NCBI RefSeq assembly: GCF_000698595.1
Contig: NZ_JFHC01000021.1
Span: forward strand, 1-64,000
DNA: 64,000 bases
Reading direction: 5' to 3'
Origin: Caballeronia glathei
GTDB lineage: Bacteria; Pseudomonadota; Gammaproteobacteria; Burkholderiales; Burkholderiaceae
Below, piece by piece: positions 1 through 64,000 of this stretch. The notes under the pieces were generated by a model. It did no database searches. It saw only the letters and a program-made list of their open reading frames with translations, and was not told where the DNA came from. Within the stretch, counting starts at the first letter, position 1. Every line of letters starts with the position of its first letter. A program made the position numbers and the translations under genes.

Positions 1-200
1 GCATACCTGCAACGACCCGACGCATCACCACGGCTAGACGCAACGGCGGCGTCACGGAGCCGATTCCCGGCTGGTCCCGCGCACCGGCACTGATCGACGA
101 AACGGCGATGAACAAGCTCACCGCGGCATGACGCGCACCTGTCGCCGGCAACGCATCGGGATGAACACTCGATTCGCCCGCGCGCCGCGGCGTCGCGTCA
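1..200. other. non-coding or unresolved left edge
   Basis: I see no gene here. Open frames in this stretch are short, GC-rich and Arg-rich, as expected of shadow frames. The minus-strand glycosyltransferase ends at its downstream side. Confidence 0.4.
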
Positions 201-1310
201 TCAGGCTCTGCGCCTTGGCGCGAAGAGCGCGCCGGATGCGGCGAAGCGGGCGAGCTGCCCCGGCCGCCGCGCGTTCCAGGTGCCGAGCCACCACCGCAGG
301 CTCGGGCGCTTTTGCAGCTTCAGGCTTGCACTGCCGCGTGGCCGCGCGGCGGCGCGGGCGGGTGCGTCGAGTGCGATCGCTTCGACGAAGCGTTCCAGCC
401 CGGCGCGCTCGTTCGCCGCCGAGTAGCGTTCCTGCAGTGCCGTGATGCCGGGGATGAGTCCGCTCGCATCCCGGCCGCCGTCGATCGATTCCGCGCACGC
501 CGTCACCTTCCTGACGAACGAGGCGATATCCCCGGCCTCGACCGGTTCGAAGTTGGGCGCCACCCAGTACTCCCGGCCGCCGCCGCCGTGGTAGCCGATC
601 ACGTAGTTGCCGCACATCGCGGCTTCGATCGGCGGGAGGCCGAGGCCTTCGAGCCCTGAGAACGACATGAAGATGCGCGACTCGCGCAGCGCCCCTGCGA
701 CTTCCTGTTCGCTCATTCCGTCGATTGCGCGCACCTGCCAGCCTGGCGGCAGGCGCTTTCGCAGCGCGAAGACGACGGCGGCCGCATGCGGGCCGTTCTT
801 GCGCGGCATGTAGGTGATGACCGGCTTCTTCTCGCCGCCCGCCCTGAATTCGTGCTGGTTCACGGTGCACGAAACCCCCACGATCCGCCGCGCGAGATGC
901 GGATAATGCAGTTCGAGCAACGCTGACGTATCCGACGAGATCGACAGGATCGACGTGGCGTTGGAATAGGCGAAGTCGATATCGGCGTCGCACGAACCGC
1001 GGTCGCGGTCGCGCAGATAGTAGCCGTTCTGGACGAACACCGAATAGCTCACCCCGGCGGCGGCGAGCCGTCGCGCGAGTGCCGCGGCCTTGATTTCGGG
1101 CAGCACGAGATGGTCGGCCGGTCCCAGTTCGTCTTCGGAGATCGTCCGCGCGGAACGCTCCGCCCACGGGTATTCATAGCCCCGCCTGTGATGAAGCACG
1201 AACGCCTCGATGCCCATGCCGTTCAGCGCATGGCAATGATCGTAGATAACCCTTACCCCGCCTGCATGCTCGCCTGGTCCGGGCGACGTGCAGAAGTACA
1301 CGATACGCAT
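201..1310 (-). CDS. glycosyltransferase, GT4-like
   Basis: Predicted 369-residue glycosyltransferase of the GT-B fold. The start MRIVYFCTSPG is followed by a Gly-rich loop (GEHAGGVRVIYD), the usual N-terminal opening of GT4 enzymes. The C-terminal half carries SGLEGLGLPPIEAAMCG (about residues 216-233), the donor-binding E-x7-E type region, then a Gly-rich YHGGGGREYW. The start was chosen because the family begins with MRI(V/L)Y; the same frame stays open upstream but runs antisense-like through the aldo/keto reductase gene. No sugar or acceptor can be read from the sequence, and no other envelope-glycan gene is next to it. The last 50 or so residues are rich in Arg and Ala and look poorly conserved. 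Confidence 0.75.
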   Translation of the reverse strand: MRIVYFCTSPGPGEHAGGVRVIYDHCHALNGMGIEAFVLHHRRGYEYPWAERSARTISEDELGPADHLVLPEIKAAALARRLAAAGVSYSVFVQNGYYLRDRDRGSCDADIDFAYSNATSILSISSDTSALLELHYPHLARRIVGVSCTVNQHEFRAGGEKKPVITYMPRKNGPHAAAVVFALRKRLPPGWQVRAIDGMSEQEVAGALRESRIFMSFSGLEGLGLPPIEAAMCGNYVIGYHGGGGREYWVAPNFEPVEAGDIASFVRKVTACAESIDGGRDASGLIPGITALQERYSAANERAGLERFVEAIALDAPARAAARPRGSASLKLQKRPSLRWWLGTWNARRPGQLARFAASGALFAPRRRA

Positions 1311-1401
1311 TTTTCTTGTTCCCCGAATCTGCGCTCTATTTTTTGTGCGGCGAAGAGTAGCAGATGGGGTGTTGCAACAATGTGACCGTGTCCAGCGCGG
1401 C

Positions 1402-1423
1402 GGCCGGGGGCGCTCCCCCGGCC
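1402..1423 (-). terminator. GC-rich hairpin after the aldo/keto reductase gene
   Basis: A perfect 9-bp inverted repeat, GGCCGGGGG and CCCCCGGCC with a 4-base loop (CGCT), begins about 10 bases past the reductase stop on the minus strand. There is no T-run, so it is a weak or factor-assisted terminator at best. Confidence 0.45.
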
Positions 1424-1432
1424 TGCCGTTCG

Positions 1433-2488
1433 TTACGACTTGATATGCGGCGCGAGCAGCGACAGATCCGCGGCGCCCAGCCGGTCGCTCGCGGTCTGCA
1501 CCTGATGCCAGTAGGGGTACAGGAGCGGCGGCGCGCTCACGCGGTCGAGCCGCTCGCGCTGGCCGGCGGTGAGCATTAGATTCGCCGCACCGAGGTTGTC
1601 GCGCAGCTGCGCTTCGTTGCGCCCGCCGATGATCACCGACGCCACCGCGGGCCGCCCGAGCGTCCACGCCAGTGCGACCTGCGCCGCCGACACCCCTTGC
1701 TCGCCCGCGACTTCCAGCAGCACGTCGACGATCGACCAGAGCCGCTCCTCGTCGCGGATCGGCGGCTCGGTCCAGCCGGCGAGCTGGCGCGTGCCTTCGG
1801 GCGTGGCGTCGCGGCGGTGCTTGCCGGACAGCAGGCCCCCCGCGAGCGGGCTCCAGACGAGCATGCCCAGGCCCTGGTCGAGCGAGATCGGCGCGAGTTC
1901 GTATTCGGCATCGCGCGCTTCGAGCGTGTAGTGGATCTGCTGGCTCACGAAGCGCGGCAGGCGGTCGCGCTCGCTCACGGCGAGCGCCTTCATCAGATGC
2001 CAGCCGGAGTAGTTCGAGCAGCCCACATAGCGGACCTTGCCCTGTCGCACGAGCGTGTCGAGCGCTTCCAGCGTTTCCTCGAGCGGCGTGATGCCGTCCC
2101 ATTCGTGCACCTGGTACAGGTCGATCACGTCGGTCTTCAGGCGGCGCAGGCTCGCCTCGCAGGCGCGGATCAGGTGATGCCGCGACAGGCCGCGGTCGTT
2201 CGGGCCGTCGCCCATCGGAAAGCGCGCCTTGCTCGCGATCAGCACGCCGCCCTTGCGCTTGCCGCCGAGCGCCTCGCCGACGATCTCCTCCGACGCCCCG
2301 TTCGAATAGACGTCCGCCGTATCGATCAGGTTGACGCCCGCGTCGATGCACATGTCGATCTGGCGGCGCGCCTCGTCGAGGCCCACTTCGCCGACGCTCG
2401 CGAACTTGCCCTTGCCGCCCATTGTCATCGTGCCCAGGGTGACAGTCGACACCTTGAGGCCCGAGCGGCCCAGCTGACGATATTCCAT
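1433..2488 (-). CDS. aldo/keto reductase
   Basis: NAD(P)H-dependent oxidoreductase of the aldo/keto reductase family, 351 residues, reducing aldehydes or ketones to alcohols in the cytoplasm. The catalytic tetrad is visible: Asp56 and Tyr61 in LIDTADVYSNG, Lys87 in IASKARF, His128 in LYQVHEWDG. The C-terminal cofactor segment (SVIIGGRNEAQLRDNL) is present. The start at MEYRQLGRSGLKVS is typical of the subfamily; an in-frame upstream extension has no homologous look and would enter the regulatory region. It is divergent from a LysR gene with a palindrome between them, so that regulator probably controls it. The substrate is unknown. Confidence 0.9.
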   Translation of the reverse strand: MEYRQLGRSGLKVSTVTLGTMTMGGKGKFASVGEVGLDEARRQIDMCIDAGVNLIDTADVYSNGASEEIVGEALGGKRKGGVLIASKARFPMGDGPNDRGLSRHHLIRACEASLRRLKTDVIDLYQVHEWDGITPLEETLEALDTLVRQGKVRYVGCSNYSGWHLMKALAVSERDRLPRFVSQQIHYTLEARDAEYELAPISLDQGLGMLVWSPLAGGLLSGKHRRDATPEGTRQLAGWTEPPIRDEERLWSIVDVLLEVAGEQGVSAAQVALAWTLGRPAVASVIIGGRNEAQLRDNLGAANLMLTAGQRERLDRVSAPPLLYPYWHQVQTASDRLGAADLSLLAPHIKS

Positions 2489-2656
2489 TTGAAGCAATCT
2501 CCCGTGAATGTTGCCGGATGTGGCTGAATGTGGCCGGACAGCAGCCGAAGACCGGCGGCGCGTTCCTCGCCGGCCGGCGCAGAAGCGAAGACCAGGACCC
2601 AGACCATCGACGATATCGGAAGTTGACTCATCGTTCCAACAGAAATATATGCTTAA

Positions 2657-2679
2657 ATTAATCATCAACTTTGATTAAT
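2657..2679. promoter_or_regulatory. LysR-type operator palindrome
   Basis: Perfect inverted repeat ATTAATCA, 7 bases, TGATTAAT, AT-rich in otherwise GC-rich DNA. It includes the T-N11-A arrangement typical of LysR-family sites. It lies 25 bases upstream of the chosen LysR start and about 170 bases upstream of the divergent reductase, fitting autoregulation plus control of the reductase. Confidence 0.7.
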
Positions 2680-2703
2680 CGACGGGACGCAACGGAGACG
2701 AGC

Positions 2704-3618
2704 GTGGACCTGAAGCAGCTGGAGCATTTCGTGGCGGTCGCCGAGGAGCGCCATTTCACGCGCGCGTCGCGGCGGCTGAATCTCGTGCAGTCGGGGCTGT
2801 CGGCGTCGATCCGCGCGCTGGAGGACGATCTCGGCGGCCCGCTTTTCATGCGCAGCACGCGGCGCGTCGCGCTCACGCCCGCGGGCGAGGTGCTGCTCGA
2901 CGAAGCGCGGCGCGTGCTGGCCGCCGCGCGCGACGCGCGCAACGCCGTGACGCAGGTCCACGGGCTCGCGCGCGGGCGGCTCAGCATCGGCGCGATTCAC
3001 AGCCTCGCGCCTTTCATCGATCTGCCCGCGTCGCTCGGTCAGTTCCGCGCTGCGTTCGGCGGAATCGACATCGAACTGACGCTCGACGGCTCGCGCGCAC
3101 TGATCGACGAGGTGCGCGAAGGGCGCATCGACATCGCGTTCACGCAGCCGTGCACGCCCGCACCCGACGATCTCGGCTTTCGCATGTTCGCGTGCGAAGG
3201 GATGGTCGTCGTCTGCGCGGCGCATCACCGGTTCGCGGGCGCGAGCGGGCTGAGGCTTGCCGATCTCGTCGACGAGACCTTCGCCGACCTGCGCCACGAA
3301 TGGACCGTGCGGCGGCTGGTCGATCAGAGCTTCGCGGCGCTCGGGCTGCAGCGGCGCACCGGCTTCGAGGCCAACGACATGCCGATGCTGCTCGAACTCG
3401 CCGCCCAGGGCCTCGCGATCGCGATGGTGCCCGAATCCGTCGCCGCCGCGCGGGTGCGCGAATCGCACGGCGCGCCCGTGGCGATGGCGACCCTGCGCGA
3501 AGCCGAGGAACCTTGCTGGGAGCTGGCGGCCGTCTTCAAGGGGCGGGACGGGGAGCCGCTCATTCCGGTCGCGCGCGCGTTCCTCGATTTGTTGAAGTTG
3601 CCCCAGGTTCCCGCCTGA
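2704..3618 (+). CDS. LysR family transcriptional regulator
   Basis: LysR-type regulator, 304 residues. The N-terminal winged helix-turn-helix reads MDLKQLEHFVAVAEERHFTR with the helix ASRRLNLVQSGLSASIRALE, followed by LGGPLFMRSTRRVALTPAG. The rest is a periplasmic-binding-like effector domain. I chose the GTG at 2704 because it gives the canonical LysR N-terminus and has GGAG about 6 bases upstream; a TTG at 2671 would add 11 residues and overlap the operator. It probably senses a small molecule and controls the divergent aldo/keto reductase. It sits where orbS lies in known ornibactin loci, but it is not a sigma factor. Confidence 0.9.
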   Translation: MDLKQLEHFVAVAEERHFTRASRRLNLVQSGLSASIRALEDDLGGPLFMRSTRRVALTPAGEVLLDEARRVLAAARDARNAVTQVHGLARGRLSIGAIHSLAPFIDLPASLGQFRAAFGGIDIELTLDGSRALIDEVREGRIDIAFTQPCTPAPDDLGFRMFACEGMVVVCAAHHRFAGASGLRLADLVDETFADLRHEWTVRRLVDQSFAALGLQRRTGFEANDMPMLLELAAQGLAIAMVPESVAAARVRESHGAPVAMATLREAEEPCWELAAVFKGRDGEPLIPVARAFLDLLKLPQVPA

Positions 3619-3773
3619 CGCGCCTCGCTTCGGTGCTTTTGCCTGAGGTGTGCGCGGCACCTCGGGCGGCTTGCGTGCGCCTTCCGGCGAGGCCCGGGAA
3701 GGCACGGCGCCCGCCGGAACCCGCCGCCCCGCCCGCCGGATACGACGCGTTTCGGGCGCGCGTTCGCCTCGGG

Positions 3774-3798
3774 TAAAAAAACGCGCGCTCCAAACGTC
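3774..3798 (+). promoter_or_regulatory. OrbS-type (ECF iron-starvation sigma) promoter of orbH
   Basis: TAAAAAAA starts at 3774 and CGTC at 3795, an offset of 21 bases. Published ornibactin promoters read by OrbS carry a TAAA-rich -35 and a CGTC -10. The same offset recurs at two more places in the locus. It is 94 bases upstream of the orbH start. Confidence 0.75.
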
Positions 3799-3892
3799 AA
3801 TCAGGTACATGCGGCGCCCGGAAAGACCCGTGCCGTCACCCGGGTATTCGTGCGCCGCTTCTCCTGACCGTATTCCGACCGAGCCAACGATC

Positions 3893-4150
3893 ATGACGCA
3901 TGCCCAGCATTCCCCCGCGGCCGCCGCCGGCGACGCGGACGACCTCGTCTACACCGTCGTCGTCAACGACGAAGAGCAGTACTCGATCTGGCCGACGTTC
4001 CGCGCCGTGCCCGCAGGCTGGCGCGAGGCCGGCGTGAAGGGCCCGAAAGGCGACTGCCTCGCCTACATCGAGACCGTGTGGACCGACATGCGCCCCGCGA
4101 GCCTGCGCCGTCACATGGGCGCAGCCGCGTCGAAAGCGCGCGCATCGTAA
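3893..4150 (+). CDS. orbH: MbtH-like protein of siderophore NRPS
   Basis: Small MbtH-family chaperone, 85 residues, that binds adenylation domains and is needed for their folding or activity. The family signature is complete: [36 protein letters not shown]. The Asp/Ala-rich N-terminus is a little longer than the 70-residue core. It opens the siderophore operon directly behind an OrbS-type promoter, matching orbH of Burkholderia ornibactin loci. The next gene starts 67 bases downstream, behind a strong hairpin. Confidence 0.93.
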
Positions 4151-4154
4151 TCCC

Positions 4155-4181
4155 GCGCGCCCGGCGAGGCGCCGGGCGCGC
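4155..4181 (+). terminator. strong hairpin between orbH and orbG
   Basis: Twelve-base perfect arms, GCGCGCCCGGCG and CGCCGGGCGCGC, flank a 3-base loop. It starts 4 bases after the orbH stop. No T-run follows directly. It may attenuate read-through or protect the short orbH message. Downstream, the orbG leader contains a duplicated TGCACGAGG (4190-4198 and 4202-4210), the second copy serving as the ribosome site. Confidence 0.55.
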
Positions 4182-4217
4182 GCCGCTTCTGCACGAGGAT
4201 TTGCACGAGGTTTTTGC

Positions 4218-5240
4218 ATGACCAATCTTTCCCTGCCGCAGCCGACGCTCGCCGACCTGAAGATCGAGCCCGGCCTGCCTACTGTCGTCTCGTCCGCGGC
4301 GGGCGCGGCGCTGTCGCTGAAAGAGGCGGCGCCGCTTTTGCGCGAGGTCGTCGGCGGCACGCTGGAGCGCGCGGGTGGCGTGCTCTTCACCGGCTTTCAC
4401 GTCGAGTCGATCGATGCGTTCCAGCGCTTTGCCGGCTCGTTCGGCGATCCGCTGATCGGCTACGAATTCGCATCGACGCCGCGCAGCCAGGTGGAGGGCG
4501 CCGTGTACACGTCGACGGAATACCCGCCACACCGCTCGATTCCGCTGCACAACGAGCAGTCGTACACGCGCGAGTGGCCGCTGCGCATCTGGTTTCATTG
4601 CGCGCTCGCCGCGCGCACGGGCGGCGCGACGCCGATCGCCGACAGCCGCGCCGTCTATCGCGCGCTCGATCCGGCGCTCGTTGCGCGCTTCGCGAAGCGC
4701 GAGCTGCGCTACGTGCGCAACTTCGGTCAGGGGCTCGACCTGCCGTGGCAGCAGGCGTTCGGCGCCAACGATCCGCGCGCCGTCGAGCGCATCTGCGCGG
4801 CGCGCGGCATCGCCTGCGAATGGCGCGACGGCGACGACGGCGAGCGCTTGCTGCGCACCGAGGAGCGCTGCCAGGCGGTGGCGCGCCATCCGCGCACGGG
4901 CGACATGGTGTGGTTCAACCAGGCGAATCTCTTTCACCTCTCCGCGCTCGATGACGACATGCAGGAGGCGCTCGTCGACGCAGTGGGGATCGAGAACGTG
5001 CCGCGCAACGTGTATTACGGCGACGGCGCGCCGCTCGAAGCGGACGCGCTCGCGGAGATCCGCGGCGTGCTGGACCAGCAGCGCATCGTGTTCCCGTGGG
5101 TGACCGGCGACGTGCTGATGCTCGACAACATGCTGACCGCGCATGCGCGCGATCCGTTCGAGGGGCCGCGCAAGGTCGTCGTCGCGATGGCGCAAAGCTA
5201 CAGCGAAGCGCGGGACGGCGAGCGGATGGCGAAACGATGA
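4218..5240 (+). CDS. orbG: Fe(II)/2-oxoglutarate dioxygenase, peptidyl-Asp beta-hydroxylase (OrbG/SyrP-like)
   Basis: TauD/SyrP-type non-haem iron dioxygenase, 340 residues, expected to beta-hydroxylate the aspartate carried on the second NRPS module, giving the hydroxy-Asp iron ligand of ornibactin. The metal site is visible as the His and Glu of PLHNEQSYTREWP and the distal His in NMLTAHARDPFEG, whose nearby Arg would bind 2-oxoglutarate. It sits between orbH and the uptake genes, as in ornibactin loci, and its stop overlaps the next start (ATGA). Substrate assignment rests on family and context. Confidence 0.88.
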   Translation: MTNLSLPQPTLADLKIEPGLPTVVSSAAGAALSLKEAAPLLREVVGGTLERAGGVLFTGFHVESIDAFQRFAGSFGDPLIGYEFASTPRSQVEGAVYTSTEYPPHRSIPLHNEQSYTREWPLRIWFHCALAARTGGATPIADSRAVYRALDPALVARFAKRELRYVRNFGQGLDLPWQQAFGANDPRAVERICAARGIACEWRDGDDGERLLRTEERCQAVARHPRTGDMVWFNQANLFHLSALDDDMQEALVDAVGIENVPRNVYYGDGAPLEADALAEIRGVLDQQRIVFPWVTGDVLMLDNMLTAHARDPFEGPRKVVVAMAQSYSEARDGERMAKR

Positions 5241-6112
5241 CGAAGACGGCAGGAGCGGCGCTTGCGGCCCGCTCGCTCACGGTCGGCTACCGCGATCACG
5301 TGGTGCTCGACGGACTCGACCTGACCATCGGAGCGGGGCGCATCACCGCGTTGTGCGGCCCGAACGGCTGCGGCAAGAGCACGCTCCTGCGCACGCTCGC
5401 GGGGCTGCAGCCGGCGCTTTCCGGGCAGGTGGAAGTGAACGGCGCGCCGCTCGGCTCGTTCCGGCGGCGCGCGCTCGCGCGCACGCTCACGATGCTCGCG
5501 CAGTTCAACCAGATCCCGGCGGGGCTGACCGTGCGCGAGCTGGTGGCGTACGGGCGCTACGCGTACGGCGGCTGGCTGCGCGGCCTGTCTCGCGCGGACC
5601 ATGCGGCGATCGACGAAGCGCTCGAAACGAGCGGACTCGCCGACGACGCCGCGCGCGACGTCGCGGCGCTGTCGGGCGGCGAGCGGCAGCGCGCGTGGAT
5701 CGCGATGGCGCTCGCGCAGCAGGCGCCGATCGTGCTGCTCGACGAACCCACCACCTATCTCGACATCCATCATCAGCTCGACATCCTGCGCGAGCTGCGG
5801 CGCCTGAACCGCGAGCGCGGGCTGACGATCGTCTGGGTGCTGCACGACCTCAACCAGGCGGCCGCCTACAGCGACGAGATCGTGCTGATGCGCGCGGGCC
5901 GCATCGTGGCGCACGGCGCGCCCGATGCGATGCTCGATCCGCGCCATCTGCACGAAGCGTTCGGCGTGCCGATGCTCAAGATCGCGCATCCGCAGACCGG
6001 CGCGCCGATGTGCGTGCCGGCCTACGAAGGCGCGTCCGCGATCGATGCCGCCCGTGGTCCGCACGGCGAGGCGCTGGCCGCGGCGCGCGCGAGCAAGGAC
6101 ATCGCCGCATGA
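5237..6112 (+). CDS. orbC: ferric-siderophore ABC transporter ATPase
   Basis: FepC/FhuC-type ATPase, 291 residues, that powers inner-membrane import of ferric siderophore. Walker A is GPNGCGKST (41-49), the signature is LSGGERQ (about 145), Walker B is IVLLDEP (about 165-171), and a switch His lies in WVLHDLNQAA. The ATG overlaps the orbG stop by four bases. The frame is open further upstream, but this start gives the normal family N-terminus. It pairs with the fused permease immediately downstream. Confidence 0.93.
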   Translation: MTKTAGAALAARSLTVGYRDHVVLDGLDLTIGAGRITALCGPNGCGKSTLLRTLAGLQPALSGQVEVNGAPLGSFRRRALARTLTMLAQFNQIPAGLTVRELVAYGRYAYGGWLRGLSRADHAAIDEALETSGLADDAARDVAALSGGERQRAWIAMALAQQAPIVLLDEPTTYLDIHHQLDILRELRRLNRERGLTIVWVLHDLNQAAAYSDEIVLMRAGRIVAHGAPDAMLDPRHLHEAFGVPMLKIAHPQTGAPMCVPAYEGASAIDAARGPHGEALAAARASKDIAA

Positions 6113-8223
6113 CGACGCTCGCCGCCAGAAAACGCCTGCGCCGCCCGCCGCCGCCCGCCGCAGCCGAGCGCCTGCGCGCTCCCGTGAAGAGCCGCGCCGG
6201 CGCGATCGGCGCGGCGCTCGTGGCGCTGATCGCGGCGGTGGCGGTGTTCCGGCTCGCGCCCGACCTGCGCGCCTGGCTCGCGGCCCCCGCGGGCAGCGAC
6301 GCCGCGCAGCTCGCAGGCATTCTTCTCTTCGACCTGAACGCGCCGCGCATCGCGGCGGCGCTCGTCGCGGGCGGCTGTCTCGCGGTTGCGGGCACGCTCT
6401 TTCAGGCGCTCACGCGCAATCCGCTCGCGTCGCCCGATCTGCTCGGCATCACGGGCGGCGCGCAGCTCGGGCTCCTCGCCGCGATGATCGTGCCGTCGCT
6501 CGTCGGCGCGGCCTCGGTGCCGCTGCTGTTCGTCTGCGGCCTTGCCGCCGCGGCGTGCGTAGCGGCGGCCGCGGGCGGCTGGCGCGCGACGCCGCTTCGG
6601 CTCGTGCTCGCGGGCAGCGTCTGCATGCTGCTGTTCTCCGCCATCACCACGCTGCTGCTCGCGCTCTTCGAGCAGACCGTCGTCGGCGCGTCGCTGTGGG
6701 CGAGCGGCAGCCTGTACCAGCCGGGCGCGGCGGGCCTGAGCATCGCGCTCGGCTGGCTCGTCGTGCCGCTCGCCGCGCTGCCGTTCGTGATCCGTCCGCT
6801 CGACCCGCTCGCGCTCGGCGACGACGCGGCGGCTGCCGCCGGCGTGCCCGTCGATGCGACGCGGCTCGCCGCAATGACGGTCGCGGTCGGCTTCGCGAGC
6901 GTGGCGGTGAGCGTCGCGGGACCGCTGTCGTATGTGGGGCTCATCGCGCCGAACCTGCTGCGCCAGGTGCGCGGCGCGCGGGCGTCGAAGCTCGGCGTGC
7001 TCGTGCCGCTTGCCGCGCTCGCGGGCGGCGCGCTCGTGCTCGTCACCGACAGCGCCGTGCTCGCGCTCGATCTCGACGCGACCATGTCGACGGGCGTCGC
7101 GATCGCCTTCGTCGGCACGCCGCTGATGCTCGCGATGATCCGCAGCGGCGCCGCATGGTCGGGCGTGCTGCACGCGGGCCCCGAGCGCGCGATGTCCGCG
7201 GCCGGCACGCACGTCGTGCGCGCGCTCGCCGCGCTGCCGTGGCTCGCGCTCGCCGCGATCCTGCTGGCGGCGGGCGCCGCGGTGCTCGCCGCCGGGGCGT
7301 CGTTCGGCCCGGTATCGCTCTCGCCCGGACGCTGGCTCGCCGCGCTGAACCACCGCGACGACGTCGCCCGCATGCTGCTAGAACTGCGCGTGCCGCGGCT
7401 CCTGTGCGCGCTGCTCGCGGGCGCGCTGCTCGCGGCGAGCGGCGTCCTGATGCAGAGCATCGTGCGCAATCCGCTCGCCGGGCCGGAAGTGCTCGGCGTC
7501 ACGCAGGGCGCGGGGCTGACGACGCTCGCCGTGCTGATGGTCGCACCGCTTGCCGGCCATTCGCTGCTCGCGGTCGCGGCGCTGGCCGGCGGCGGCGTGA
7601 CACTCGCGCTCACGCTGCTGCTCAACCGGCGGCACCAGTACGCGCCGCTCGCGGTGGCGCTGACGGGGATTGTCGTCGGGACGCTGTGGACGACGCTCGC
7701 GCAGTGGCTCATCACACAGCAAAGCGTGCAGCCGGCGCGCTTCGTCGTGTGGCTGATCGGCGGCACGTACGGGCGCAGCTGGGGCGAGGTGGCGATGCTG
7801 CTGCCGTGGTGCGCGCTCGCGCTGCCGGTGTTCGCGCTGCTCGCGCGGCCGCTCGATCTGCTCGCGCTCGGCGACGACCAGGCGGTCGCGCTCGGCCTGC
7901 CGATCGGCGTGCTGCGCCCGCTCGTGCTCACCGTGGCGACGCTCGCCGCGTGCGCGGCGGTGGCGGCGGTGGGGCCCGTCGGCTTCATCGGACTGATGGC
8001 GCCGCATCTTGCCGCGATGCTCGGCGCGCGCTCGCACGGCACGCGTCTCTGGCTTGCGGCGGCGCTCGGCGCGCTCGTCCTCGCCGCCGCCGATATCGCC
8101 GCGCGCACGCTGCTCGCGCCGCGCGAGATTCCGGCTGGCGTGCTCACAGCGCTGATCGGCGCGCCGTACCTGCTCGCGCTGCTGGTCATCCAGACGCGGC
8201 GGGAAAAGCGGGGCGCGCGATGA
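6109..8223 (+). CDS. orbD: ferric-siderophore ABC permease, fused double-length (FhuB-like)
   Basis: Inner-membrane permease of the FecCD family, 704 residues, about twice the usual single permease. Two tandem homologous halves are visible: each carries an RIxAAL or RLLCAL segment, then a QxLxRNPLAxPxxLG motif (FQALTRNPLASPDLLG and MQSIVRNPLAGPEVLG), and later GLxAPxLxR or GLMAPHLA. One chain therefore supplies both transmembrane subunits, as in FhuB. The start overlaps the orbC stop (ATGA), and the stop overlaps the next start in the same way, so translation is probably coupled. Confidence 0.92.
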   Translation: MTTLAARKRLRRPPPPAAAERLRAPVKSRAGAIGAALVALIAAVAVFRLAPDLRAWLAAPAGSDAAQLAGILLFDLNAPRIAAALVAGGCLAVAGTLFQALTRNPLASPDLLGITGGAQLGLLAAMIVPSLVGAASVPLLFVCGLAAAACVAAAAGGWRATPLRLVLAGSVCMLLFSAITTLLLALFEQTVVGASLWASGSLYQPGAAGLSIALGWLVVPLAALPFVIRPLDPLALGDDAAAAAGVPVDATRLAAMTVAVGFASVAVSVAGPLSYVGLIAPNLLRQVRGARASKLGVLVPLAALAGGALVLVTDSAVLALDLDATMSTGVAIAFVGTPLMLAMIRSGAAWSGVLHAGPERAMSAAGTHVVRALAALPWLALAAILLAAGAAVLAAGASFGPVSLSPGRWLAALNHRDDVARMLLELRVPRLLCALLAGALLAASGVLMQSIVRNPLAGPEVLGVTQGAGLTTLAVLMVAPLAGHSLLAVAALAGGGVTLALTLLLNRRHQYAPLAVALTGIVVGTLWTTLAQWLITQQSVQPARFVVWLIGGTYGRSWGEVAMLLPWCALALPVFALLARPLDLLALGDDQAVALGLPIGVLRPLVLTVATLAACAAVAAVGPVGFIGLMAPHLAAMLGARSHGTRLWLAAALGALVLAAADIAARTLLAPREIPAGVLTALIGAPYLLALLVIQTRREKRGAR

Positions 8224-9080
8224 CGGCGGTTCCGCCACATTCCGCGCCGCCGCAGGCTGGCGCCGCGACGCGCGGCGATCCGCTGCCCCGCGCGCGCTGC
8301 CTTGCCGAATTCGCACCCGGGCCGATCGCGCCGTATCTCGAACACGTGTGGCTCGGCGTCCCCGGCGACACGCCGGAAGAGGGCGTGCGCATCCCCTTGC
8401 TGACGCTCGGCGCGCATCGCGGCGAACTGCTCGATGCGATGGTCCAGCGCTACGGGGGCGACGCCGCGCTTCACGCGCGCGCGCTGCTGTCGCAGTGGAG
8501 CAAGTACTACTTCGGGCTCGCCGCGCCGGCGGGCGTCGTGGCGGCGTGCCTGCTGCGGCGTCCGCTCGACATGTCGCCCGGTCGCACGCAGCTCGTGCTG
8601 AGCGCGGGCATGCCTGCGAAGCTGTATTTCGCTGCCGATGCGCTCGGGCCGCCCGCCGACGATCCCGCGCACCGCTACGGCCCGCTCGTTGCGCATCTGG
8701 ATGCGGTGATCGGCATGCTCGCGGGCATGACGCGGATTGCGCCGCGCGTCCTGTGGAGCAATGTCGGCAACCTGCTCGACTATCTGCTCGAACAGTGTGC
8801 GCTCCTGCCCGGCGGGACGGACCGTCACGCGGCGCATGCCACGCACGACGATGCCGCATGGCTTTTCGGCCCCACGGGCGCCGGCGGCGAGCCCAATCCG
8901 CTGCGCATGCCGGTGCGCGAGACGACGCCGCGCTCGGCGCTGCTGCCGAGCCCGTTTCGCGCGCGCCGCGTGTGCTGCGTGCGCTATGAAATTCCAGGAG
9001 AGACGCAACTGTGCGCAAGCTGCCCCCTACTGCTGACGATGCCCGACGAGGCGCTCGCCCTGCAGGAAGCCATCCGTTGA
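8220..9080 (+). CDS. orbF: FhuF-like siderophore ferric reductase
   Basis: Predicted [2Fe-2S] ferric-siderophore reductase, 286 residues, releasing iron from the imported complex in the cytoplasm. The FhuF-type C-terminal cysteine cluster is present: adjacent Cys252 and Cys253, then Cys265 and Cys268 (CC-x11-CxxC), one residue longer in the gap than the CC-x10-CxxC usually quoted. The N-terminal part is family-typical and without other motifs. It is translationally coupled on both sides. The gene letter follows function; the order of orbB and orbF should be compared with a reference locus. Confidence 0.85.
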
Positions 9081-10141
9081 AGCACACGATCCACACGATG
9101 CGGGCGGGCGCCGCGGCGGCGCTCGCGTGGGCGGCGCTCGCGGGTGGCGGGGCGGCAGCCGCGCAGCCACTTGCCGCCGATGCCGCCGCGGCACCGGTTC
9201 CTCTCGCCACGGCACCGGAAGGCGCGCCCTATTGCGGGCCGCTCGCCGGCAATCCGACCGTCTCGCAGTTCAGCAAGACGATGCCCGTGAAGCCGAAGCG
9301 CATCGTCGTGCTCGAATTCATGTTCGCCGAAGACCTGGCCGCGCTCGACGTGACGCCGGCCGGTCTCGTCGATGCCGCCTACTATGCGGGCTGGATCGGC
9401 TACGACAGCGCGCGGTTCACCGGCGTGCCCGAAGTCGGCACCCGGCAGGAGCCGAGCCTGGAGGCGATCGCGTCGGCGAGGCCCGATCTCATCATCGGCG
9501 TGGGGTTCAGGCACGCGCCGATCTTTGCCGCGCTCGAGCGCATTGCGCCGACGGTGCTCTTTCAGTTCAGCCCGAACGTGGCACAGGAGGGCGTGCCGCA
9601 GACACAGCTCGACTGGACGCGCACGATCTTTCGCACGATAGGCTGTCTCACCGGGCGCGAGGCCGAGGCGCGCGCGGTCGAGGCGAAGCTCGACGCGGGC
9701 CTTGCCCGCGACGCGCAGCGTCTCGCGCAGGCGGGAAGAAGCGGCGCGCAGTTCGCGCTGCTGCAGGAACTGGGGCTGCCCGACCGCTACTGGGCGTACA
9801 CCGGCAACAGCACGGCGGCGGGCGTCGCGCGCGCGCTCGGCGTCGATCTGTGGCCGGGCACGCCGACGCGCGAAGGCACGGTCTACGTCACCTCGGCGGA
9901 CATGCTGAAGAAGCCGGATCTCGCGGTGCTGTTCGTCACGGCGACGGGCGCGGACGTCGCGCTCGACACGAAGCTCGATTCCCCCGTCTGGCGGTTCGTG
10001 CCGGCGAAGCGGGCAGGGCGCGTGACGCTCGTCGAGCCGAATATATGGGGCTTCGGCGGGCCGATGTCGGCGCTGCGCCTCGCGGACATGATCACCGACA
10101 AGCTGATCGCGTTGCCGCCAGCGCCGGTGGCGGCGCGCTAG
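9077..10141 (+). CDS. orbB: ferric-siderophore periplasmic binding protein
   Basis: FhuD/FepB-type solute-binding protein, 354 residues, delivering ferric siderophore to the permease. A signal peptide is visible ([11 protein letters not shown], then an Ala-rich core to AAAAQPLA). The mature part has [20 protein letters not shown] and [17 protein letters not shown], hallmarks of class III binding proteins. I chose the TTG at 9077: it overlaps the reductase stop (TTGA), has AGGA about 9 bases upstream and supplies a basic N-region. ATG 9098 is the alternative but has no ribosome site. The gene ends before a strong hairpin shared with convergent orbE. Confidence 0.87.
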
Positions 10142-10189
10142 ACGGCTGGTGGTTCGCCGTCGCCGGATGCGGCGGTCAGTTGCATCGCC

Positions 10190-10231
10190 ATGGAAAACGG
10201 CCGCTTGCGAAAGCAAGCGGCCGTTTTCCAT
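10190..10231. terminator. bidirectional terminator between orbB and orbE
   Basis: Perfect 19-bp inverted repeat (left arm starting ATGGAAAACGG, right arm ending CCGTTTTCCAT) with a GAAA tetraloop. The arm ends contain A4 and T4 tracts, so it can work as an intrinsic terminator in both directions. A second inverted repeat, GCCAAACGC and GCGTTTGGC with a 6-base spacer, follows at 10251-10274. Confidence 0.8.
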
Positions 10232-10299
10232 TCGACGCCAAAGGCCAAAGGCCAAACGCGAGGCGGCGTTTGGCGTTTGGCAAGCAGCGAGACGGCAAG

Positions 10300-10338
10300 C
10301 ACCGAAACGGCGAAACACCGAAACGGCGAAACACCGAG
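10300..10338. repeat. 16-bp tandem repeat, 2.4 copies
   Basis: CACCGAAACGGCGAAA occurs twice perfectly (10300-10315 and 10316-10331), then a partial copy. It lies in the spacer between the convergent orbB and orbE genes, next to the terminator, and looks like replication-slippage DNA with no coding role. Confidence 0.8.
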
Positions 10339-10375
10339 ACTACGAACGGCGCACCAAACCCCGCCGCCCAGCCCC

Positions 10376-12136
10376 TCAACCCGCCGTGCCGTTCGCCGCT
10401 TCGGGCGCGATCGCGCGCGCCGCGCGCGCGCCGCGCGTCTCGCTGACGATGCTTCCGTTGTCGAGCTTGAGCACCCGGTCGGCGAGCGGAAAATATCGGT
10501 CGTCGTGCGTGATCACCACCACCGTCTTGCCGCGCCCGCGCAGCTCCGGCAGCAACTGCTCGTAGAACACCGCCCTGAACGCCGGGTCCTGATCGGCGGC
10601 CCATTCGTCGAACAGGTAGAACGGCCGGTCTTCCAGATACGCCACCACGAGCGCGAGGCGCTTGCGCTGCCCGGTTGAGAGCGCGCGCGTCGAGAACGCG
10701 CCGTCCACCACCTGCACCTTGTGATCGAGCGCGAGCTTGGCGACGAGCGCATTCGCGCGCGCGTCGGCCTGGGCGCGCGACGGATCGTCCGGATCGACGA
10801 TGCCGAGCAGCGCATCGAACAGATGGAAATCGTTGAAGACCGCCGTGAAGCGCTCGCGGTACGCGGCGCGCTCGTGCGCGCCCACCGGCCGGCCGTCCAC
10901 CTCGATCACGCCGTCTTCCGGCTCGTAGAGACCCGTGAGCACCTTGGCGAGCGTGGTCTTGCCGCTGCCGTTGCCGCCGACGATGAATACCATCTCACCC
11001 GGCCTGAACGTGAGATCGACGGGGCCGATGCGGAACATGCGCTCGTCGCGCTCGTGAAAGTACGAATGCGTGACGCCGCGCAGCGTGAGCGTCTCGAACG
11101 GCGCGTGCGCCGCGTTTTCCGAAGGCGGCGGCGCCTCGGCCAGACCGCCGAACTCGGCCATCACCTTCTCGATGCGATCGAGCGACACGCGCGCCGCGTT
11201 CACCGTGGGCAGGTTGTTCAGGAGGCCGTCGAGCGGCACCAGCATGAAGAGGAACACGATCACGTAGCCGGCCGCGACGGGCGCGTCCGCGCGCACGCCG
11301 AGCGACGGCCAGAACGCCGCCGCGCCGAGAAACGCATAGAACAGGAAGATGATCCAGCCCACCCCGACCGCATACGCGCTGAACGCGCGGCGCCGGTGGT
11401 CGCGCACTTCGCCGATCGCGGCGCCCAGCTGCCCGTCGACGAACTGCCGCGCCCGCGCCTGATGCAGTTTCAGTTCCTTTGCGCCCGCGAAGAGCGCGCC
11501 GAGATAGCCGAAGAGCTTGTCCTGCGACTTGCCCGCCGCTTCGAGCGAGGCGATCGCGCGCCTGTCGCCCGTGTGGTAGCCGAGCGAGCCCGTCACGATC
11601 GCGGCCAGCGCGAGCAGGCAGACCGGCCACGAGAGCCATGCCAGATAACCCAGGCAGCCGAACACGATCGAGCCGTGCATCACGATGTTGGGCAGCGCGA
11701 AGAACAGCATCGACACATTGGTGGCGTCGTCCGTCAGCACCGACTGCACCGGTGCCGCGCCGATACGCTCGACATCGCGCAATTCGGCCCTGGCGACGCG
11801 CCGCGCGACGTGCTCGCGCAGCTGCGCCATCGTGTCCTGCGAAAGGCGCGCGAACAGCACGCCCGACAGGACGCGCGTCGCGAGCGCGACGACGGCGCAC
11901 AGCGCAAAGCGCCACGCGAGCGAACTGTCGGCGAGAGACGATTGCGAGAGCGCGCGGTTGAGCGTCGCGACGAGCATCACGCTCGCGATGCCGTTCAGCA
12001 CGCACGCGACGAGCGCGATCGAGAACGCGCCGCGCGAGCGCTTGAGGAGCGCGAGGATCAGGCGCGCGGCGGGCTTGGGCGGCGCGGCGGCGCCATGGGA
12101 GGACGGGGCGTCGGAACGCTCGTTGGCAACGGTCAT
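10376..12136 (-). CDS. orbE: PvdE/SyrD-type ABC exporter for siderophore or precursor
   Basis: Cyclic-peptide-exporter family ABC protein, 586 residues, with an N-terminal six-helix membrane domain (about 25-320) fused to an ATPase (about 345-570). Walker A is GGNGSGKTT, the signature is the degenerate LSTGQRKR, Walker B is FYLFDEWAADQDP and the switch is VITHDDRYF, the set seen in PvdE. It is likely to move the siderophore or its acylated precursor across the inner membrane. It is divergent from orbI, and each gene has its own OrbS-type promoter in the shared 248-base spacer. Confidence 0.92.
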   Translation of the reverse strand: MTVANERSDAPSSHGAAAPPKPAARLILALLKRSRGAFSIALVACVLNGIASVMLVATLNRALSQSSLADSSLAWRFALCAVVALATRVLSGVLFARLSQDTMAQLREHVARRVARAELRDVERIGAAPVQSVLTDDATNVSMLFFALPNIVMHGSIVFGCLGYLAWLSWPVCLLALAAIVTGSLGYHTGDRRAIASLEAAGKSQDKLFGYLGALFAGAKELKLHQARARQFVDGQLGAAIGEVRDHRRRAFSAYAVGVGWIIFLFYAFLGAAAFWPSLGVRADAPVAAGYVIVFLFMLVPLDGLLNNLPTVNAARVSLDRIEKVMAEFGGLAEAPPPSENAAHAPFETLTLRGVTHSYFHERDERMFRIGPVDLTFRPGEMVFIVGGNGSGKTTLAKVLTGLYEPEDGVIEVDGRPVGAHERAAYRERFTAVFNDFHLFDALLGIVDPDDPSRAQADARANALVAKLALDHKVQVVDGAFSTRALSTGQRKRLALVVAYLEDRPFYLFDEWAADQDPAFRAVFYEQLLPELRGRGKTVVVITHDDRYFPLADRVLKLDNGSIVSETRGARAARAIAPEAANGTAG

Positions 12137-12212
12137 CGGCGAGAAGTCACTGGAAGAAGGTCACTGGAAGAAGGAAAACGCGCGGGCGCGGAATGCGCCT
12201 CTTGTCCTGATA

Positions 12213-12237
12213 GACGGTTGGGGCCGCGAAATATTTA
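12213..12237 (-). promoter_or_regulatory. OrbS-type promoter of orbE
   Basis: On the minus strand TAAATA starts at 12237 and CGTC at 12216, an offset of 21 bases, identical to the promoters of orbH and orbI. It is 77 bases upstream of the orbE start. The -35 has one mismatch to TAAAAA. Confidence 0.7.
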
Positions 12238-12288
12238 GCGCTTCATGGATGACCCGGCGAAGGCGCGAAAGATAAATCAGCAAAGGAG

Positions 12289-12313
12289 TAAAAATCCGCG
12301 CGTGCGGTTCGTC
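12289..12313 (+). promoter_or_regulatory. OrbS-type promoter of orbI
   Basis: TAAAAA starts at 12289 and CGTC at 12310, again 21 bases apart. It is 72 bases upstream of the orbI start and about 50 bases from the divergent orbE promoter. It should drive the biosynthetic operon orbI-orbJ-orbK-pvdA and perhaps the genes beyond. Confidence 0.75.
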
Positions 12314-12384
12314 ATCCCAAGGAAGCCGCAATTCCTGCGGCCCCGCGAAAAGGCCCGGGCGGCCACACGAAGGACCTCACGCTC

Positions 12385-22089
<9,705 letters not shown>

Positions 22090-22099
22090 GGATCGACGG

Positions 22100-27179
<5,080 letters not shown>

Positions 27180-27190
<11 letters not shown>

Positions 27191-27620
27191 AGCCGCGCTG
27201 CCGGTTCAGGCCGAAGGCGCGTCGTTCGCGCTGGTGCGGGAAGCGGGACTCGCCGTCGAGCGTGACGGCGCCGTGATCCGCGTGGGGCGCCCCGAAGGAC
27301 TCGCGGCGCAGTTGCTGCGCGCGCAGATCACCGATGCCACTTGTGAGACCGGCGCCGCCGCCTCGCTACGCCTCATCGCATACAACCTGCGCGCCACCGT
27401 CGCCGAACAGCGCCTCGCGCTCGCCGCCGCGCTGTCGGCGGCATTCGAAGGCAGTCCGCGGCTCGCGAAGGTCCGGCTCGATCCGACCTCGCTGCCGGGC
27501 GCCGCACTCGCTGCGCTCGTCGCGAGCGGCGTGCTCGACAGCGAAGGCGTTTGCCTGCGCGAAGCATTTTTTCCAGCCGGCGCGTCCGACGTGCCGGCTG
27601 CAATCCGAGAAAGGACCTGA
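27180..27620 (+). CDS. orbK: OrbK-like small acyltransferase-related protein
   Basis: A 146-residue protein at the position of orbK in ornibactin loci, where the product is annotated as an N-acetyltransferase. I see no clear acetyl-CoA loop; only the C-terminal ASGVLDSEGVCLREAFFP resembles the end of a GNAT domain, so the enzymatic call rests mainly on position. It may help acylate or acetylate the hydroxyornithine or serve an immunity-like role. The ATG overlaps the orbJ stop by 11 bases, which implies coupled translation. It is followed 3 bases later by pvdA. Confidence 0.65.
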
Positions 27621-27623
27621 GAC

Positions 27624-28994
27624 ATGCAGAGAGAAACCGTATTCGATCTGATCGGCGTCGGCTTCGGACCGTCGAATCTTTCACTTGCCGTGCGGCTGGC
27701 CGAAGAGGCGGGCGCGGCGGATCTGGCGCATTGCTTCATCGAGCGCCAGCCGGAGTTCGGCTGGCATCGCGGCATGCTCCTCGACGACTGCCGGATGCAG
27801 ATTTCCTTCCTGAAGGATCTCGTCACGCAGCGCGATCCGAAGAGCCGCTTCACGTTCATCAACTACCTGTTCGAGCGCGGGCGTCTCAACGAGTTCGTCA
27901 ACCTGAAGAGCTTTTATCCGACGCGCGTCGAGTTTCACGACTACCTGCGCTGGGTGGCCGATGCCTTCGACAAGCGCGTGCATTACGGTGAAACCGTCAC
28001 CAGCATCGAGCCCGTGCACGCTGCGGGCAAGGGCGGCGCGATCGGCTCGCTGCGCGTGTTCTCGCGCGACGGCGAGGGCCGCGAGTGGCAGCGCGTGACG
28101 CGCGCCCTGTCGGTGGGCGTCGGCGGGACGGCGCAGGTGCCCGAAGCCTTTGCCGCGCTCGGGCCGCACAACGTGGTTCATTCGTCGTCGTATCTGACCT
28201 CGATCGAGCGTGTCGTCGGCAAGCCGGAGGAGGCGAAAAAGCGCGTGGCCGTGATCGGCGCGGGGCAGAGCGCGGCGGAAGTGTTCATGGACCTGTCGCG
28301 GCGCTTCGCGCATGTCGACGCGAGCCTCGTGATCCGCTCGGGCGCGCTCAAGCCCGCCGACGACAGCCCGTTCGTCAACGAGATCTTCAACCCCGCATAC
28401 ACCGACGTGGTCTACGCGCAGCCGAAGGACGCGCGGCGCACGCTGATAGAAGGCTTTCGCGACACCAACTACGCGGTGGTGGACCGTCCGCTCATCGAGC
28501 AGATCTACGAAATGCTGTACCTGCAGACCGTATCGGACGAGCCGCGCCACCGGCTGCTTGCGAACACCGCGATCGAAGCGGCCATGCGCACCGCGAACGG
28601 CCAGATCGAACTCACGATGCGCGACCGCCTCACCGGCCATGCGCGCGCCGAACGCTTCGACGCGCTCGTGCTCGCGACCGGCTATCGCCGCGACACGCAT
28701 ATCGCGCTGCTCGAAGGGCTCGCACCGCATCTGGGCGATGCGCTCGCCGAAGGCAACGTAGCGCGCGACTACCGGCTCGCGACGCCCGGGCACTTCAAGC
28801 CGCGCATCTATCTGCAAGGCTGCTGCGAAGACAGCCACGGCCTCTCCGACACGCTGCTGTCCGTCCTGGCGCTGCGCTCGGACGAGATCGCCGCGTCGCT
28901 TCTGGAGCATGCAACAGGCGACGAGACCATCAGCCGGAATCCGGCTCGACAAAAAAACGGGGTGAGCGGCGGCCGCATGGCCTTCGCTCTTTGA
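27624..28994 (+). CDS. pvdA: L-ornithine N5-monooxygenase
   Basis: Flavin-dependent N-hydroxylating monooxygenase, 456 residues, converting ornithine to N5-hydroxyornithine, the source of both hydroxamate ligands. The FAD site is GVGFGPSNL (11-19), the NADPH site is VIGAGQSAAEV (about 209-219), and the ATGY motif is LVLATGYRRD (about 350-359). It lies three bases after orbK, behind orbI and orbJ. This is the PvdA/SidA family; length and motifs are normal. Confidence 0.95.
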   Translation: MQRETVFDLIGVGFGPSNLSLAVRLAEEAGAADLAHCFIERQPEFGWHRGMLLDDCRMQISFLKDLVTQRDPKSRFTFINYLFERGRLNEFVNLKSFYPTRVEFHDYLRWVADAFDKRVHYGETVTSIEPVHAAGKGGAIGSLRVFSRDGEGREWQRVTRALSVGVGGTAQVPEAFAALGPHNVVHSSSYLTSIERVVGKPEEAKKRVAVIGAGQSAAEVFMDLSRRFAHVDASLVIRSGALKPADDSPFVNEIFNPAYTDVVYAQPKDARRTLIEGFRDTNYAVVDRPLIEQIYEMLYLQTVSDEPRHRLLANTAIEAAMRTANGQIELTMRDRLTGHARAERFDALVLATGYRRDTHIALLEGLAPHLGDALAEGNVARDYRLATPGHFKPRIYLQGCCEDSHGLSDTLLSVLALRSDEIAASLLEHATGDETISRNPARQKNGVSGGRMAFAL

Positions 28995-29040
28995 CAGGAG
29001 CGCGGCCGGTCGGCCGCATTGCAATTTGGAGCAACGGAAA

Positions 29041-31314
29041 ATGGAGTGGGCAACAGGCACGCGTCGGAATGCGATCGCAGCCGCGGCAGGCATGGCGTTC
29101 TACGCGGCGGCAGCCAGCCAGGCGCACGCGCAACAGGTTTCGCAGGAAGGGGCGCGAGGGGCCCCGGCGCCTGCGCAAGTGGCGCAGGCGGCAGAGCCGG
29201 CAGGCGGTACGCAGCAGCAGAACAACAACACGCAACCGGGCGCGGCGCCAGGCAACACGCTGCCTGCGATCACGATCAATGCGCAAGCCGATGCCGGCGA
29301 CACGGTTGGTCTCGTCGCGCGGCGCAGCTCGACCGGCACGAAGACCGACACGCCGATCGACGAGATCCCGCAGACGATCAACGTCGTGACCGCCGCGCAG
29401 ATCGAGGAGACGGGCGCGACGAGCGTCAACGAGGCGCTGCGCTACATCCCGGGCTTCTCGTCGTATGGCGCGGACGTCCGCTCCGACTGGTATTCGGCAT
29501 TGCGCGGCTTCACGCCGACGGTGTTCGTCGACGGGCTGCAGGTGCCCAACACGCTCAACCTGTCGAGCTGGCGCGTCGATCCGTACATGATCGACAGCAT
29601 CACCGTGCTGCGCGGCCCGACCTCGGTGCTGTACGGCCAGGGCGACCCGGGCGCGATCGTCGACATCCAGAGCAAGCTCGCCAACGGCGAGCGCATCCGC
29701 GAAGTGGGCCTCCAGATCGGCGACTATGCGCGCAAGCAGTTCGAGTTCGATATCGGCGACAGGATCGACAAGGACGGCACGCTGTCGTACCGCGTGGTCG
29801 GCGTCGCGCGTGACGGCAATTCGCTCACCGGCCCGCACGCGGAGCAGCGCGTCGCGATCGCGCCGTCGATCCGGTGGCAGCCGAACGCGAGCACGTCGCT
29901 CACGGTCGATGCGACCTATCTGCAGGACTGGGGCGACGCGTCGAACAACTTCCTGCCGGCGGAAGGCACGGTGCTGCCCAATCCGAACGGCAAGATCTCG
30001 GAGAACCTCTATACCGGCGACCCGACCTACTCGTACTACCGCAAGAAGCAGTGGTCGCTCGGCTATCAGTTCGAACACAAGGCGAACCCGATCTGGACGT
30101 TCCGCCAGAACACGCGCTGGATGCACGTGTCGCTTGACAACGGCGCGGTCTGGGGCGCGGGCCTCGATCCGAGCGATCCGACGCAGCAGACGCTCGCGCG
30201 CTATGCGGGCCTCTTCCAGCCGAACTACAGCCGCTTCGACATCGACAACCAGGCGATCGCGCGCTTCGGCACCGGGCCGCTCGAGCACACGGTGCTGCTC
30301 GGCTTCGAGTACAACCGCCAGAATTCGACCGACAGCGAGTGGCTCGCGCAGGGCCCGAGCCTGAACATGTACAACCCGGTGTACACGCCGGTGTCGACGG
30401 CGATCTTCAGCGGCCCCGATTCGTTCGGCCAGACCAACACGAAGACGACGCTCGATTCGTTCGGCGTCTACGCGCAGGACCAGATCAAGTGGCAGCGCTG
30501 GGTGCTGACGCTCGGCGGCCGCGAGGACTGGAGCAACACGAAGCAGGACAACATCGCCGCGGGCACGCAGCTGAAGCAGGACGACAGCGCGTTCTCGGGC
30601 CGCGTCGGGATGACGTATCTGGGCGACTTCGGGCTCTCGCCGTACATCAGCTACTCGACCTCGTTCAATCCGATCGTCGGCGCGAACATGGCGGGCGGCG
30701 GGCTGCCTGCACCGACCAAGGGGCGTCAGATCGAAGCGGGCCTGCGCTGGCAGCCGCCCGGCAAGAACATGATGCTGAACGCGGCGATCTACCAGATCCA
30801 CCAGAAGAACGTCCTCACGCCCGACCCGAACGATCCGACCGGCACCTTCTTCGTGCAGACGGGCGAGGTGCGCTCGCAGGGCATCGAGCTTTCCGCAGTC
30901 GGCAAGGTCACGCGCGATCTGTCGGTGATCGCGGCGTACGTGTATCAGGACGTGAAGAACATCAAGGCGAACGATGCCTCGCTCGGCAAGTGGCCGGTCT
31001 CCATTCCGCTGCCGCGCCAGATGGCGTCGCTCTGGGCCGACTACACGTGGCACGCGGGCACGCTCGAAGGCTTCGGCATCGGCGCGGGCATCCGCTACCA
31101 GAGCGGCCTGGCGGGCGCCTACGACAACTCGCTCTACGTGCCGAGCTACACCGTATATGACGCTGCCATTCACTACACCATCCCCCACTGGAGATTCGCC
31201 GTGAACGCGCAGAACATCTTCAACCGCACGTTCGTGAGCGGCTGCCAGTCGTCCTCGGCGTGCTTCTACGGCAATCCGCGCACGGTGATCGCGACCGCGA
31301 AGTACAACTGGTAA
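29041..31314 (+). CDS. orbA: TonB-dependent ferric-siderophore outer-membrane receptor
   Basis: FhuE/FpvA-like outer-membrane receptor, 757 residues, that imports ferric ornibactin-type siderophore. A signal peptide ends near AHA30. A Gln/Asn/Pro-rich stretch precedes LPAITINAQ, a possible TonB box. The plug domain (about 95-220) has TPIDEIPQTINVVTAAQIEETG and LRGPTSVLYGQGDPGAIVDI, and the beta-barrel ends KYNW. There is no N-terminal signalling domain of the FpvA/FecA kind, so it should not act through an anti-sigma factor. ATG 29041 is preferred over TTG 29026 because GGAG lies 9 bases upstream of it. Confidence 0.93.
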   Translation: MEWATGTRRNAIAAAAGMAFYAAAASQAHAQQVSQEGARGAPAPAQVAQAAEPAGGTQQQNNNTQPGAAPGNTLPAITINAQADAGDTVGLVARRSSTGTKTDTPIDEIPQTINVVTAAQIEETGATSVNEALRYIPGFSSYGADVRSDWYSALRGFTPTVFVDGLQVPNTLNLSSWRVDPYMIDSITVLRGPTSVLYGQGDPGAIVDIQSKLANGERIREVGLQIGDYARKQFEFDIGDRIDKDGTLSYRVVGVARDGNSLTGPHAEQRVAIAPSIRWQPNASTSLTVDATYLQDWGDASNNFLPAEGTVLPNPNGKISENLYTGDPTYSYYRKKQWSLGYQFEHKANPIWTFRQNTRWMHVSLDNGAVWGAGLDPSDPTQQTLARYAGLFQPNYSRFDIDNQAIARFGTGPLEHTVLLGFEYNRQNSTDSEWLAQGPSLNMYNPVYTPVSTAIFSGPDSFGQTNTKTTLDSFGVYAQDQIKWQRWVLTLGGREDWSNTKQDNIAAGTQLKQDDSAFSGRVGMTYLGDFGLSPYISYSTSFNPIVGANMAGGGLPAPTKGRQIEAGLRWQPPGKNMMLNAAIYQIHQKNVLTPDPNDPTGTFFVQTGEVRSQGIELSAVGKVTRDLSVIAAYVYQDVKNIKANDASLGKWPVSIPLPRQMASLWADYTWHAGTLEGFGIGAGIRYQSGLAGAYDNSLYVPSYTVYDAAIHYTIPHWRFAVNAQNIFNRTFVSGCQSSSACFYGNPRTVIATAKYNW

Positions 31315-31335
31315 TGCGCCCGGCCGCCTGAGGCG

Positions 31336-31370
31336 GCGAAGCCCGGCCGCGCATGCGCGCCGGGCTTCGC
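31336..31370. terminator. hairpin between orbA and pvdF
   Basis: Twelve-base perfect arms, GCGAAGCCCGGC and GCCGGGCTTCGC, surround an 11-base loop that is itself palindromic (GCGCATGCGC). It starts 21 bases past the orbA stop. No T-run follows, so it is more likely an attenuator or a 3'-end stabiliser than a full terminator. Confidence 0.5.
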
Positions 31371-31404
31371 GCGACACATCCGTCCGCTGTTCCAACACAC
31401 ATCC

Positions 31405-32256
31405 ATGTCGAAGAAAAAACTCGTCTACATCCTGTCACTGAGAAACGCCGCGGCCGACCGGGCCGGACAGGACATCGAATACAAGGGCGGACTGCGATAC
31501 ATGAAATCGCCGCTCGAATTTCTGGCCGAGCGGCTCAACGAGACCGGTCTCGGCGAACTCTATTCGCTCGAAGGCGTCATCTACGACGACGACGAGGGGT
31601 CTGCCGCCGACCGCGAGAAGCTGAAGCATTACGGCTTCTCGTGCCAGCCGGGCAGGCAATGGATCCATCCGGCGGATCTGACCGTGCAGGGCAGGCCGCT
31701 GACGAGCCTGCTGCACGCGATTCCTTCGACCTACCGGCGCCTGCCGAGGACCGGGGCGAACGCGCCCGCGCGCGCCGCGCAAAAGAGCGAGTTCGAGCGG
31801 CGCCTGCTCGATCGGCTGATCGCGCTCGACGCCGATTTCGTGGTGCTCGACGGGCTGCTCGTCATCCTCGACGAACTGGTGCTCCCGGGCGCGCCCTATC
31901 ACCGGCGCATCGCGAACATTCATCCGGGCGTGACGCGCCTCGGCTCGCGCTACGAGCGCCGCGGCGCCTACGCGACGCTCGATGCGCTTCACGGCGCGCG
32001 CGGCGAGAAGGTCGTCGACTGGACGACGGGCAAGACGCGGCCCGTGCCGCCCGTGAACAAGACGGGCGCGTCGTTTCACTACGTCGACAACGGCATCGAT
32101 TCCGGCGAAGTGATTTTCGACGTGCTCGAAACGGACATCGACGTGAACGACACGATCCTCGAACTGCGCTGGAACAATTTTCACAAGAGCCTTTTTCCCG
32201 CGCTGGAAGGCGGCCTCGCGACGATGGCGGACAGCTTTGCGAAAGAGGCGATCTGA
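31405..32256 (+). CDS. pvdF: N5-hydroxyornithine formyltransferase
   Basis: PvdF-type transformylase, 283 residues, transferring a formyl group from N10-formyltetrahydrofolate to N5-hydroxyornithine for the fourth residue. The formyltransferase core is visible: FVVLDGLLVILDE, then NIHPGVTRLGSRYERRGAYATLDAL with the catalytic Asn-x-His, and later YVDNGIDSGEVIF containing the conserved Asp. Its presence distinguishes ornibactin and malleobactin loci from plain hydroxamate clusters. The ribosome site is weak. Confidence 0.92.
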   Translation: MSKKKLVYILSLRNAAADRAGQDIEYKGGLRYMKSPLEFLAERLNETGLGELYSLEGVIYDDDEGSAADREKLKHYGFSCQPGRQWIHPADLTVQGRPLTSLLHAIPSTYRRLPRTGANAPARAAQKSEFERRLLDRLIALDADFVVLDGLLVILDELVLPGAPYHRRIANIHPGVTRLGSRYERRGAYATLDALHGARGEKVVDWTTGKTRPVPPVNKTGASFHYVDNGIDSGEVIFDVLETDIDVNDTILELRWNNFHKSLFPALEGGLATMADSFAKEAI

Positions 32257-32373
32257 GCATGCCGACCGCGATGCGAACGCCTCCTTGCGCCCGGCCATGC
32301 GGCGCGGCGCACGGGCAACGCCCGGGCGTTGCCGCCGCGCAACCCAACCCCGTCAAACGCCGGAGACATGACG

Positions 32374-33339
32374 ATGAACATCCGTTTTCATCCTGAACCG
32401 ACGGCCGGCTCGACCGCTGCCGCCGAGCCCGACCACACGCTCGCAGACTGGCGGCCGGACCTGACGCCCGAGGCGCTGCTGCCCGCGCTCATCGACCTGT
32501 TCTGCCCCGACACCGGACGGCGGAGCGCGACGCTCGCGGTCCCGCTGTCGAACGCCGGTGCGGCGGCGGCTCACGCGTTCGCGGCGCGCGCGGCCGAAGC
32601 AGGGCTGATCGACAGCGCCGTGCCGCACGACGGCCACCTGCTTCTGACGACTTCGCGCCGCACCTTCTGGGAGCAGCCGCGCCCGTGGCTCAAGGCAGCG
32701 GCTTCGAGCGACATGCCGCTCGACCATGCGGTCACCGACGGGCGGCGCCATCCGGTGCGCCCGCCGAACGCCGCGGGCGCGATCTACGAGCGCCACTTTC
32801 CGCAGATCGGCATGACGCTCAGCCTGCGCACTGTCGATCCGGAAGCGGACGCCGATGTCTTCAGCGGCTGGATGAACCTCGATCGCGTCGCGTACTTCTG
32901 GGACCAGAAGGGCACGCGCGAGGAGCACGCCGCCTATCTCGCGGAGCGGCTCGCGGACCCGCACATGCATCCGATGATCGGCTATTTCGACGACAAGCCG
33001 TTCGGGTACTTCGAGTTCTACTGGGCGAAGGAGGACCGGATCGGGCCGTTCTACGACGCGGGCGATTTCGACCGCGGACTGCATCTTCTGATCGGCGATT
33101 CGCAGTTCCAGAGCGCGGGCAAGCTGAAGGCGTGGTGGAGCGGCGTGCTTCACTATATGTTCGTCGACGAGCCGCGCACGCAGCGCCTCGTGGGCGAGCC
33201 ACGCGTCGATCACGTGCGGCACATCGCGTACATGCACCGGATGGGCTTCTATACGCTCAAGGAGTTCGATTTCCCGCACAAGCGCGCGGCGCTTACGGTC
33301 ATCGAGCGCGACACGTTCTTCGACACGTTCACGTTCTAG
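32374..33339 (+). CDS. orbL: hydroxyornithine N5-acyltransferase (IucB/RhbD-like GNAT)
   Basis: GNAT acyltransferase of the AlcB/IucB/RhbD group, 321 residues, expected to acylate the first N5-hydroxyornithine with a 3-hydroxy fatty acid. The C-terminal domain (about 145-320) has DRVAYFWDQKGT, MIGYFDDKPFGYFEFYWAKED and the family-typical end region EPRVDHVRHIAYMHRMGFYTLKEFDFPHKRA in pieces. The N-terminal 120 residues form a variable extension. ATG 32374 has CGGAG at good spacing; ATG 32368 is too close. Its last 11 bases overlap the convergent luxR gene. Confidence 0.88.
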   Translation: MNIRFHPEPTAGSTAAAEPDHTLADWRPDLTPEALLPALIDLFCPDTGRRSATLAVPLSNAGAAAAHAFAARAAEAGLIDSAVPHDGHLLLTTSRRTFWEQPRPWLKAAASSDMPLDHAVTDGRRHPVRPPNAAGAIYERHFPQIGMTLSLRTVDPEADADVFSGWMNLDRVAYFWDQKGTREEHAAYLAERLADPHMHPMIGYFDDKPFGYFEFYWAKEDRIGPFYDAGDFDRGLHLLIGDSQFQSAGKLKAWWSGVLHYMFVDEPRTQRLVGEPRVDHVRHIAYMHRMGFYTLKEFDFPHKRAALTVIERDTFFDTFTF

Positions 33340-34447
33340 GTGGACGCGCTTCCCTCCCGCCGCGGCCCGCGAACACGTGGCGCATGACGTCGGCGGGATC
33401 GTGGGCGTCGAGCTTCTCGTAGATCTGCTTCACGTGGTAGTGCGTGGTGTTGAGGCTCACGTTCATCTGCCGCGCGATCTCCTGCTGCGAGTCGCCGCGC
33501 GCGAGCATCAGGATGACCGCCTTCTGCGTGGACGAGAGCGGCAGCGCCTTCATGGCCCGCAGCAGCGCGATCGGCGCGCATTCATGGTGGCATACCGTGA
33601 CGCCGATGGTGGCGTCCGAAGCCCCCGGCGCGCCGTCCATCCAGTACGCGCGAAAGTCGAAATCGCCCCATGCGTTGCGCACGTGCAGCGCCGGCGGCGG
33701 CGCGGGCTCGCCGGCGAACACGCGGCCGAGGTTGACGCACAGATCGGCGAGCGGCGCGGGCACGTCGCTGCGCAGCGCGGCAAGCGCGTCGCCGCAGATG
33801 CGCGGACAGGCCGCGAGAAAGAGCAGGCGCCGTCCCTGTGACGACGCCTGCAGCAGCCTGCCCTCGCGGTCGAGGATGAGGAGGCCGTTCGCTTCGGCGG
33901 CATCGGGCGCGAGCGTCGTCCAGTCGCCCTGATGCGCGGGCGCGGGGCTCAGCCCGTGCGCGATGTAGCGCACGACGCCCGCAAGCCGTTCCTGATCCTC
34001 GCGCCCGAACGGCGGATCGCGCGCCGTTCGGTAGAGACTCAGCTGGCCGAGCACCCGGTCGCCCTCGCGGATCATCGCGTAGAGCACGTGATGGGCGTCG
34101 AGGTGATGCCATATCAGGTTGTAATACTCGCTTCGATAAAAGTCCGTGTCGAAGGCGGCCACGGCGATCGGCGGCCCGCGTTTCGCCCGCGCCTCGAAGC
34201 CGCCGCGAAACGGCTGGTCCGCGCTGTGATAGAAGCGCGTGAAGAAAAGCCGCATCAGGTCCGGCGGCAGCATCTTTTCGGCGTAGAGGTTCGACATCTC
34301 GTGGCTGTCGTCGACCCAGAAGAAGCCGGCCGAATCGCAGGGCACGAGGTCGTGCAGATCGCGCAGCAGCGCCGGCATGATCGCTTCGCCGCCGAGGCCG
34401 AGGCAGCAAAGCTGCCGGATGTGCGCCGTGGCCGCCGAGTTCTTCAC
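33329..34447 (-). CDS. LuxR-type transcriptional regulator
   Basis: Regulator of 372 residues. The C-terminal LuxR helix-turn-helix is clear: LPLSSTQKAVILMLARGDSQQEIARQMNVS, then LNTTHYHVKQIYEKLDAHD. The N-terminal 300 residues look like a sensory GAF/PAS-type region, with no recognisable acyl-homoserine-lactone pocket and no receiver domain. I chose GTG 34447, which has GGGAGG 6 bases upstream; ATG 34471 would add 8 residues without a ribosome site. It overlaps the end of orbL by 11 bases tail to tail. Whether it controls siderophore genes is unknown. Confidence 0.85.
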   Translation of the reverse strand: MKNSAATAHIRQLCCLGLGGEAIMPALLRDLHDLVPCDSAGFFWVDDSHEMSNLYAEKMLPPDLMRLFFTRFYHSADQPFRGGFEARAKRGPPIAVAAFDTDFYRSEYYNLIWHHLDAHHVLYAMIREGDRVLGQLSLYRTARDPPFGREDQERLAGVVRYIAHGLSPAPAHQGDWTTLAPDAAEANGLLILDREGRLLQASSQGRRLLFLAACPRICGDALAALRSDVPAPLADLCVNLGRVFAGEPAPPPALHVRNAWGDFDFRAYWMDGAPGASDATIGVTVCHHECAPIALLRAMKALPLSSTQKAVILMLARGDSQQEIARQMNVSLNTTHYHVKQIYEKLDAHDPADVMRHVFAGRGGREARPPRT

Positions 34448-34552
34448 GCCGTGCCTCCCGTTGCCTCGCATTCGTTCGATGCATGCTCAAAGCATAGGCG
34501 GGCGCGGCGCGAATCGAGGACCGGTTTTCGGGCCGCGCATCCCGTGCAGCAG

Positions 34553-34918
34553 TTAGCGAATACGCTGCGTGACCTTGCCGACGAACTTCCAGCCCTGGTC
34601 GGCAACCCAGACATACGTGTAGCCGGTCGGGCCGTCGATGAACACGGTGAGCGGCTTGTCCGCTTCGGCGCCTTCATCCGGCGTCGCGCGGGCGGCGGGG
34701 AGGCTCGTCGCGACGCGCTGGGGCTGCACGGCAGCGCCGCCGAAGCTCCAGCCGTCGCGCTCGCGATAGACGAGCTGCACCGTGCCGCCGGACGGCGCCT
34801 CCAGATTCAGGGTGAGCGGCGCGTCTTCGGCGCCGAGGGCGAACCCGCCGGATCCGATCCCGCTCAATGCGGCCAGCATGGCGAGCACCCCGCCCGCCGA
34901 TCTAATTGAGTGTTTCAT
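34553..34918 (-). CDS. small exported protein, unknown
   Basis: A 121-residue protein with an N-terminal signal peptide (MKHSIRSAGGVLAMLAALSG, cleavage probably near ALGAED). The mature part is about 90 residues, with two Trp- and Gly-containing segments (VYRERDGWSFGG and YTYVWVADQGWKFVGK) that look like short beta-hairpins. The ribosome site GGAGGGA is excellent. I do not recognise the family. It lies downstream of, and is transcribed away from, the divergent histidine-kinase operon. Confidence 0.7.
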   Translation of the reverse strand: MKHSIRSAGGVLAMLAALSGIGSGGFALGAEDAPLTLNLEAPSGGTVQLVYRERDGWSFGGAAVQPQRVATSLPAARATPDEGAEADKPLTVFIDGPTGYTYVWVADQGWKFVGKVTQRIR

Positions 34919-35136
34919 GATGTGTCCCTCCTGCCATCGCGTATCACGGTATCCACAGGCTGAAGGGTAGTTGCCCGCGGCGCGCAAAACCCCACCTGCG
35001 CAGGTGGCACGCGACGCGCGTTGCAGCGCCGCTCCGGCGCCACGCGCTGCGCCGTCCTCGCAGGCGCGGGCGGCATCAACTAGACTTCTGGCATGCACAT
35101 CTTTGCGCGCGCTTCGCGCTGCAAGGGAGCGACGGC

Positions 35137-37353
35137 ATGGCATCTCGCGAATTCGAACAGGAACTGGAAAAGCGGGTGACCGAGCGCAACGCGGAGTTGC
35201 TCAGGACCGTCGACACGCTCGGCCGCGAACTCGCGGCGCGCCAGGGCGTCGAACTCGACCTTCGCGACGCGCGTGCACGGCTGCAGCACGTGCTGACGGT
35301 CACGCCGGCCATCATCTATTCGAACGAGGCGTCCGGCGACTACGCCTGCACGTTCGTGAGCGAAAGCCTCCTGCAGATCATGGGCTACGCGCCCCAGGAG
35401 ATGCTCGACGACCCCGACTTCTGGACCACGCATCTGCATCCGCAGGACGCGCGGCACGTGCTCGCCGACGTGTTTCGGCTGGTTTCGCAGGGCGGCGGGA
35501 CCGTCGAATATCGCTTCAGGCACCGCGACGGTCACTACCGCTGGTTCCAGGACACGTTCAAGGTGATCTTCGACGACGCGGGCCGCCCGGTGGAGATCGT
35601 CGGCTCGTGGGCCGACATCACGCAGCGCAAGCTGGCCGAGTCGTTTCACGTGCTGTACCAGGCGAGCCTCAAGATTCAGGAGCCGCTCGGCCTGAAGAAG
35701 TGGGGCGACGATTTCCTGCGCAAGGGCCGCGAAGTGCTGCACCTGGACCGGCTCAGCATTCTGCTCGCCGATCCCACCGGCCAGTGGCTGCGCGCCGTGG
35801 CCAGCACCGGCACGCCGGAGCCGCTCGACGCGATCCGCGTGCCGATCGGCCCCGAAGGCGGCGGCCTCGCGCGGGCCTACCTGACCCGGCAGCCGGTGAT
35901 CTGGGACGGGGAGTCCGAGGAGCCGGAAGGGCTGCGGCCGAGCTTTCCCTACGACTCGGTCGAGGCGTTCCGCTCGAAGGTCTTCGCGATCATGCCGCTC
36001 GTGGTGCAGGGCCAGTCGATCGGCGTGCTCGACGCCGGCTGGAAATACAGCCGCCGCGCGTTCGAGCCGGCCATGGTCGAACCGCTTCAGTTGCTCGCGA
36101 CCCAGGCCGCGCTGGCCTTCGAGCACGCGCGGCTCTATGCGGCGTCGCAGCCGGTCCTGAGACGCTCGCTGCAGCTGAACGAGGTGTACCCCGCATTTGC
36201 CGAGGCGGTCAAGGCGCTGCTCGGGTATGACCGCATCGGCGTGGTCGTGCCCGAGGGCAAGCGGCTGGTGATGGCGCTCTCGGTGGCGGAACCGCCGCTC
36301 GCTTCGTGGCAGGGCGAGTCGTGGTCGCAGACGGAAGGCACGGCGGCGGACTGGATACTGACGCACAAGCGTCCGCGTCTCGTGCGCGATCTCGCGCTCG
36401 CGGAGGAGCATTTCACCGACGACGTGTTCATGGCGCAGGAAGGCGTGCGCTCGACGCTCGCGCTGCCACTGCTGGCGGGCGAAAAGGCGGTAGGCGTGTT
36501 CTTCCTCGACAGCCTCACGCCCGGCGCCTACACGGAGCGCGACTTCGACCTGGTGGACCCCGTCGCGCAGCAGCTCGCGCTCGCCATCCAGAACGCACAG
36601 CTCTTTCGCGAGATCGAGGACAAGGGCCGCGAGATCGAGCGGGCGAGCCGGCACAAGTCGCAGTTTCTCGCGAACATGAGCCACGAGTTGCGCACGCCGA
36701 TGAACGCGATCCTCGGCTACACCGCGCTGATTCTCGACAACATCTACGGCGACGTGCCCGAGCGCATACGCGAGATCCTCACGCGCGTCGACCGCAGCGG
36801 ACACCATCTGCTCGGGCTCATCAACGACGTGCTCGACCTGTCGAAGATCGAGGCGGGCCTCCTGCACCTCTCGCTCGGCGACTACTCGCTGCGCGAGGTC
36901 GTGCAGACCGTCGCCGCGGACATGGAGCCGCTCGCCGCCGAGAAGAAGCTCGCGCTCAGGATCGCGGCACCGGCGGACCTGCCAAGGGCGAAGGGCGACG
37001 AAGGACGCATCACGCAGGTGCTGCTGAACCTCGTCGGCAACGCGATCAAGTTCACCGAGGCGGGCGAAATCCGCGTCGAGGTGGGCATGGCGGACGCGGA
37101 ATTCCTGATCGCCGTGGCCGACACCGGGCCGGGCATCGCGGCCTCGGACCAGCAGCGCATCTTCGAGGAGTTCCAGCAGGCCGACGATTCGAACTCGCGC
37201 ACGAAGGGCGGCACGGGGCTCGGGCTCTCCATCGCGAAGCGGATCATCGAGCTGCACGGCGGCAGCATCGCGGTGGAGTCGCGCGTCGGCGAGGGATCGA
37301 CGTTCCGCGTGCGGCTGCCCGTGCGTGTCGAAGCTCAGGCGGAGGAGAAATGA
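35137..37353 (+). CDS. soluble sensor histidine kinase, PAS-GAF-GAF-HisKA-HATPase
   Basis: Cytoplasmic sensor kinase, 738 residues, without membrane segments. Order: N-terminal coiled coil (about 1-48), PAS with PAC (about 50-165), GAF (about 175-335), second GAF (about 345-495), dimerisation/phosphoacceptor domain with His516 in FLANMSHELRTPMNAI, then the ATPase with N-box LNLVGNAIKFT, G1 DTGPGIA and G2 GTGLGLSI. No receiver is fused, but one is encoded directly downstream with a 4-base overlap (ATGA), and a receiver-cyclase follows. The signal is unknown; PAS and GAF domains suggest a small ligand, redox or light input. Confidence 0.92.
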   Translation: MASREFEQELEKRVTERNAELLRTVDTLGRELAARQGVELDLRDARARLQHVLTVTPAIIYSNEASGDYACTFVSESLLQIMGYAPQEMLDDPDFWTTHLHPQDARHVLADVFRLVSQGGGTVEYRFRHRDGHYRWFQDTFKVIFDDAGRPVEIVGSWADITQRKLAESFHVLYQASLKIQEPLGLKKWGDDFLRKGREVLHLDRLSILLADPTGQWLRAVASTGTPEPLDAIRVPIGPEGGGLARAYLTRQPVIWDGESEEPEGLRPSFPYDSVEAFRSKVFAIMPLVVQGQSIGVLDAGWKYSRRAFEPAMVEPLQLLATQAALAFEHARLYAASQPVLRRSLQLNEVYPAFAEAVKALLGYDRIGVVVPEGKRLVMALSVAEPPLASWQGESWSQTEGTAADWILTHKRPRLVRDLALAEEHFTDDVFMAQEGVRSTLALPLLAGEKAVGVFFLDSLTPGAYTERDFDLVDPVAQQLALAIQNAQLFREIEDKGREIERASRHKSQFLANMSHELRTPMNAILGYTALILDNIYGDVPERIREILTRVDRSGHHLLGLINDVLDLSKIEAGLLHLSLGDYSLREVVQTVAADMEPLAAEKKLALRIAAPADLPRAKGDEGRITQVLLNLVGNAIKFTEAGEIRVEVGMADAEFLIAVADTGPGIAASDQQRIFEEFQQADDSNSRTKGGTGLGLSIAKRIIELHGGSIAVESRVGEGSTFRVRLPVRVEAQAEEK

Positions 37354-37727
37354 ACAAGCGCATACTCGTCATCGAGGATCAGGAAGACAACCGCTGCATC
37401 CTGCGCGATCTGCTGACGAGCGCCGGATTCGAACTGATCGAGGCGGTCACGGGCGAGGAGGGCGTCGCGAAGGCGCAGACCGACCGGCCCGACCTGATCC
37501 TGATGGACATCCAGCTGCCCGGTCTCGACGGCTACGAAGCGACGCGGCGCATCAAGGCGATCCCGGTGCTGCGGACGATTCCGGTCATCGCGGTGACGTC
37601 GTTCGCGCTCAGCGGGGACGATGTCAAGGCCTATGAAGCCGGCTGCGAAGCGTATGTGACGAAGCCGTTCAGGCCGCGCGAGCTGCTCGCGAAGGTCCGT
37701 GAATATCTTTCTTCCGGCGCGCGCTGA
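37350..37727 (+). CDS. single-domain response regulator (CheY/DivK-like)
   Basis: A stand-alone receiver of 125 residues. It has the acidic pair in ILVIEDQEDN, the phosphoacceptor Asp in LILMDIQLPG, the Thr in IAVTSFAL and the Lys in YVTKPFRP. With no output domain it must act by protein contact or relay phosphate. It overlaps the kinase stop by four bases and precedes the receiver-cyclase by 10 bases, so it may relay from the kinase or compete with the second receiver. Confidence 0.93.
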   Translation: MNKRILVIEDQEDNRCILRDLLTSAGFELIEAVTGEEGVAKAQTDRPDLILMDIQLPGLDGYEATRRIKAIPVLRTIPVIAVTSFALSGDDVKAYEAGCEAYVTKPFRPRELLAKVREYLSSGAR

Positions 37728-37737
37728 GAGGTTCGCC

Positions 37738-38874
37738 ATGACGACGGGCGCGCGCATCCTGATCGCGGACGACAACCCCGAGAATCTCGACATCCTCGGC
37801 ACCCGGCTCGCGGCGCACGGCTACGAGACGCTCACGGCGACCGACGGCCCGGCGGCGCTGGCGGCGGCGAAGCAGCACGCGCCTGACCTGATCCTGCTCG
37901 ACATCATGATGCCGGGCATGGACGGCATCGAGGTGTGCCGCGAGCTGAAGCGCGATGCATCGCTTCGTTTCATGCCGATCATCATGGTCACCGCGAAGTC
38001 GGGGTCCAGCGATGTCGTGGCGGGGCTCGAAGCCGGCGCCGACGAATACCTGACCAAGCCCGTCGATCACAACGCGCTCATGGCGCGCGTGAAATCGATG
38101 CTGCGCATCAAGGCGCTTCACGATGCGGTCCAGCAGCAGGCCGCGCGGCTCGATGCGCAGGCGGCGGAGCTTGCGGCATGGAATCACGAGCTCGAAAAGC
38201 GCGTGGCCGAGCAGCTGGAGCAGCTGGAGCATCTGTCGCGGCTGCGGCGCTGCGTGTCGCCGCAACTCGCGGACCTGATCGTGTCGGGCGCCGCCGACAA
38301 TCCGCTCGTGAGCCACCGGCGCGAAGTCACCGTCGTGTTCCTCGATCTGCGGGGCTTCACCCGCTTTGCGGAAACGGCCGAGCCCGAGGAAGTGATGGGC
38401 GTGCTGCGCGACTTTCACGCGGCGATGGGACGGCTGATACTCGAGTGGCAGGGCACGCTCGAGCGTTTCACGGGCGACGGCATGATGATCTTCTTCAACG
38501 ATCCCGTCGTCGTGCCGAACCCGGCCGAGCGCGCCGTGCGCATGGCGCTCGCGATGCGCGACGCCGCCGCGGCGCTCGCCGAGCACTGGCAGCGGCTCGG
38601 CTTCGATCTCGCGCTGGGCATAGGCATTGCTCAGGGTTACGCGACGATCGGCGCGATCGGCTTCGAAGGCCGCATCGACTATGGCGCGATCGGCACCGTG
38701 ACGAACCTCGCCGCGCGCCTGTGCGCCGAGGCCGCGGCCGGGCAGGTGCTGGCCGAGCGCAGGACGCTTGCAGCGGTCGAGCATCTCGTCGATATCGAGC
38801 CCGTCGGCCCGCTCACGCTGCGCGGCTTCACGAGGCCGGTGGTCGCGGCAAGCATCGTCGCACTGAGCGCGTGA
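37738..38874 (+). CDS. response regulator with class III adenylate/guanylate cyclase output
   Basis: A 378-residue protein: receiver (about 1-125; Asp in LILLDIMMPGMDG, Lys in YLTKPVD), a coiled-coil linker (about 125-175), then a class III nucleotide cyclase (about 195-375). The metal-binding Asps are in VVFLDLRGFTRF and ERFTGDGMMIFF, and the transition-state Asn/Arg are in NLAARLC. The usual substrate-selecting Lys before GD is Arg, and the second selector is Gly, so ATP versus GTP preference cannot be assigned. It is likely driven by the upstream kinase, linking a two-component signal to a cyclic nucleotide. Confidence 0.9.
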   Translation: MTTGARILIADDNPENLDILGTRLAAHGYETLTATDGPAALAAAKQHAPDLILLDIMMPGMDGIEVCRELKRDASLRFMPIIMVTAKSGSSDVVAGLEAGADEYLTKPVDHNALMARVKSMLRIKALHDAVQQQAARLDAQAAELAAWNHELEKRVAEQLEQLEHLSRLRRCVSPQLADLIVSGAADNPLVSHRREVTVVFLDLRGFTRFAETAEPEEVMGVLRDFHAAMGRLILEWQGTLERFTGDGMMIFFNDPVVVPNPAERAVRMALAMRDAAAALAEHWQRLGFDLALGIGIAQGYATIGAIGFEGRIDYGAIGTVTNLAARLCAEAAAGQVLAERRTLAAVEHLVDIEPVGPLTLRGFTRPVVAASIVALSA

Positions 38875-39002
38875 GGCGGCGCGATGCATCGCGCTACCCG
38901 CCGTGTCGTGCGAATCGCACCCGTTCATGCGGGTTCTGTCAGTAAAATGACCGGCAACGGGCGGCAGGAGAAACGCGCCGGCGGGCAATCCGAGGAGATC
39001 AC

Positions 39003-39638
39003 ATGAACAACAGCCTGGCAGTCGCCGTGATCGCTTGCGCGGCGCTCCTTGCCGCATGCGGCAACAAGAACGACCCGACCGAGTCGAATCTCGGCGCGGC
39101 CATCTCGTCGGGCATGGAAGGCGACAAGGGGGCGCTGTGCCTGCGCGGCGCCCGCGAGGCGTATGCCTTCCCGGTCACCGTCGCCGACCGGGACCTCGGT
39201 GACCCCACGGCCGCGGGCCTGCGGCAGCAGCTCGGGGCGCTCGAAAAGCATGGCCTGATCGGGCGATTGCCCGCCGGCAAGCCCGATGCGCGAGAGGCCG
39301 CGACCGTCTTCAGCCTGACGGACGAAGGCCGGAAGTCCGCCATGGTGATCACGCGCCGCACCGCCGATGCGAATCCGCAGGACGCCGCGCAGGCGTGGAA
39401 GCTCTGCTTCGGCAAGGCGCGGCTCGACAAGGTGGATGCCTGGACGCAGCCCGATCCCGCCACGCATCGCTCGCAGGTCACCTATACGTACCGGGTCGAC
39501 GAACTCGCCTCGTGGGCGAAGGAGTCGGATGTGCGGCGCGCGTTCCCCGAAATCGACGCCGCAACCAGGGAAGCAGGCGAGACGAAGCTTCACGTCGTGC
39601 TCGAACAGCGCCCCGACGGTTGGGTTCGCGTGAACTAG
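39003..39638 (+). CDS. predicted lipoprotein, unknown
   Basis: A 211-residue protein with a lipoprotein signal: MNNSLAVAVIACAALLAAC, lipobox LAAC, so it is anchored to a membrane after lipidation. The mature part carries a winged-helix-like stretch (LRQQLGALEKHGLIGRLPAG and ATVFSLTDEGRKS), unusual for an exported protein, followed by a domain rich in charged residues. Family not recognised. It stands alone, 128 bases after the cyclase gene and 41 bases before the next small gene. Confidence 0.75.
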   Translation: MNNSLAVAVIACAALLAACGNKNDPTESNLGAAISSGMEGDKGALCLRGAREAYAFPVTVADRDLGDPTAAGLRQQLGALEKHGLIGRLPAGKPDAREAATVFSLTDEGRKSAMVITRRTADANPQDAAQAWKLCFGKARLDKVDAWTQPDPATHRSQVTYTYRVDELASWAKESDVRRAFPEIDAATREAGETKLHVVLEQRPDGWVRVN

Positions 39639-39679
39639 CAGTCCGGCCACGAAGGCCGTCCGCAGAGAATCGTCATATC

Positions 39680-40147
39680 GTGAAGAACTGGATCAACGTC
39701 TGTGTTGTCGCCGTCTGCGTGGCCGTGCCGTACGCGCGTGCCGCGGAGTTCGTGACGAATGTGCGCGCCGTCGAGTTCGTGACGGCGGTCGCGCTCGACG
39801 ACTTTCGAACCGCGCAGTCCGGCGGCGGCTACATGTTCGCCTACGACACCGCCGAGACGGAAGCGTCGCTGCGCGTGAAAGTGAAGCGCTGGCTCTCCGG
39901 CGACGACCCCGACGCACTCGCCATGGACGGACCCGAAAAGCGGACGCTGTACGGTTTCTACTGGGCGGCGACCATGCTGCCCGCGCGCTCGAAGTGCTTC
40001 GTGCGCATCAAGCACCCTGCCTGCATGAAGGAACTCTCCGAGTGGCTCGCGAAGGAAGCGGACGGCGACGCGCGCTTCGCGTCCGACTATTCGGCCGCGA
40101 TGCATCGGCTCGGGCTTCCCCCGCTCCCGGCGGATACGCAGCCCTGA
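39680..40147 (+). CDS. small exported protein, unknown
   Basis: A 155-residue protein with a signal peptide (MKNWINVCVVAVCVAVPYARA, cleavage near ARAAEF). The mature part has two Cys (SKCFVRIKHPACMKEL) that could form a disulfide in the periplasm, and no known motif. I chose the GTG at 39680 because it gives the signal peptide; the frame is open far upstream inside the preceding gene. FVTNVRAVEFVTAV contains an internal near-duplication (AEFVTNVRA and VEFVTAVAL). Confidence 0.65.
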   Translation: MKNWINVCVVAVCVAVPYARAAEFVTNVRAVEFVTAVALDDFRTAQSGGGYMFAYDTAETEASLRVKVKRWLSGDDPDALAMDGPEKRTLYGFYWAATMLPARSKCFVRIKHPACMKELSEWLAKEADGDARFASDYSAAMHRLGLPPLPADTQP

Positions 40148-40507
40148 CCGCCGTGCGCCGCGCGTGCGCGTTAGCGTATACCCCGGTGAAATGAGACGCC
40201 CCGCGTAAGAAGCGGGTAAGCCGCTATGCTTACCTTAGCGCCATGCGCAACGATCCCCCCAACGACCGATGCGCAGTCGTGAACGCGGATGCCGCCCCTG
40301 CGGTATCACCGGCGCGGCAAGACTTGCTGCATGGACCTTCCGATAAATGGCGCCGTGTATTAGGCGCTTAAGAACCGATTCGCGTGCTGTGCTGCCCTTC
40401 GATGCGGCAGCCCATGTCCGAATTCCGCGGCGCCGTTCACGGCGCCGCTCATCGGGAAGGTATCCGGGCAGCGTTCACCAATTCATCGAGAAGGGCAGGA
40501 GACACAC
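40148..40507. promoter_or_regulatory. 360-base intergenic region upstream of yjcH-actP
   Basis: No gene seen. It contains an inverted repeat GGTAAG-N8-CTTACC (40215-40234), a candidate operator, and a strong hairpin GCGGCGCCG, TTCA, CGGCGCCGC (40427-40448) about 60 bases upstream of the first start, probably in the mRNA leader. I could not identify a sigma-70 or sigma-54 promoter with confidence. Confidence 0.5.
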
Positions 40508-40813
40508 ATGGATGAAGATCTGGTCAGCAAAATCAAGGCGATCCCACAGTATCGCAGCCTCGTCGCCCAGCGTTCGAAACTTGGCTGGACGCTGACGGCG
40601 GCCATGCTCGTCGTGTACTACGGGTACGTGCTGCTGATCGCATTCGACAAGGATCTGCTCGCCTCGCGCATGAACAGCGGCGTGATGACCTGGGGCATCC
40701 CGATCGGGCTTTTCGTGATCGTGTTCACGGTCGTGATAACGGGCTACTACGTGCGTCACGCGAACAACACCTACGACGAACTGACAGAGCAGATCAAGCG
40801 GGAGGCCGTATGA
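40508..40813 (+). CDS. yjcH: DUF485 inner-membrane protein (YjcH-like)
   Basis: DUF485 protein, 101 residues, with two membrane helices (about 26-46 and 60-82) and the family ending [16 protein letters not shown]. These proteins are encoded next to acetate/solute:sodium symporters and are thought to assist them. Its stop overlaps the actP start by four bases (ATGA), and a good AGGAG-like site precedes its own start. Confidence 0.9.
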
Positions 40814-42480
40814 AGAGGCAGCACATTCTCACGGCGGGCGCGCTCGTGGCGCTCATGGGCCTCTCCGGCGGCGCGATCGCCGCTGGCGGCGACATGGGCC
40901 AGACCGTCAAGCAGGCGACCAACTGGACCGCGATCGGCATGTTCCTCGTGTTCGTGGTCGCCACGCTTTTCATCACGAAGTGGGCGGCGGCGAAGACCAA
41001 GTCCGCGGCGGCGTTCTACACCGGCGGCGGAGGCATCACGGGCTTTCAGAACGGCCTTGCCATTGCCGGCGACTTCATGTCGGCGGCGTCGTTCCTCGGC
41101 ATCTCGGCGGCGGTCTATGCGAACGGCTATGACGGCCTCATCTACTCGATCGGCTTTCTGGTCGGCTGGCCCATCATCACGTTCCTGATGGCCGAGCGGC
41201 TGCGCAACCTCGGGCGCTTCACCTTCGCCGACGTGGCCGCATACCGCTTCAAGCAGACGCCGATTCGCGCCTTCGCGGCATCGGGCACGCTCGTGGTGGT
41301 CGCGTTCTACCTGATCGCGCAGATGGTCGGCGCGGGCCAGCTCATCAAGCTGCTGTTCGGCCTCGAATACTGGATCGCGGTGGTGATCGTGGGCGCACTG
41401 ATGATGGTGTACGTGCTCTTCGGCGGCATGACGGCGACCACGTGGGTGCAGATCATCAAGGCATGCCTGCTGCTCGCCGGCGCTTCGTTCATGGCGTTCA
41501 TGGTGCTCGCGCAGTTCAGCTTCAGCCCCGAGGCGCTCTTCGCGAAGGCCGTGGAAGTGCACGAGAAGAAGGACTCGATCATGGGCCCGGGCAACTTCAT
41601 CAAGGACCCGATCTCCGCGATCTCGTTCGGCATCGCGCTGATGTTCGGCACGGCGGGCCTGCCGCACATCCTGATGCGCTTCTTCACGGTGCCCAATGCC
41701 AAGGAGGCGCGCAAGTCGGTGTTCTGGGCGACCACGTGGATCGGCTACTTCTACATCCTGACCTTCATCATCGGCTTCGGCGCGATCGTGCTGGTCGGCA
41801 CCAACCCGATCTTCAAGGACGGCGGCGGCAAGCTGCTCGGCGGGGCGAACATGGCGGCCGTGCACCTCGCGAGCGCCGTGGGCGGCAACGTGTTCCTCGG
41901 CTTCATCTCGGCGGTGGCGTTCGCGACGATTCTCGCGGTGGTCGCGGGCCTGACGCTTGCCGGCGCATCGGCCGTGTCGCACGACCTGTACGCGACCGTG
42001 TTCAAGAAGGGCAGCGCGACGAGCGCGAGCGAGCTGCGCGTGTCGCGCATGACGACGGTCGTGCTCGGCATTGTCGCGGTCGTGCTCGGCATCGTGTTCG
42101 AGAAGCAGAACATCGCGTTCATGGTGTCGCTTGCGTTCGCCGTCGCGGCGTCGGCCAACTTCCCCGTGCTCTTCATGTCCGTGCTGTGGGGCGGCTGCAC
42201 GACGCGCGGCGCGGCGCTCGGCGGCTTCCTCGGGCTCCTGTCGGCGGTGCTGCTAACGGTGCTCTCGAAGGCGGTGTGGGTGGACGTGTTCCACTTCGCG
42301 AGCGCGCCGTTTCCGTACGCGTCGCCGGCGCTCTTTTCGATGGCGCTCGGCTTCTTCGGGATCTGGGTGTTCTCGGTAACCGACAAGTCGGCCCGGGCGC
42401 GCGTGGACAAGGCCGGTTTCGAAGCGCAGACGGTGCGCTCGGAGACGGGCATCGGCGCGGTCGAATCCGCGGGGCATTGA
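40810..42480 (+). CDS. actP: cation/acetate symporter
   Basis: Solute:sodium symporter family transporter, 556 residues, close to the length of E. coli ActP, importing acetate with sodium. An N-terminal signal-like segment ([12 protein letters not shown]) is followed by about 13 membrane helices. Family motifs include [39 protein letters not shown] and [23 protein letters not shown] in pieces. The operon with yjcH supports the acetate assignment; related members also carry glycolate or propionate. A terminator follows. Confidence 0.92.
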
Positions 42481-42558
42481 TGTTCGCGTGACAGGGGCGG
42501 CGCGCGCACCGTGCGCGGCTCCTCGTTTCCGGACTGGAGTTTTCGGACTGGAAGGCAT

Positions 42559-42589
42559 CGCGCCGCCGCATGGCGGCGCGACCATTTTT
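42559..42589 (+). terminator. intrinsic terminator after actP
   Basis: Nine-base arms, CGCGCCGCC and GGCGGCGCG with a GCAT loop, are followed within 5 bases by TTTTT. It is 78 bases past the actP stop and sits at the end of the convergent small gene. Confidence 0.8.
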
Positions 42590-42914
42590 ACCGCTGTGTT
42601 TGCGTCTGCGTCAGAGTCTGTGCCGGCTCGCCGGACACCTGAAACATGGGCGCCGTGTTGTTCGGGCCGTGGAATCTCGTGCCATCGGAGAGATCGCGCG
42701 TCGACGCGACCGTCTGCGCAGGAGCGCCGGAAATACCCGCAGCGACGGCAGAGGCGGGGCTCCCGGCGGAACCACCGGCAGCCGCCATCACGGGTTGCGG
42801 CCCGTTCACATCGGCATGCTTCGACCCGGTCAGGCTCGCTATCCACAACACGGCGAACACGGACAGCCCGATCAGGACCGACACGATGACTTCGCCGCTG
42901 CATCGCTTTCTCAT
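42588..42914 (-). CDS. small single-pass membrane protein, unknown
   Basis: Predicted 108-residue protein with one N-terminal membrane helix (about 8-30, EVIVSVLIGLSVFAVLWIAS) and a low-complexity Ala/Gly/Thr/Gln-rich tail. No family recognised. I chose ATG 42914, after a GGGGAA stretch, over ATG 42974. The gene is weakly supported: evidence is the membrane helix and an undisturbed frame between two unrelated genes. Its end coincides with the actP terminator. Confidence 0.45.
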   Translation of the reverse strand: MRKRCSGEVIVSVLIGLSVFAVLWIASLTGSKHADVNGPQPVMAAAGGSAGSPASAVAAGISGAPAQTVASTRDLSDGTRFHGPNNTAPMFQVSGEPAQTLTQTQTQR

Positions 42915-43155
42915 GCGTTTCCCCTGGCCGTCTCCGCGTTCGTGCGCGGACTGAATGCAGCGTGACCCGAACACTATAGGCCGGGCAGCGCGCGCGATAT
43001 GTCTGATGGGTCACATGATTCGATCGCGTCGGCGATGCACGCAGGACGGCAAACCCGGGTTATGATTCTGTAAGCTTTTACCCGATCGGCTGCCGCAACC
43101 TCTTGCATGTCGTTGCGGCAGTGTCGTCTTCGCGGACTATCAGGAGGTGAAACGC

Positions 43156-43506
43156 ATGCACGTCAAACCGTTCCTCGTCGGCTTCGCGCTTGCGCTGGGC
43201 GCGCTCACGGCATCGGCGCATCACGGCTGGAGCTCGTACGACTCGAACAAGATCCTGAAGATCGAGGCGCCGCTTGCGGAAGTCCGCTACCGCAACCCGC
43301 ACGCCGAAGTGGCCATTCAGTATCAGGGCATCCGCTGGGAAGTCATCCTGGCGCCGATCAGCCGCATGGAGGCGCGCGGCGTGCCCGAACAGGCGCTCAC
43401 GGTCGGCAAGGTGGTGACGATCGAGGGCTATCCGCGGCAGGACGGCACCCACGAGATTCGCGCCGAGCGCATCACGGTGGACGGCAAGACCGCCGAGCTC
43501 CGCTAG
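43156..43506 (+). CDS. DUF6152-like exported protein
   Basis: A 116-residue secreted protein with a clear signal peptide (MHVKPFLVGFALALGALTASAHHGW follows the first residues; cleavage near ASA). The HHGWSSYD start of the mature protein and the OB-like beta-strands are characteristic of DUF6152. AGGAGGT lies 8 bases upstream of ATG 43156; an upstream GTG at 43147 overlaps that ribosome site. It is followed 41 bases later by a membrane protein of a family that often accompanies it, suggesting they work together in the envelope. Function unknown. Confidence 0.8.
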   Translation: MHVKPFLVGFALALGALTASAHHGWSSYDSNKILKIEAPLAEVRYRNPHAEVAIQYQGIRWEVILAPISRMEARGVPEQALTVGKVVTIEGYPRQDGTHEIRAERITVDGKTAELR

Positions 43507-43547
43507 CCATGCGCCAAGAGACGCGCACTCACGGCTAGAGAGACCCC

Positions 43548-44027
43548 ATGGACATCGGCGTACTGGCTGCCTCGCTCGAAGCGTCGCCGCTCGCCGCGTG
43601 GATGCGGGGGTCGGGATGGGCGTATCCGGCCGTCAATCTCGTCCACCTGCTCGGACTCACGCTGCTGATCGGTCCCATCGCGCTGCTCGATCTGAGGCTG
43701 CTCGGGCTCGGACGCCGGTTCGCGCTCGCCGACGTCTCCGCCGTGCTCACGCCTTGCGCGATAGCGGGTCTTGCCATGCTGATCGGCAGCGGATGTCTGC
43801 TCTTCAGCGCCGACGCCGTGCCGCTGCACAAGAACCCGCTTCTTCTCGTCAAGCTGAGCTGCATCACGCTGGCAACGGCGAACGCGCTCCTCTTCCGGCG
43901 CGTGTGGGCGGAGCGGCTCGCCGAGTGGGACCGGGCACCGCCGCTCGCCGGACGCATCCAGGCGGCGCTGTCGCTTGCATTGTGGCCCGTCGCGGGCACG
44001 CTGGGGCGCCTGCTCGCGTACAGCTGA
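43548..44027 (+). CDS. DUF6644-like integral membrane protein
   Basis: A 159-residue membrane protein with about four helices (27-50, 66-90, 100-118, 138-156). I believe it matches the DUF6644 group that is paired with DUF6152 proteins, but I cannot test that here. It probably forms one operon with the preceding exported protein. No catalytic motif is visible. It ends 24 bases from the convergent efflux pump gene. Confidence 0.7.
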   Translation: MDIGVLAASLEASPLAAWMRGSGWAYPAVNLVHLLGLTLLIGPIALLDLRLLGLGRRFALADVSAVLTPCAIAGLAMLIGSGCLLFSADAVPLHKNPLLLVKLSCITLATANALLFRRVWAERLAEWDRAPPLAGRIQAALSLALWPVAGTLGRLLAYS

Positions 44028-44051
44028 GCAGCCCCGCGCGGCCACGCGCGC

Positions 44052-47000
44052 TCAGACGGGCGCATCGGTCGCGTCGTCGCCGTGATGGGGCAGCTTCACC
44101 GACACCTCGTCGAGCTTGTCGCCGAGCAGCATCCGCACGCTTACGTAGAACACGGGTATCAGCAGCAGGCCGAGGAACGTGGCGAACAGCATGCCGCCGA
44201 TCACGCCGGTGCCGATCTCGTGACGCGACGACGCGCCCGCGCCCGTCGAGACCACGAGCGGGAACACGCCGAGGATGAACGCGAGCGACGTCATCAGGAT
44301 CGGGCGCAGCCGCAGCTTGCCCGCCGCCATGACCGCTTCGTGGAGCGTCATGCCGCGCGCCTGTCCTTCCACCGCGAACTCGACGATCAGGATCGCGTTC
44401 TTCGCGGCGAGGCCGATCACCGTCACGAGCCCGATCTTGAAGTAGATGTCGTTCGGCACGTCGAACCACAGGCACAGCGCGAGCATGCCGAGCAGGCCGA
44501 GCGGCACGACGAGCAGCACGGCGGCCGGGATCGACCAGCTTTCGTACAGCGCGGCGAGACACAGGAACACGACGACGATCGAGAGCACCATCAGCACGGT
44601 CGCCGAGCTGCCGGCGAGCAGTTCCTGATAGGACTGTCCGGTCCAGTCGGCGGCGAAACCCGGCGGCAGCTGCTGGTCGACGATGTTCTGCAATGACTGG
44701 ATCGCCTGGCCCGTGGAATAGCCGGGCGCCGAATTGCCGACGATCTCGACCGCGGAGTAGCCGTTGTAGCGCGGCAGCACGAGCGGGCCGACGTTCCATT
44801 GGGCTTTCACGACGCTCGACAGCGGAACCATGTCGTAGGGGCTGATCGCCGTGTTGCTCGCCGAAGGGTTGACCTGCGTCAGATATCCGCTCGCGTTCGC
44901 CGCGGGGGCCGCCGTGCCCGCCATCGTGCTCGTACCGCTCGCCGCGCCGTTTGTGCCGCTTGTGCCGTTTGTTCCGTTTGCGGCGCCTGCGGCATTCGTC
45001 ACGCCGGTTGGCGTGTACAGGTGCTGGAATGCGTCGACCCCCATCCTGAACGGCGCATCCGCCTCGAGGTAGACGCGCTTGACCCGCCCGGCGTAGGTGA
45101 ACTGGTCCACGAAGAAGGGCGCGAGTTCCATCTGGATCGTGGCATACACGTCGGAGAGCGACAGGCCCATCGACTGCGCCTGAACGCGGTCCACCATGAT
45201 GTGCATCTGCGGCGCGGTCGGCAGCGAGTTCGGCCGGATGCCGAAAAGCACGGGACTCTTCGCCGCGTTCGCAAGCAGGGTGTCTTCGGCCTCGCCCAGT
45301 TGCTGGCGCGACTGTCCGGCGCGCGCCTGAAGATACATGTCGACGCCGCCGAACTGGCTCAGGCCGCGGATGGTCGGCAGGTTCGTCGCGAAGATCTGCG
45401 CATCCGGAATGCCGTGCAGGATCTGGTTGACTTGCGGGATCAGCTGCATCGCGGTCTGCGAGCGCTTGTCCCAGTCGGTGAGCTTGATGAACGCCATGCC
45501 GACGTTCTCGCTCGTGCCGACGAAGCTGAAGCCCTCCGGCTGGAATATCCCCGCGATGTCCTTGCCGACCGGGCTGTTCGCGAGCCGCTCGCGCACCTCG
45601 GTCATCACGCGGTCGGTGCGCTGCAGCGTCGCGCCCGGCGGCAGGTTGACGAGCGCGAGGATGAAGCCCTGGTCCTCGTCGGGGACGAAGCCGGTCGGCA
45701 GCTTCGTGTAGAGGAAGCCGGTCAGCACGACCAGGAGCGCGAACACCATCATCCAGCGCGGCGCATGGCGAATGGCCCTGCCGACATGCCCCAGGTACGA
45801 GTCGGTCGTCTTTTCGAAGGCCCTGTCGAACGCGCGGTAGAACGCGTTCTTCTTCACCCCATGGCCGGGTTTCAGGATCGCCGCGCACAGCGAAGGCGTG
45901 AACGACATCGCGAGAAACGCGGAGAAGCCCATCGAGACCGCGATGGTCAGCGCGAACTGCGCATAGATGATGCCCGTCGCGCCCGGCTGCAGCGCGGAAG
46001 GCACGAACACCGCCGAGAGCACGACCGTGATCGCGATGATCGCGCCGGTGATCTGTCCCATCGCCTTGCGCGTCGCCTCGCGCGGACTGCTGTGCTCCTC
46101 GGTCATGATGCGCTCGACGTTCTCGATCACGACGATCGCGTCGTCCACCACGATCCCGATTGCAAGCACCATGCCGAAGAGCGTCAGCTGATTGAGCGTG
46201 TAGTGCAGCATCGAGAGCCCGATGAACGTGCCGAGCAGCGCGACGGGAATCACGAGCGTGGGGATGATCGTCGCACGCAGGTTCTGCAGGAACACGAGCA
46301 TCACGAAGAACACGAGCACGATCGCCTCGACGAGCGTCTTCACCACGTCCGAGATCGACGCGGTGATGAACGGCGTGGTGTCGTACGGCACGCTCCAGGT
46401 GACGCCCGCGGGCAGGTCGCGCGCGAGGCTCGTCATTTCGGCCTTGACCGCCTTCGCGACCGAGAGCGCGTTCGCGCCGGGCAAGAGGAAGATCGCGAGT
46501 CCGCCCGCCGGCTTGCCGTTGAAGACGGGCGATTCGCCGTATGTCTGCGCGCCGAACGTGATGCGCGCGACGTCGGAGAGCTTCACGACCGTGCCGTCGT
46601 TGTTGGCGACGAGGATGATGTCCTTGAACTGCTTGAGCGTGGAAAAGAGCGCGTCGCCGGAGACGGTCGCGGTAAACATCTGTCCTTTCACCGCCGGGTC
46701 CGCGCCGAGCGAGCCCGCGGCGAACTGCGCGTTCTGCGAGTTGACGGCGTTGAGCACCTGCGTCGTCGAGAGGCCGTATGCCTGAAGCTTGTCGGGATCG
46801 AGCCAGATCCGCATCGCGTATTCCGAGCCGAGCAGCGTCGTGTTGCCGACACCGCTCACGCGGCCGACCGCGGGCTGGATCTGCGAGGCGAGGATGTCGC
46901 TCAGGCGCCCGGCGTCGATCGAAGGATTGTTCGACTGGAGCGCGACGAACATCAGGATGTCGGGGCTCGCCTTCGCCACGACGACACCTTCTTGCGTGAC

Positions 47001-47363
47001 CTGCGCGGGCAAAAGCGGCTGCGCGAGCGTCACCTTGTTCTGCACCTGCACCTGCGCGATGTCCGGATTGGTCCCCGTCGCGAAGGTGAGGGTGATGGTC
47101 GTCTGACCATTGGCGCTCGAAGTCGAGCTGAAATACAGCAGGTTGTCGATGCCGGTCAGCTGCTGCTCGATCACCTGCGTGACGGTGGATTCCATCGTCT
47201 CCGCGCTCGCGCCGGGATACGTCGCCGTGACCGTCACTTGCGGCGGCGCGATGTCAGGATAGGAGTCGATGCCCATGCTGCGCATCGAGATGACGCCGAA
47301 CAGCGAGATCAGAATGGCGACGACCCAGGCGAACACCGGACGGTTGATGAAGAAACTGGGCAT
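44052..47363 (-). CDS. RND multidrug efflux pump, inner-membrane subunit (HAE1)
   Basis: AcrB/MexB-type proton-driven pump, 1,103 residues, about 50 longer than usual. The N-terminus MPSFFINRPVFAWVVAILISL, the helix-4 Asp pair in VLAIGIVVDDAIVVIENV, and the porter domains are standard. The extra length is a Gly/Ala/Thr/Asn-rich insert at about residues 787-825 in the periplasmic docking/porter region. It follows the adaptor gene by 10 bases in the order outer-membrane factor, adaptor, pump. Substrates cannot be predicted. Confidence 0.93.
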   Translation of the reverse strand: MPSFFINRPVFAWVVAILISLFGVISMRSMGIDSYPDIAPPQVTVTATYPGASAETMESTVTQVIEQQLTGIDNLLYFSSTSSANGQTTITLTFATGTNPDIAQVQVQNKVTLAQPLLPAQVTQEGVVVAKASPDILMFVALQSNNPSIDAGRLSDILASQIQPAVGRVSGVGNTTLLGSEYAMRIWLDPDKLQAYGLSTTQVLNAVNSQNAQFAAGSLGADPAVKGQMFTATVSGDALFSTLKQFKDIILVANNDGTVVKLSDVARITFGAQTYGESPVFNGKPAGGLAIFLLPGANALSVAKAVKAEMTSLARDLPAGVTWSVPYDTTPFITASISDVVKTLVEAIVLVFFVMLVFLQNLRATIIPTLVIPVALLGTFIGLSMLHYTLNQLTLFGMVLAIGIVVDDAIVVIENVERIMTEEHSSPREATRKAMGQITGAIIAITVVLSAVFVPSALQPGATGIIYAQFALTIAVSMGFSAFLAMSFTPSLCAAILKPGHGVKKNAFYRAFDRAFEKTTDSYLGHVGRAIRHAPRWMMVFALLVVLTGFLYTKLPTGFVPDEDQGFILALVNLPPGATLQRTDRVMTEVRERLANSPVGKDIAGIFQPEGFSFVGTSENVGMAFIKLTDWDKRSQTAMQLIPQVNQILHGIPDAQIFATNLPTIRGLSQFGGVDMYLQARAGQSRQQLGEAEDTLLANAAKSPVLFGIRPNSLPTAPQMHIMVDRVQAQSMGLSLSDVYATIQMELAPFFVDQFTYAGRVKRVYLEADAPFRMGVDAFQHLYTPTGVTNAAGAANGTNGTSGTNGAASGTSTMAGTAAPAANASGYLTQVNPSASNTAISPYDMVPLSSVVKAQWNVGPLVLPRYNGYSAVEIVGNSAPGYSTGQAIQSLQNIVDQQLPPGFAADWTGQSYQELLAGSSATVLMVLSIVVVFLCLAALYESWSIPAAVLLVVPLGLLGMLALCLWFDVPNDIYFKIGLVTVIGLAAKNAILIVEFAVEGQARGMTLHEAVMAAGKLRLRPILMTSLAFILGVFPLVVSTGAGASSRHEIGTGVIGGMLFATFLGLLLIPVFYVSVRMLLGDKLDEVSVKLPHHGDDATDAPV

Positions 47364-47373
47364 GGCGGGTCTC

Positions 47374-48600
47374 CTAGTGCGCGTTGCCGGAGGCCGCCGG
47401 AGCGGATGTGGGCGAGGCCGCCGAAGCCATGGAAGCTCCGGACGCCGCGGACGGCCGCCACGCGGCCGCCTGCACCGCCTCGCCCTCGTGCAGGGACTGC
47501 AGCCCCGACACGACCACCCGGTCGCCGTCCGCGAGGCCGCTCGTCACGATCCAGTCGGCGCCGTGGCTGTCGGTTGTGCTGATGTCCTTGCGCACGACCT
47601 TGCCGTCGCTGCCGACGGCAAACACGTATGCGCCCACGGTGTCGCGCAGCAGCGCCTGCTGGGGAACCAGGATCACGTCGTTCTGCGCGCCGAGGTCGAC
47701 CGTGAGCGTCACGTACATGCCGGGCAGCAGCACGTGCTGCGGATTCGCAACGAGGGCGCGCAGGTTGACGGCGCCCGTCGTCGCGTTCACGGCGACATCG
47801 GAGAAGTCGAGCGTGCCGGTGTGCTCGTACTGGCTGCCGTCGGGCAAGCCGATCTGCACGGTGGTCCGGTTCTGCTGCGCGAGCGCGACCGTGCCGGTTG
47901 CCTGCGCCCGGCGCAACGTGATGAGGTCGGCGGCGCTGATGGTGAAGTTCACGTAGGCCGGATCGATTTGCTCGACCGTGGTGAGCAGCGTGCCGCCCGC
48001 GCCCGTGTCGTTCGTGCTGCTGCCGACGACGGCGCCCGCCGTGACGAGCTGCTGCCCCGCGATCCCGCCGATGGGCGAGGTCACGCGCGTGTAGGCCAGG
48101 TTCACCCGCGCGCTTTCGACCGTCGCCTGATCTGCGCGTACCTTCGCGGCGGCGCTGCGTTCGGCGGCGTCGGAGTTGTCGACGGTCTGTTGCGACACCG
48201 ACCCGACCGGCAGCAGCTTGCGGTTGCGCTCCGCGGTGATGTGGTCGTTGACGTAGGTGGCGCGGTCCTCTTCAAGCAGGGCGAGGTCGTTGTCGAGCTG
48301 GGTCTTATAGAACGTCGGATCGATCTCGAACAGAAGCTGACCCGGCCGCACCTCGCTGCCTTCCGTGTAATCGCGCTTGAGTATCAGCCCGGAGACCCGC
48401 GCGGTGACGTTGGCACTGTAATAAGGCGAGAGCCTGCCGACGAGCTGCCGCGTGAGCGGCACGGTCTGCGTTCTGACCTTCACCACCGCGACCTGCGGCG
48501 GCGCGGGCGCGGCCGGATTGTGCTTGCCGCAGCCGGCGAGCGCAGTCAGGGCGCCCAGGCACAGACACAGCAGGGGGGCGCGCAGCGCATGTGACTTCAT
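47374..48600 (-). CDS. RND efflux periplasmic adaptor (membrane fusion protein)
   Basis: AcrA/MexA-type adaptor, 408 residues, bridging pump and outer-membrane channel. It has a lipoprotein signal (LCLCLGALTALAGC), a lipoyl half-motif (ARVSGLILKRDYTEGSEVRPGQLLFEID), a helical hairpin (about 100-170) and a beta-barrel. The tail is low-complexity (Ser/Ala/Pro). ATG 48600 gives the lipoprotein signal with GGAG 5 bases upstream; the longer in-frame start adds a non-signal extension. Confidence 0.93.
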   Translation of the reverse strand: MKSHALRAPLLCLCLGALTALAGCGKHNPAAPAPPQVAVVKVRTQTVPLTRQLVGRLSPYYSANVTARVSGLILKRDYTEGSEVRPGQLLFEIDPTFYKTQLDNDLALLEEDRATYVNDHITAERNRKLLPVGSVSQQTVDNSDAAERSAAAKVRADQATVESARVNLAYTRVTSPIGGIAGQQLVTAGAVVGSSTNDTGAGGTLLTTVEQIDPAYVNFTISAADLITLRRAQATGTVALAQQNRTTVQIGLPDGSQYEHTGTLDFSDVAVNATTGAVNLRALVANPQHVLLPGMYVTLTVDLGAQNDVILVPQQALLRDTVGAYVFAVGSDGKVVRKDISTTDSHGADWIVTSGLADGDRVVVSGLQSLHEGEAVQAAAWRPSAASGASMASAASPTSAPAASGNAH

Positions 48601-48732
48601 GGAGACTCCATTCTTTTGACCGCGATGAAGACGGATGCCGGACAGCCGGTGCGTCATGGCATACCCGCCGGCCGTGCAACTGCTACACCGCCGTGTCGCG
48701 GCACGGGCGGACGGCGCCGGACCGGGCGCACT

Positions 48733-50322
48733 TCAATGAGGCGGCGGGGAGGTTGCGGGGGTGTCCGGCGTACTCGCGGACGCCATGTGGCGCCCGCCTG
48801 CGGCTTGCGCTGCCGCGTCGTCGCTCTGCCAGCCGCCGCCGAGGTTCCTGATCAGCGCGACGCTGCCCTGCGTGAGGAGCGCCTGCGTGTCGTTCAGGTT
48901 CTGTTGCGCCTGAAGCAGCGTGAGCTGCTCGGTCAACAGGTCCTGTTCGCTTGCGGCGCCGGCCTGCAGTTGCGCGCGTTCGCTCTCGAACAGCTGCTGG
49001 TTGCGGTCGTATATGTCGGCGAACGCGTGCGTCTGCTGCCGCAGATGATTGACCGACGAAAGACTGTCCTCGACGCTCTGGAACGCGCTCAGCACCGTGT
49101 TGCGATAGAGCGCCACGTTCTCGTCGTAGGTCGCGCGGGTCTCGTGCACGACGGCTAAGCGCGCGCCGCCGTCGAAGATGGTCGCCGCGAGATCGGGGCC
49201 GAGTGTCCACAGGCGGTTCGGCAGTGAGAACAGATTCGCGAACGTGTTGTGCTGGAAGCCGCCTTCGGCGGAAAGCGTGAGGGTCGGGAAGAACGCCGCT
49301 TCGGCCGCACCGATCTGCTCGTTCGCCGATGCCGCCGTGCGCTCGGCGCTCACCACGTCGTAGCGCCGTTCGAGCAATTGCGACGGCAGCCCGAGCGGCA
49401 CGTTGGGCACGACGAACGCATACGCCGGTTCCACGGCGACCGAGAAGTCGCCGGGCGGCACGCCGACCAGCACTGCGATCGCATGTTCGTCCTGCTCGCG
49501 CGCGGCCTCGGTGCTCTGCAATGTCGCGATCACGAGTTCGAGCGTGTCCTGCGCGGCGAGCACGTTGTCGTTCGATGCCTCGCCCTGCGCGTAGGCGGCG
49601 CGCGTCATGTCGAGGATGCGGCTGTTGATGTCCTGCTGTTCCTTCAGCAAGCGGATGTCGATGTCCGCCTGGCGCAGTTCGAAGTAGTCGATGGCGACAC
49701 TCGACGCAATCGACAAGCGGGCGCCGGCGAGCTGCGCATCGGTTGCCTGCGCGCTTGTCTTTGCCGCCTCGATCTGCCTGCGGATCGCACCCCACAGATC
49801 GATCTCCCAGCTTGCCGATGCGCTCGCCAGGACGTTGTTGACCACGCCCGACGAGCCCGAGGTCAAGGAACTCCGGCCGGCTCCCGCAATGCTCGACGAT
49901 GTGCCTCCTGCGAACGCATTGCCGCGCGTGGCCGACACGCCTGCGGTCACGATCGGAAAGAGGTTTGCCCGGTTCGCTTCGACGATGGCGAGCGAGACGC
50001 GATAGGCCGCTTCAGCCGCGACGATCGACTGGTTTGCTTTCATCGAACGTTCGATGAGCTGCGAGAGTTCGTCGTCGTGATAGAGGGTCCACCAGTTGCT
50101 CGAAAGCGACCCTTGCGGGTTCGCTTGCGCGCGCTGCCAGTCCACACCTTGCTTGAAGCTTTCGGGAATCTGAACGGAAGGGCGGCGATAATCGGGACCG
50201 ATTGCGCAGGCGGCGATGGCGAGCGTTGCCGCGAAAGCGAGGCTTCGCGGCAACAGGTATTTGAACAGCAGCGACGGCAGAGTGCGACGAGTGCTGCGGG
50301 CAGAAAGCGAATCTATGTTCAC
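48733..50322 (-). CDS. RND efflux outer-membrane factor (NodT/OprM-like)
   Basis: TolC/OprM-type outer-membrane channel lipoprotein, 529 residues. The lipobox is TLAIAAC, followed by AIGPDYRRPSVQIPESF, typical of NodT-family factors. Two repeated OEP domains follow (ANLFPIVTAGVSATRG and AAFFPTLTLSAEGGF mark equivalent strands). It is the first gene of the efflux operon, which reverses the usual adaptor-pump-channel order. A tandem palindrome lies about 120-150 bases upstream. Confidence 0.93.
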   Translation of the reverse strand: MNIDSLSARSTRRTLPSLLFKYLLPRSLAFAATLAIAACAIGPDYRRPSVQIPESFKQGVDWQRAQANPQGSLSSNWWTLYHDDELSQLIERSMKANQSIVAAEAAYRVSLAIVEANRANLFPIVTAGVSATRGNAFAGGTSSSIAGAGRSSLTSGSSGVVNNVLASASASWEIDLWGAIRRQIEAAKTSAQATDAQLAGARLSIASSVAIDYFELRQADIDIRLLKEQQDINSRILDMTRAAYAQGEASNDNVLAAQDTLELVIATLQSTEAAREQDEHAIAVLVGVPPGDFSVAVEPAYAFVVPNVPLGLPSQLLERRYDVVSAERTAASANEQIGAAEAAFFPTLTLSAEGGFQHNTFANLFSLPNRLWTLGPDLAATIFDGGARLAVVHETRATYDENVALYRNTVLSAFQSVEDSLSSVNHLRQQTHAFADIYDRNQQLFESERAQLQAGAASEQDLLTEQLTLLQAQQNLNDTQALLTQGSVALIRNLGGGWQSDDAAAQAAGGRHMASASTPDTPATSPPPH

Positions 50323-50442
50323 GCATGCTTCCTGTAAAGGACGCGACCATCCGGTGAAATAAAACGAAGCGCCTGCATCGAGCGTTAGGCTTCCTGCTCA
50401 ACGGGCGCATGCAAGCTATCTGGCGATTCTATGCGCTGCGAC

Positions 50443-50471
50443 CGGTCTTTTGACCGACGGTTTTTTTACCG
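50443..50471. promoter_or_regulatory. tandem palindromic operator upstream of efflux operon
   Basis: Two 14-base palindromes of the form CGGT-N6-ACCG, at 50443-50456 (centre CTTTTG) and 50458-50471 (centre TTTTTT), lie with a 15-base period. The centre of the pair is about 135 bases upstream of the outer-membrane factor start. The arrangement suggests cooperative binding of a TetR- or MarR-type repressor, but no regulator gene is adjacent. Confidence 0.55.
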
Positions 50472-50958
50472 TCTGTTTCGAGGCGACGCACGGGACGCAC
50501 GATGAACACACGCGACGGGCGCTGAAGCCACGCGGGGCGGTGTGCGGCGGCATGCAGCCGTAAGAACCGATGATTGCGTCATGCGGACAAAAGGGCGCTT
50601 TCCCGTACCGATTGCAGAACGATACGAAACGTTCAGCCGCTCAACCTCTGGCTTGAATCGGTCGACGCCGCGGGGCGGGTGGCTTTCAATTGAAGGCATG
50701 CACATGGCAACACCTGTGCGCGCGGCTTATTCCGGCACGTTGCGCGAGGCTGCTCCGGCATTGCCCATGGTTATCGAAAGACAGGCTACAGCGGAAACGG
50801 TGCCCTCTTGTGGACGAGGTCCGCGAGATGGTAGTTTTCCTGAACGACTTTCAGGTCATGTCATGGCGTCTCAGCCATGCGATGCAACTGAGCGCGTCGC
50901 CAGGGCCTCGCATCCGGGGCAGTGAGCCGAATGAGCAGATCAATGACTCGTTCCGGCA

Positions 50959-51009
50959 TTCACGAACGTGCTGCGCACTCTTAAAGTCGGTTCTTACCGT
51001 CGCCGACGG
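50959..51009 (+). promoter_or_regulatory. DUF4148 promoter and 5' palindrome, copy 1
   Basis: TTCACG (50959), 17-base spacer, TAAAGT (50982), 9 bases, then the palindrome CCGTCGCCGACGG (50997-51009). The hexamers resemble sigma-70 -35 and -10 elements with ideal spacing, which would put the palindrome at the 5' end of the mRNA. An identical arrangement precedes the second DUF4148 gene. Confidence 0.7.
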
Positions 51010-51032
51010 CAATCCACTCGAAGGAGCGCATC

Positions 51033-51371
51033 ATGAAACGATTCCCCCAGGCCCTGATCTTCGCATCGGTTTTGTCGCTGCCGCTCGTGAGCCACGCGCA
51101 ATCGGACATGGCGCCGGTGACGCGCGCACAGGTTCGCGCCCAGTTGGTCGAAGCGCAGCGGACTGGCCAGTATCCGCAAAGCAAGAGCCACTATCCTGCC
51201 GCGCAGCCGAGCGCCGCAGCGGCCTATGTCGCGAACCGGGCGGCAGCAGCGGACCCTTCGTATGGATCGTCGCTGGCGGGCAGCAGCGACTCGGGCAACC
51301 GCGCGGTCTATCAGCACACGACCGACAGCATGCCGTCGTATGTCGGCGAGCCGGTCTATGGCCATCATTGA
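51033..51371 (+). CDS. DUF4148 exported protein, copy 1
   Basis: Secreted DUF4148 protein, 112 residues, with signal peptide MKRFPQALIFASVLSLPLVSHAQ. The family core is VTRAQVRAQLVEAQRTGQYPQSKSHYP, followed by a Ser/Ala/Gly-rich tail. These proteins are common in Burkholderiaceae and have no settled function. GGAG lies upstream at good spacing. It is one of three paralogs within 7 kb, here 55 bases from the end of the convergent porin gene. Confidence 0.85.
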   Translation: MKRFPQALIFASVLSLPLVSHAQSDMAPVTRAQVRAQLVEAQRTGQYPQSKSHYPAAQPSAAAAYVANRAAAADPSYGSSLAGSSDSGNRAVYQHTTDSMPSYVGEPVYGHH

Positions 51372-51426
51372 GCGCGGCCGCGTGAGGGCGGCCAGCACGC
51401 TGGGCGGCCATCACGGGGGCATGCCA

Positions 51427-52575
51427 TCAGAAGCGGGTGCGCATGCCCACCGTTCCGACGATCTGATTGGCCGTTGACGAAGCACCGCCCGAGGCATTGA
51501 TGAACGCGACGTATCCATGCCCCGACGCATGCTGATACAGCGCCTCGGCATACAGATCCGTTCGCTTCGACAGCGAATACACGGTCTGGAGGTCGACCTG
51601 GTGCCACTTGGGGTCTTCGCCGAAGGTGGACGTCCTGGTGACGTGGCCGTCGGTATAGGTATAGGCGGCACCCTCGCTCACCGCGCGGGTCAGCGCGTAC
51701 TTTCCGTTGACTTCGTAGTTGTCGAAGCGCACGGTGCCGTTGTCCGAACCGAACGACTCCGTCTGCTCATACTGGCTATGCGTGTAGACGAAGCCCACGA
51801 GAGCGGGGCCGAATGCATAGTTGACACCGGCGCCCGCCGTGCGCTGCACACCGGCGCCGAGCCGGAAGCCCCCCGTGCCGTTCGAACCCGACTCCGCGAC
51901 ATCCGCCGCGCCGCTCGTATTCGTGCTGTTGGTTCCGTTGAACTGAAGGTAGCCTGCGGCGAGTTTCAATGGACCGCGATCGTAGCTCGCGCCCACGCTG
52001 TATGCCCGGTTGCCCGCGAAATCCGTGCTGTTGGAGAACGCATAGAGCGCACCGAACTTGAACCCGCCGTATGAGAGGCTCGTGTACTTGACGGCGTTGT
52101 TGATGCGCACGGAGTGCTCGAGGTTGTCGTTGTCGAACACATGGGCGAAGGTCGTGCCGCCGAACGTGCCGCCCGCGCCGGAAAGCGGCGCAACGAAGTC
52201 CACCAGCGAGTCGTACTGGCGCCCCAGCGTGAGGGCGCCGTACTGCGTGCTCGCGAGTCCCACGTAGGCCTGCCGGCCGAAGAGGCGGTTGTTCTGGGCG
52301 AGCTTGCCGTTATCGACGTTGAAGCCGTTCTCCAGCACGAAGATCGCCTTGAGACCGCCGCCCAGATCTTCACCGCCCCGCAAGCCGAAGCGGCTGCCGT
52401 TGATCGTGCCGCTCGTCGCCTGCAAGACGGGGCCGCGCGATCCTCCCTTGTCGACGTTGTTCGTGTACATGATGCCCGCATCGATCAGGCCGTAGAGCGT
52501 GACCGAGCTTTGCGCCCGGCTGGTCGATGCAACCAGTGCCATACCCACTGCTGCTGCGATAGCCAACTGCTTCAC
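51427..52575 (-). CDS. general porin (OmpC/Omp32-like)
   Basis: Gram-negative trimeric porin of the Burkholderiales type, 382 residues. The signal peptide is MKQLAIAAAVGMALVASTSRAQ, the first strand is SSVTLYGLIDAGIMYT, a SRFGLRGGEDLGGGLKAIFVLE segment follows, and the C-terminus is GMRTRF with the terminal Phe needed for outer-membrane assembly. I chose GTG 52575, with AGGAG 6-7 bases upstream; the longer in-frame start lacks a signal peptide. A TATACT -10-like box lies about 46 bases upstream (52621-52626, minus strand). Confidence 0.92.
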   Translation of the reverse strand: MKQLAIAAAVGMALVASTSRAQSSVTLYGLIDAGIMYTNNVDKGGSRGPVLQATSGTINGSRFGLRGGEDLGGGLKAIFVLENGFNVDNGKLAQNNRLFGRQAYVGLASTQYGALTLGRQYDSLVDFVAPLSGAGGTFGGTTFAHVFDNDNLEHSVRINNAVKYTSLSYGGFKFGALYAFSNSTDFAGNRAYSVGASYDRGPLKLAAGYLQFNGTNSTNTSGAADVAESGSNGTGGFRLGAGVQRTAGAGVNYAFGPALVGFVYTHSQYEQTESFGSDNGTVRFDNYEVNGKYALTRAVSEGAAYTYTDGHVTRTSTFGEDPKWHQVDLQTVYSLSKRTDLYAEALYQHASGHGYVAFINASGGASSTANQIVGTVGMRTRF

Positions 52576-53001
52576 GAGTGTCTCCTGCGCGCATGTGAAT
52601 GCTGTTCCACTGACACGCCGAGTATAGGGAGACGCCGCGCACAAGGAACCCTGTTTGCAGGTACATCAGTGTTGCCGATGCTGGACTAATGTCGTCCGGT
52701 TGCAGTGGAACGGCGGGGCTGTTGATCGGCCGCAATGCGCCTGTCCACAAGGGTTCGCGCATGACACCGCGCTCTATCGTGGACATTCATGATAAACATG
52801 GATTCGTGGATGGCGCATCGGAACGGACATCGTTGTTGCGCATGCGAGCATGCATGGCAAAGACGCCACTGGCGAAGAAGGGGGAGCGCTCGTTGCCCCG
52901 AGCGGGACTCGTCTTCGCCAGCGGCGCATCTGCAACGAGAGACACTTCAGTTATCGATGCCGGGTACCTGGTGCCGGCGGCCGGGGCGACCTGTCAGTCG
53001 A
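52576..53001. other. intergenic region between porin and DUF4148 copy 2
   Basis: No gene supported. The left end holds the porin leader and promoter (TATACT on the minus strand at 52621-52626, weak -35). Open plus-strand frames crossing it are antisense to the DUF4148 gene and lack protein-like composition. Confidence 0.5.
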
Positions 53002-53343
53002 TCAGTGGCCGCGATAGATGTCGTCGGCGGGAGCGCGCCCGCCCGCCGCGATGCGTGCATGCAGCGCGTGGGTGCCTGAAGCGAAGCCGCCCGTATCGGA
53101 GGGGCCGTAGGACGAACCCGCCTCCGCATCGTGCGCCGTACGGCTGGCGACGTACATCGCTGCGCGGCTCGCCGCGGCGTCCGGGTAGTGGACCTTGCTA
53201 TGCGGATATTGACCGGCCTGTTCGGCGGCGATCAGTTCGGCGCGAACCTGCGCGCGAGAGAGCGAAGCGTCACCGGCTGCATGGCTCGAGAGCGGCAATG
53301 CGAGCAGCGAAGCGACGATGAGAGCGTGATGAAGACGTTTCAT
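53002..53343 (-). CDS. DUF4148 exported protein, copy 2
   Basis: Secreted DUF4148 protein, 113 residues, with signal peptide MKRLHHALIVASLLALPLSSHA. The core SRAQVRAELIAAEQAGQYPHSKVHYPD is closely similar to copy 1 (VRAxLxxAxxxGQYPxSKxHYP). The tail ends DDIYRGH, comparable to the GHH and FGH ends of the other two copies. ATG 53343 has AAAGG at 9-base spacing; ATG 53349 is the alternative. Its promoter region matches copy 1. Confidence 0.83.
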   Translation of the reverse strand: MKRLHHALIVASLLALPLSSHAAGDASLSRAQVRAELIAAEQAGQYPHSKVHYPDAAASRAAMYVASRTAHDAEAGSSYGPSDTGGFASGTHALHARIAAGGRAPADDIYRGH

Positions 53344-53369
53344 GATCATGCACCTTTGCGAGAGCGTTC

Positions 53370-53420
53370 CCGTCGGCGACGGAATGACGGAACTTTACGG
53401 GCGGACCGTGTGCGCGTGAA
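53370..53420 (-). promoter_or_regulatory. DUF4148 promoter and 5' palindrome, copy 2
   Basis: On the minus strand: TTCACG (53420-53415), 17-base spacer, TAAAGT (53397-53392), 9 bases, CCGTCGCCGACGG (53382-53370). Hexamers, spacings and the 13-base palindrome are identical to those upstream of copy 1, while spacer sequences differ. That supports conserved function over a recent unmodified duplication. Confidence 0.7.
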
Positions 53421-53606
53421 TCGCGCGACGGATCATCAACATGCTCGTTCGGCTCATCCCGCTGAAGCAGGGATGCGGGATCATCCGGGGCCGGCAGCAT
53501 ACGCGCGCTCGCAGGCCTGCGACCCGTTCCTGGCATGAGCGCGGCCAAAGGCGCACAATGTCGCGATTTCCAGTGGCGCTATCGACCACCCATTCAGGAG
53601 ACGACA

Positions 53607-54245
53607 ATGAATCCCTCGACGGCGATCGCAACCATTCTGGCGGCGCTTCTGGTAGGCGCCATGAGTCCCGGGCCCAGCTTCATCGTGGTGGCGAGAAACG
53701 CCATCGGCCTCTCCCGGCGCGACGGGCTCGCCACCGCGCTCGGCATGGGCCTCGGCGGCGTGTGCTTCAGCAGTCTCGCGCTGGTCGGGCTCTATTCGCT
53801 GCTGCAATCGGTCGAGTGGCTGTATGCGGGCCTGAAGATCGCGGGCGGGGCGTATCTCGTCTATCTCGCGTGGAAGATCTGGCGCGGCGCACCGGCACCG
53901 CTCGCGCTCAGCGGCGAACAACTGCGGGGGCATCGCGATGTGCGCAAGTCGTTCTGGATCGGACTCAGCACCCAGTTGAGCAACCCGAAGACGGCGGTCT
54001 TCTACGGAAGCATCTTCGCGGCGCTGCTGCCGCAGCATCCGCCGCTCTGGTGCTATTTCATCCTGCCGCCCGCGGTCTTTGCGATCGAGGCGGGCTGGTA
54101 CACGATCGTGGCGCTGGGCTTTTCGAGCCGCCGCCCGCGCGAGATCTATCTGAGCTCGAAGAAGTGGATCGACCGCGTGGCCGCGGGGGCGATCGCCGCG
54201 CTCGGTCTGCGCCTCATCTTCACTGCGTACAAGCGCGGTCTTTGA
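53607..54245 (+). CDS. LysE/RhtB-family amino-acid exporter
   Basis: LysE-superfamily exporter, 212 residues, six predicted membrane helices, effluxing amino acids or derivatives. The N-terminal signature LLVGAMSPGPSFIVVARNAI (PGP in helix 1) and KSFWIGLSTQLSNPKTAVFYGSIFA are family hallmarks. ATG 53607 follows AGGAG; an earlier in-frame start lacks the family N-terminus. It converges with the hydrolase gene, 18 bases apart. The substrate is unknown. Confidence 0.9.
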   Translation: MNPSTAIATILAALLVGAMSPGPSFIVVARNAIGLSRRDGLATALGMGLGGVCFSSLALVGLYSLLQSVEWLYAGLKIAGGAYLVYLAWKIWRGAPAPLALSGEQLRGHRDVRKSFWIGLSTQLSNPKTAVFYGSIFAALLPQHPPLWCYFILPPAVFAIEAGWYTIVALGFSSRRPREIYLSSKKWIDRVAAGAIAALGLRLIFTAYKRGL

Positions 54246-54263
54246 CGCACCGCACCCGCGCGC

Positions 54264-55091
54264 TCAGAGGCTCGCCGCGAACGCGACGATCGCGTCGTTG
54301 AGTTCCTGCGGCGCCTGGCGGTGCGGCGAGTGTCCGCAATCCGGCAGCTTCACGAGCCGTGCGTGCGGCAGCCGCTGCCGGATCGTGTCGATCTGCAGCA
54401 TCGTGCCGTACTCGTCGTCGCAGCCCTGAATGGCGAGCAGCGGACATTGGATCGAGGGCAGCACGTCCGTGATGTCCCACGCGCGAAACGCGGGATCGAG
54501 CCAGATGTCGTTCCAGCCGAAGAACGCGGAATCGACGTTGTCGTGATAGCGCGCGAGCTTCTCGCGCAGACCGGCGCGCTCGTAGGCGTGCTTCGTCTTG
54601 CCGATCGCATCCACCGACATCTGCTCGACCACGACATGCGGCGCGATCACCACGGCGGCGCGGAGCGCCTGCGGGAAAGCGGCCGCATAGAGCAGCGCGA
54701 TGGAACCGCCGTCGCTGTGCCCGATCACCCACATGCGCCGGCGTTCGTCAGCGTCGATGCCGATCGTATCGAGCAGCGCGGGCAGCACGTCGTGGGCCTG
54801 CCGGTGCATGAAGTCGACCGACCATTTCTCGCCGGCCTCGCGAGGCGTGGAGCGTCCATAGCCCGGGCGCGAATAGACGAGCCCGCGGCAGCCGAGCGCA
54901 TCGCACAGCGACTGCGGCCAGTCCTTCCACATCGCGATCGAGCCGAGCCCTTCGTGCAGGAACACCGCGACGCCCGCGCCGGCGCGCTCCGCGCTCAGCC
55001 ATTGATATTCGACGCGAAGCGGCCCGCGCTGCTCCGTGGCGGGCAGTTCCGCGAACGATGTCGGACTCGTGTTGTCTGCTGGCTGGTTCAT
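54264..55091 (-). CDS. alpha/beta-fold hydrolase
   Basis: A 275-residue alpha/beta hydrolase. The oxyanion-loop region is VFLHEGLGSIAMW, the nucleophile elbow is GHSDGGS, the acid is probably the Asp in QGCDDEYGT and the His is in DCGHSPHRQAP. It therefore has an intact Ser-Asp-His triad and is likely an esterase, lactonase or C-C bond hydrolase. I chose ATG 55091; a TTG at 55100 would add three residues. No pathway neighbours are seen. Confidence 0.87.
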   Translation of the reverse strand: MNQPADNTSPTSFAELPATEQRGPLRVEYQWLSAERAGAGVAVFLHEGLGSIAMWKDWPQSLCDALGCRGLVYSRPGYGRSTPREAGEKWSVDFMHRQAHDVLPALLDTIGIDADERRRMWVIGHSDGGSIALLYAAAFPQALRAAVVIAPHVVVEQMSVDAIGKTKHAYERAGLREKLARYHDNVDSAFFGWNDIWLDPAFRAWDITDVLPSIQCPLLAIQGCDDEYGTMLQIDTIRQRLPHARLVKLPDCGHSPHRQAPQELNDAIVAFAASL

Positions 55092-55242
55092 GTTCGTCAA
55101 GATTGCGTCTGGTCGGTTGCCTGCGCGCGTCAGCCTGTGCCGTGCCGCCAGCGCTCCTCGGCGGCCCGCAAGCGAAGATGATATCGCGCGGCGCGAGCCT
55201 CGCGTTCACGGACGCGCCGAAGCGCGCCGCGCGCCTGCGCGT

Positions 55243-56175
55243 CTACGCTCGCTTCGCGCCGGCGTCGCCTGCGAACATCGACATTCTTTGCAGGATCCAG
55301 TCGAGCAGTTCGTGCGCGGCGGCGACAAGCGGACGGCCCGACTTGACGAGCAATCTCGCCTTGATGCCGCGAAAGAGCGGGTAGTCGACCGGCACGACCG
55401 CCAGCTCGCCCGACGCGATCTCGCGATACGCCGCGAACTCGCCGATCAGCGTCACGCAGTTCTCGCTGGCGACGAAGCGCTTCAGGGCGGTGAGCGAGTT
55501 GCTGGTCAGGGTCGGCCGGATCTTGATGTTCTCGGTGAACTCCAGCAGCTTCGCGGCCTGCCCGATTCCGAACGTGGCCGGCATGATCGCGAGCGGGTAG
55601 GCGAGCATGTCCTCGATCGTGGCCGGAGAGCCCCGCAGCGCGAGCGGATGACCCGCGCGCATCAGCAGGACGATCGGCTGCGCCGAAGTCGCGCGATACT
55701 CGATGCGCGGATGCGGCGGCGGATTGTACGCAAGGCCGATGTGCGCCCGGCCTTCGGCGACTTCCTCCAGCACGTCGTCCACTGCGAGAATCTGGATGCC
55801 GACTTCGAGCTTCGGATAGCGGGCGCAGAACGGCGTGAGCACCTCGTCGATCAGCGCGTCGACGTAGCCTTCGCTGATGGCGAGCTGCACACGGCCTTCC
55901 TGCAGCCCCTTCAACGCCTGGAGCCGGTCTTCGAGCTGCTCCTGATGCGAGCGGTAGCCACGCCAGAACTCCAGCAGATGGGCTGCCGCCTCGGTCGGCT
56001 TGACCCCCCGCGCTTCCCGCACGAAGAGGGTTGCGCCCAGTTCCTCCTCCAGCAGCCTGATCTGCCGCGTGATGACGGACGGCGACGTGTTGAGGCTGTC
56101 CGCCGCGCCGCGAATCGTGCCGTGCACGAGCACCTCGTGGAAATACCGCAACCGCTGCTGATTGATCTCTCGCAT
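55243..56175 (-). CDS. LysR family transcriptional regulator
   Basis: LysR-type regulator, 310 residues, with N-terminal helix-turn-helix ([17 protein letters not shown], then [22 protein letters not shown]) and a ligand-binding domain. ATG 56175 gives the usual N-terminus ([12 protein letters not shown]); the longer frame adds a non-homologous extension. It is in the same direction as the downstream hydrolase, 151 bases apart, so it may control that gene or the upstream spacer genes. The target is not evident. Confidence 0.9.
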
Positions 56176-56451
56176 GTCCTCTCGCGCTCCTGTGCGCCGT
56201 CGCGTTGCCCGGAAGACAACGATACGTGAACCTGGTTGCTCCCGCCAGATTCTTGCGCGCGGATCAGGCTGCGGCGAAGGCCCCATGCGGGCAATCGGTC
56301 GGTCAGACCGGATCGGCGCGTTCGGACCTGGAGCGCTCGCGCATGCACGGCCCTTGTAAAAGAGACATGCCGTACAGCATATTTCGCGCGTTTGCCAAGG
56401 CGAGCGGCCGGGTCCCGCGCAGTAAAACATGGCGCGCGTGACAGGTCGGGG

Positions 56452-57303
56452 TCATGTTGCTGCCCGTTGCAGCATCGGATACGTGAAGAGAAAAAAGTGC
56501 ATGGCGTTCAGGCCGAAGTGCGCGAGCACGGATGCCTGAAGTCCTCCGTGCCGGTAGGCGAGACCGTAGCCGATACCCGCGATGCTGCCCACCACGACCC
56601 ATTGCCAGCCGCCGGAGACATGCGCAAGCCCGAACAATGCCGCCGCGATCACGAGGGCAAGCACCTTGCCGGAAGGCCGCGCGCCGAGGAGACGACCCAG
56701 TCCCCCTTGCAGATAGCCCCGAAAGAACGCTTCTTCCGCAAACGAGACGAGCAGGAGATTGTTGAGCAGGAAAAGCCAGCTCGCGGCAGGCCACTTGGGC
56801 GCCCATGCCACGAGCCCGATGCTCCATGCGACGATCAGGCAAGCCGCCGCCGTCGCGAACATGCCGCCGATCCCCGCTTTCAGCGAGGCGCCTGCCGTGT
56901 GCCGCGGCCGCACCCACGGCAGCACGAGCAGCAGCCAGAAGCCGACCAGCGGCTTGTCGAGATTGAGATACATCGTGAAGGGCACGGCGTCGGGCGTGAA
57001 GCGCTCGGGACCTATGACCCGCGCATTGTGAAAGCCCGGCAGCCAGTGCATGCTCAGCGCGACCGCGAGCACGATGAAGAGCGCATGTCCTCCAAAGCGC
57101 AGCCACGCCTTGCGTTCCTGCGGCACCGCGCAGGCGGCGGCCAGGAGCAGCGCGAGAGGCATCAGCGCCTCGAAACCGAGTTGCCCGTTCGCGAGCGCGG
57201 CGCCGTAGCCGCATACGAGGAGCGCGAGGCTCAGCCATCGGAAAGCGGATACCCACGTCGCCGGGGCGGCAAGGAAGATCGCAACCCATGGCAATGCCGA
57301 CAT
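56452..57303 (-). CDS. CPBP-family intramembrane glutamic protease-like protein
   Basis: A 283-residue membrane protein of the CPBP (CaaX protease, bacteriocin-processing) family with about eight helices. Catalytic motifs are visible: EEAFFRGYL (EExxxR), then FGLAHVSG and HFGLNAMHF, which supply the conserved His and Asn. GGAGCGG precedes ATG 57303. Members cleave prenylated or other membrane peptides, or act as immunity proteins; there is no bacteriocin gene nearby to support the latter. Confidence 0.87.
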   Translation of the reverse strand: MSALPWVAIFLAAPATWVSAFRWLSLALLVCGYGAALANGQLGFEALMPLALLLAAACAVPQERKAWLRFGGHALFIVLAVALSMHWLPGFHNARVIGPERFTPDAVPFTMYLNLDKPLVGFWLLLVLPWVRPRHTAGASLKAGIGGMFATAAACLIVAWSIGLVAWAPKWPAASWLFLLNNLLLVSFAEEAFFRGYLQGGLGRLLGARPSGKVLALVIAAALFGLAHVSGGWQWVVVGSIAGIGYGLAYRHGGLQASVLAHFGLNAMHFFLFTYPMLQRAAT

Positions 57304-57497
57304 ACCCGCTCCTTGAATGAATGTCCCGGGAAATGCGGAGGAAATGGCCCGCCGATCCGATTGTCGGGTCGAAGGATACCTCAGCTGCTTCGCATGCACA
57401 TCCATTGTGCGCGGTCCGCGCCGGGCACAGCGCGTGCTGAAGACCGGATGCTGGTGCGCATACCCGTCGCGCCGTCAATCACAACCGGAGGTCGATC

Positions 57498-57818
57498 ATG
57501 AAGTCGCTCGTCAAGGCAGTGGCCATTACCGCCGTCGTCGCGTTGCCCGTGCTGTCGTTCGCGCAGTCGAACGAGCCGGTCACCCGGGCAGAAGTTCGAC
57601 AGGACCTGATGCAGGTGGAAAGCGCAGGCTACAACCCCGCAGCCGATGACCGGACCACGTATCCGGAGAAGGCTCAGGCCGCAGAGCAACAGCTGCATCC
57701 GCAGAGCGGTCAGATGCAGCAGGGCTATGGCGGCAGCAACAGCGGCTCGTCCGCCGCGGGCATGGGCGCGCGGCCGATGCCGAGAGACGGCACGAAGCCG
57801 ATCTACTTCGGCCACTGA
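57498..57818 (+). CDS. DUF4148 exported protein, copy 3
   Basis: Secreted DUF4148 protein, 106 residues, with signal peptide MKSLVKAVAITAVVALPVLSFAQ and core VTRAEVRQDLMQVESAGYNPAADDRTTYP. It is more divergent than copies 1 and 2 (GYNP where they have GQYP). The Gln-rich middle and Gly/Ser-rich tail end in YFGH. A strong GGAGG site precedes the start. Its leader has CCGTCGCGCCG but not the full promoter block of the other two. Confidence 0.85.
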   Translation: MKSLVKAVAITAVVALPVLSFAQSNEPVTRAEVRQDLMQVESAGYNPAADDRTTYPEKAQAAEQQLHPQSGQMQQGYGGSNSGSSAAGMGARPMPRDGTKPIYFGH

Positions 57819-57857
57819 TCCGGTGCCACGGCGACATGCAGCGTCAAGCTACGAACG

Positions 57858-59054
57858 CTATGCAGCGATCAGCGACTCCACGCCGCGGATGCTGTTGCGC
57901 GGGTGCCAGCGCAGGTCGCCGAGATTGGCGATCTGCAGGTCCGGCATCCGCGTGAAGAGCGTCGAGAGCGCGATTTCGATTTCGAGCAGCGCGAGCCGCG
58001 CGCCGAGGCAGTAATGAATGCCGCCGCCGAAGGTCACGATGCGGCCATGATCGCCGCGCTCGATATCGAGCGTGTCGGCATCGGCAAAGCGCGCGGGATC
58101 GCGATTGGCGCTGCCGAGCAGCATGAAGACCACCGTATCGCGGGGCAGCGCGACCCCGGCTATTTCCATGTCCTCCGTCACCGCGCGCGTGACCATCTGC
58201 ACCGACCCGTCGTAGCGCATGCATTCCGCGACGGCCTTCGGCATCAGCGAGAGATCGCGCCCGAGCTTCGCCAGTTGCGCGGGATGCCGGTGCAGGGAGA
58301 TCAGCGCATTGCCGATCATGCTCGAGGTGGTCTCGTGGCCGGCCGCGAACAGCAGGATCACGTTGGAGACGATCTCCTCGTCGGTGAGTGATTCGCCTTC
58401 CTCTTCGAGTGTCGTCAGAGACGAGATGAGATCGCTGCCGGGCTTCGAGCGGCGGCGCTCGACGAGACCGGCGAAATACTCCTGAAGCACGTGGATCGAG
58501 TCGTTCGCGGCCTTTAGACGCTCGCCGTCGAGCGGTGCGGCATCGAGCGCGGCGGAGATCCTGTTGGTCGTCCTGCTGAGCTGCGCCGCTTCTTCCAGGG
58601 GCACGTCGAGAAGCCCGCAGATGATCCTGATCGGCAGCGGCAGCGCGAAGTCCTCGATGAGATCGACGCGCTCGCGCGAAGCGAACCCGTCGACCAGTTG
58701 GTTCGCCGCGTTGGCTGCGATCTCGCGCAGGTTCTCGATCTGCCGCGCGTTGAACGCTTTCATCAGCAGCGCGCGCAGGCGCGTGTGCGCGGGCGGGTTC
58801 ATCATCAGCAGCATGCGCGCGATGGCCTGGAAGACGGGCTGGTTCGGTCCATCGTCGCCGTAACGCGCGCGAACACTCCTCATGTAATCCTTGCCCATCC
58901 GCCGCTCGTGCAGAACCTCCTCGACGACCGCGTACTGCCCCGTGAGCACGGCACCGGGTGCGATCTGCGTGAAGGGGCCGGCGGCGCGAACTTCTTCATA
59001 GAGCGTATAGGGATTGGCGAAAAATTCAGGCGACGAGAGATCTGCGAATTTCAT
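57858..59054 (-). CDS. cytochrome P450
   Basis: Class I bacterial cytochrome P450, 398 residues, a soluble haem monooxygenase. The I-helix motif is AAGHETTSSMIG, the K-helix ExxR is ECMR, and the haem loop is FGGGIHYCLGARLALLE with the proximal Cys near residue 348. ATG 59054 starts the typical N-terminus (FADLSSPEFFANPYTLYEEVRAAGP); the ORF extends upstream without homologous look. No ferredoxin or ferredoxin reductase gene adjoins it. The substrate cannot be inferred. Confidence 0.93.
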   Translation of the reverse strand: MKFADLSSPEFFANPYTLYEEVRAAGPFTQIAPGAVLTGQYAVVEEVLHERRMGKDYMRSVRARYGDDGPNQPVFQAIARMLLMMNPPAHTRLRALLMKAFNARQIENLREIAANAANQLVDGFASRERVDLIEDFALPLPIRIICGLLDVPLEEAAQLSRTTNRISAALDAAPLDGERLKAANDSIHVLQEYFAGLVERRRSKPGSDLISSLTTLEEEGESLTDEEIVSNVILLFAAGHETTSSMIGNALISLHRHPAQLAKLGRDLSLMPKAVAECMRYDGSVQMVTRAVTEDMEIAGVALPRDTVVFMLLGSANRDPARFADADTLDIERGDHGRIVTFGGGIHYCLGARLALLEIEIALSTLFTRMPDLQIANLGDLRWHPRNSIRGVESLIAA

Positions 59055-59328
59055 GGACGGGTCCAGGACGATCCTTGAGTGATTGAATGGGCCACCGATT
59101 GCGGACCATTCCTGAACAACAGCCGAGCGAGGTGTTCTATTCCATTGCCGACTGTTTGTCCGCAAGAAGGTTGAATTGCGGCGCGTCCACGCGCGCGACA
59201 TGGAATATCCGCGGCATGTCGTCCGTTATGAAAGCGCAGACCCGCCGAATTGTTCGCAACGCGCCTGCATTCACGACCGTCCCGCTTCGTCGGGCACCCG
59301 CATCATCAGACATCCCCGGATACGCCAA

Positions 59329-59862
59329 ATGAACACCTCGCCCACTTCACTCCGCCGCCTTGCCGCGGCTGGTACCGCCGGCTCGCTGGGCCTCGCGCTC
59401 GCCGCTCTCTGGGCGCCCGCGCATGCCGAGACCGCGCCCTTGTTGCCCGTGCCGCCGCAGTCGCAGCAGGTTGCCTCGATGAACGCTTCCGGCGTTCAGG
59501 TCTATTCGTGCGAATACGGCGAGGGGCATCGGCTCGGCTGGGTGTTCAAGCATCCGCAGGCGACGCTGTATGACGGGAGCGGCCGCGCGTCCATCCGGCA
59601 TGGGGCCGGGCCGTCGTGGGAGGCCGACGACGGCAGCCGCATCGTGGGACACGTGATCGCGCAGGCGCCCGCTGCGGCGGCGGAGAGCATTGCTCAACTG
59701 CTGCTCGAGACGAAGAGTGTCGCGGGTGCGGGGACGCTGTCGGAAGTGCGCTACGTCGAGCGCCTCGATACGGTCGGCGGCATGATGCCGCGCGAAGCGT
59801 GCACGGCCGAGCATCAGACCGGCAGTTCGCCTTATGTTGCGCGCTACGTATTCCTCAAATAG
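59329..59862 (+). CDS. DUF3455-like exported protein
   Basis: A 177-residue secreted protein with signal peptide (RRLAAAGTAGSLGLALAALWAPAHA). The mature part has the DUF3455-like pattern GVQVYSCE, HPQATLYDGSG, WEADDGSRIVG and a C-terminal RYVFLK. The family is named in bacteria and fungi without an assigned function. ATG 59329 was chosen because it opens the signal peptide. Confidence 0.78.
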   Translation: MNTSPTSLRRLAAAGTAGSLGLALAALWAPAHAETAPLLPVPPQSQQVASMNASGVQVYSCEYGEGHRLGWVFKHPQATLYDGSGRASIRHGAGPSWEADDGSRIVGHVIAQAPAAAAESIAQLLLETKSVAGAGTLSEVRYVERLDTVGGMMPREACTAEHQTGSSPYVARYVFLK

Positions 59863-60080
59863 CACGCAGGCGGCATGCGGCGCGGCCGCCCCGGCCGCGC
59901 GCGCCCGCTTCATGCACGCCTCAAGCACGCCTCATCGGTCCCTCATTGCTCTTTCATATTCGCACGGTCCGCTGGACCTTCAAGCCGATATCTCTTCGAA
60001 TCCCGGAATAAAGCGCGTTGCGTGATTGTTCTGTGTGACATGAGATACGCACCGACCTCCTCTCGCTCCTCCTGCACGAC

Positions 60081-61148
60081 ATGCCGATGAATCCGACGTC
60101 ACTACCCGTCACCGAATGGCTCGCCGATATCGCGGGCGATGCGCCATGCGGCCCGGACCTGGAGTACGACCCGTCCTTCCTCGCGCTGGAACGCGCCGCG
60201 AGCGGCCGTCCCGATGCCGAATACGGCGATACGCTCGTCGCGGCGGTGCCGCCCGACTGGAATGAAACCGAGACGCTGTGCATCGAGTTGCTTGCACGAA
60301 GCCGCGACCTGCGCGTCGTCGCCTATCTGTCGAGGGCGCGCCTCGCGCGTCGCGGTATCGAAGGGCTCGCAGAAGGGCTCGCGCTGATCGAGGGCCTGCT
60401 CGAGAGGCAGTGGGACGCCGTGCATCCGCAACTCGACGTGAGCGAGGGCAACGACTCCACGGCGCGCGTGAATGCGCTCGCGCCGTTCGCGGACCCGACC
60501 GGCATCGCCAACGATCTCGCCGATATCGCGCTGGTACCGCAGATGCCGACGCAGCCGGCCGCGGTGACACTGCGCCAGTGGATGTGGGCCTCCGGTGAGG
60601 CTGCGGTGCCGAACCAGCAGGTTGCGCTGAGCGCAGCCGAGATCGATGCCGCGATCGCTGCATCGATCGGGACCGCGCAAACGTCGCACGCGGCGGCGGT
60701 GGCGGCACTCGCGAGCGTGGAGCGCATCGAGGCCGTGCTCACGGAGCATGTCGGCGTGGCGGGTGCGATCGATCTCGCACCGCTCAAGCTGCCGCTTCAA
60801 CGCATCGGCGCGTTCCTCGGCGAGCGGCTCGCGAAGCTCGGCGCGGCGGCGAACGCAAGCGCGGCTGATGCGACCGACGCCAACGCCACGAACGACGCTA
60901 GTAATGCAACGGCCGCGGCGCACGCAGCGGCACCGGACCCGTCACGGATCGCATCGCGCGGCGACGTCACCGCGATGATCGACCGCATCTGCGACTACTA
61001 CGCGCGCCAGGAGCCGTCGAGCCCCGTGCCGCTCATTCTGATGCGGGCGCGCGGACTCGTCGACAAAACCTTCATCGACATCATGCGGGACCTCGCACCC
61101 GACGGGCTCGCGCAGGTCACCGTCGTGACCGGCGCAAGCCCCGACTGA
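60081..61148 (+). CDS. tssA: type VI secretion protein TssA
   Basis: TssA (ImpA) baseplate/sheath-priming protein, 355 residues, of the short class. The ImpA N-terminal domain is recognised by PCGPDLEYDPSFLALERAA, PDWNETETLCIELLARSRDLRVVAYLSRA and LLERQWDAVHPQLD in pieces. A low-complexity Ala/Asn/Thr linker (about 255-285) leads to a C-terminal helical segment (SRGDVTAMIDRICDYYARQEPSSPVPLI). It opens a T6SS operon; tssB follows 31 bases later. ATG 60087 is an alternative start. Confidence 0.92.
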   Translation: MPMNPTSLPVTEWLADIAGDAPCGPDLEYDPSFLALERAASGRPDAEYGDTLVAAVPPDWNETETLCIELLARSRDLRVVAYLSRARLARRGIEGLAEGLALIEGLLERQWDAVHPQLDVSEGNDSTARVNALAPFADPTGIANDLADIALVPQMPTQPAAVTLRQWMWASGEAAVPNQQVALSAAEIDAAIAASIGTAQTSHAAAVAALASVERIEAVLTEHVGVAGAIDLAPLKLPLQRIGAFLGERLAKLGAAANASAADATDANATNDASNATAAAHAAAPDPSRIASRGDVTAMIDRICDYYARQEPSSPVPLILMRARGLVDKTFIDIMRDLAPDGLAQVTVVTGASPD

Positions 61149-61179
61149 AGCGAACCCCACCAACCGGAGAGCAACCAGC

Positions 61180-61686
61180 ATGGCCAAGGAAAGCAGTCAG
61201 AAATTCATCGCACGCAATCGTGCGCCGCGTGTGCAGATCGAGTACGACGTCGAAGTGTACGGCTCGGAGAAGAAGGTGCATCTGCCGTTCGTGATGGGCG
61301 TCGTGTCGGATCTGTCCGGCCAGCCTGCCGAGCCGCTGCCGCCCGTCGCAGAGCGCAAGTTCCTCGAAATCGACATCGACAATTTCGACGACCGTCTGCG
61401 CGCGATGAAGCCGCGCGTCGCGCTGCAGGTGCAGAACACGCTGACGGGCGAGGGCCGGCTCGGCGTGGACATGACCTTCGAGAGCATGGACGACTTCTCG
61501 CCCGGCGCCGTGGCGCGGAAGGTCGAGCCGCTCGCAAGGCTGCTCGAGGCACGCAGCCAGTTGCGCAACCTGCTCACCTACATGGACGGCAAGACGGATG
61601 CCGAGCAACTGGTCGCGAAGCTGCTCGAGGACCCCGCGCTCCTTCAGTCGCTCGCCGCCGCGCCCAAGCCCGCCGACGAAGCATGA
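61180..61686 (+). CDS. tssB: type VI secretion sheath small subunit TssB
   Basis: TssB/VipA contractile-sheath subunit, 168 residues. The signature KFIARNRAPRVQIEYDVEVYGSEKK, then LPFVMGVVSDLSG and KFLEIDIDNFDDRL, is diagnostic. It pairs with TssC to form the sheath. The GGAG ribosome site is at normal spacing. Confidence 0.96.
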   Translation: MAKESSQKFIARNRAPRVQIEYDVEVYGSEKKVHLPFVMGVVSDLSGQPAEPLPPVAERKFLEIDIDNFDDRLRAMKPRVALQVQNTLTGEGRLGVDMTFESMDDFSPGAVARKVEPLARLLEARSQLRNLLTYMDGKTDAEQLVAKLLEDPALLQSLAAAPKPADEA

Positions 61687-61732
61687 GGCCCTGACGGCCG
61701 CCCTTCATTCACAGACACATTCAGGAACAGCA

Positions 61733-63241
61733 ATGGCAGACCTCACCCCCGACCCGCAGCAGCAGGAAGCGTCCGCACAGTCCGTGCAGGCGGATGCAAC
61801 GAGCGAGTTCGACCGGCTACTGCAGAAGGCATTCAAGCCGAAGACGGAGCGCGCCAAGGACGCCGTGGAAAGCGCGGTGCGCACGCTCGCCGAACAGGCG
61901 CTGCTCGACACGCAGCTCGTATCCGACGACGTGCTCGCCACCATCGAATCGCTGATCGCGAAGATCGACGAGAAGCTCAGCACGCAGATCAACGTGATCC
62001 TGCATTCCGAGCAGTTCCAGAAAGTCGAGAGCGCCTGGCGCGGACTGCACTATCTCGTCACGAACACCGAGAGCGACGAGTCGCTCAAGCTGCGCGTGAT
62101 GGACATCTCGAAGGAGGAACTGCATCGCACGCTGCGCAAGTACAAGGGCGTCGCGTGGGATCAGAGCCCGATCTTCAAGAAGCTCTACGAAGAGGAATAC
62201 GGCCAGTTCGGCGGCGAGCCCTACGGCGCGCTGGTGGCGGATTACTACTTCGATCACAGCGCGCCCGACGTCGATCTGCTCACGCAGATCAGCAAGATTT
62301 CGGCGGCGGCCCACGCGCCGTTCATCGCCGGCGCGGACCCCTCCGTCATGCTGATGGAATCGTGGCAGGAACTCGCCAATCCGCGCGACCTGACGAAGAT
62401 CTTCCAGACGCCGGAGCACGCCGCATGGCGCAGCCTGCGCGAATCGGAGGACTCGCGCTATATCGGCCTCGCGATGCCGCGCTTTCTCGCGCGCGCGCCG
62501 TACGGCGCGAAGACGAGCCCCGTCGAGGAGTTCGACTTCGAGGAAGACACCGCCGGCGCCGACGCGAACAAGTACGCATGGGCGAACGCGGCCTACGCGA
62601 TGGCGACCAACATCAACCGCTCGTTCAAGGTCTACGGCTGGTGTTCGCGCATTCGCGGCATCGAGTCGGGCGGGGCGGTGGAGGGCCTGCCGGTCCATGC
62701 ATTCCCGACCGACGATGGCGGCGTCGACATGAAATGCCCGACCGAGATCGCGATCAGCGACCGGCGCGAGGCCGAACTGGCGAAGAACGGCTTCATGCCG
62801 CTCGTGCACAAGAAGAACTCCGACTTCGCGGCGTTCATTGGCGCGCAGTCGCTCAACAAGCCCGCCGAATACGAAGATCCCGACGCGACCGCCAATGCCA
62901 ACCTGGCCGCGCGCCTGCCGTATCTCTTCGCGTGCAGCCGCTTCGCGCACTACCTGAAGTGCATCGCGCGCGACAAGATCGGCAGCTTCAAGGAGAAGGC
63001 GGACATGCAGCGCTGGCTGCAGGACTGGATTCTCCAGTACGTCGACGGAGACCCCGCGCATTCGACGGAAGCCACCAAGGCGCGCCGTCCGCTCGCGGCG
63101 GCTGAAGTCGTGGTCGAGGAGGTGGAAGGCAATCCCGGCTACTACACGTCCAAGTTCTTCCTGCGCCCGCACTATCAGCTCGAAGGGCTGACGGTGTCGC
63201 TGCGCCTCGTTTCAAAGCTGCCTTCCGCCAAGGCGGCCTGA
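61733..63241 (+). CDS. tssC: type VI secretion sheath large subunit TssC
   Basis: TssC/VipB contractile-sheath subunit, 502 residues. Family stretches include VESAWRGLHYLVTNTESDE, GALVADYYFDHSAPDVDLL, SRYIGLAMPRFLARAPYG and MKCPTEIAISDRREAELAKNGF in pieces. ATG 61733 begins the normal Glu/Gln-rich N-terminus (MADLTPDPQQQEAS); the upstream extension of the frame lies inside tssB. Confidence 0.96.
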   Translation: MADLTPDPQQQEASAQSVQADATSEFDRLLQKAFKPKTERAKDAVESAVRTLAEQALLDTQLVSDDVLATIESLIAKIDEKLSTQINVILHSEQFQKVESAWRGLHYLVTNTESDESLKLRVMDISKEELHRTLRKYKGVAWDQSPIFKKLYEEEYGQFGGEPYGALVADYYFDHSAPDVDLLTQISKISAAAHAPFIAGADPSVMLMESWQELANPRDLTKIFQTPEHAAWRSLRESEDSRYIGLAMPRFLARAPYGAKTSPVEEFDFEEDTAGADANKYAWANAAYAMATNINRSFKVYGWCSRIRGIESGGAVEGLPVHAFPTDDGGVDMKCPTEIAISDRREAELAKNGFMPLVHKKNSDFAAFIGAQSLNKPAEYEDPDATANANLAARLPYLFACSRFAHYLKCIARDKIGSFKEKADMQRWLQDWILQYVDGDPAHSTEATKARRPLAAAEVVVEEVEGNPGYYTSKFFLRPHYQLEGLTVSLRLVSKLPSAKAA

Positions 63242-63284
63242 ATTCACCGTGTCGTTCAAATCATTTCAAACAAAGGAGTAATAC

Positions 63285-63773
63285 ATGGCAGTCGATATTT
63301 TCTTGAAGCTCGGCGACGTGAAAGGCGAATCGCTCGACAAGACGCACCAGGGCGAGATCGACGTGCTCTCGTGGAACTGGGGCATGAGCCAGTCCGGCAC
63401 GATGCATCTCGGGACGGGCGGCGGCGGCGGCAAGGTGGCCGTGCAGGACCTGTCGATCACGAAGTACACGGACAAGGCGACGCCCGCCATCATCACCGCC
63501 TGCGCGAAGGGATCGCACTATCCGACCGTGGTCCTGACCGTGCGCAAGGCCGCGGGCAACGCGCCGCTCGAGTACTACAAGATCACGATGGAAAAGGCGC
63601 TGGTGACGAACTACGCGACGGGCGGCTCGGGCGGCGAAGACCGCTTCACCGAAGTCGTGTCGCTGAACTTCGAGAAGTACCACGTCGAGTATCAGCCGCA
63701 AAGCCCGGACGGCTCGAAGGACGGCGGTGTCGTCGAGAGCAAGTGGAACATCCCGGCGAACGCCGAGGCCTGA
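63285..63773 (+). CDS. hcp: type VI secretion tube protein Hcp
   Basis: Hcp tube protein, 162 residues, forming the hexameric inner tube. It shows MAVDIFLKLGDVKGES, IDVLSWNWGMSQSGTMHLGTGGGGGKV and the beta-barrel repeat to the end (GGVVESKWNIPANAEA). AAAGGAG precedes the start. It lies between the sheath and baseplate genes, so it is the structural Hcp and not an orphan effector carrier. Confidence 0.96.
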   Translation: MAVDIFLKLGDVKGESLDKTHQGEIDVLSWNWGMSQSGTMHLGTGGGGGKVAVQDLSITKYTDKATPAIITACAKGSHYPTVVLTVRKAAGNAPLEYYKITMEKALVTNYATGGSGGEDRFTEVVSLNFEKYHVEYQPQSPDGSKDGGVVESKWNIPANAEA

Positions 63774-63780
63774 TGCCCTC

Positions 63781-64000
63781 ATGGATCAGACCGGCAGGTT
63801 GCAGCCGTCGCTCCTCGAACGGCTTACCGACCACGAACCCGGCGCGTCGCGCGAGGCGCGCGAGCGGCGCGTCTCGTCGCCACGCGCGCTTCGCCAGAGC
63901 GTGATGCGTGACCTCGCGTGGCTGCTCAACGCGCAGGGCATCGCGTCGGCGCAGGACATCGCGCGCTATCCGCACGTCGCGGGTTCGGTGCTGAACTTCG
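63781..64000 (+). CDS. tssE: type VI secretion baseplate protein TssE (5' part)
   Basis: Partial gene cut by the window end; 73 residues are visible in an open frame. The N-terminus (LQPSLLERLTDHEP) and the segment SPRALRQSVMRDLAWLLN followed by YPHVAGSVLNF are typical of TssE, the gp25-like baseplate wedge protein. ATG 63781 lies 7 bases after the hcp stop. It continues the tssA-tssB-tssC-hcp-tssE order. Confidence 0.92.
   Translation, partial: MDQTGRLQPSLLERLTDHEPGASREARERRVSSPRALRQSVMRDLAWLLNAQGIASAQDIARYPHVAGSVLNF

Follow-up and report, generated by a model that had tools for sequence, protein, structure and literature searches.

An ornibactin-type locus of Caballeronia glathei keeps three OrbS-type promoters, with the only OrbS-family sigma gene found in the genome on a separate contig

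We analysed a window of 64,000 nucleotides (C21:1-64000) from the draft assembly of Caballeronia glathei (356 contigs, scored 100% complete), which carries an ornibactin-type locus whose main genes are open and whose gene set comprises OrbH, OrbG, transport proteins, the OrbE exporter, the OrbI and OrbJ NRPSs, an ornithine monooxygenase and a receptor. On the plus strand, orbH (3893..4150, 85 aa), whose tblastn homologues adjoin orbS in relatives and whose product we take to be MbtH-like, is followed by orbG (4218..5240, 340 aa), presumably dioxygenase-like, a name taken from the literature, and 83-89% identical to its counterparts in the 18 of 19 congeners with a long match (the match in G015 is short). 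Next come orbC (5237..6112, ABC transporter ATPase), orbD (6109..8223, FhuB-type permease; NF007869, 1247 bits), orbF (8220..9080, FhuF-like ferric reductase; PF06276, scanned within a longer frame, 5925-9080) and orbB (9077..10141, periplasmic binding protein); orbC and orbB are open frames with homologues in relatives and are named by position. The cyclic-peptide export ABC transporter gene orbE (10376..12136; TIGR01194, 457 bits) lies on the minus strand. Back on the plus strand, domain scans assign three C, three A and three carrier domains to the NRPS OrbI (12385..22089) and two C, one A and one carrier domain to the NRPS OrbJ (22028..27190, start codon provisional), beyond which lie genes for a pvdA-type L-ornithine 5-monooxygenase (27624..28994; PF13434), the TonB-dependent siderophore receptor OrbA (29026..31314; profile match), a pvdF-type formyltransferase (31405..32256; PF00551) and an orbL-type acetyltransferase (32329..33339; PF13523). 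Excerpts of PMC9023288 give ornibactin as a predicted product for members of Caballeronia.

Three OrbS-type promoters are found in the locus, PorbH (TAAAAAAACGCGCGCTCCAAACGTC, 3774..3798, plus strand), PorbE (TAAATATTTCGCGGCCCCAACCGTC, 12213..12237, minus strand) and PorbI (TAAAAATCCGCGCGTGCGGTTCGTC, 12289..12313, plus strand), all with the offset of 21 bases from TAAA to CGTC (TAAA-N17-CGTC) that a first-pass annotation of this DNA had described. They are the only matches to TAAAWA-N13..17-CGTC in the 64 kb, for which 0.09 are expected by chance and in which three matches were reached in none of 100 shuffles. A matrix of 25 columns, trained on 29 sites from relatives, also places PorbH (32.3 bits), PorbI (27.2 bits) and PorbE (25.6 bits) at the top of the window, the fourth-ranked site scoring 14.9 bits. 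Every one of the 17 loci scanned in relatives carries a TAAA-N17-CGTC site directly upstream of orbH, and the divergent orbE/orbI promoter pair was found in six of the seven loci long enough to cover it; the seventh (L111, genome G030) has no such pair and no blastn homology to orbE at that place.

A genome-wide motif scan, as the first-pass annotation had proposed, gave 83 matches to TAAAWN-N14..16-CGTC, fewer than the 135 obtained for a reversed control. The motif alone is thus not rare, and it is the exact spacing, the spacer composition and the position that matter. Beyond the orb locus, the matrix scores highest at C1:177018 (33.4 bits), above all three orb sites; we rejected this site as a fourth member of the regulon, as it reads from the sequence as a hairpin arm resembling a gdhA terminator, and no comparable site above 9.8 bits was present in loci from 29 of the 56 other genomes with this region. 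The regulon-scan pattern, TAAAW, misses TAAAC and TAAAG sites, which are present at PorbE of some relatives.

Upstream of orbH, profile matches confirm the two genes previously assigned there, a LysR-family regulator (2671..3618, plus strand; PF00126 and PF03466), now the upstream neighbour of orbH, and then an aldo/keto reductase (1433..2668, minus strand; PF00248), with no orbS as first gene. The place that orbS usually occupies in relatives is here a stretch of 155 bp from the LysR stop codon to the PorbH -35 (3619..3773), in which no orbS relic is detectable: local and anchored alignments with the 3' ends of relatives' orbS genes and with the tail of the orbS on contig C18 described below were no better than dinucleotide shuffles. 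Alignments that did beat the shuffles crossed the promoter and were gone when only the sequence upstream of the -35 was tested, and a blastn piece starting at 3747, matched to the locus L108, failed in the same way once its promoter part was removed. Homology of the window to relatives begins at the PorbH -35. The claim that the 64 kb hold no sigma gene also stands, as none of the 24 Sigma70_r2 matches obtained genome-wide falls in C21:1-64000.

Searching the genome for OrbS protein, as had been suggested, yielded a single OrbS-family ECF sigma, with a Fur box, encoded on C18 (C18:104135-104815, 226 aa, complete with stop codon), a contig separate from C21 and not linkable to it. The homologue search returned this one match at E<=1e-15 and no second orbS, so that in place of an orbS just outside the window in the conserved arrangement, the counter-case that the annotation had named, the sole orbS found lies on C18 and not beside orbH. 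The protein scores 283.1 bits against NF005448 (PRK07037; cut-off 190), a model that we take to cover OrbS and PvdS, and by this curated model score it belongs to the OrbS-type iron-starvation ECF sigmas. At -62 from its ATG stands a putative Fur box (GTAAACGCGAATCATTCTC), which agrees at 18 of 19 bases with the Burkholderia cenocepacia orbS Fur box as printed in an excerpt of PMC4786211 and at 13 of 19 with the E. coli Fur consensus, and which 20 of the 32 other loci compared have in identical form upstream of orbS (12 of 19 congeners); judged by this box, the promoter of the C18 sigma gene is predicted to be Fur-controlled. Of 48 relatives, 44 share its helix-turn-helix stretch (NVSQTLVHFMVRDA) without a change, and by this comparison the DNA-reading region is conserved, with three departures at the 76 columns invariant across the 48. 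After HCADCL, the tail is unlike other OrbS tails, including that of B. cenocepacia, and has three C-terminal cysteines (C198, C201, C214), the third displaced, in the region of the cysteine cluster regarded as the sigma's own iron sensor, whereas B. cenocepacia OrbS has four (C196, C199, C203, C209).

The C18 sigma gene lies ~6.3 kb from one end of its contig and ~104 kb from the other, 121 bp downstream of a phosphopantetheinyl transferase gene; its other neighbour is a DUF480 gene, and no MbtH-like gene (orbH) adjoins it. In excerpts of PMC8908255, an OrbS-type sigma gene is 'often adjacent' to an MbtH-like gene, which describes the usual context and not the definition of the protein. The related iron-starvation sigma PvdS of Pseudomonas, with very similar -35 sequences (excerpts of PMC9023288), is held by the anti-sigma FpvR (excerpts of PMC8908255), whereas the neighbours of the C18 sigma gene that were scanned include no recognisable anti-sigma gene. 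A phosphopantetheinyl transferase gene also precedes orbS in Paraburkholderia sp. C35 and Burkholderia sp. Ac-20365, where, unlike on C18, it has an OrbS-type promoter. The C18 transferase gene is without this promoter, and of the transferases compared the one closest to it comes from a Caballeronia and has no adjoining orbS. Transfer of transferase and orbS together as one module finds no support in the transferase tree. The flanks on C18 form a mosaic: in four relatives the corresponding pieces are ~41-52 kb from one another or sit on different contigs. The upstream flanks of orbS in seven relatives contain no piece that matches this stretch of C18. A direct join of the right end of C18 to the left end of C21, which would put orbS ~10 kb from orbH, was rejected, as C18 ends at the start of an apparent ilvC-like gene, of which no motif occurs in the opening 3000 bases of the window; a short contig may lie between the two ends.

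Among close kin, the separation of orbS from orbG is exceptional. All 19 other orbS-bearing congeners have orbS followed by orbH and orbG, and across the family orbS lies 338-668 bp from orbG in 78 of the 86 genomes with an OrbG identity of at least 70%. This threshold reduced 101 listed genomes to 86, dropping 15 with matches of 59-61% (the more distant groups g3 and g10), in all of which the best OrbS-family match is >2 kb from orbG (at 6.7-6.9 kb in eight genomes, at 40-41 kb in another four and on other contigs in three); since the sigma gene is apart from orbG there as a rule, separation as such is not unique. Six genomes with OrbG and without OrbS (G174, G241, G265, G297, G341 and G357) were discarded, orbG being the sole locus gene found; G357 additionally has two weak transporter matches. 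G179 was rejected as a second split case and is probably an assembly effect, because its orbS is cut short where a contig ends and, on another contig, PorbH has foreign coding sequence directly next to it. In group g20, some genomes have the reverse, an orbS left without the locus.

The sigma and the locus differ in their apparent ancestry. C18 OrbS is 59-67% identical to its congeners' proteins, against 83-89% for OrbG, and it groups outside Caballeronia (99/98) with five sequences, those of Paraburkholderia sp. C35, Burkholderia sp. Ac-20365, G384, G155 and G169, whereas OrbG falls inside Caballeronia clade A with a support of only 81/84. Residues common to C18 OrbS and the outside group, as in L077, include PESAL.TRD.LRHAFDALAQLP and DAAKHC. 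AU tests gave borderline values against placing OrbS within clade A (p = 0.028 and 0.031) and rejected C18 OrbS as sister of G013/G053 (p = 0.00024); both trees give it a long terminal branch (0.47 and 0.88). Given this divergence and a grouping apart from the OrbS proteins of Caballeronia, mere relocation of the native gene is probably not the origin of the C18 sigma. Of the relocation offered by the first-pass annotation, what holds is that a fitting OrbS is encoded elsewhere.

We propose, with a probability of roughly 0.7, that the locus has lost its cis orbS and that its three OrbS promoters are read in trans by the Fur-controlled, diverged OrbS of C18, which replaced the native gene. The sequences themselves show the three promoters, the gap upstream of orbH, one OrbS-family sigma with a Fur box sequence ahead of its gene, and the conservation of its DNA-reading region. 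Low iron would relieve Fur at the C18 sigma gene, and the sigma then made would direct RNA polymerase to PorbH, PorbE and PorbI; the predicted Fur box suggests iron control as in B. cenocepacia. We infer from the sequences that the distant sigma drives the orbH, orbE and orbI promoters and, since it comes from another OrbS lineage than that of the congeners, that the native orbS was lost and a diverged copy took its place, instead of the gene being cut and moved. The long OrbS branch, the borderline AU values for clade A and the OrbG support of 81/84 call for caution here. More tentatively, at a little under even odds, this may be a natural sigma swap, in which an OrbS of another lineage, with a rebuilt iron-sensing tail and encoded elsewhere, perhaps on another replicon, now runs a locus deprived of its original orbS, the regulon being kept only through promoter recognition conserved across OrbS lineages.

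The long branch in both trees and AU values of only 0.028-0.031 against clade A would also suit a native orbS that translocated to C18, with a break at its 3' end, and evolved fast, its position in the tree being a long-branch effect; the genome has one orbS only, the Fur box is identical to that of 12 of 19 congeners, and the mosaic C18 flanks indicate a rearranged region. We consider this somewhat unlikely, as a core with 3 of 76 columns changed speaks against runaway evolution, residues are common with the outside group (L077), the sister position to G013/G053 is rejected (p = 0.00024) and the orbS upstream flanks of seven relatives have no match on the C18 stretch. The odd sigma tail and the start of homology at the PorbH -35 would likewise be expected from an assembly misjoin, with C21 wrongly joined at ~3770 and the C18 sigma gene, or a missing orbS, truly joined to orbH. 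Such an error could arise in a draft of 356 contigs, and G179 seems to offer an example, its orbS running off one contig while PorbH on another adjoins foreign coding sequence; it is nonetheless improbable here, given a sigma gene complete with stop codon at ~6.3 kb and ~104 kb from the contig ends, no second orbS found in a genome scored 100% complete, and a sigma lineage that differs from that of the locus.

That the locus is unexpressed and decaying after sigma loss would agree with the missing cis orbS, and the g20 genomes with orbS and no locus show the opposite remnant, but open main genes, intact promoters with correct spacing and a conserved OrbS make it very unlikely. The takeover by another iron-starvation sigma, also raised by the first-pass annotation, is hardly credible: several ECF sigmas exist, the 24 Sigma70_r2 matches being of all kinds, but an OrbS-family sigma with a Fur box is present, and a FecI-type sigma found no support, with no FecI or OrbS model among the matches listed for the nine candidates scanned (E 1e-12). 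These nine were drawn from 19 other alternative-sigma candidates, a set that leaves out OrbS and the proteins that we take to be RpoD-, RpoS-, RpoH- and FliA-like.

The B. cenocepacia system, as presented in excerpts of PMC9023288, PMC8908255 and PMC4786211, has the same kind of gene set, including the orbE exporter and the orbI and orbJ NRPSs, three promoters (PorbH, PorbE, PorbI) of the printed TAAA...CGTC kind, a Fur box ahead of the sigma gene and an OrbS region 4.2 conserved among the relatives compared, whereas here the sigma gene is apart from orbH. Other Caballeronia share the promoters, in the scanned loci, and in 12 of 19 the identical Fur box; unlike C. glathei, they have orbS in cis, its stop codon often forming the first three bases of the PorbH -35, and an OrbS of a different lineage. 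The five sequences that group with C18 OrbS differ from it in context, their orbS being followed by orbH and orbG. OrbS-type sigmas in the family are usually cis companions of siderophore loci (78 of 86 genomes), and a regulator placed elsewhere can be missed by cluster-based annotation. Should the C. glathei locus indeed be run by a sigma that is both distant and diverged, it would show that a regulon can part from its regulator and take on another, and the case would be a natural test of the freedom of OrbS to change, especially in its iron-sensing tail.

We observed OrbS-type promoters at an ornibactin-type locus from which the usual heading gene, orbS, is missing, together with a single, distant OrbS-family sigma gene that is preceded by a Fur box sequence and encodes a conserved DNA-reading region. 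The pattern TAAAWA-N13..17-CGTC occurs three times in the window, at 3774 (+), 12213–12237 (−) and 12289 (+), against 0.09 sites expected. As described in the first-pass annotation, these sites lie upstream of orbH, orbE and orbI with a TAAA-to-CGTC offset of exactly 21 in all three, and they are the top three of the window under a matrix built on 29 sites of relatives. A LysR gene and an aldo/keto reductase are indeed the upstream neighbours of orbH, and the proposed lack of a sigma gene is borne out, with 0 of the 24 Sigma70_r2 matches in the genome (8.64 Mb, 356 contigs) falling in the 64 kb. The rest of the contig (C21) holds two such matches, at 86.7 and 105.3 kb, and a family scan of the 86.7 kb protein showed that it is not OrbS-like. 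The orb gene names assigned by position, and the name MbtH, are presumed here.

Likeness of the window to the locus of relatives begins at the −35 element of the orbH promoter (PorbH), and alignment to these relatives detected no orbS remnant ahead of it. In many congeners, the orbS stop codon TAA forms the first three bases of this −35 element, an overlap seen in L108, L109, L031, L036 and other loci; in G057 and in Paraburkholderia sp. C35/Burkholderia sp. Ac-20365, the promoter sits within the orbS reading frame, fusing gene end and promoter. Since the flank ahead of orbS varies between subclades, a change of upstream neighbour is nothing unusual, unlike the absence of orbS.

OrbS is present in 20 of 58 genomes of the genus, Caballeronia, and in all 19 other orbS-bearing congeners, orbH and orbG matches directly follow orbS (the orbG match of G015 is short). 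Across the family sample, OrbG was found at at least 70% identity in 86 of 398 genomes, 78 of which have an OrbS-orbG gap of 338–668 bp; here only seven OrbS candidates per genome were scored, making absences weaker than in the genus search. Eight genomes depart from this: the present one, G179, in which the contig is probably broken, and six in which orbG stands by itself. The orbG-like genes of these six (G174, G241, G265, G297, G341 and G357; L208–L213) are 80–86% identical to the window's OrbG, and no other orb genes were recognised around them, save weak transporter matches in G357. In 15 distant genomes (genus groups g3 and g10; OrbG 59–61%), the best OrbS-family match lay less than 2 kb from orbG in none, the distances being 6.7–6.9 kb (eight genomes) and 40–41 kb (four), with the two genes on different contigs in three. 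These cases argue against uniqueness of the split, though those loci are other loci. Judged by titles and abstract openings, none of the papers listed in literature searches describes an ornibactin locus without adjacent orbS.

Additional departures from the usual order were seen. In L105 (G273:C148), orbC directly follows orbS, and orbH and orbG are missing from their usual place. L146 (Burkholderia sp. 4M9327F10, 9174–12047) is a possible second unlinked orbS: a 4'-phosphopantetheinyl transferase-orbS pair is followed by a transporter-like gene, as read from the sequence, and the contig ends before any orbH appears. The genomes of L148–L152 (G368, G361, G205, G349 and G076) contain an OrbS-family sigma and no orbG at 70% identity, possibly orphans remaining after locus loss. 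Three of them were checked, and each has a TonB receptor gene close to the sigma, recognised by a weak orbA match in L148 and by Pfam in L149 and L150; in the latter two, a collagen-like gene lies close to the receptor gene. Immediately behind orbS, L148 also has a remnant resembling PorbH whose spacer is 3 bases shorter than it should be.

Searching the genome with a Sigma70_r2-derived candidate yielded only one OrbS-family gene at E ≤ 1e-15, on another contig (C18:104135–104815, minus strand, 226 aa). Its product scores 283 bits against NF005448 (cut-off 190; next family 68.5), the names of the sigma classes being those we assume. Its helix-turn-helix stretch recurs unchanged in 44 of 48 relatives, and the protein departs at 3 of 76 columns invariant among these 48. 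It has three C-terminal cysteines (198, 201 and 214); for B. cenocepacia OrbS, PMC9023288 gives four, belonging to an iron sensor. A transferase gene (PF01648) precedes the sigma gene, and the 121 bp between them hold a putative Fur box matching the B. cenocepacia orbS box at 18 of 19 positions and the E. coli consensus at 13 of 19. This box cannot separate lineages: among 32 other loci examined, 20 have the identical 19 bases ahead of orbS, and PMC10991261 prints them for phmS.

The window's OrbG is 83–89% identical to that of 18 congeners and is placed within Caballeronia clade A (support 81/84). C18 OrbS shares 59–67% identity with congeners over matched stretches, clusters with Ac-20365, C35, G384, G155 and G169 (99/98), and falls outside a 36-row clade holding all congeners (99/96). 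AU tests gave p=0.028 for its grouping with clade A (p=0.031 after removal of long rows) and p=0.00024 for a position as sister of G013/G053. Its branch is long, so placement outside Caballeronia is supported, not proven. Of the earlier proposal that the sigma was relocated or replaced, what stands is that a fitting OrbS-family sigma exists elsewhere in the genome, but on this tree support it is probably of a different lineage.

The C18 sigma region is a rearranged spot: in G001, G013, G051 and G053 its flanks are found on a single contig with ~41–52 kb between them, whereas here they are close neighbours, separated by the sigma gene, the transferase gene and a DUF480 gene that come from elsewhere. 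Related transferases adjoin orbS on its upstream side in C35, Ac-20365 and 4M9327F10, and lie 1.3 kb and 2.9 kb before it in G136 and G193. The transferase-sigma pair may or may not have been transferred jointly, because the nearest transferase among those compared (Caballeronia sp. M1242; 59%, 97/96) has no orbS beside it, and the OrbS-type promoter present in C35 and Ac-20365 is absent before the C18 transferase. A misjoin in the assembly may instead account for the split; comparison of contig ends found no join linking C18 and C21. At its right end, C18 stops where an ilvC-like gene begins, and the presumed ilvC of contig C79 (C79:1948–2439) starts in an unusual way; two copies may be present in this genome.

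Genome-wide, a looser motif gave 83 matches versus 135 in the control. Among 34 correctly spaced sites scored, in a scan of variants other than TAAAC and TAAAG, only G000:C1:177018–177042 outscores the orb sites. It was rejected as a regulon site, being an arm of a terminator-like hairpin behind a gene that is presumably gdhA and not being found in the loci of 29 relatives; that such a mimic outdoes real OrbS promoters is a warning for motif-only regulon predictions. As the single higher-scoring site is this hairpin arm, the regulon, judged by sequence, probably comprises the three orb operons, which is the OrbS regulon given in PMC8908255. By analogy with B. cenocepacia as described in PMC9023288 and PMC8908255, low iron would relieve Fur at the C18 sigma gene, the sigma would then be made, and it would direct polymerase to PorbH, PorbE and PorbI.
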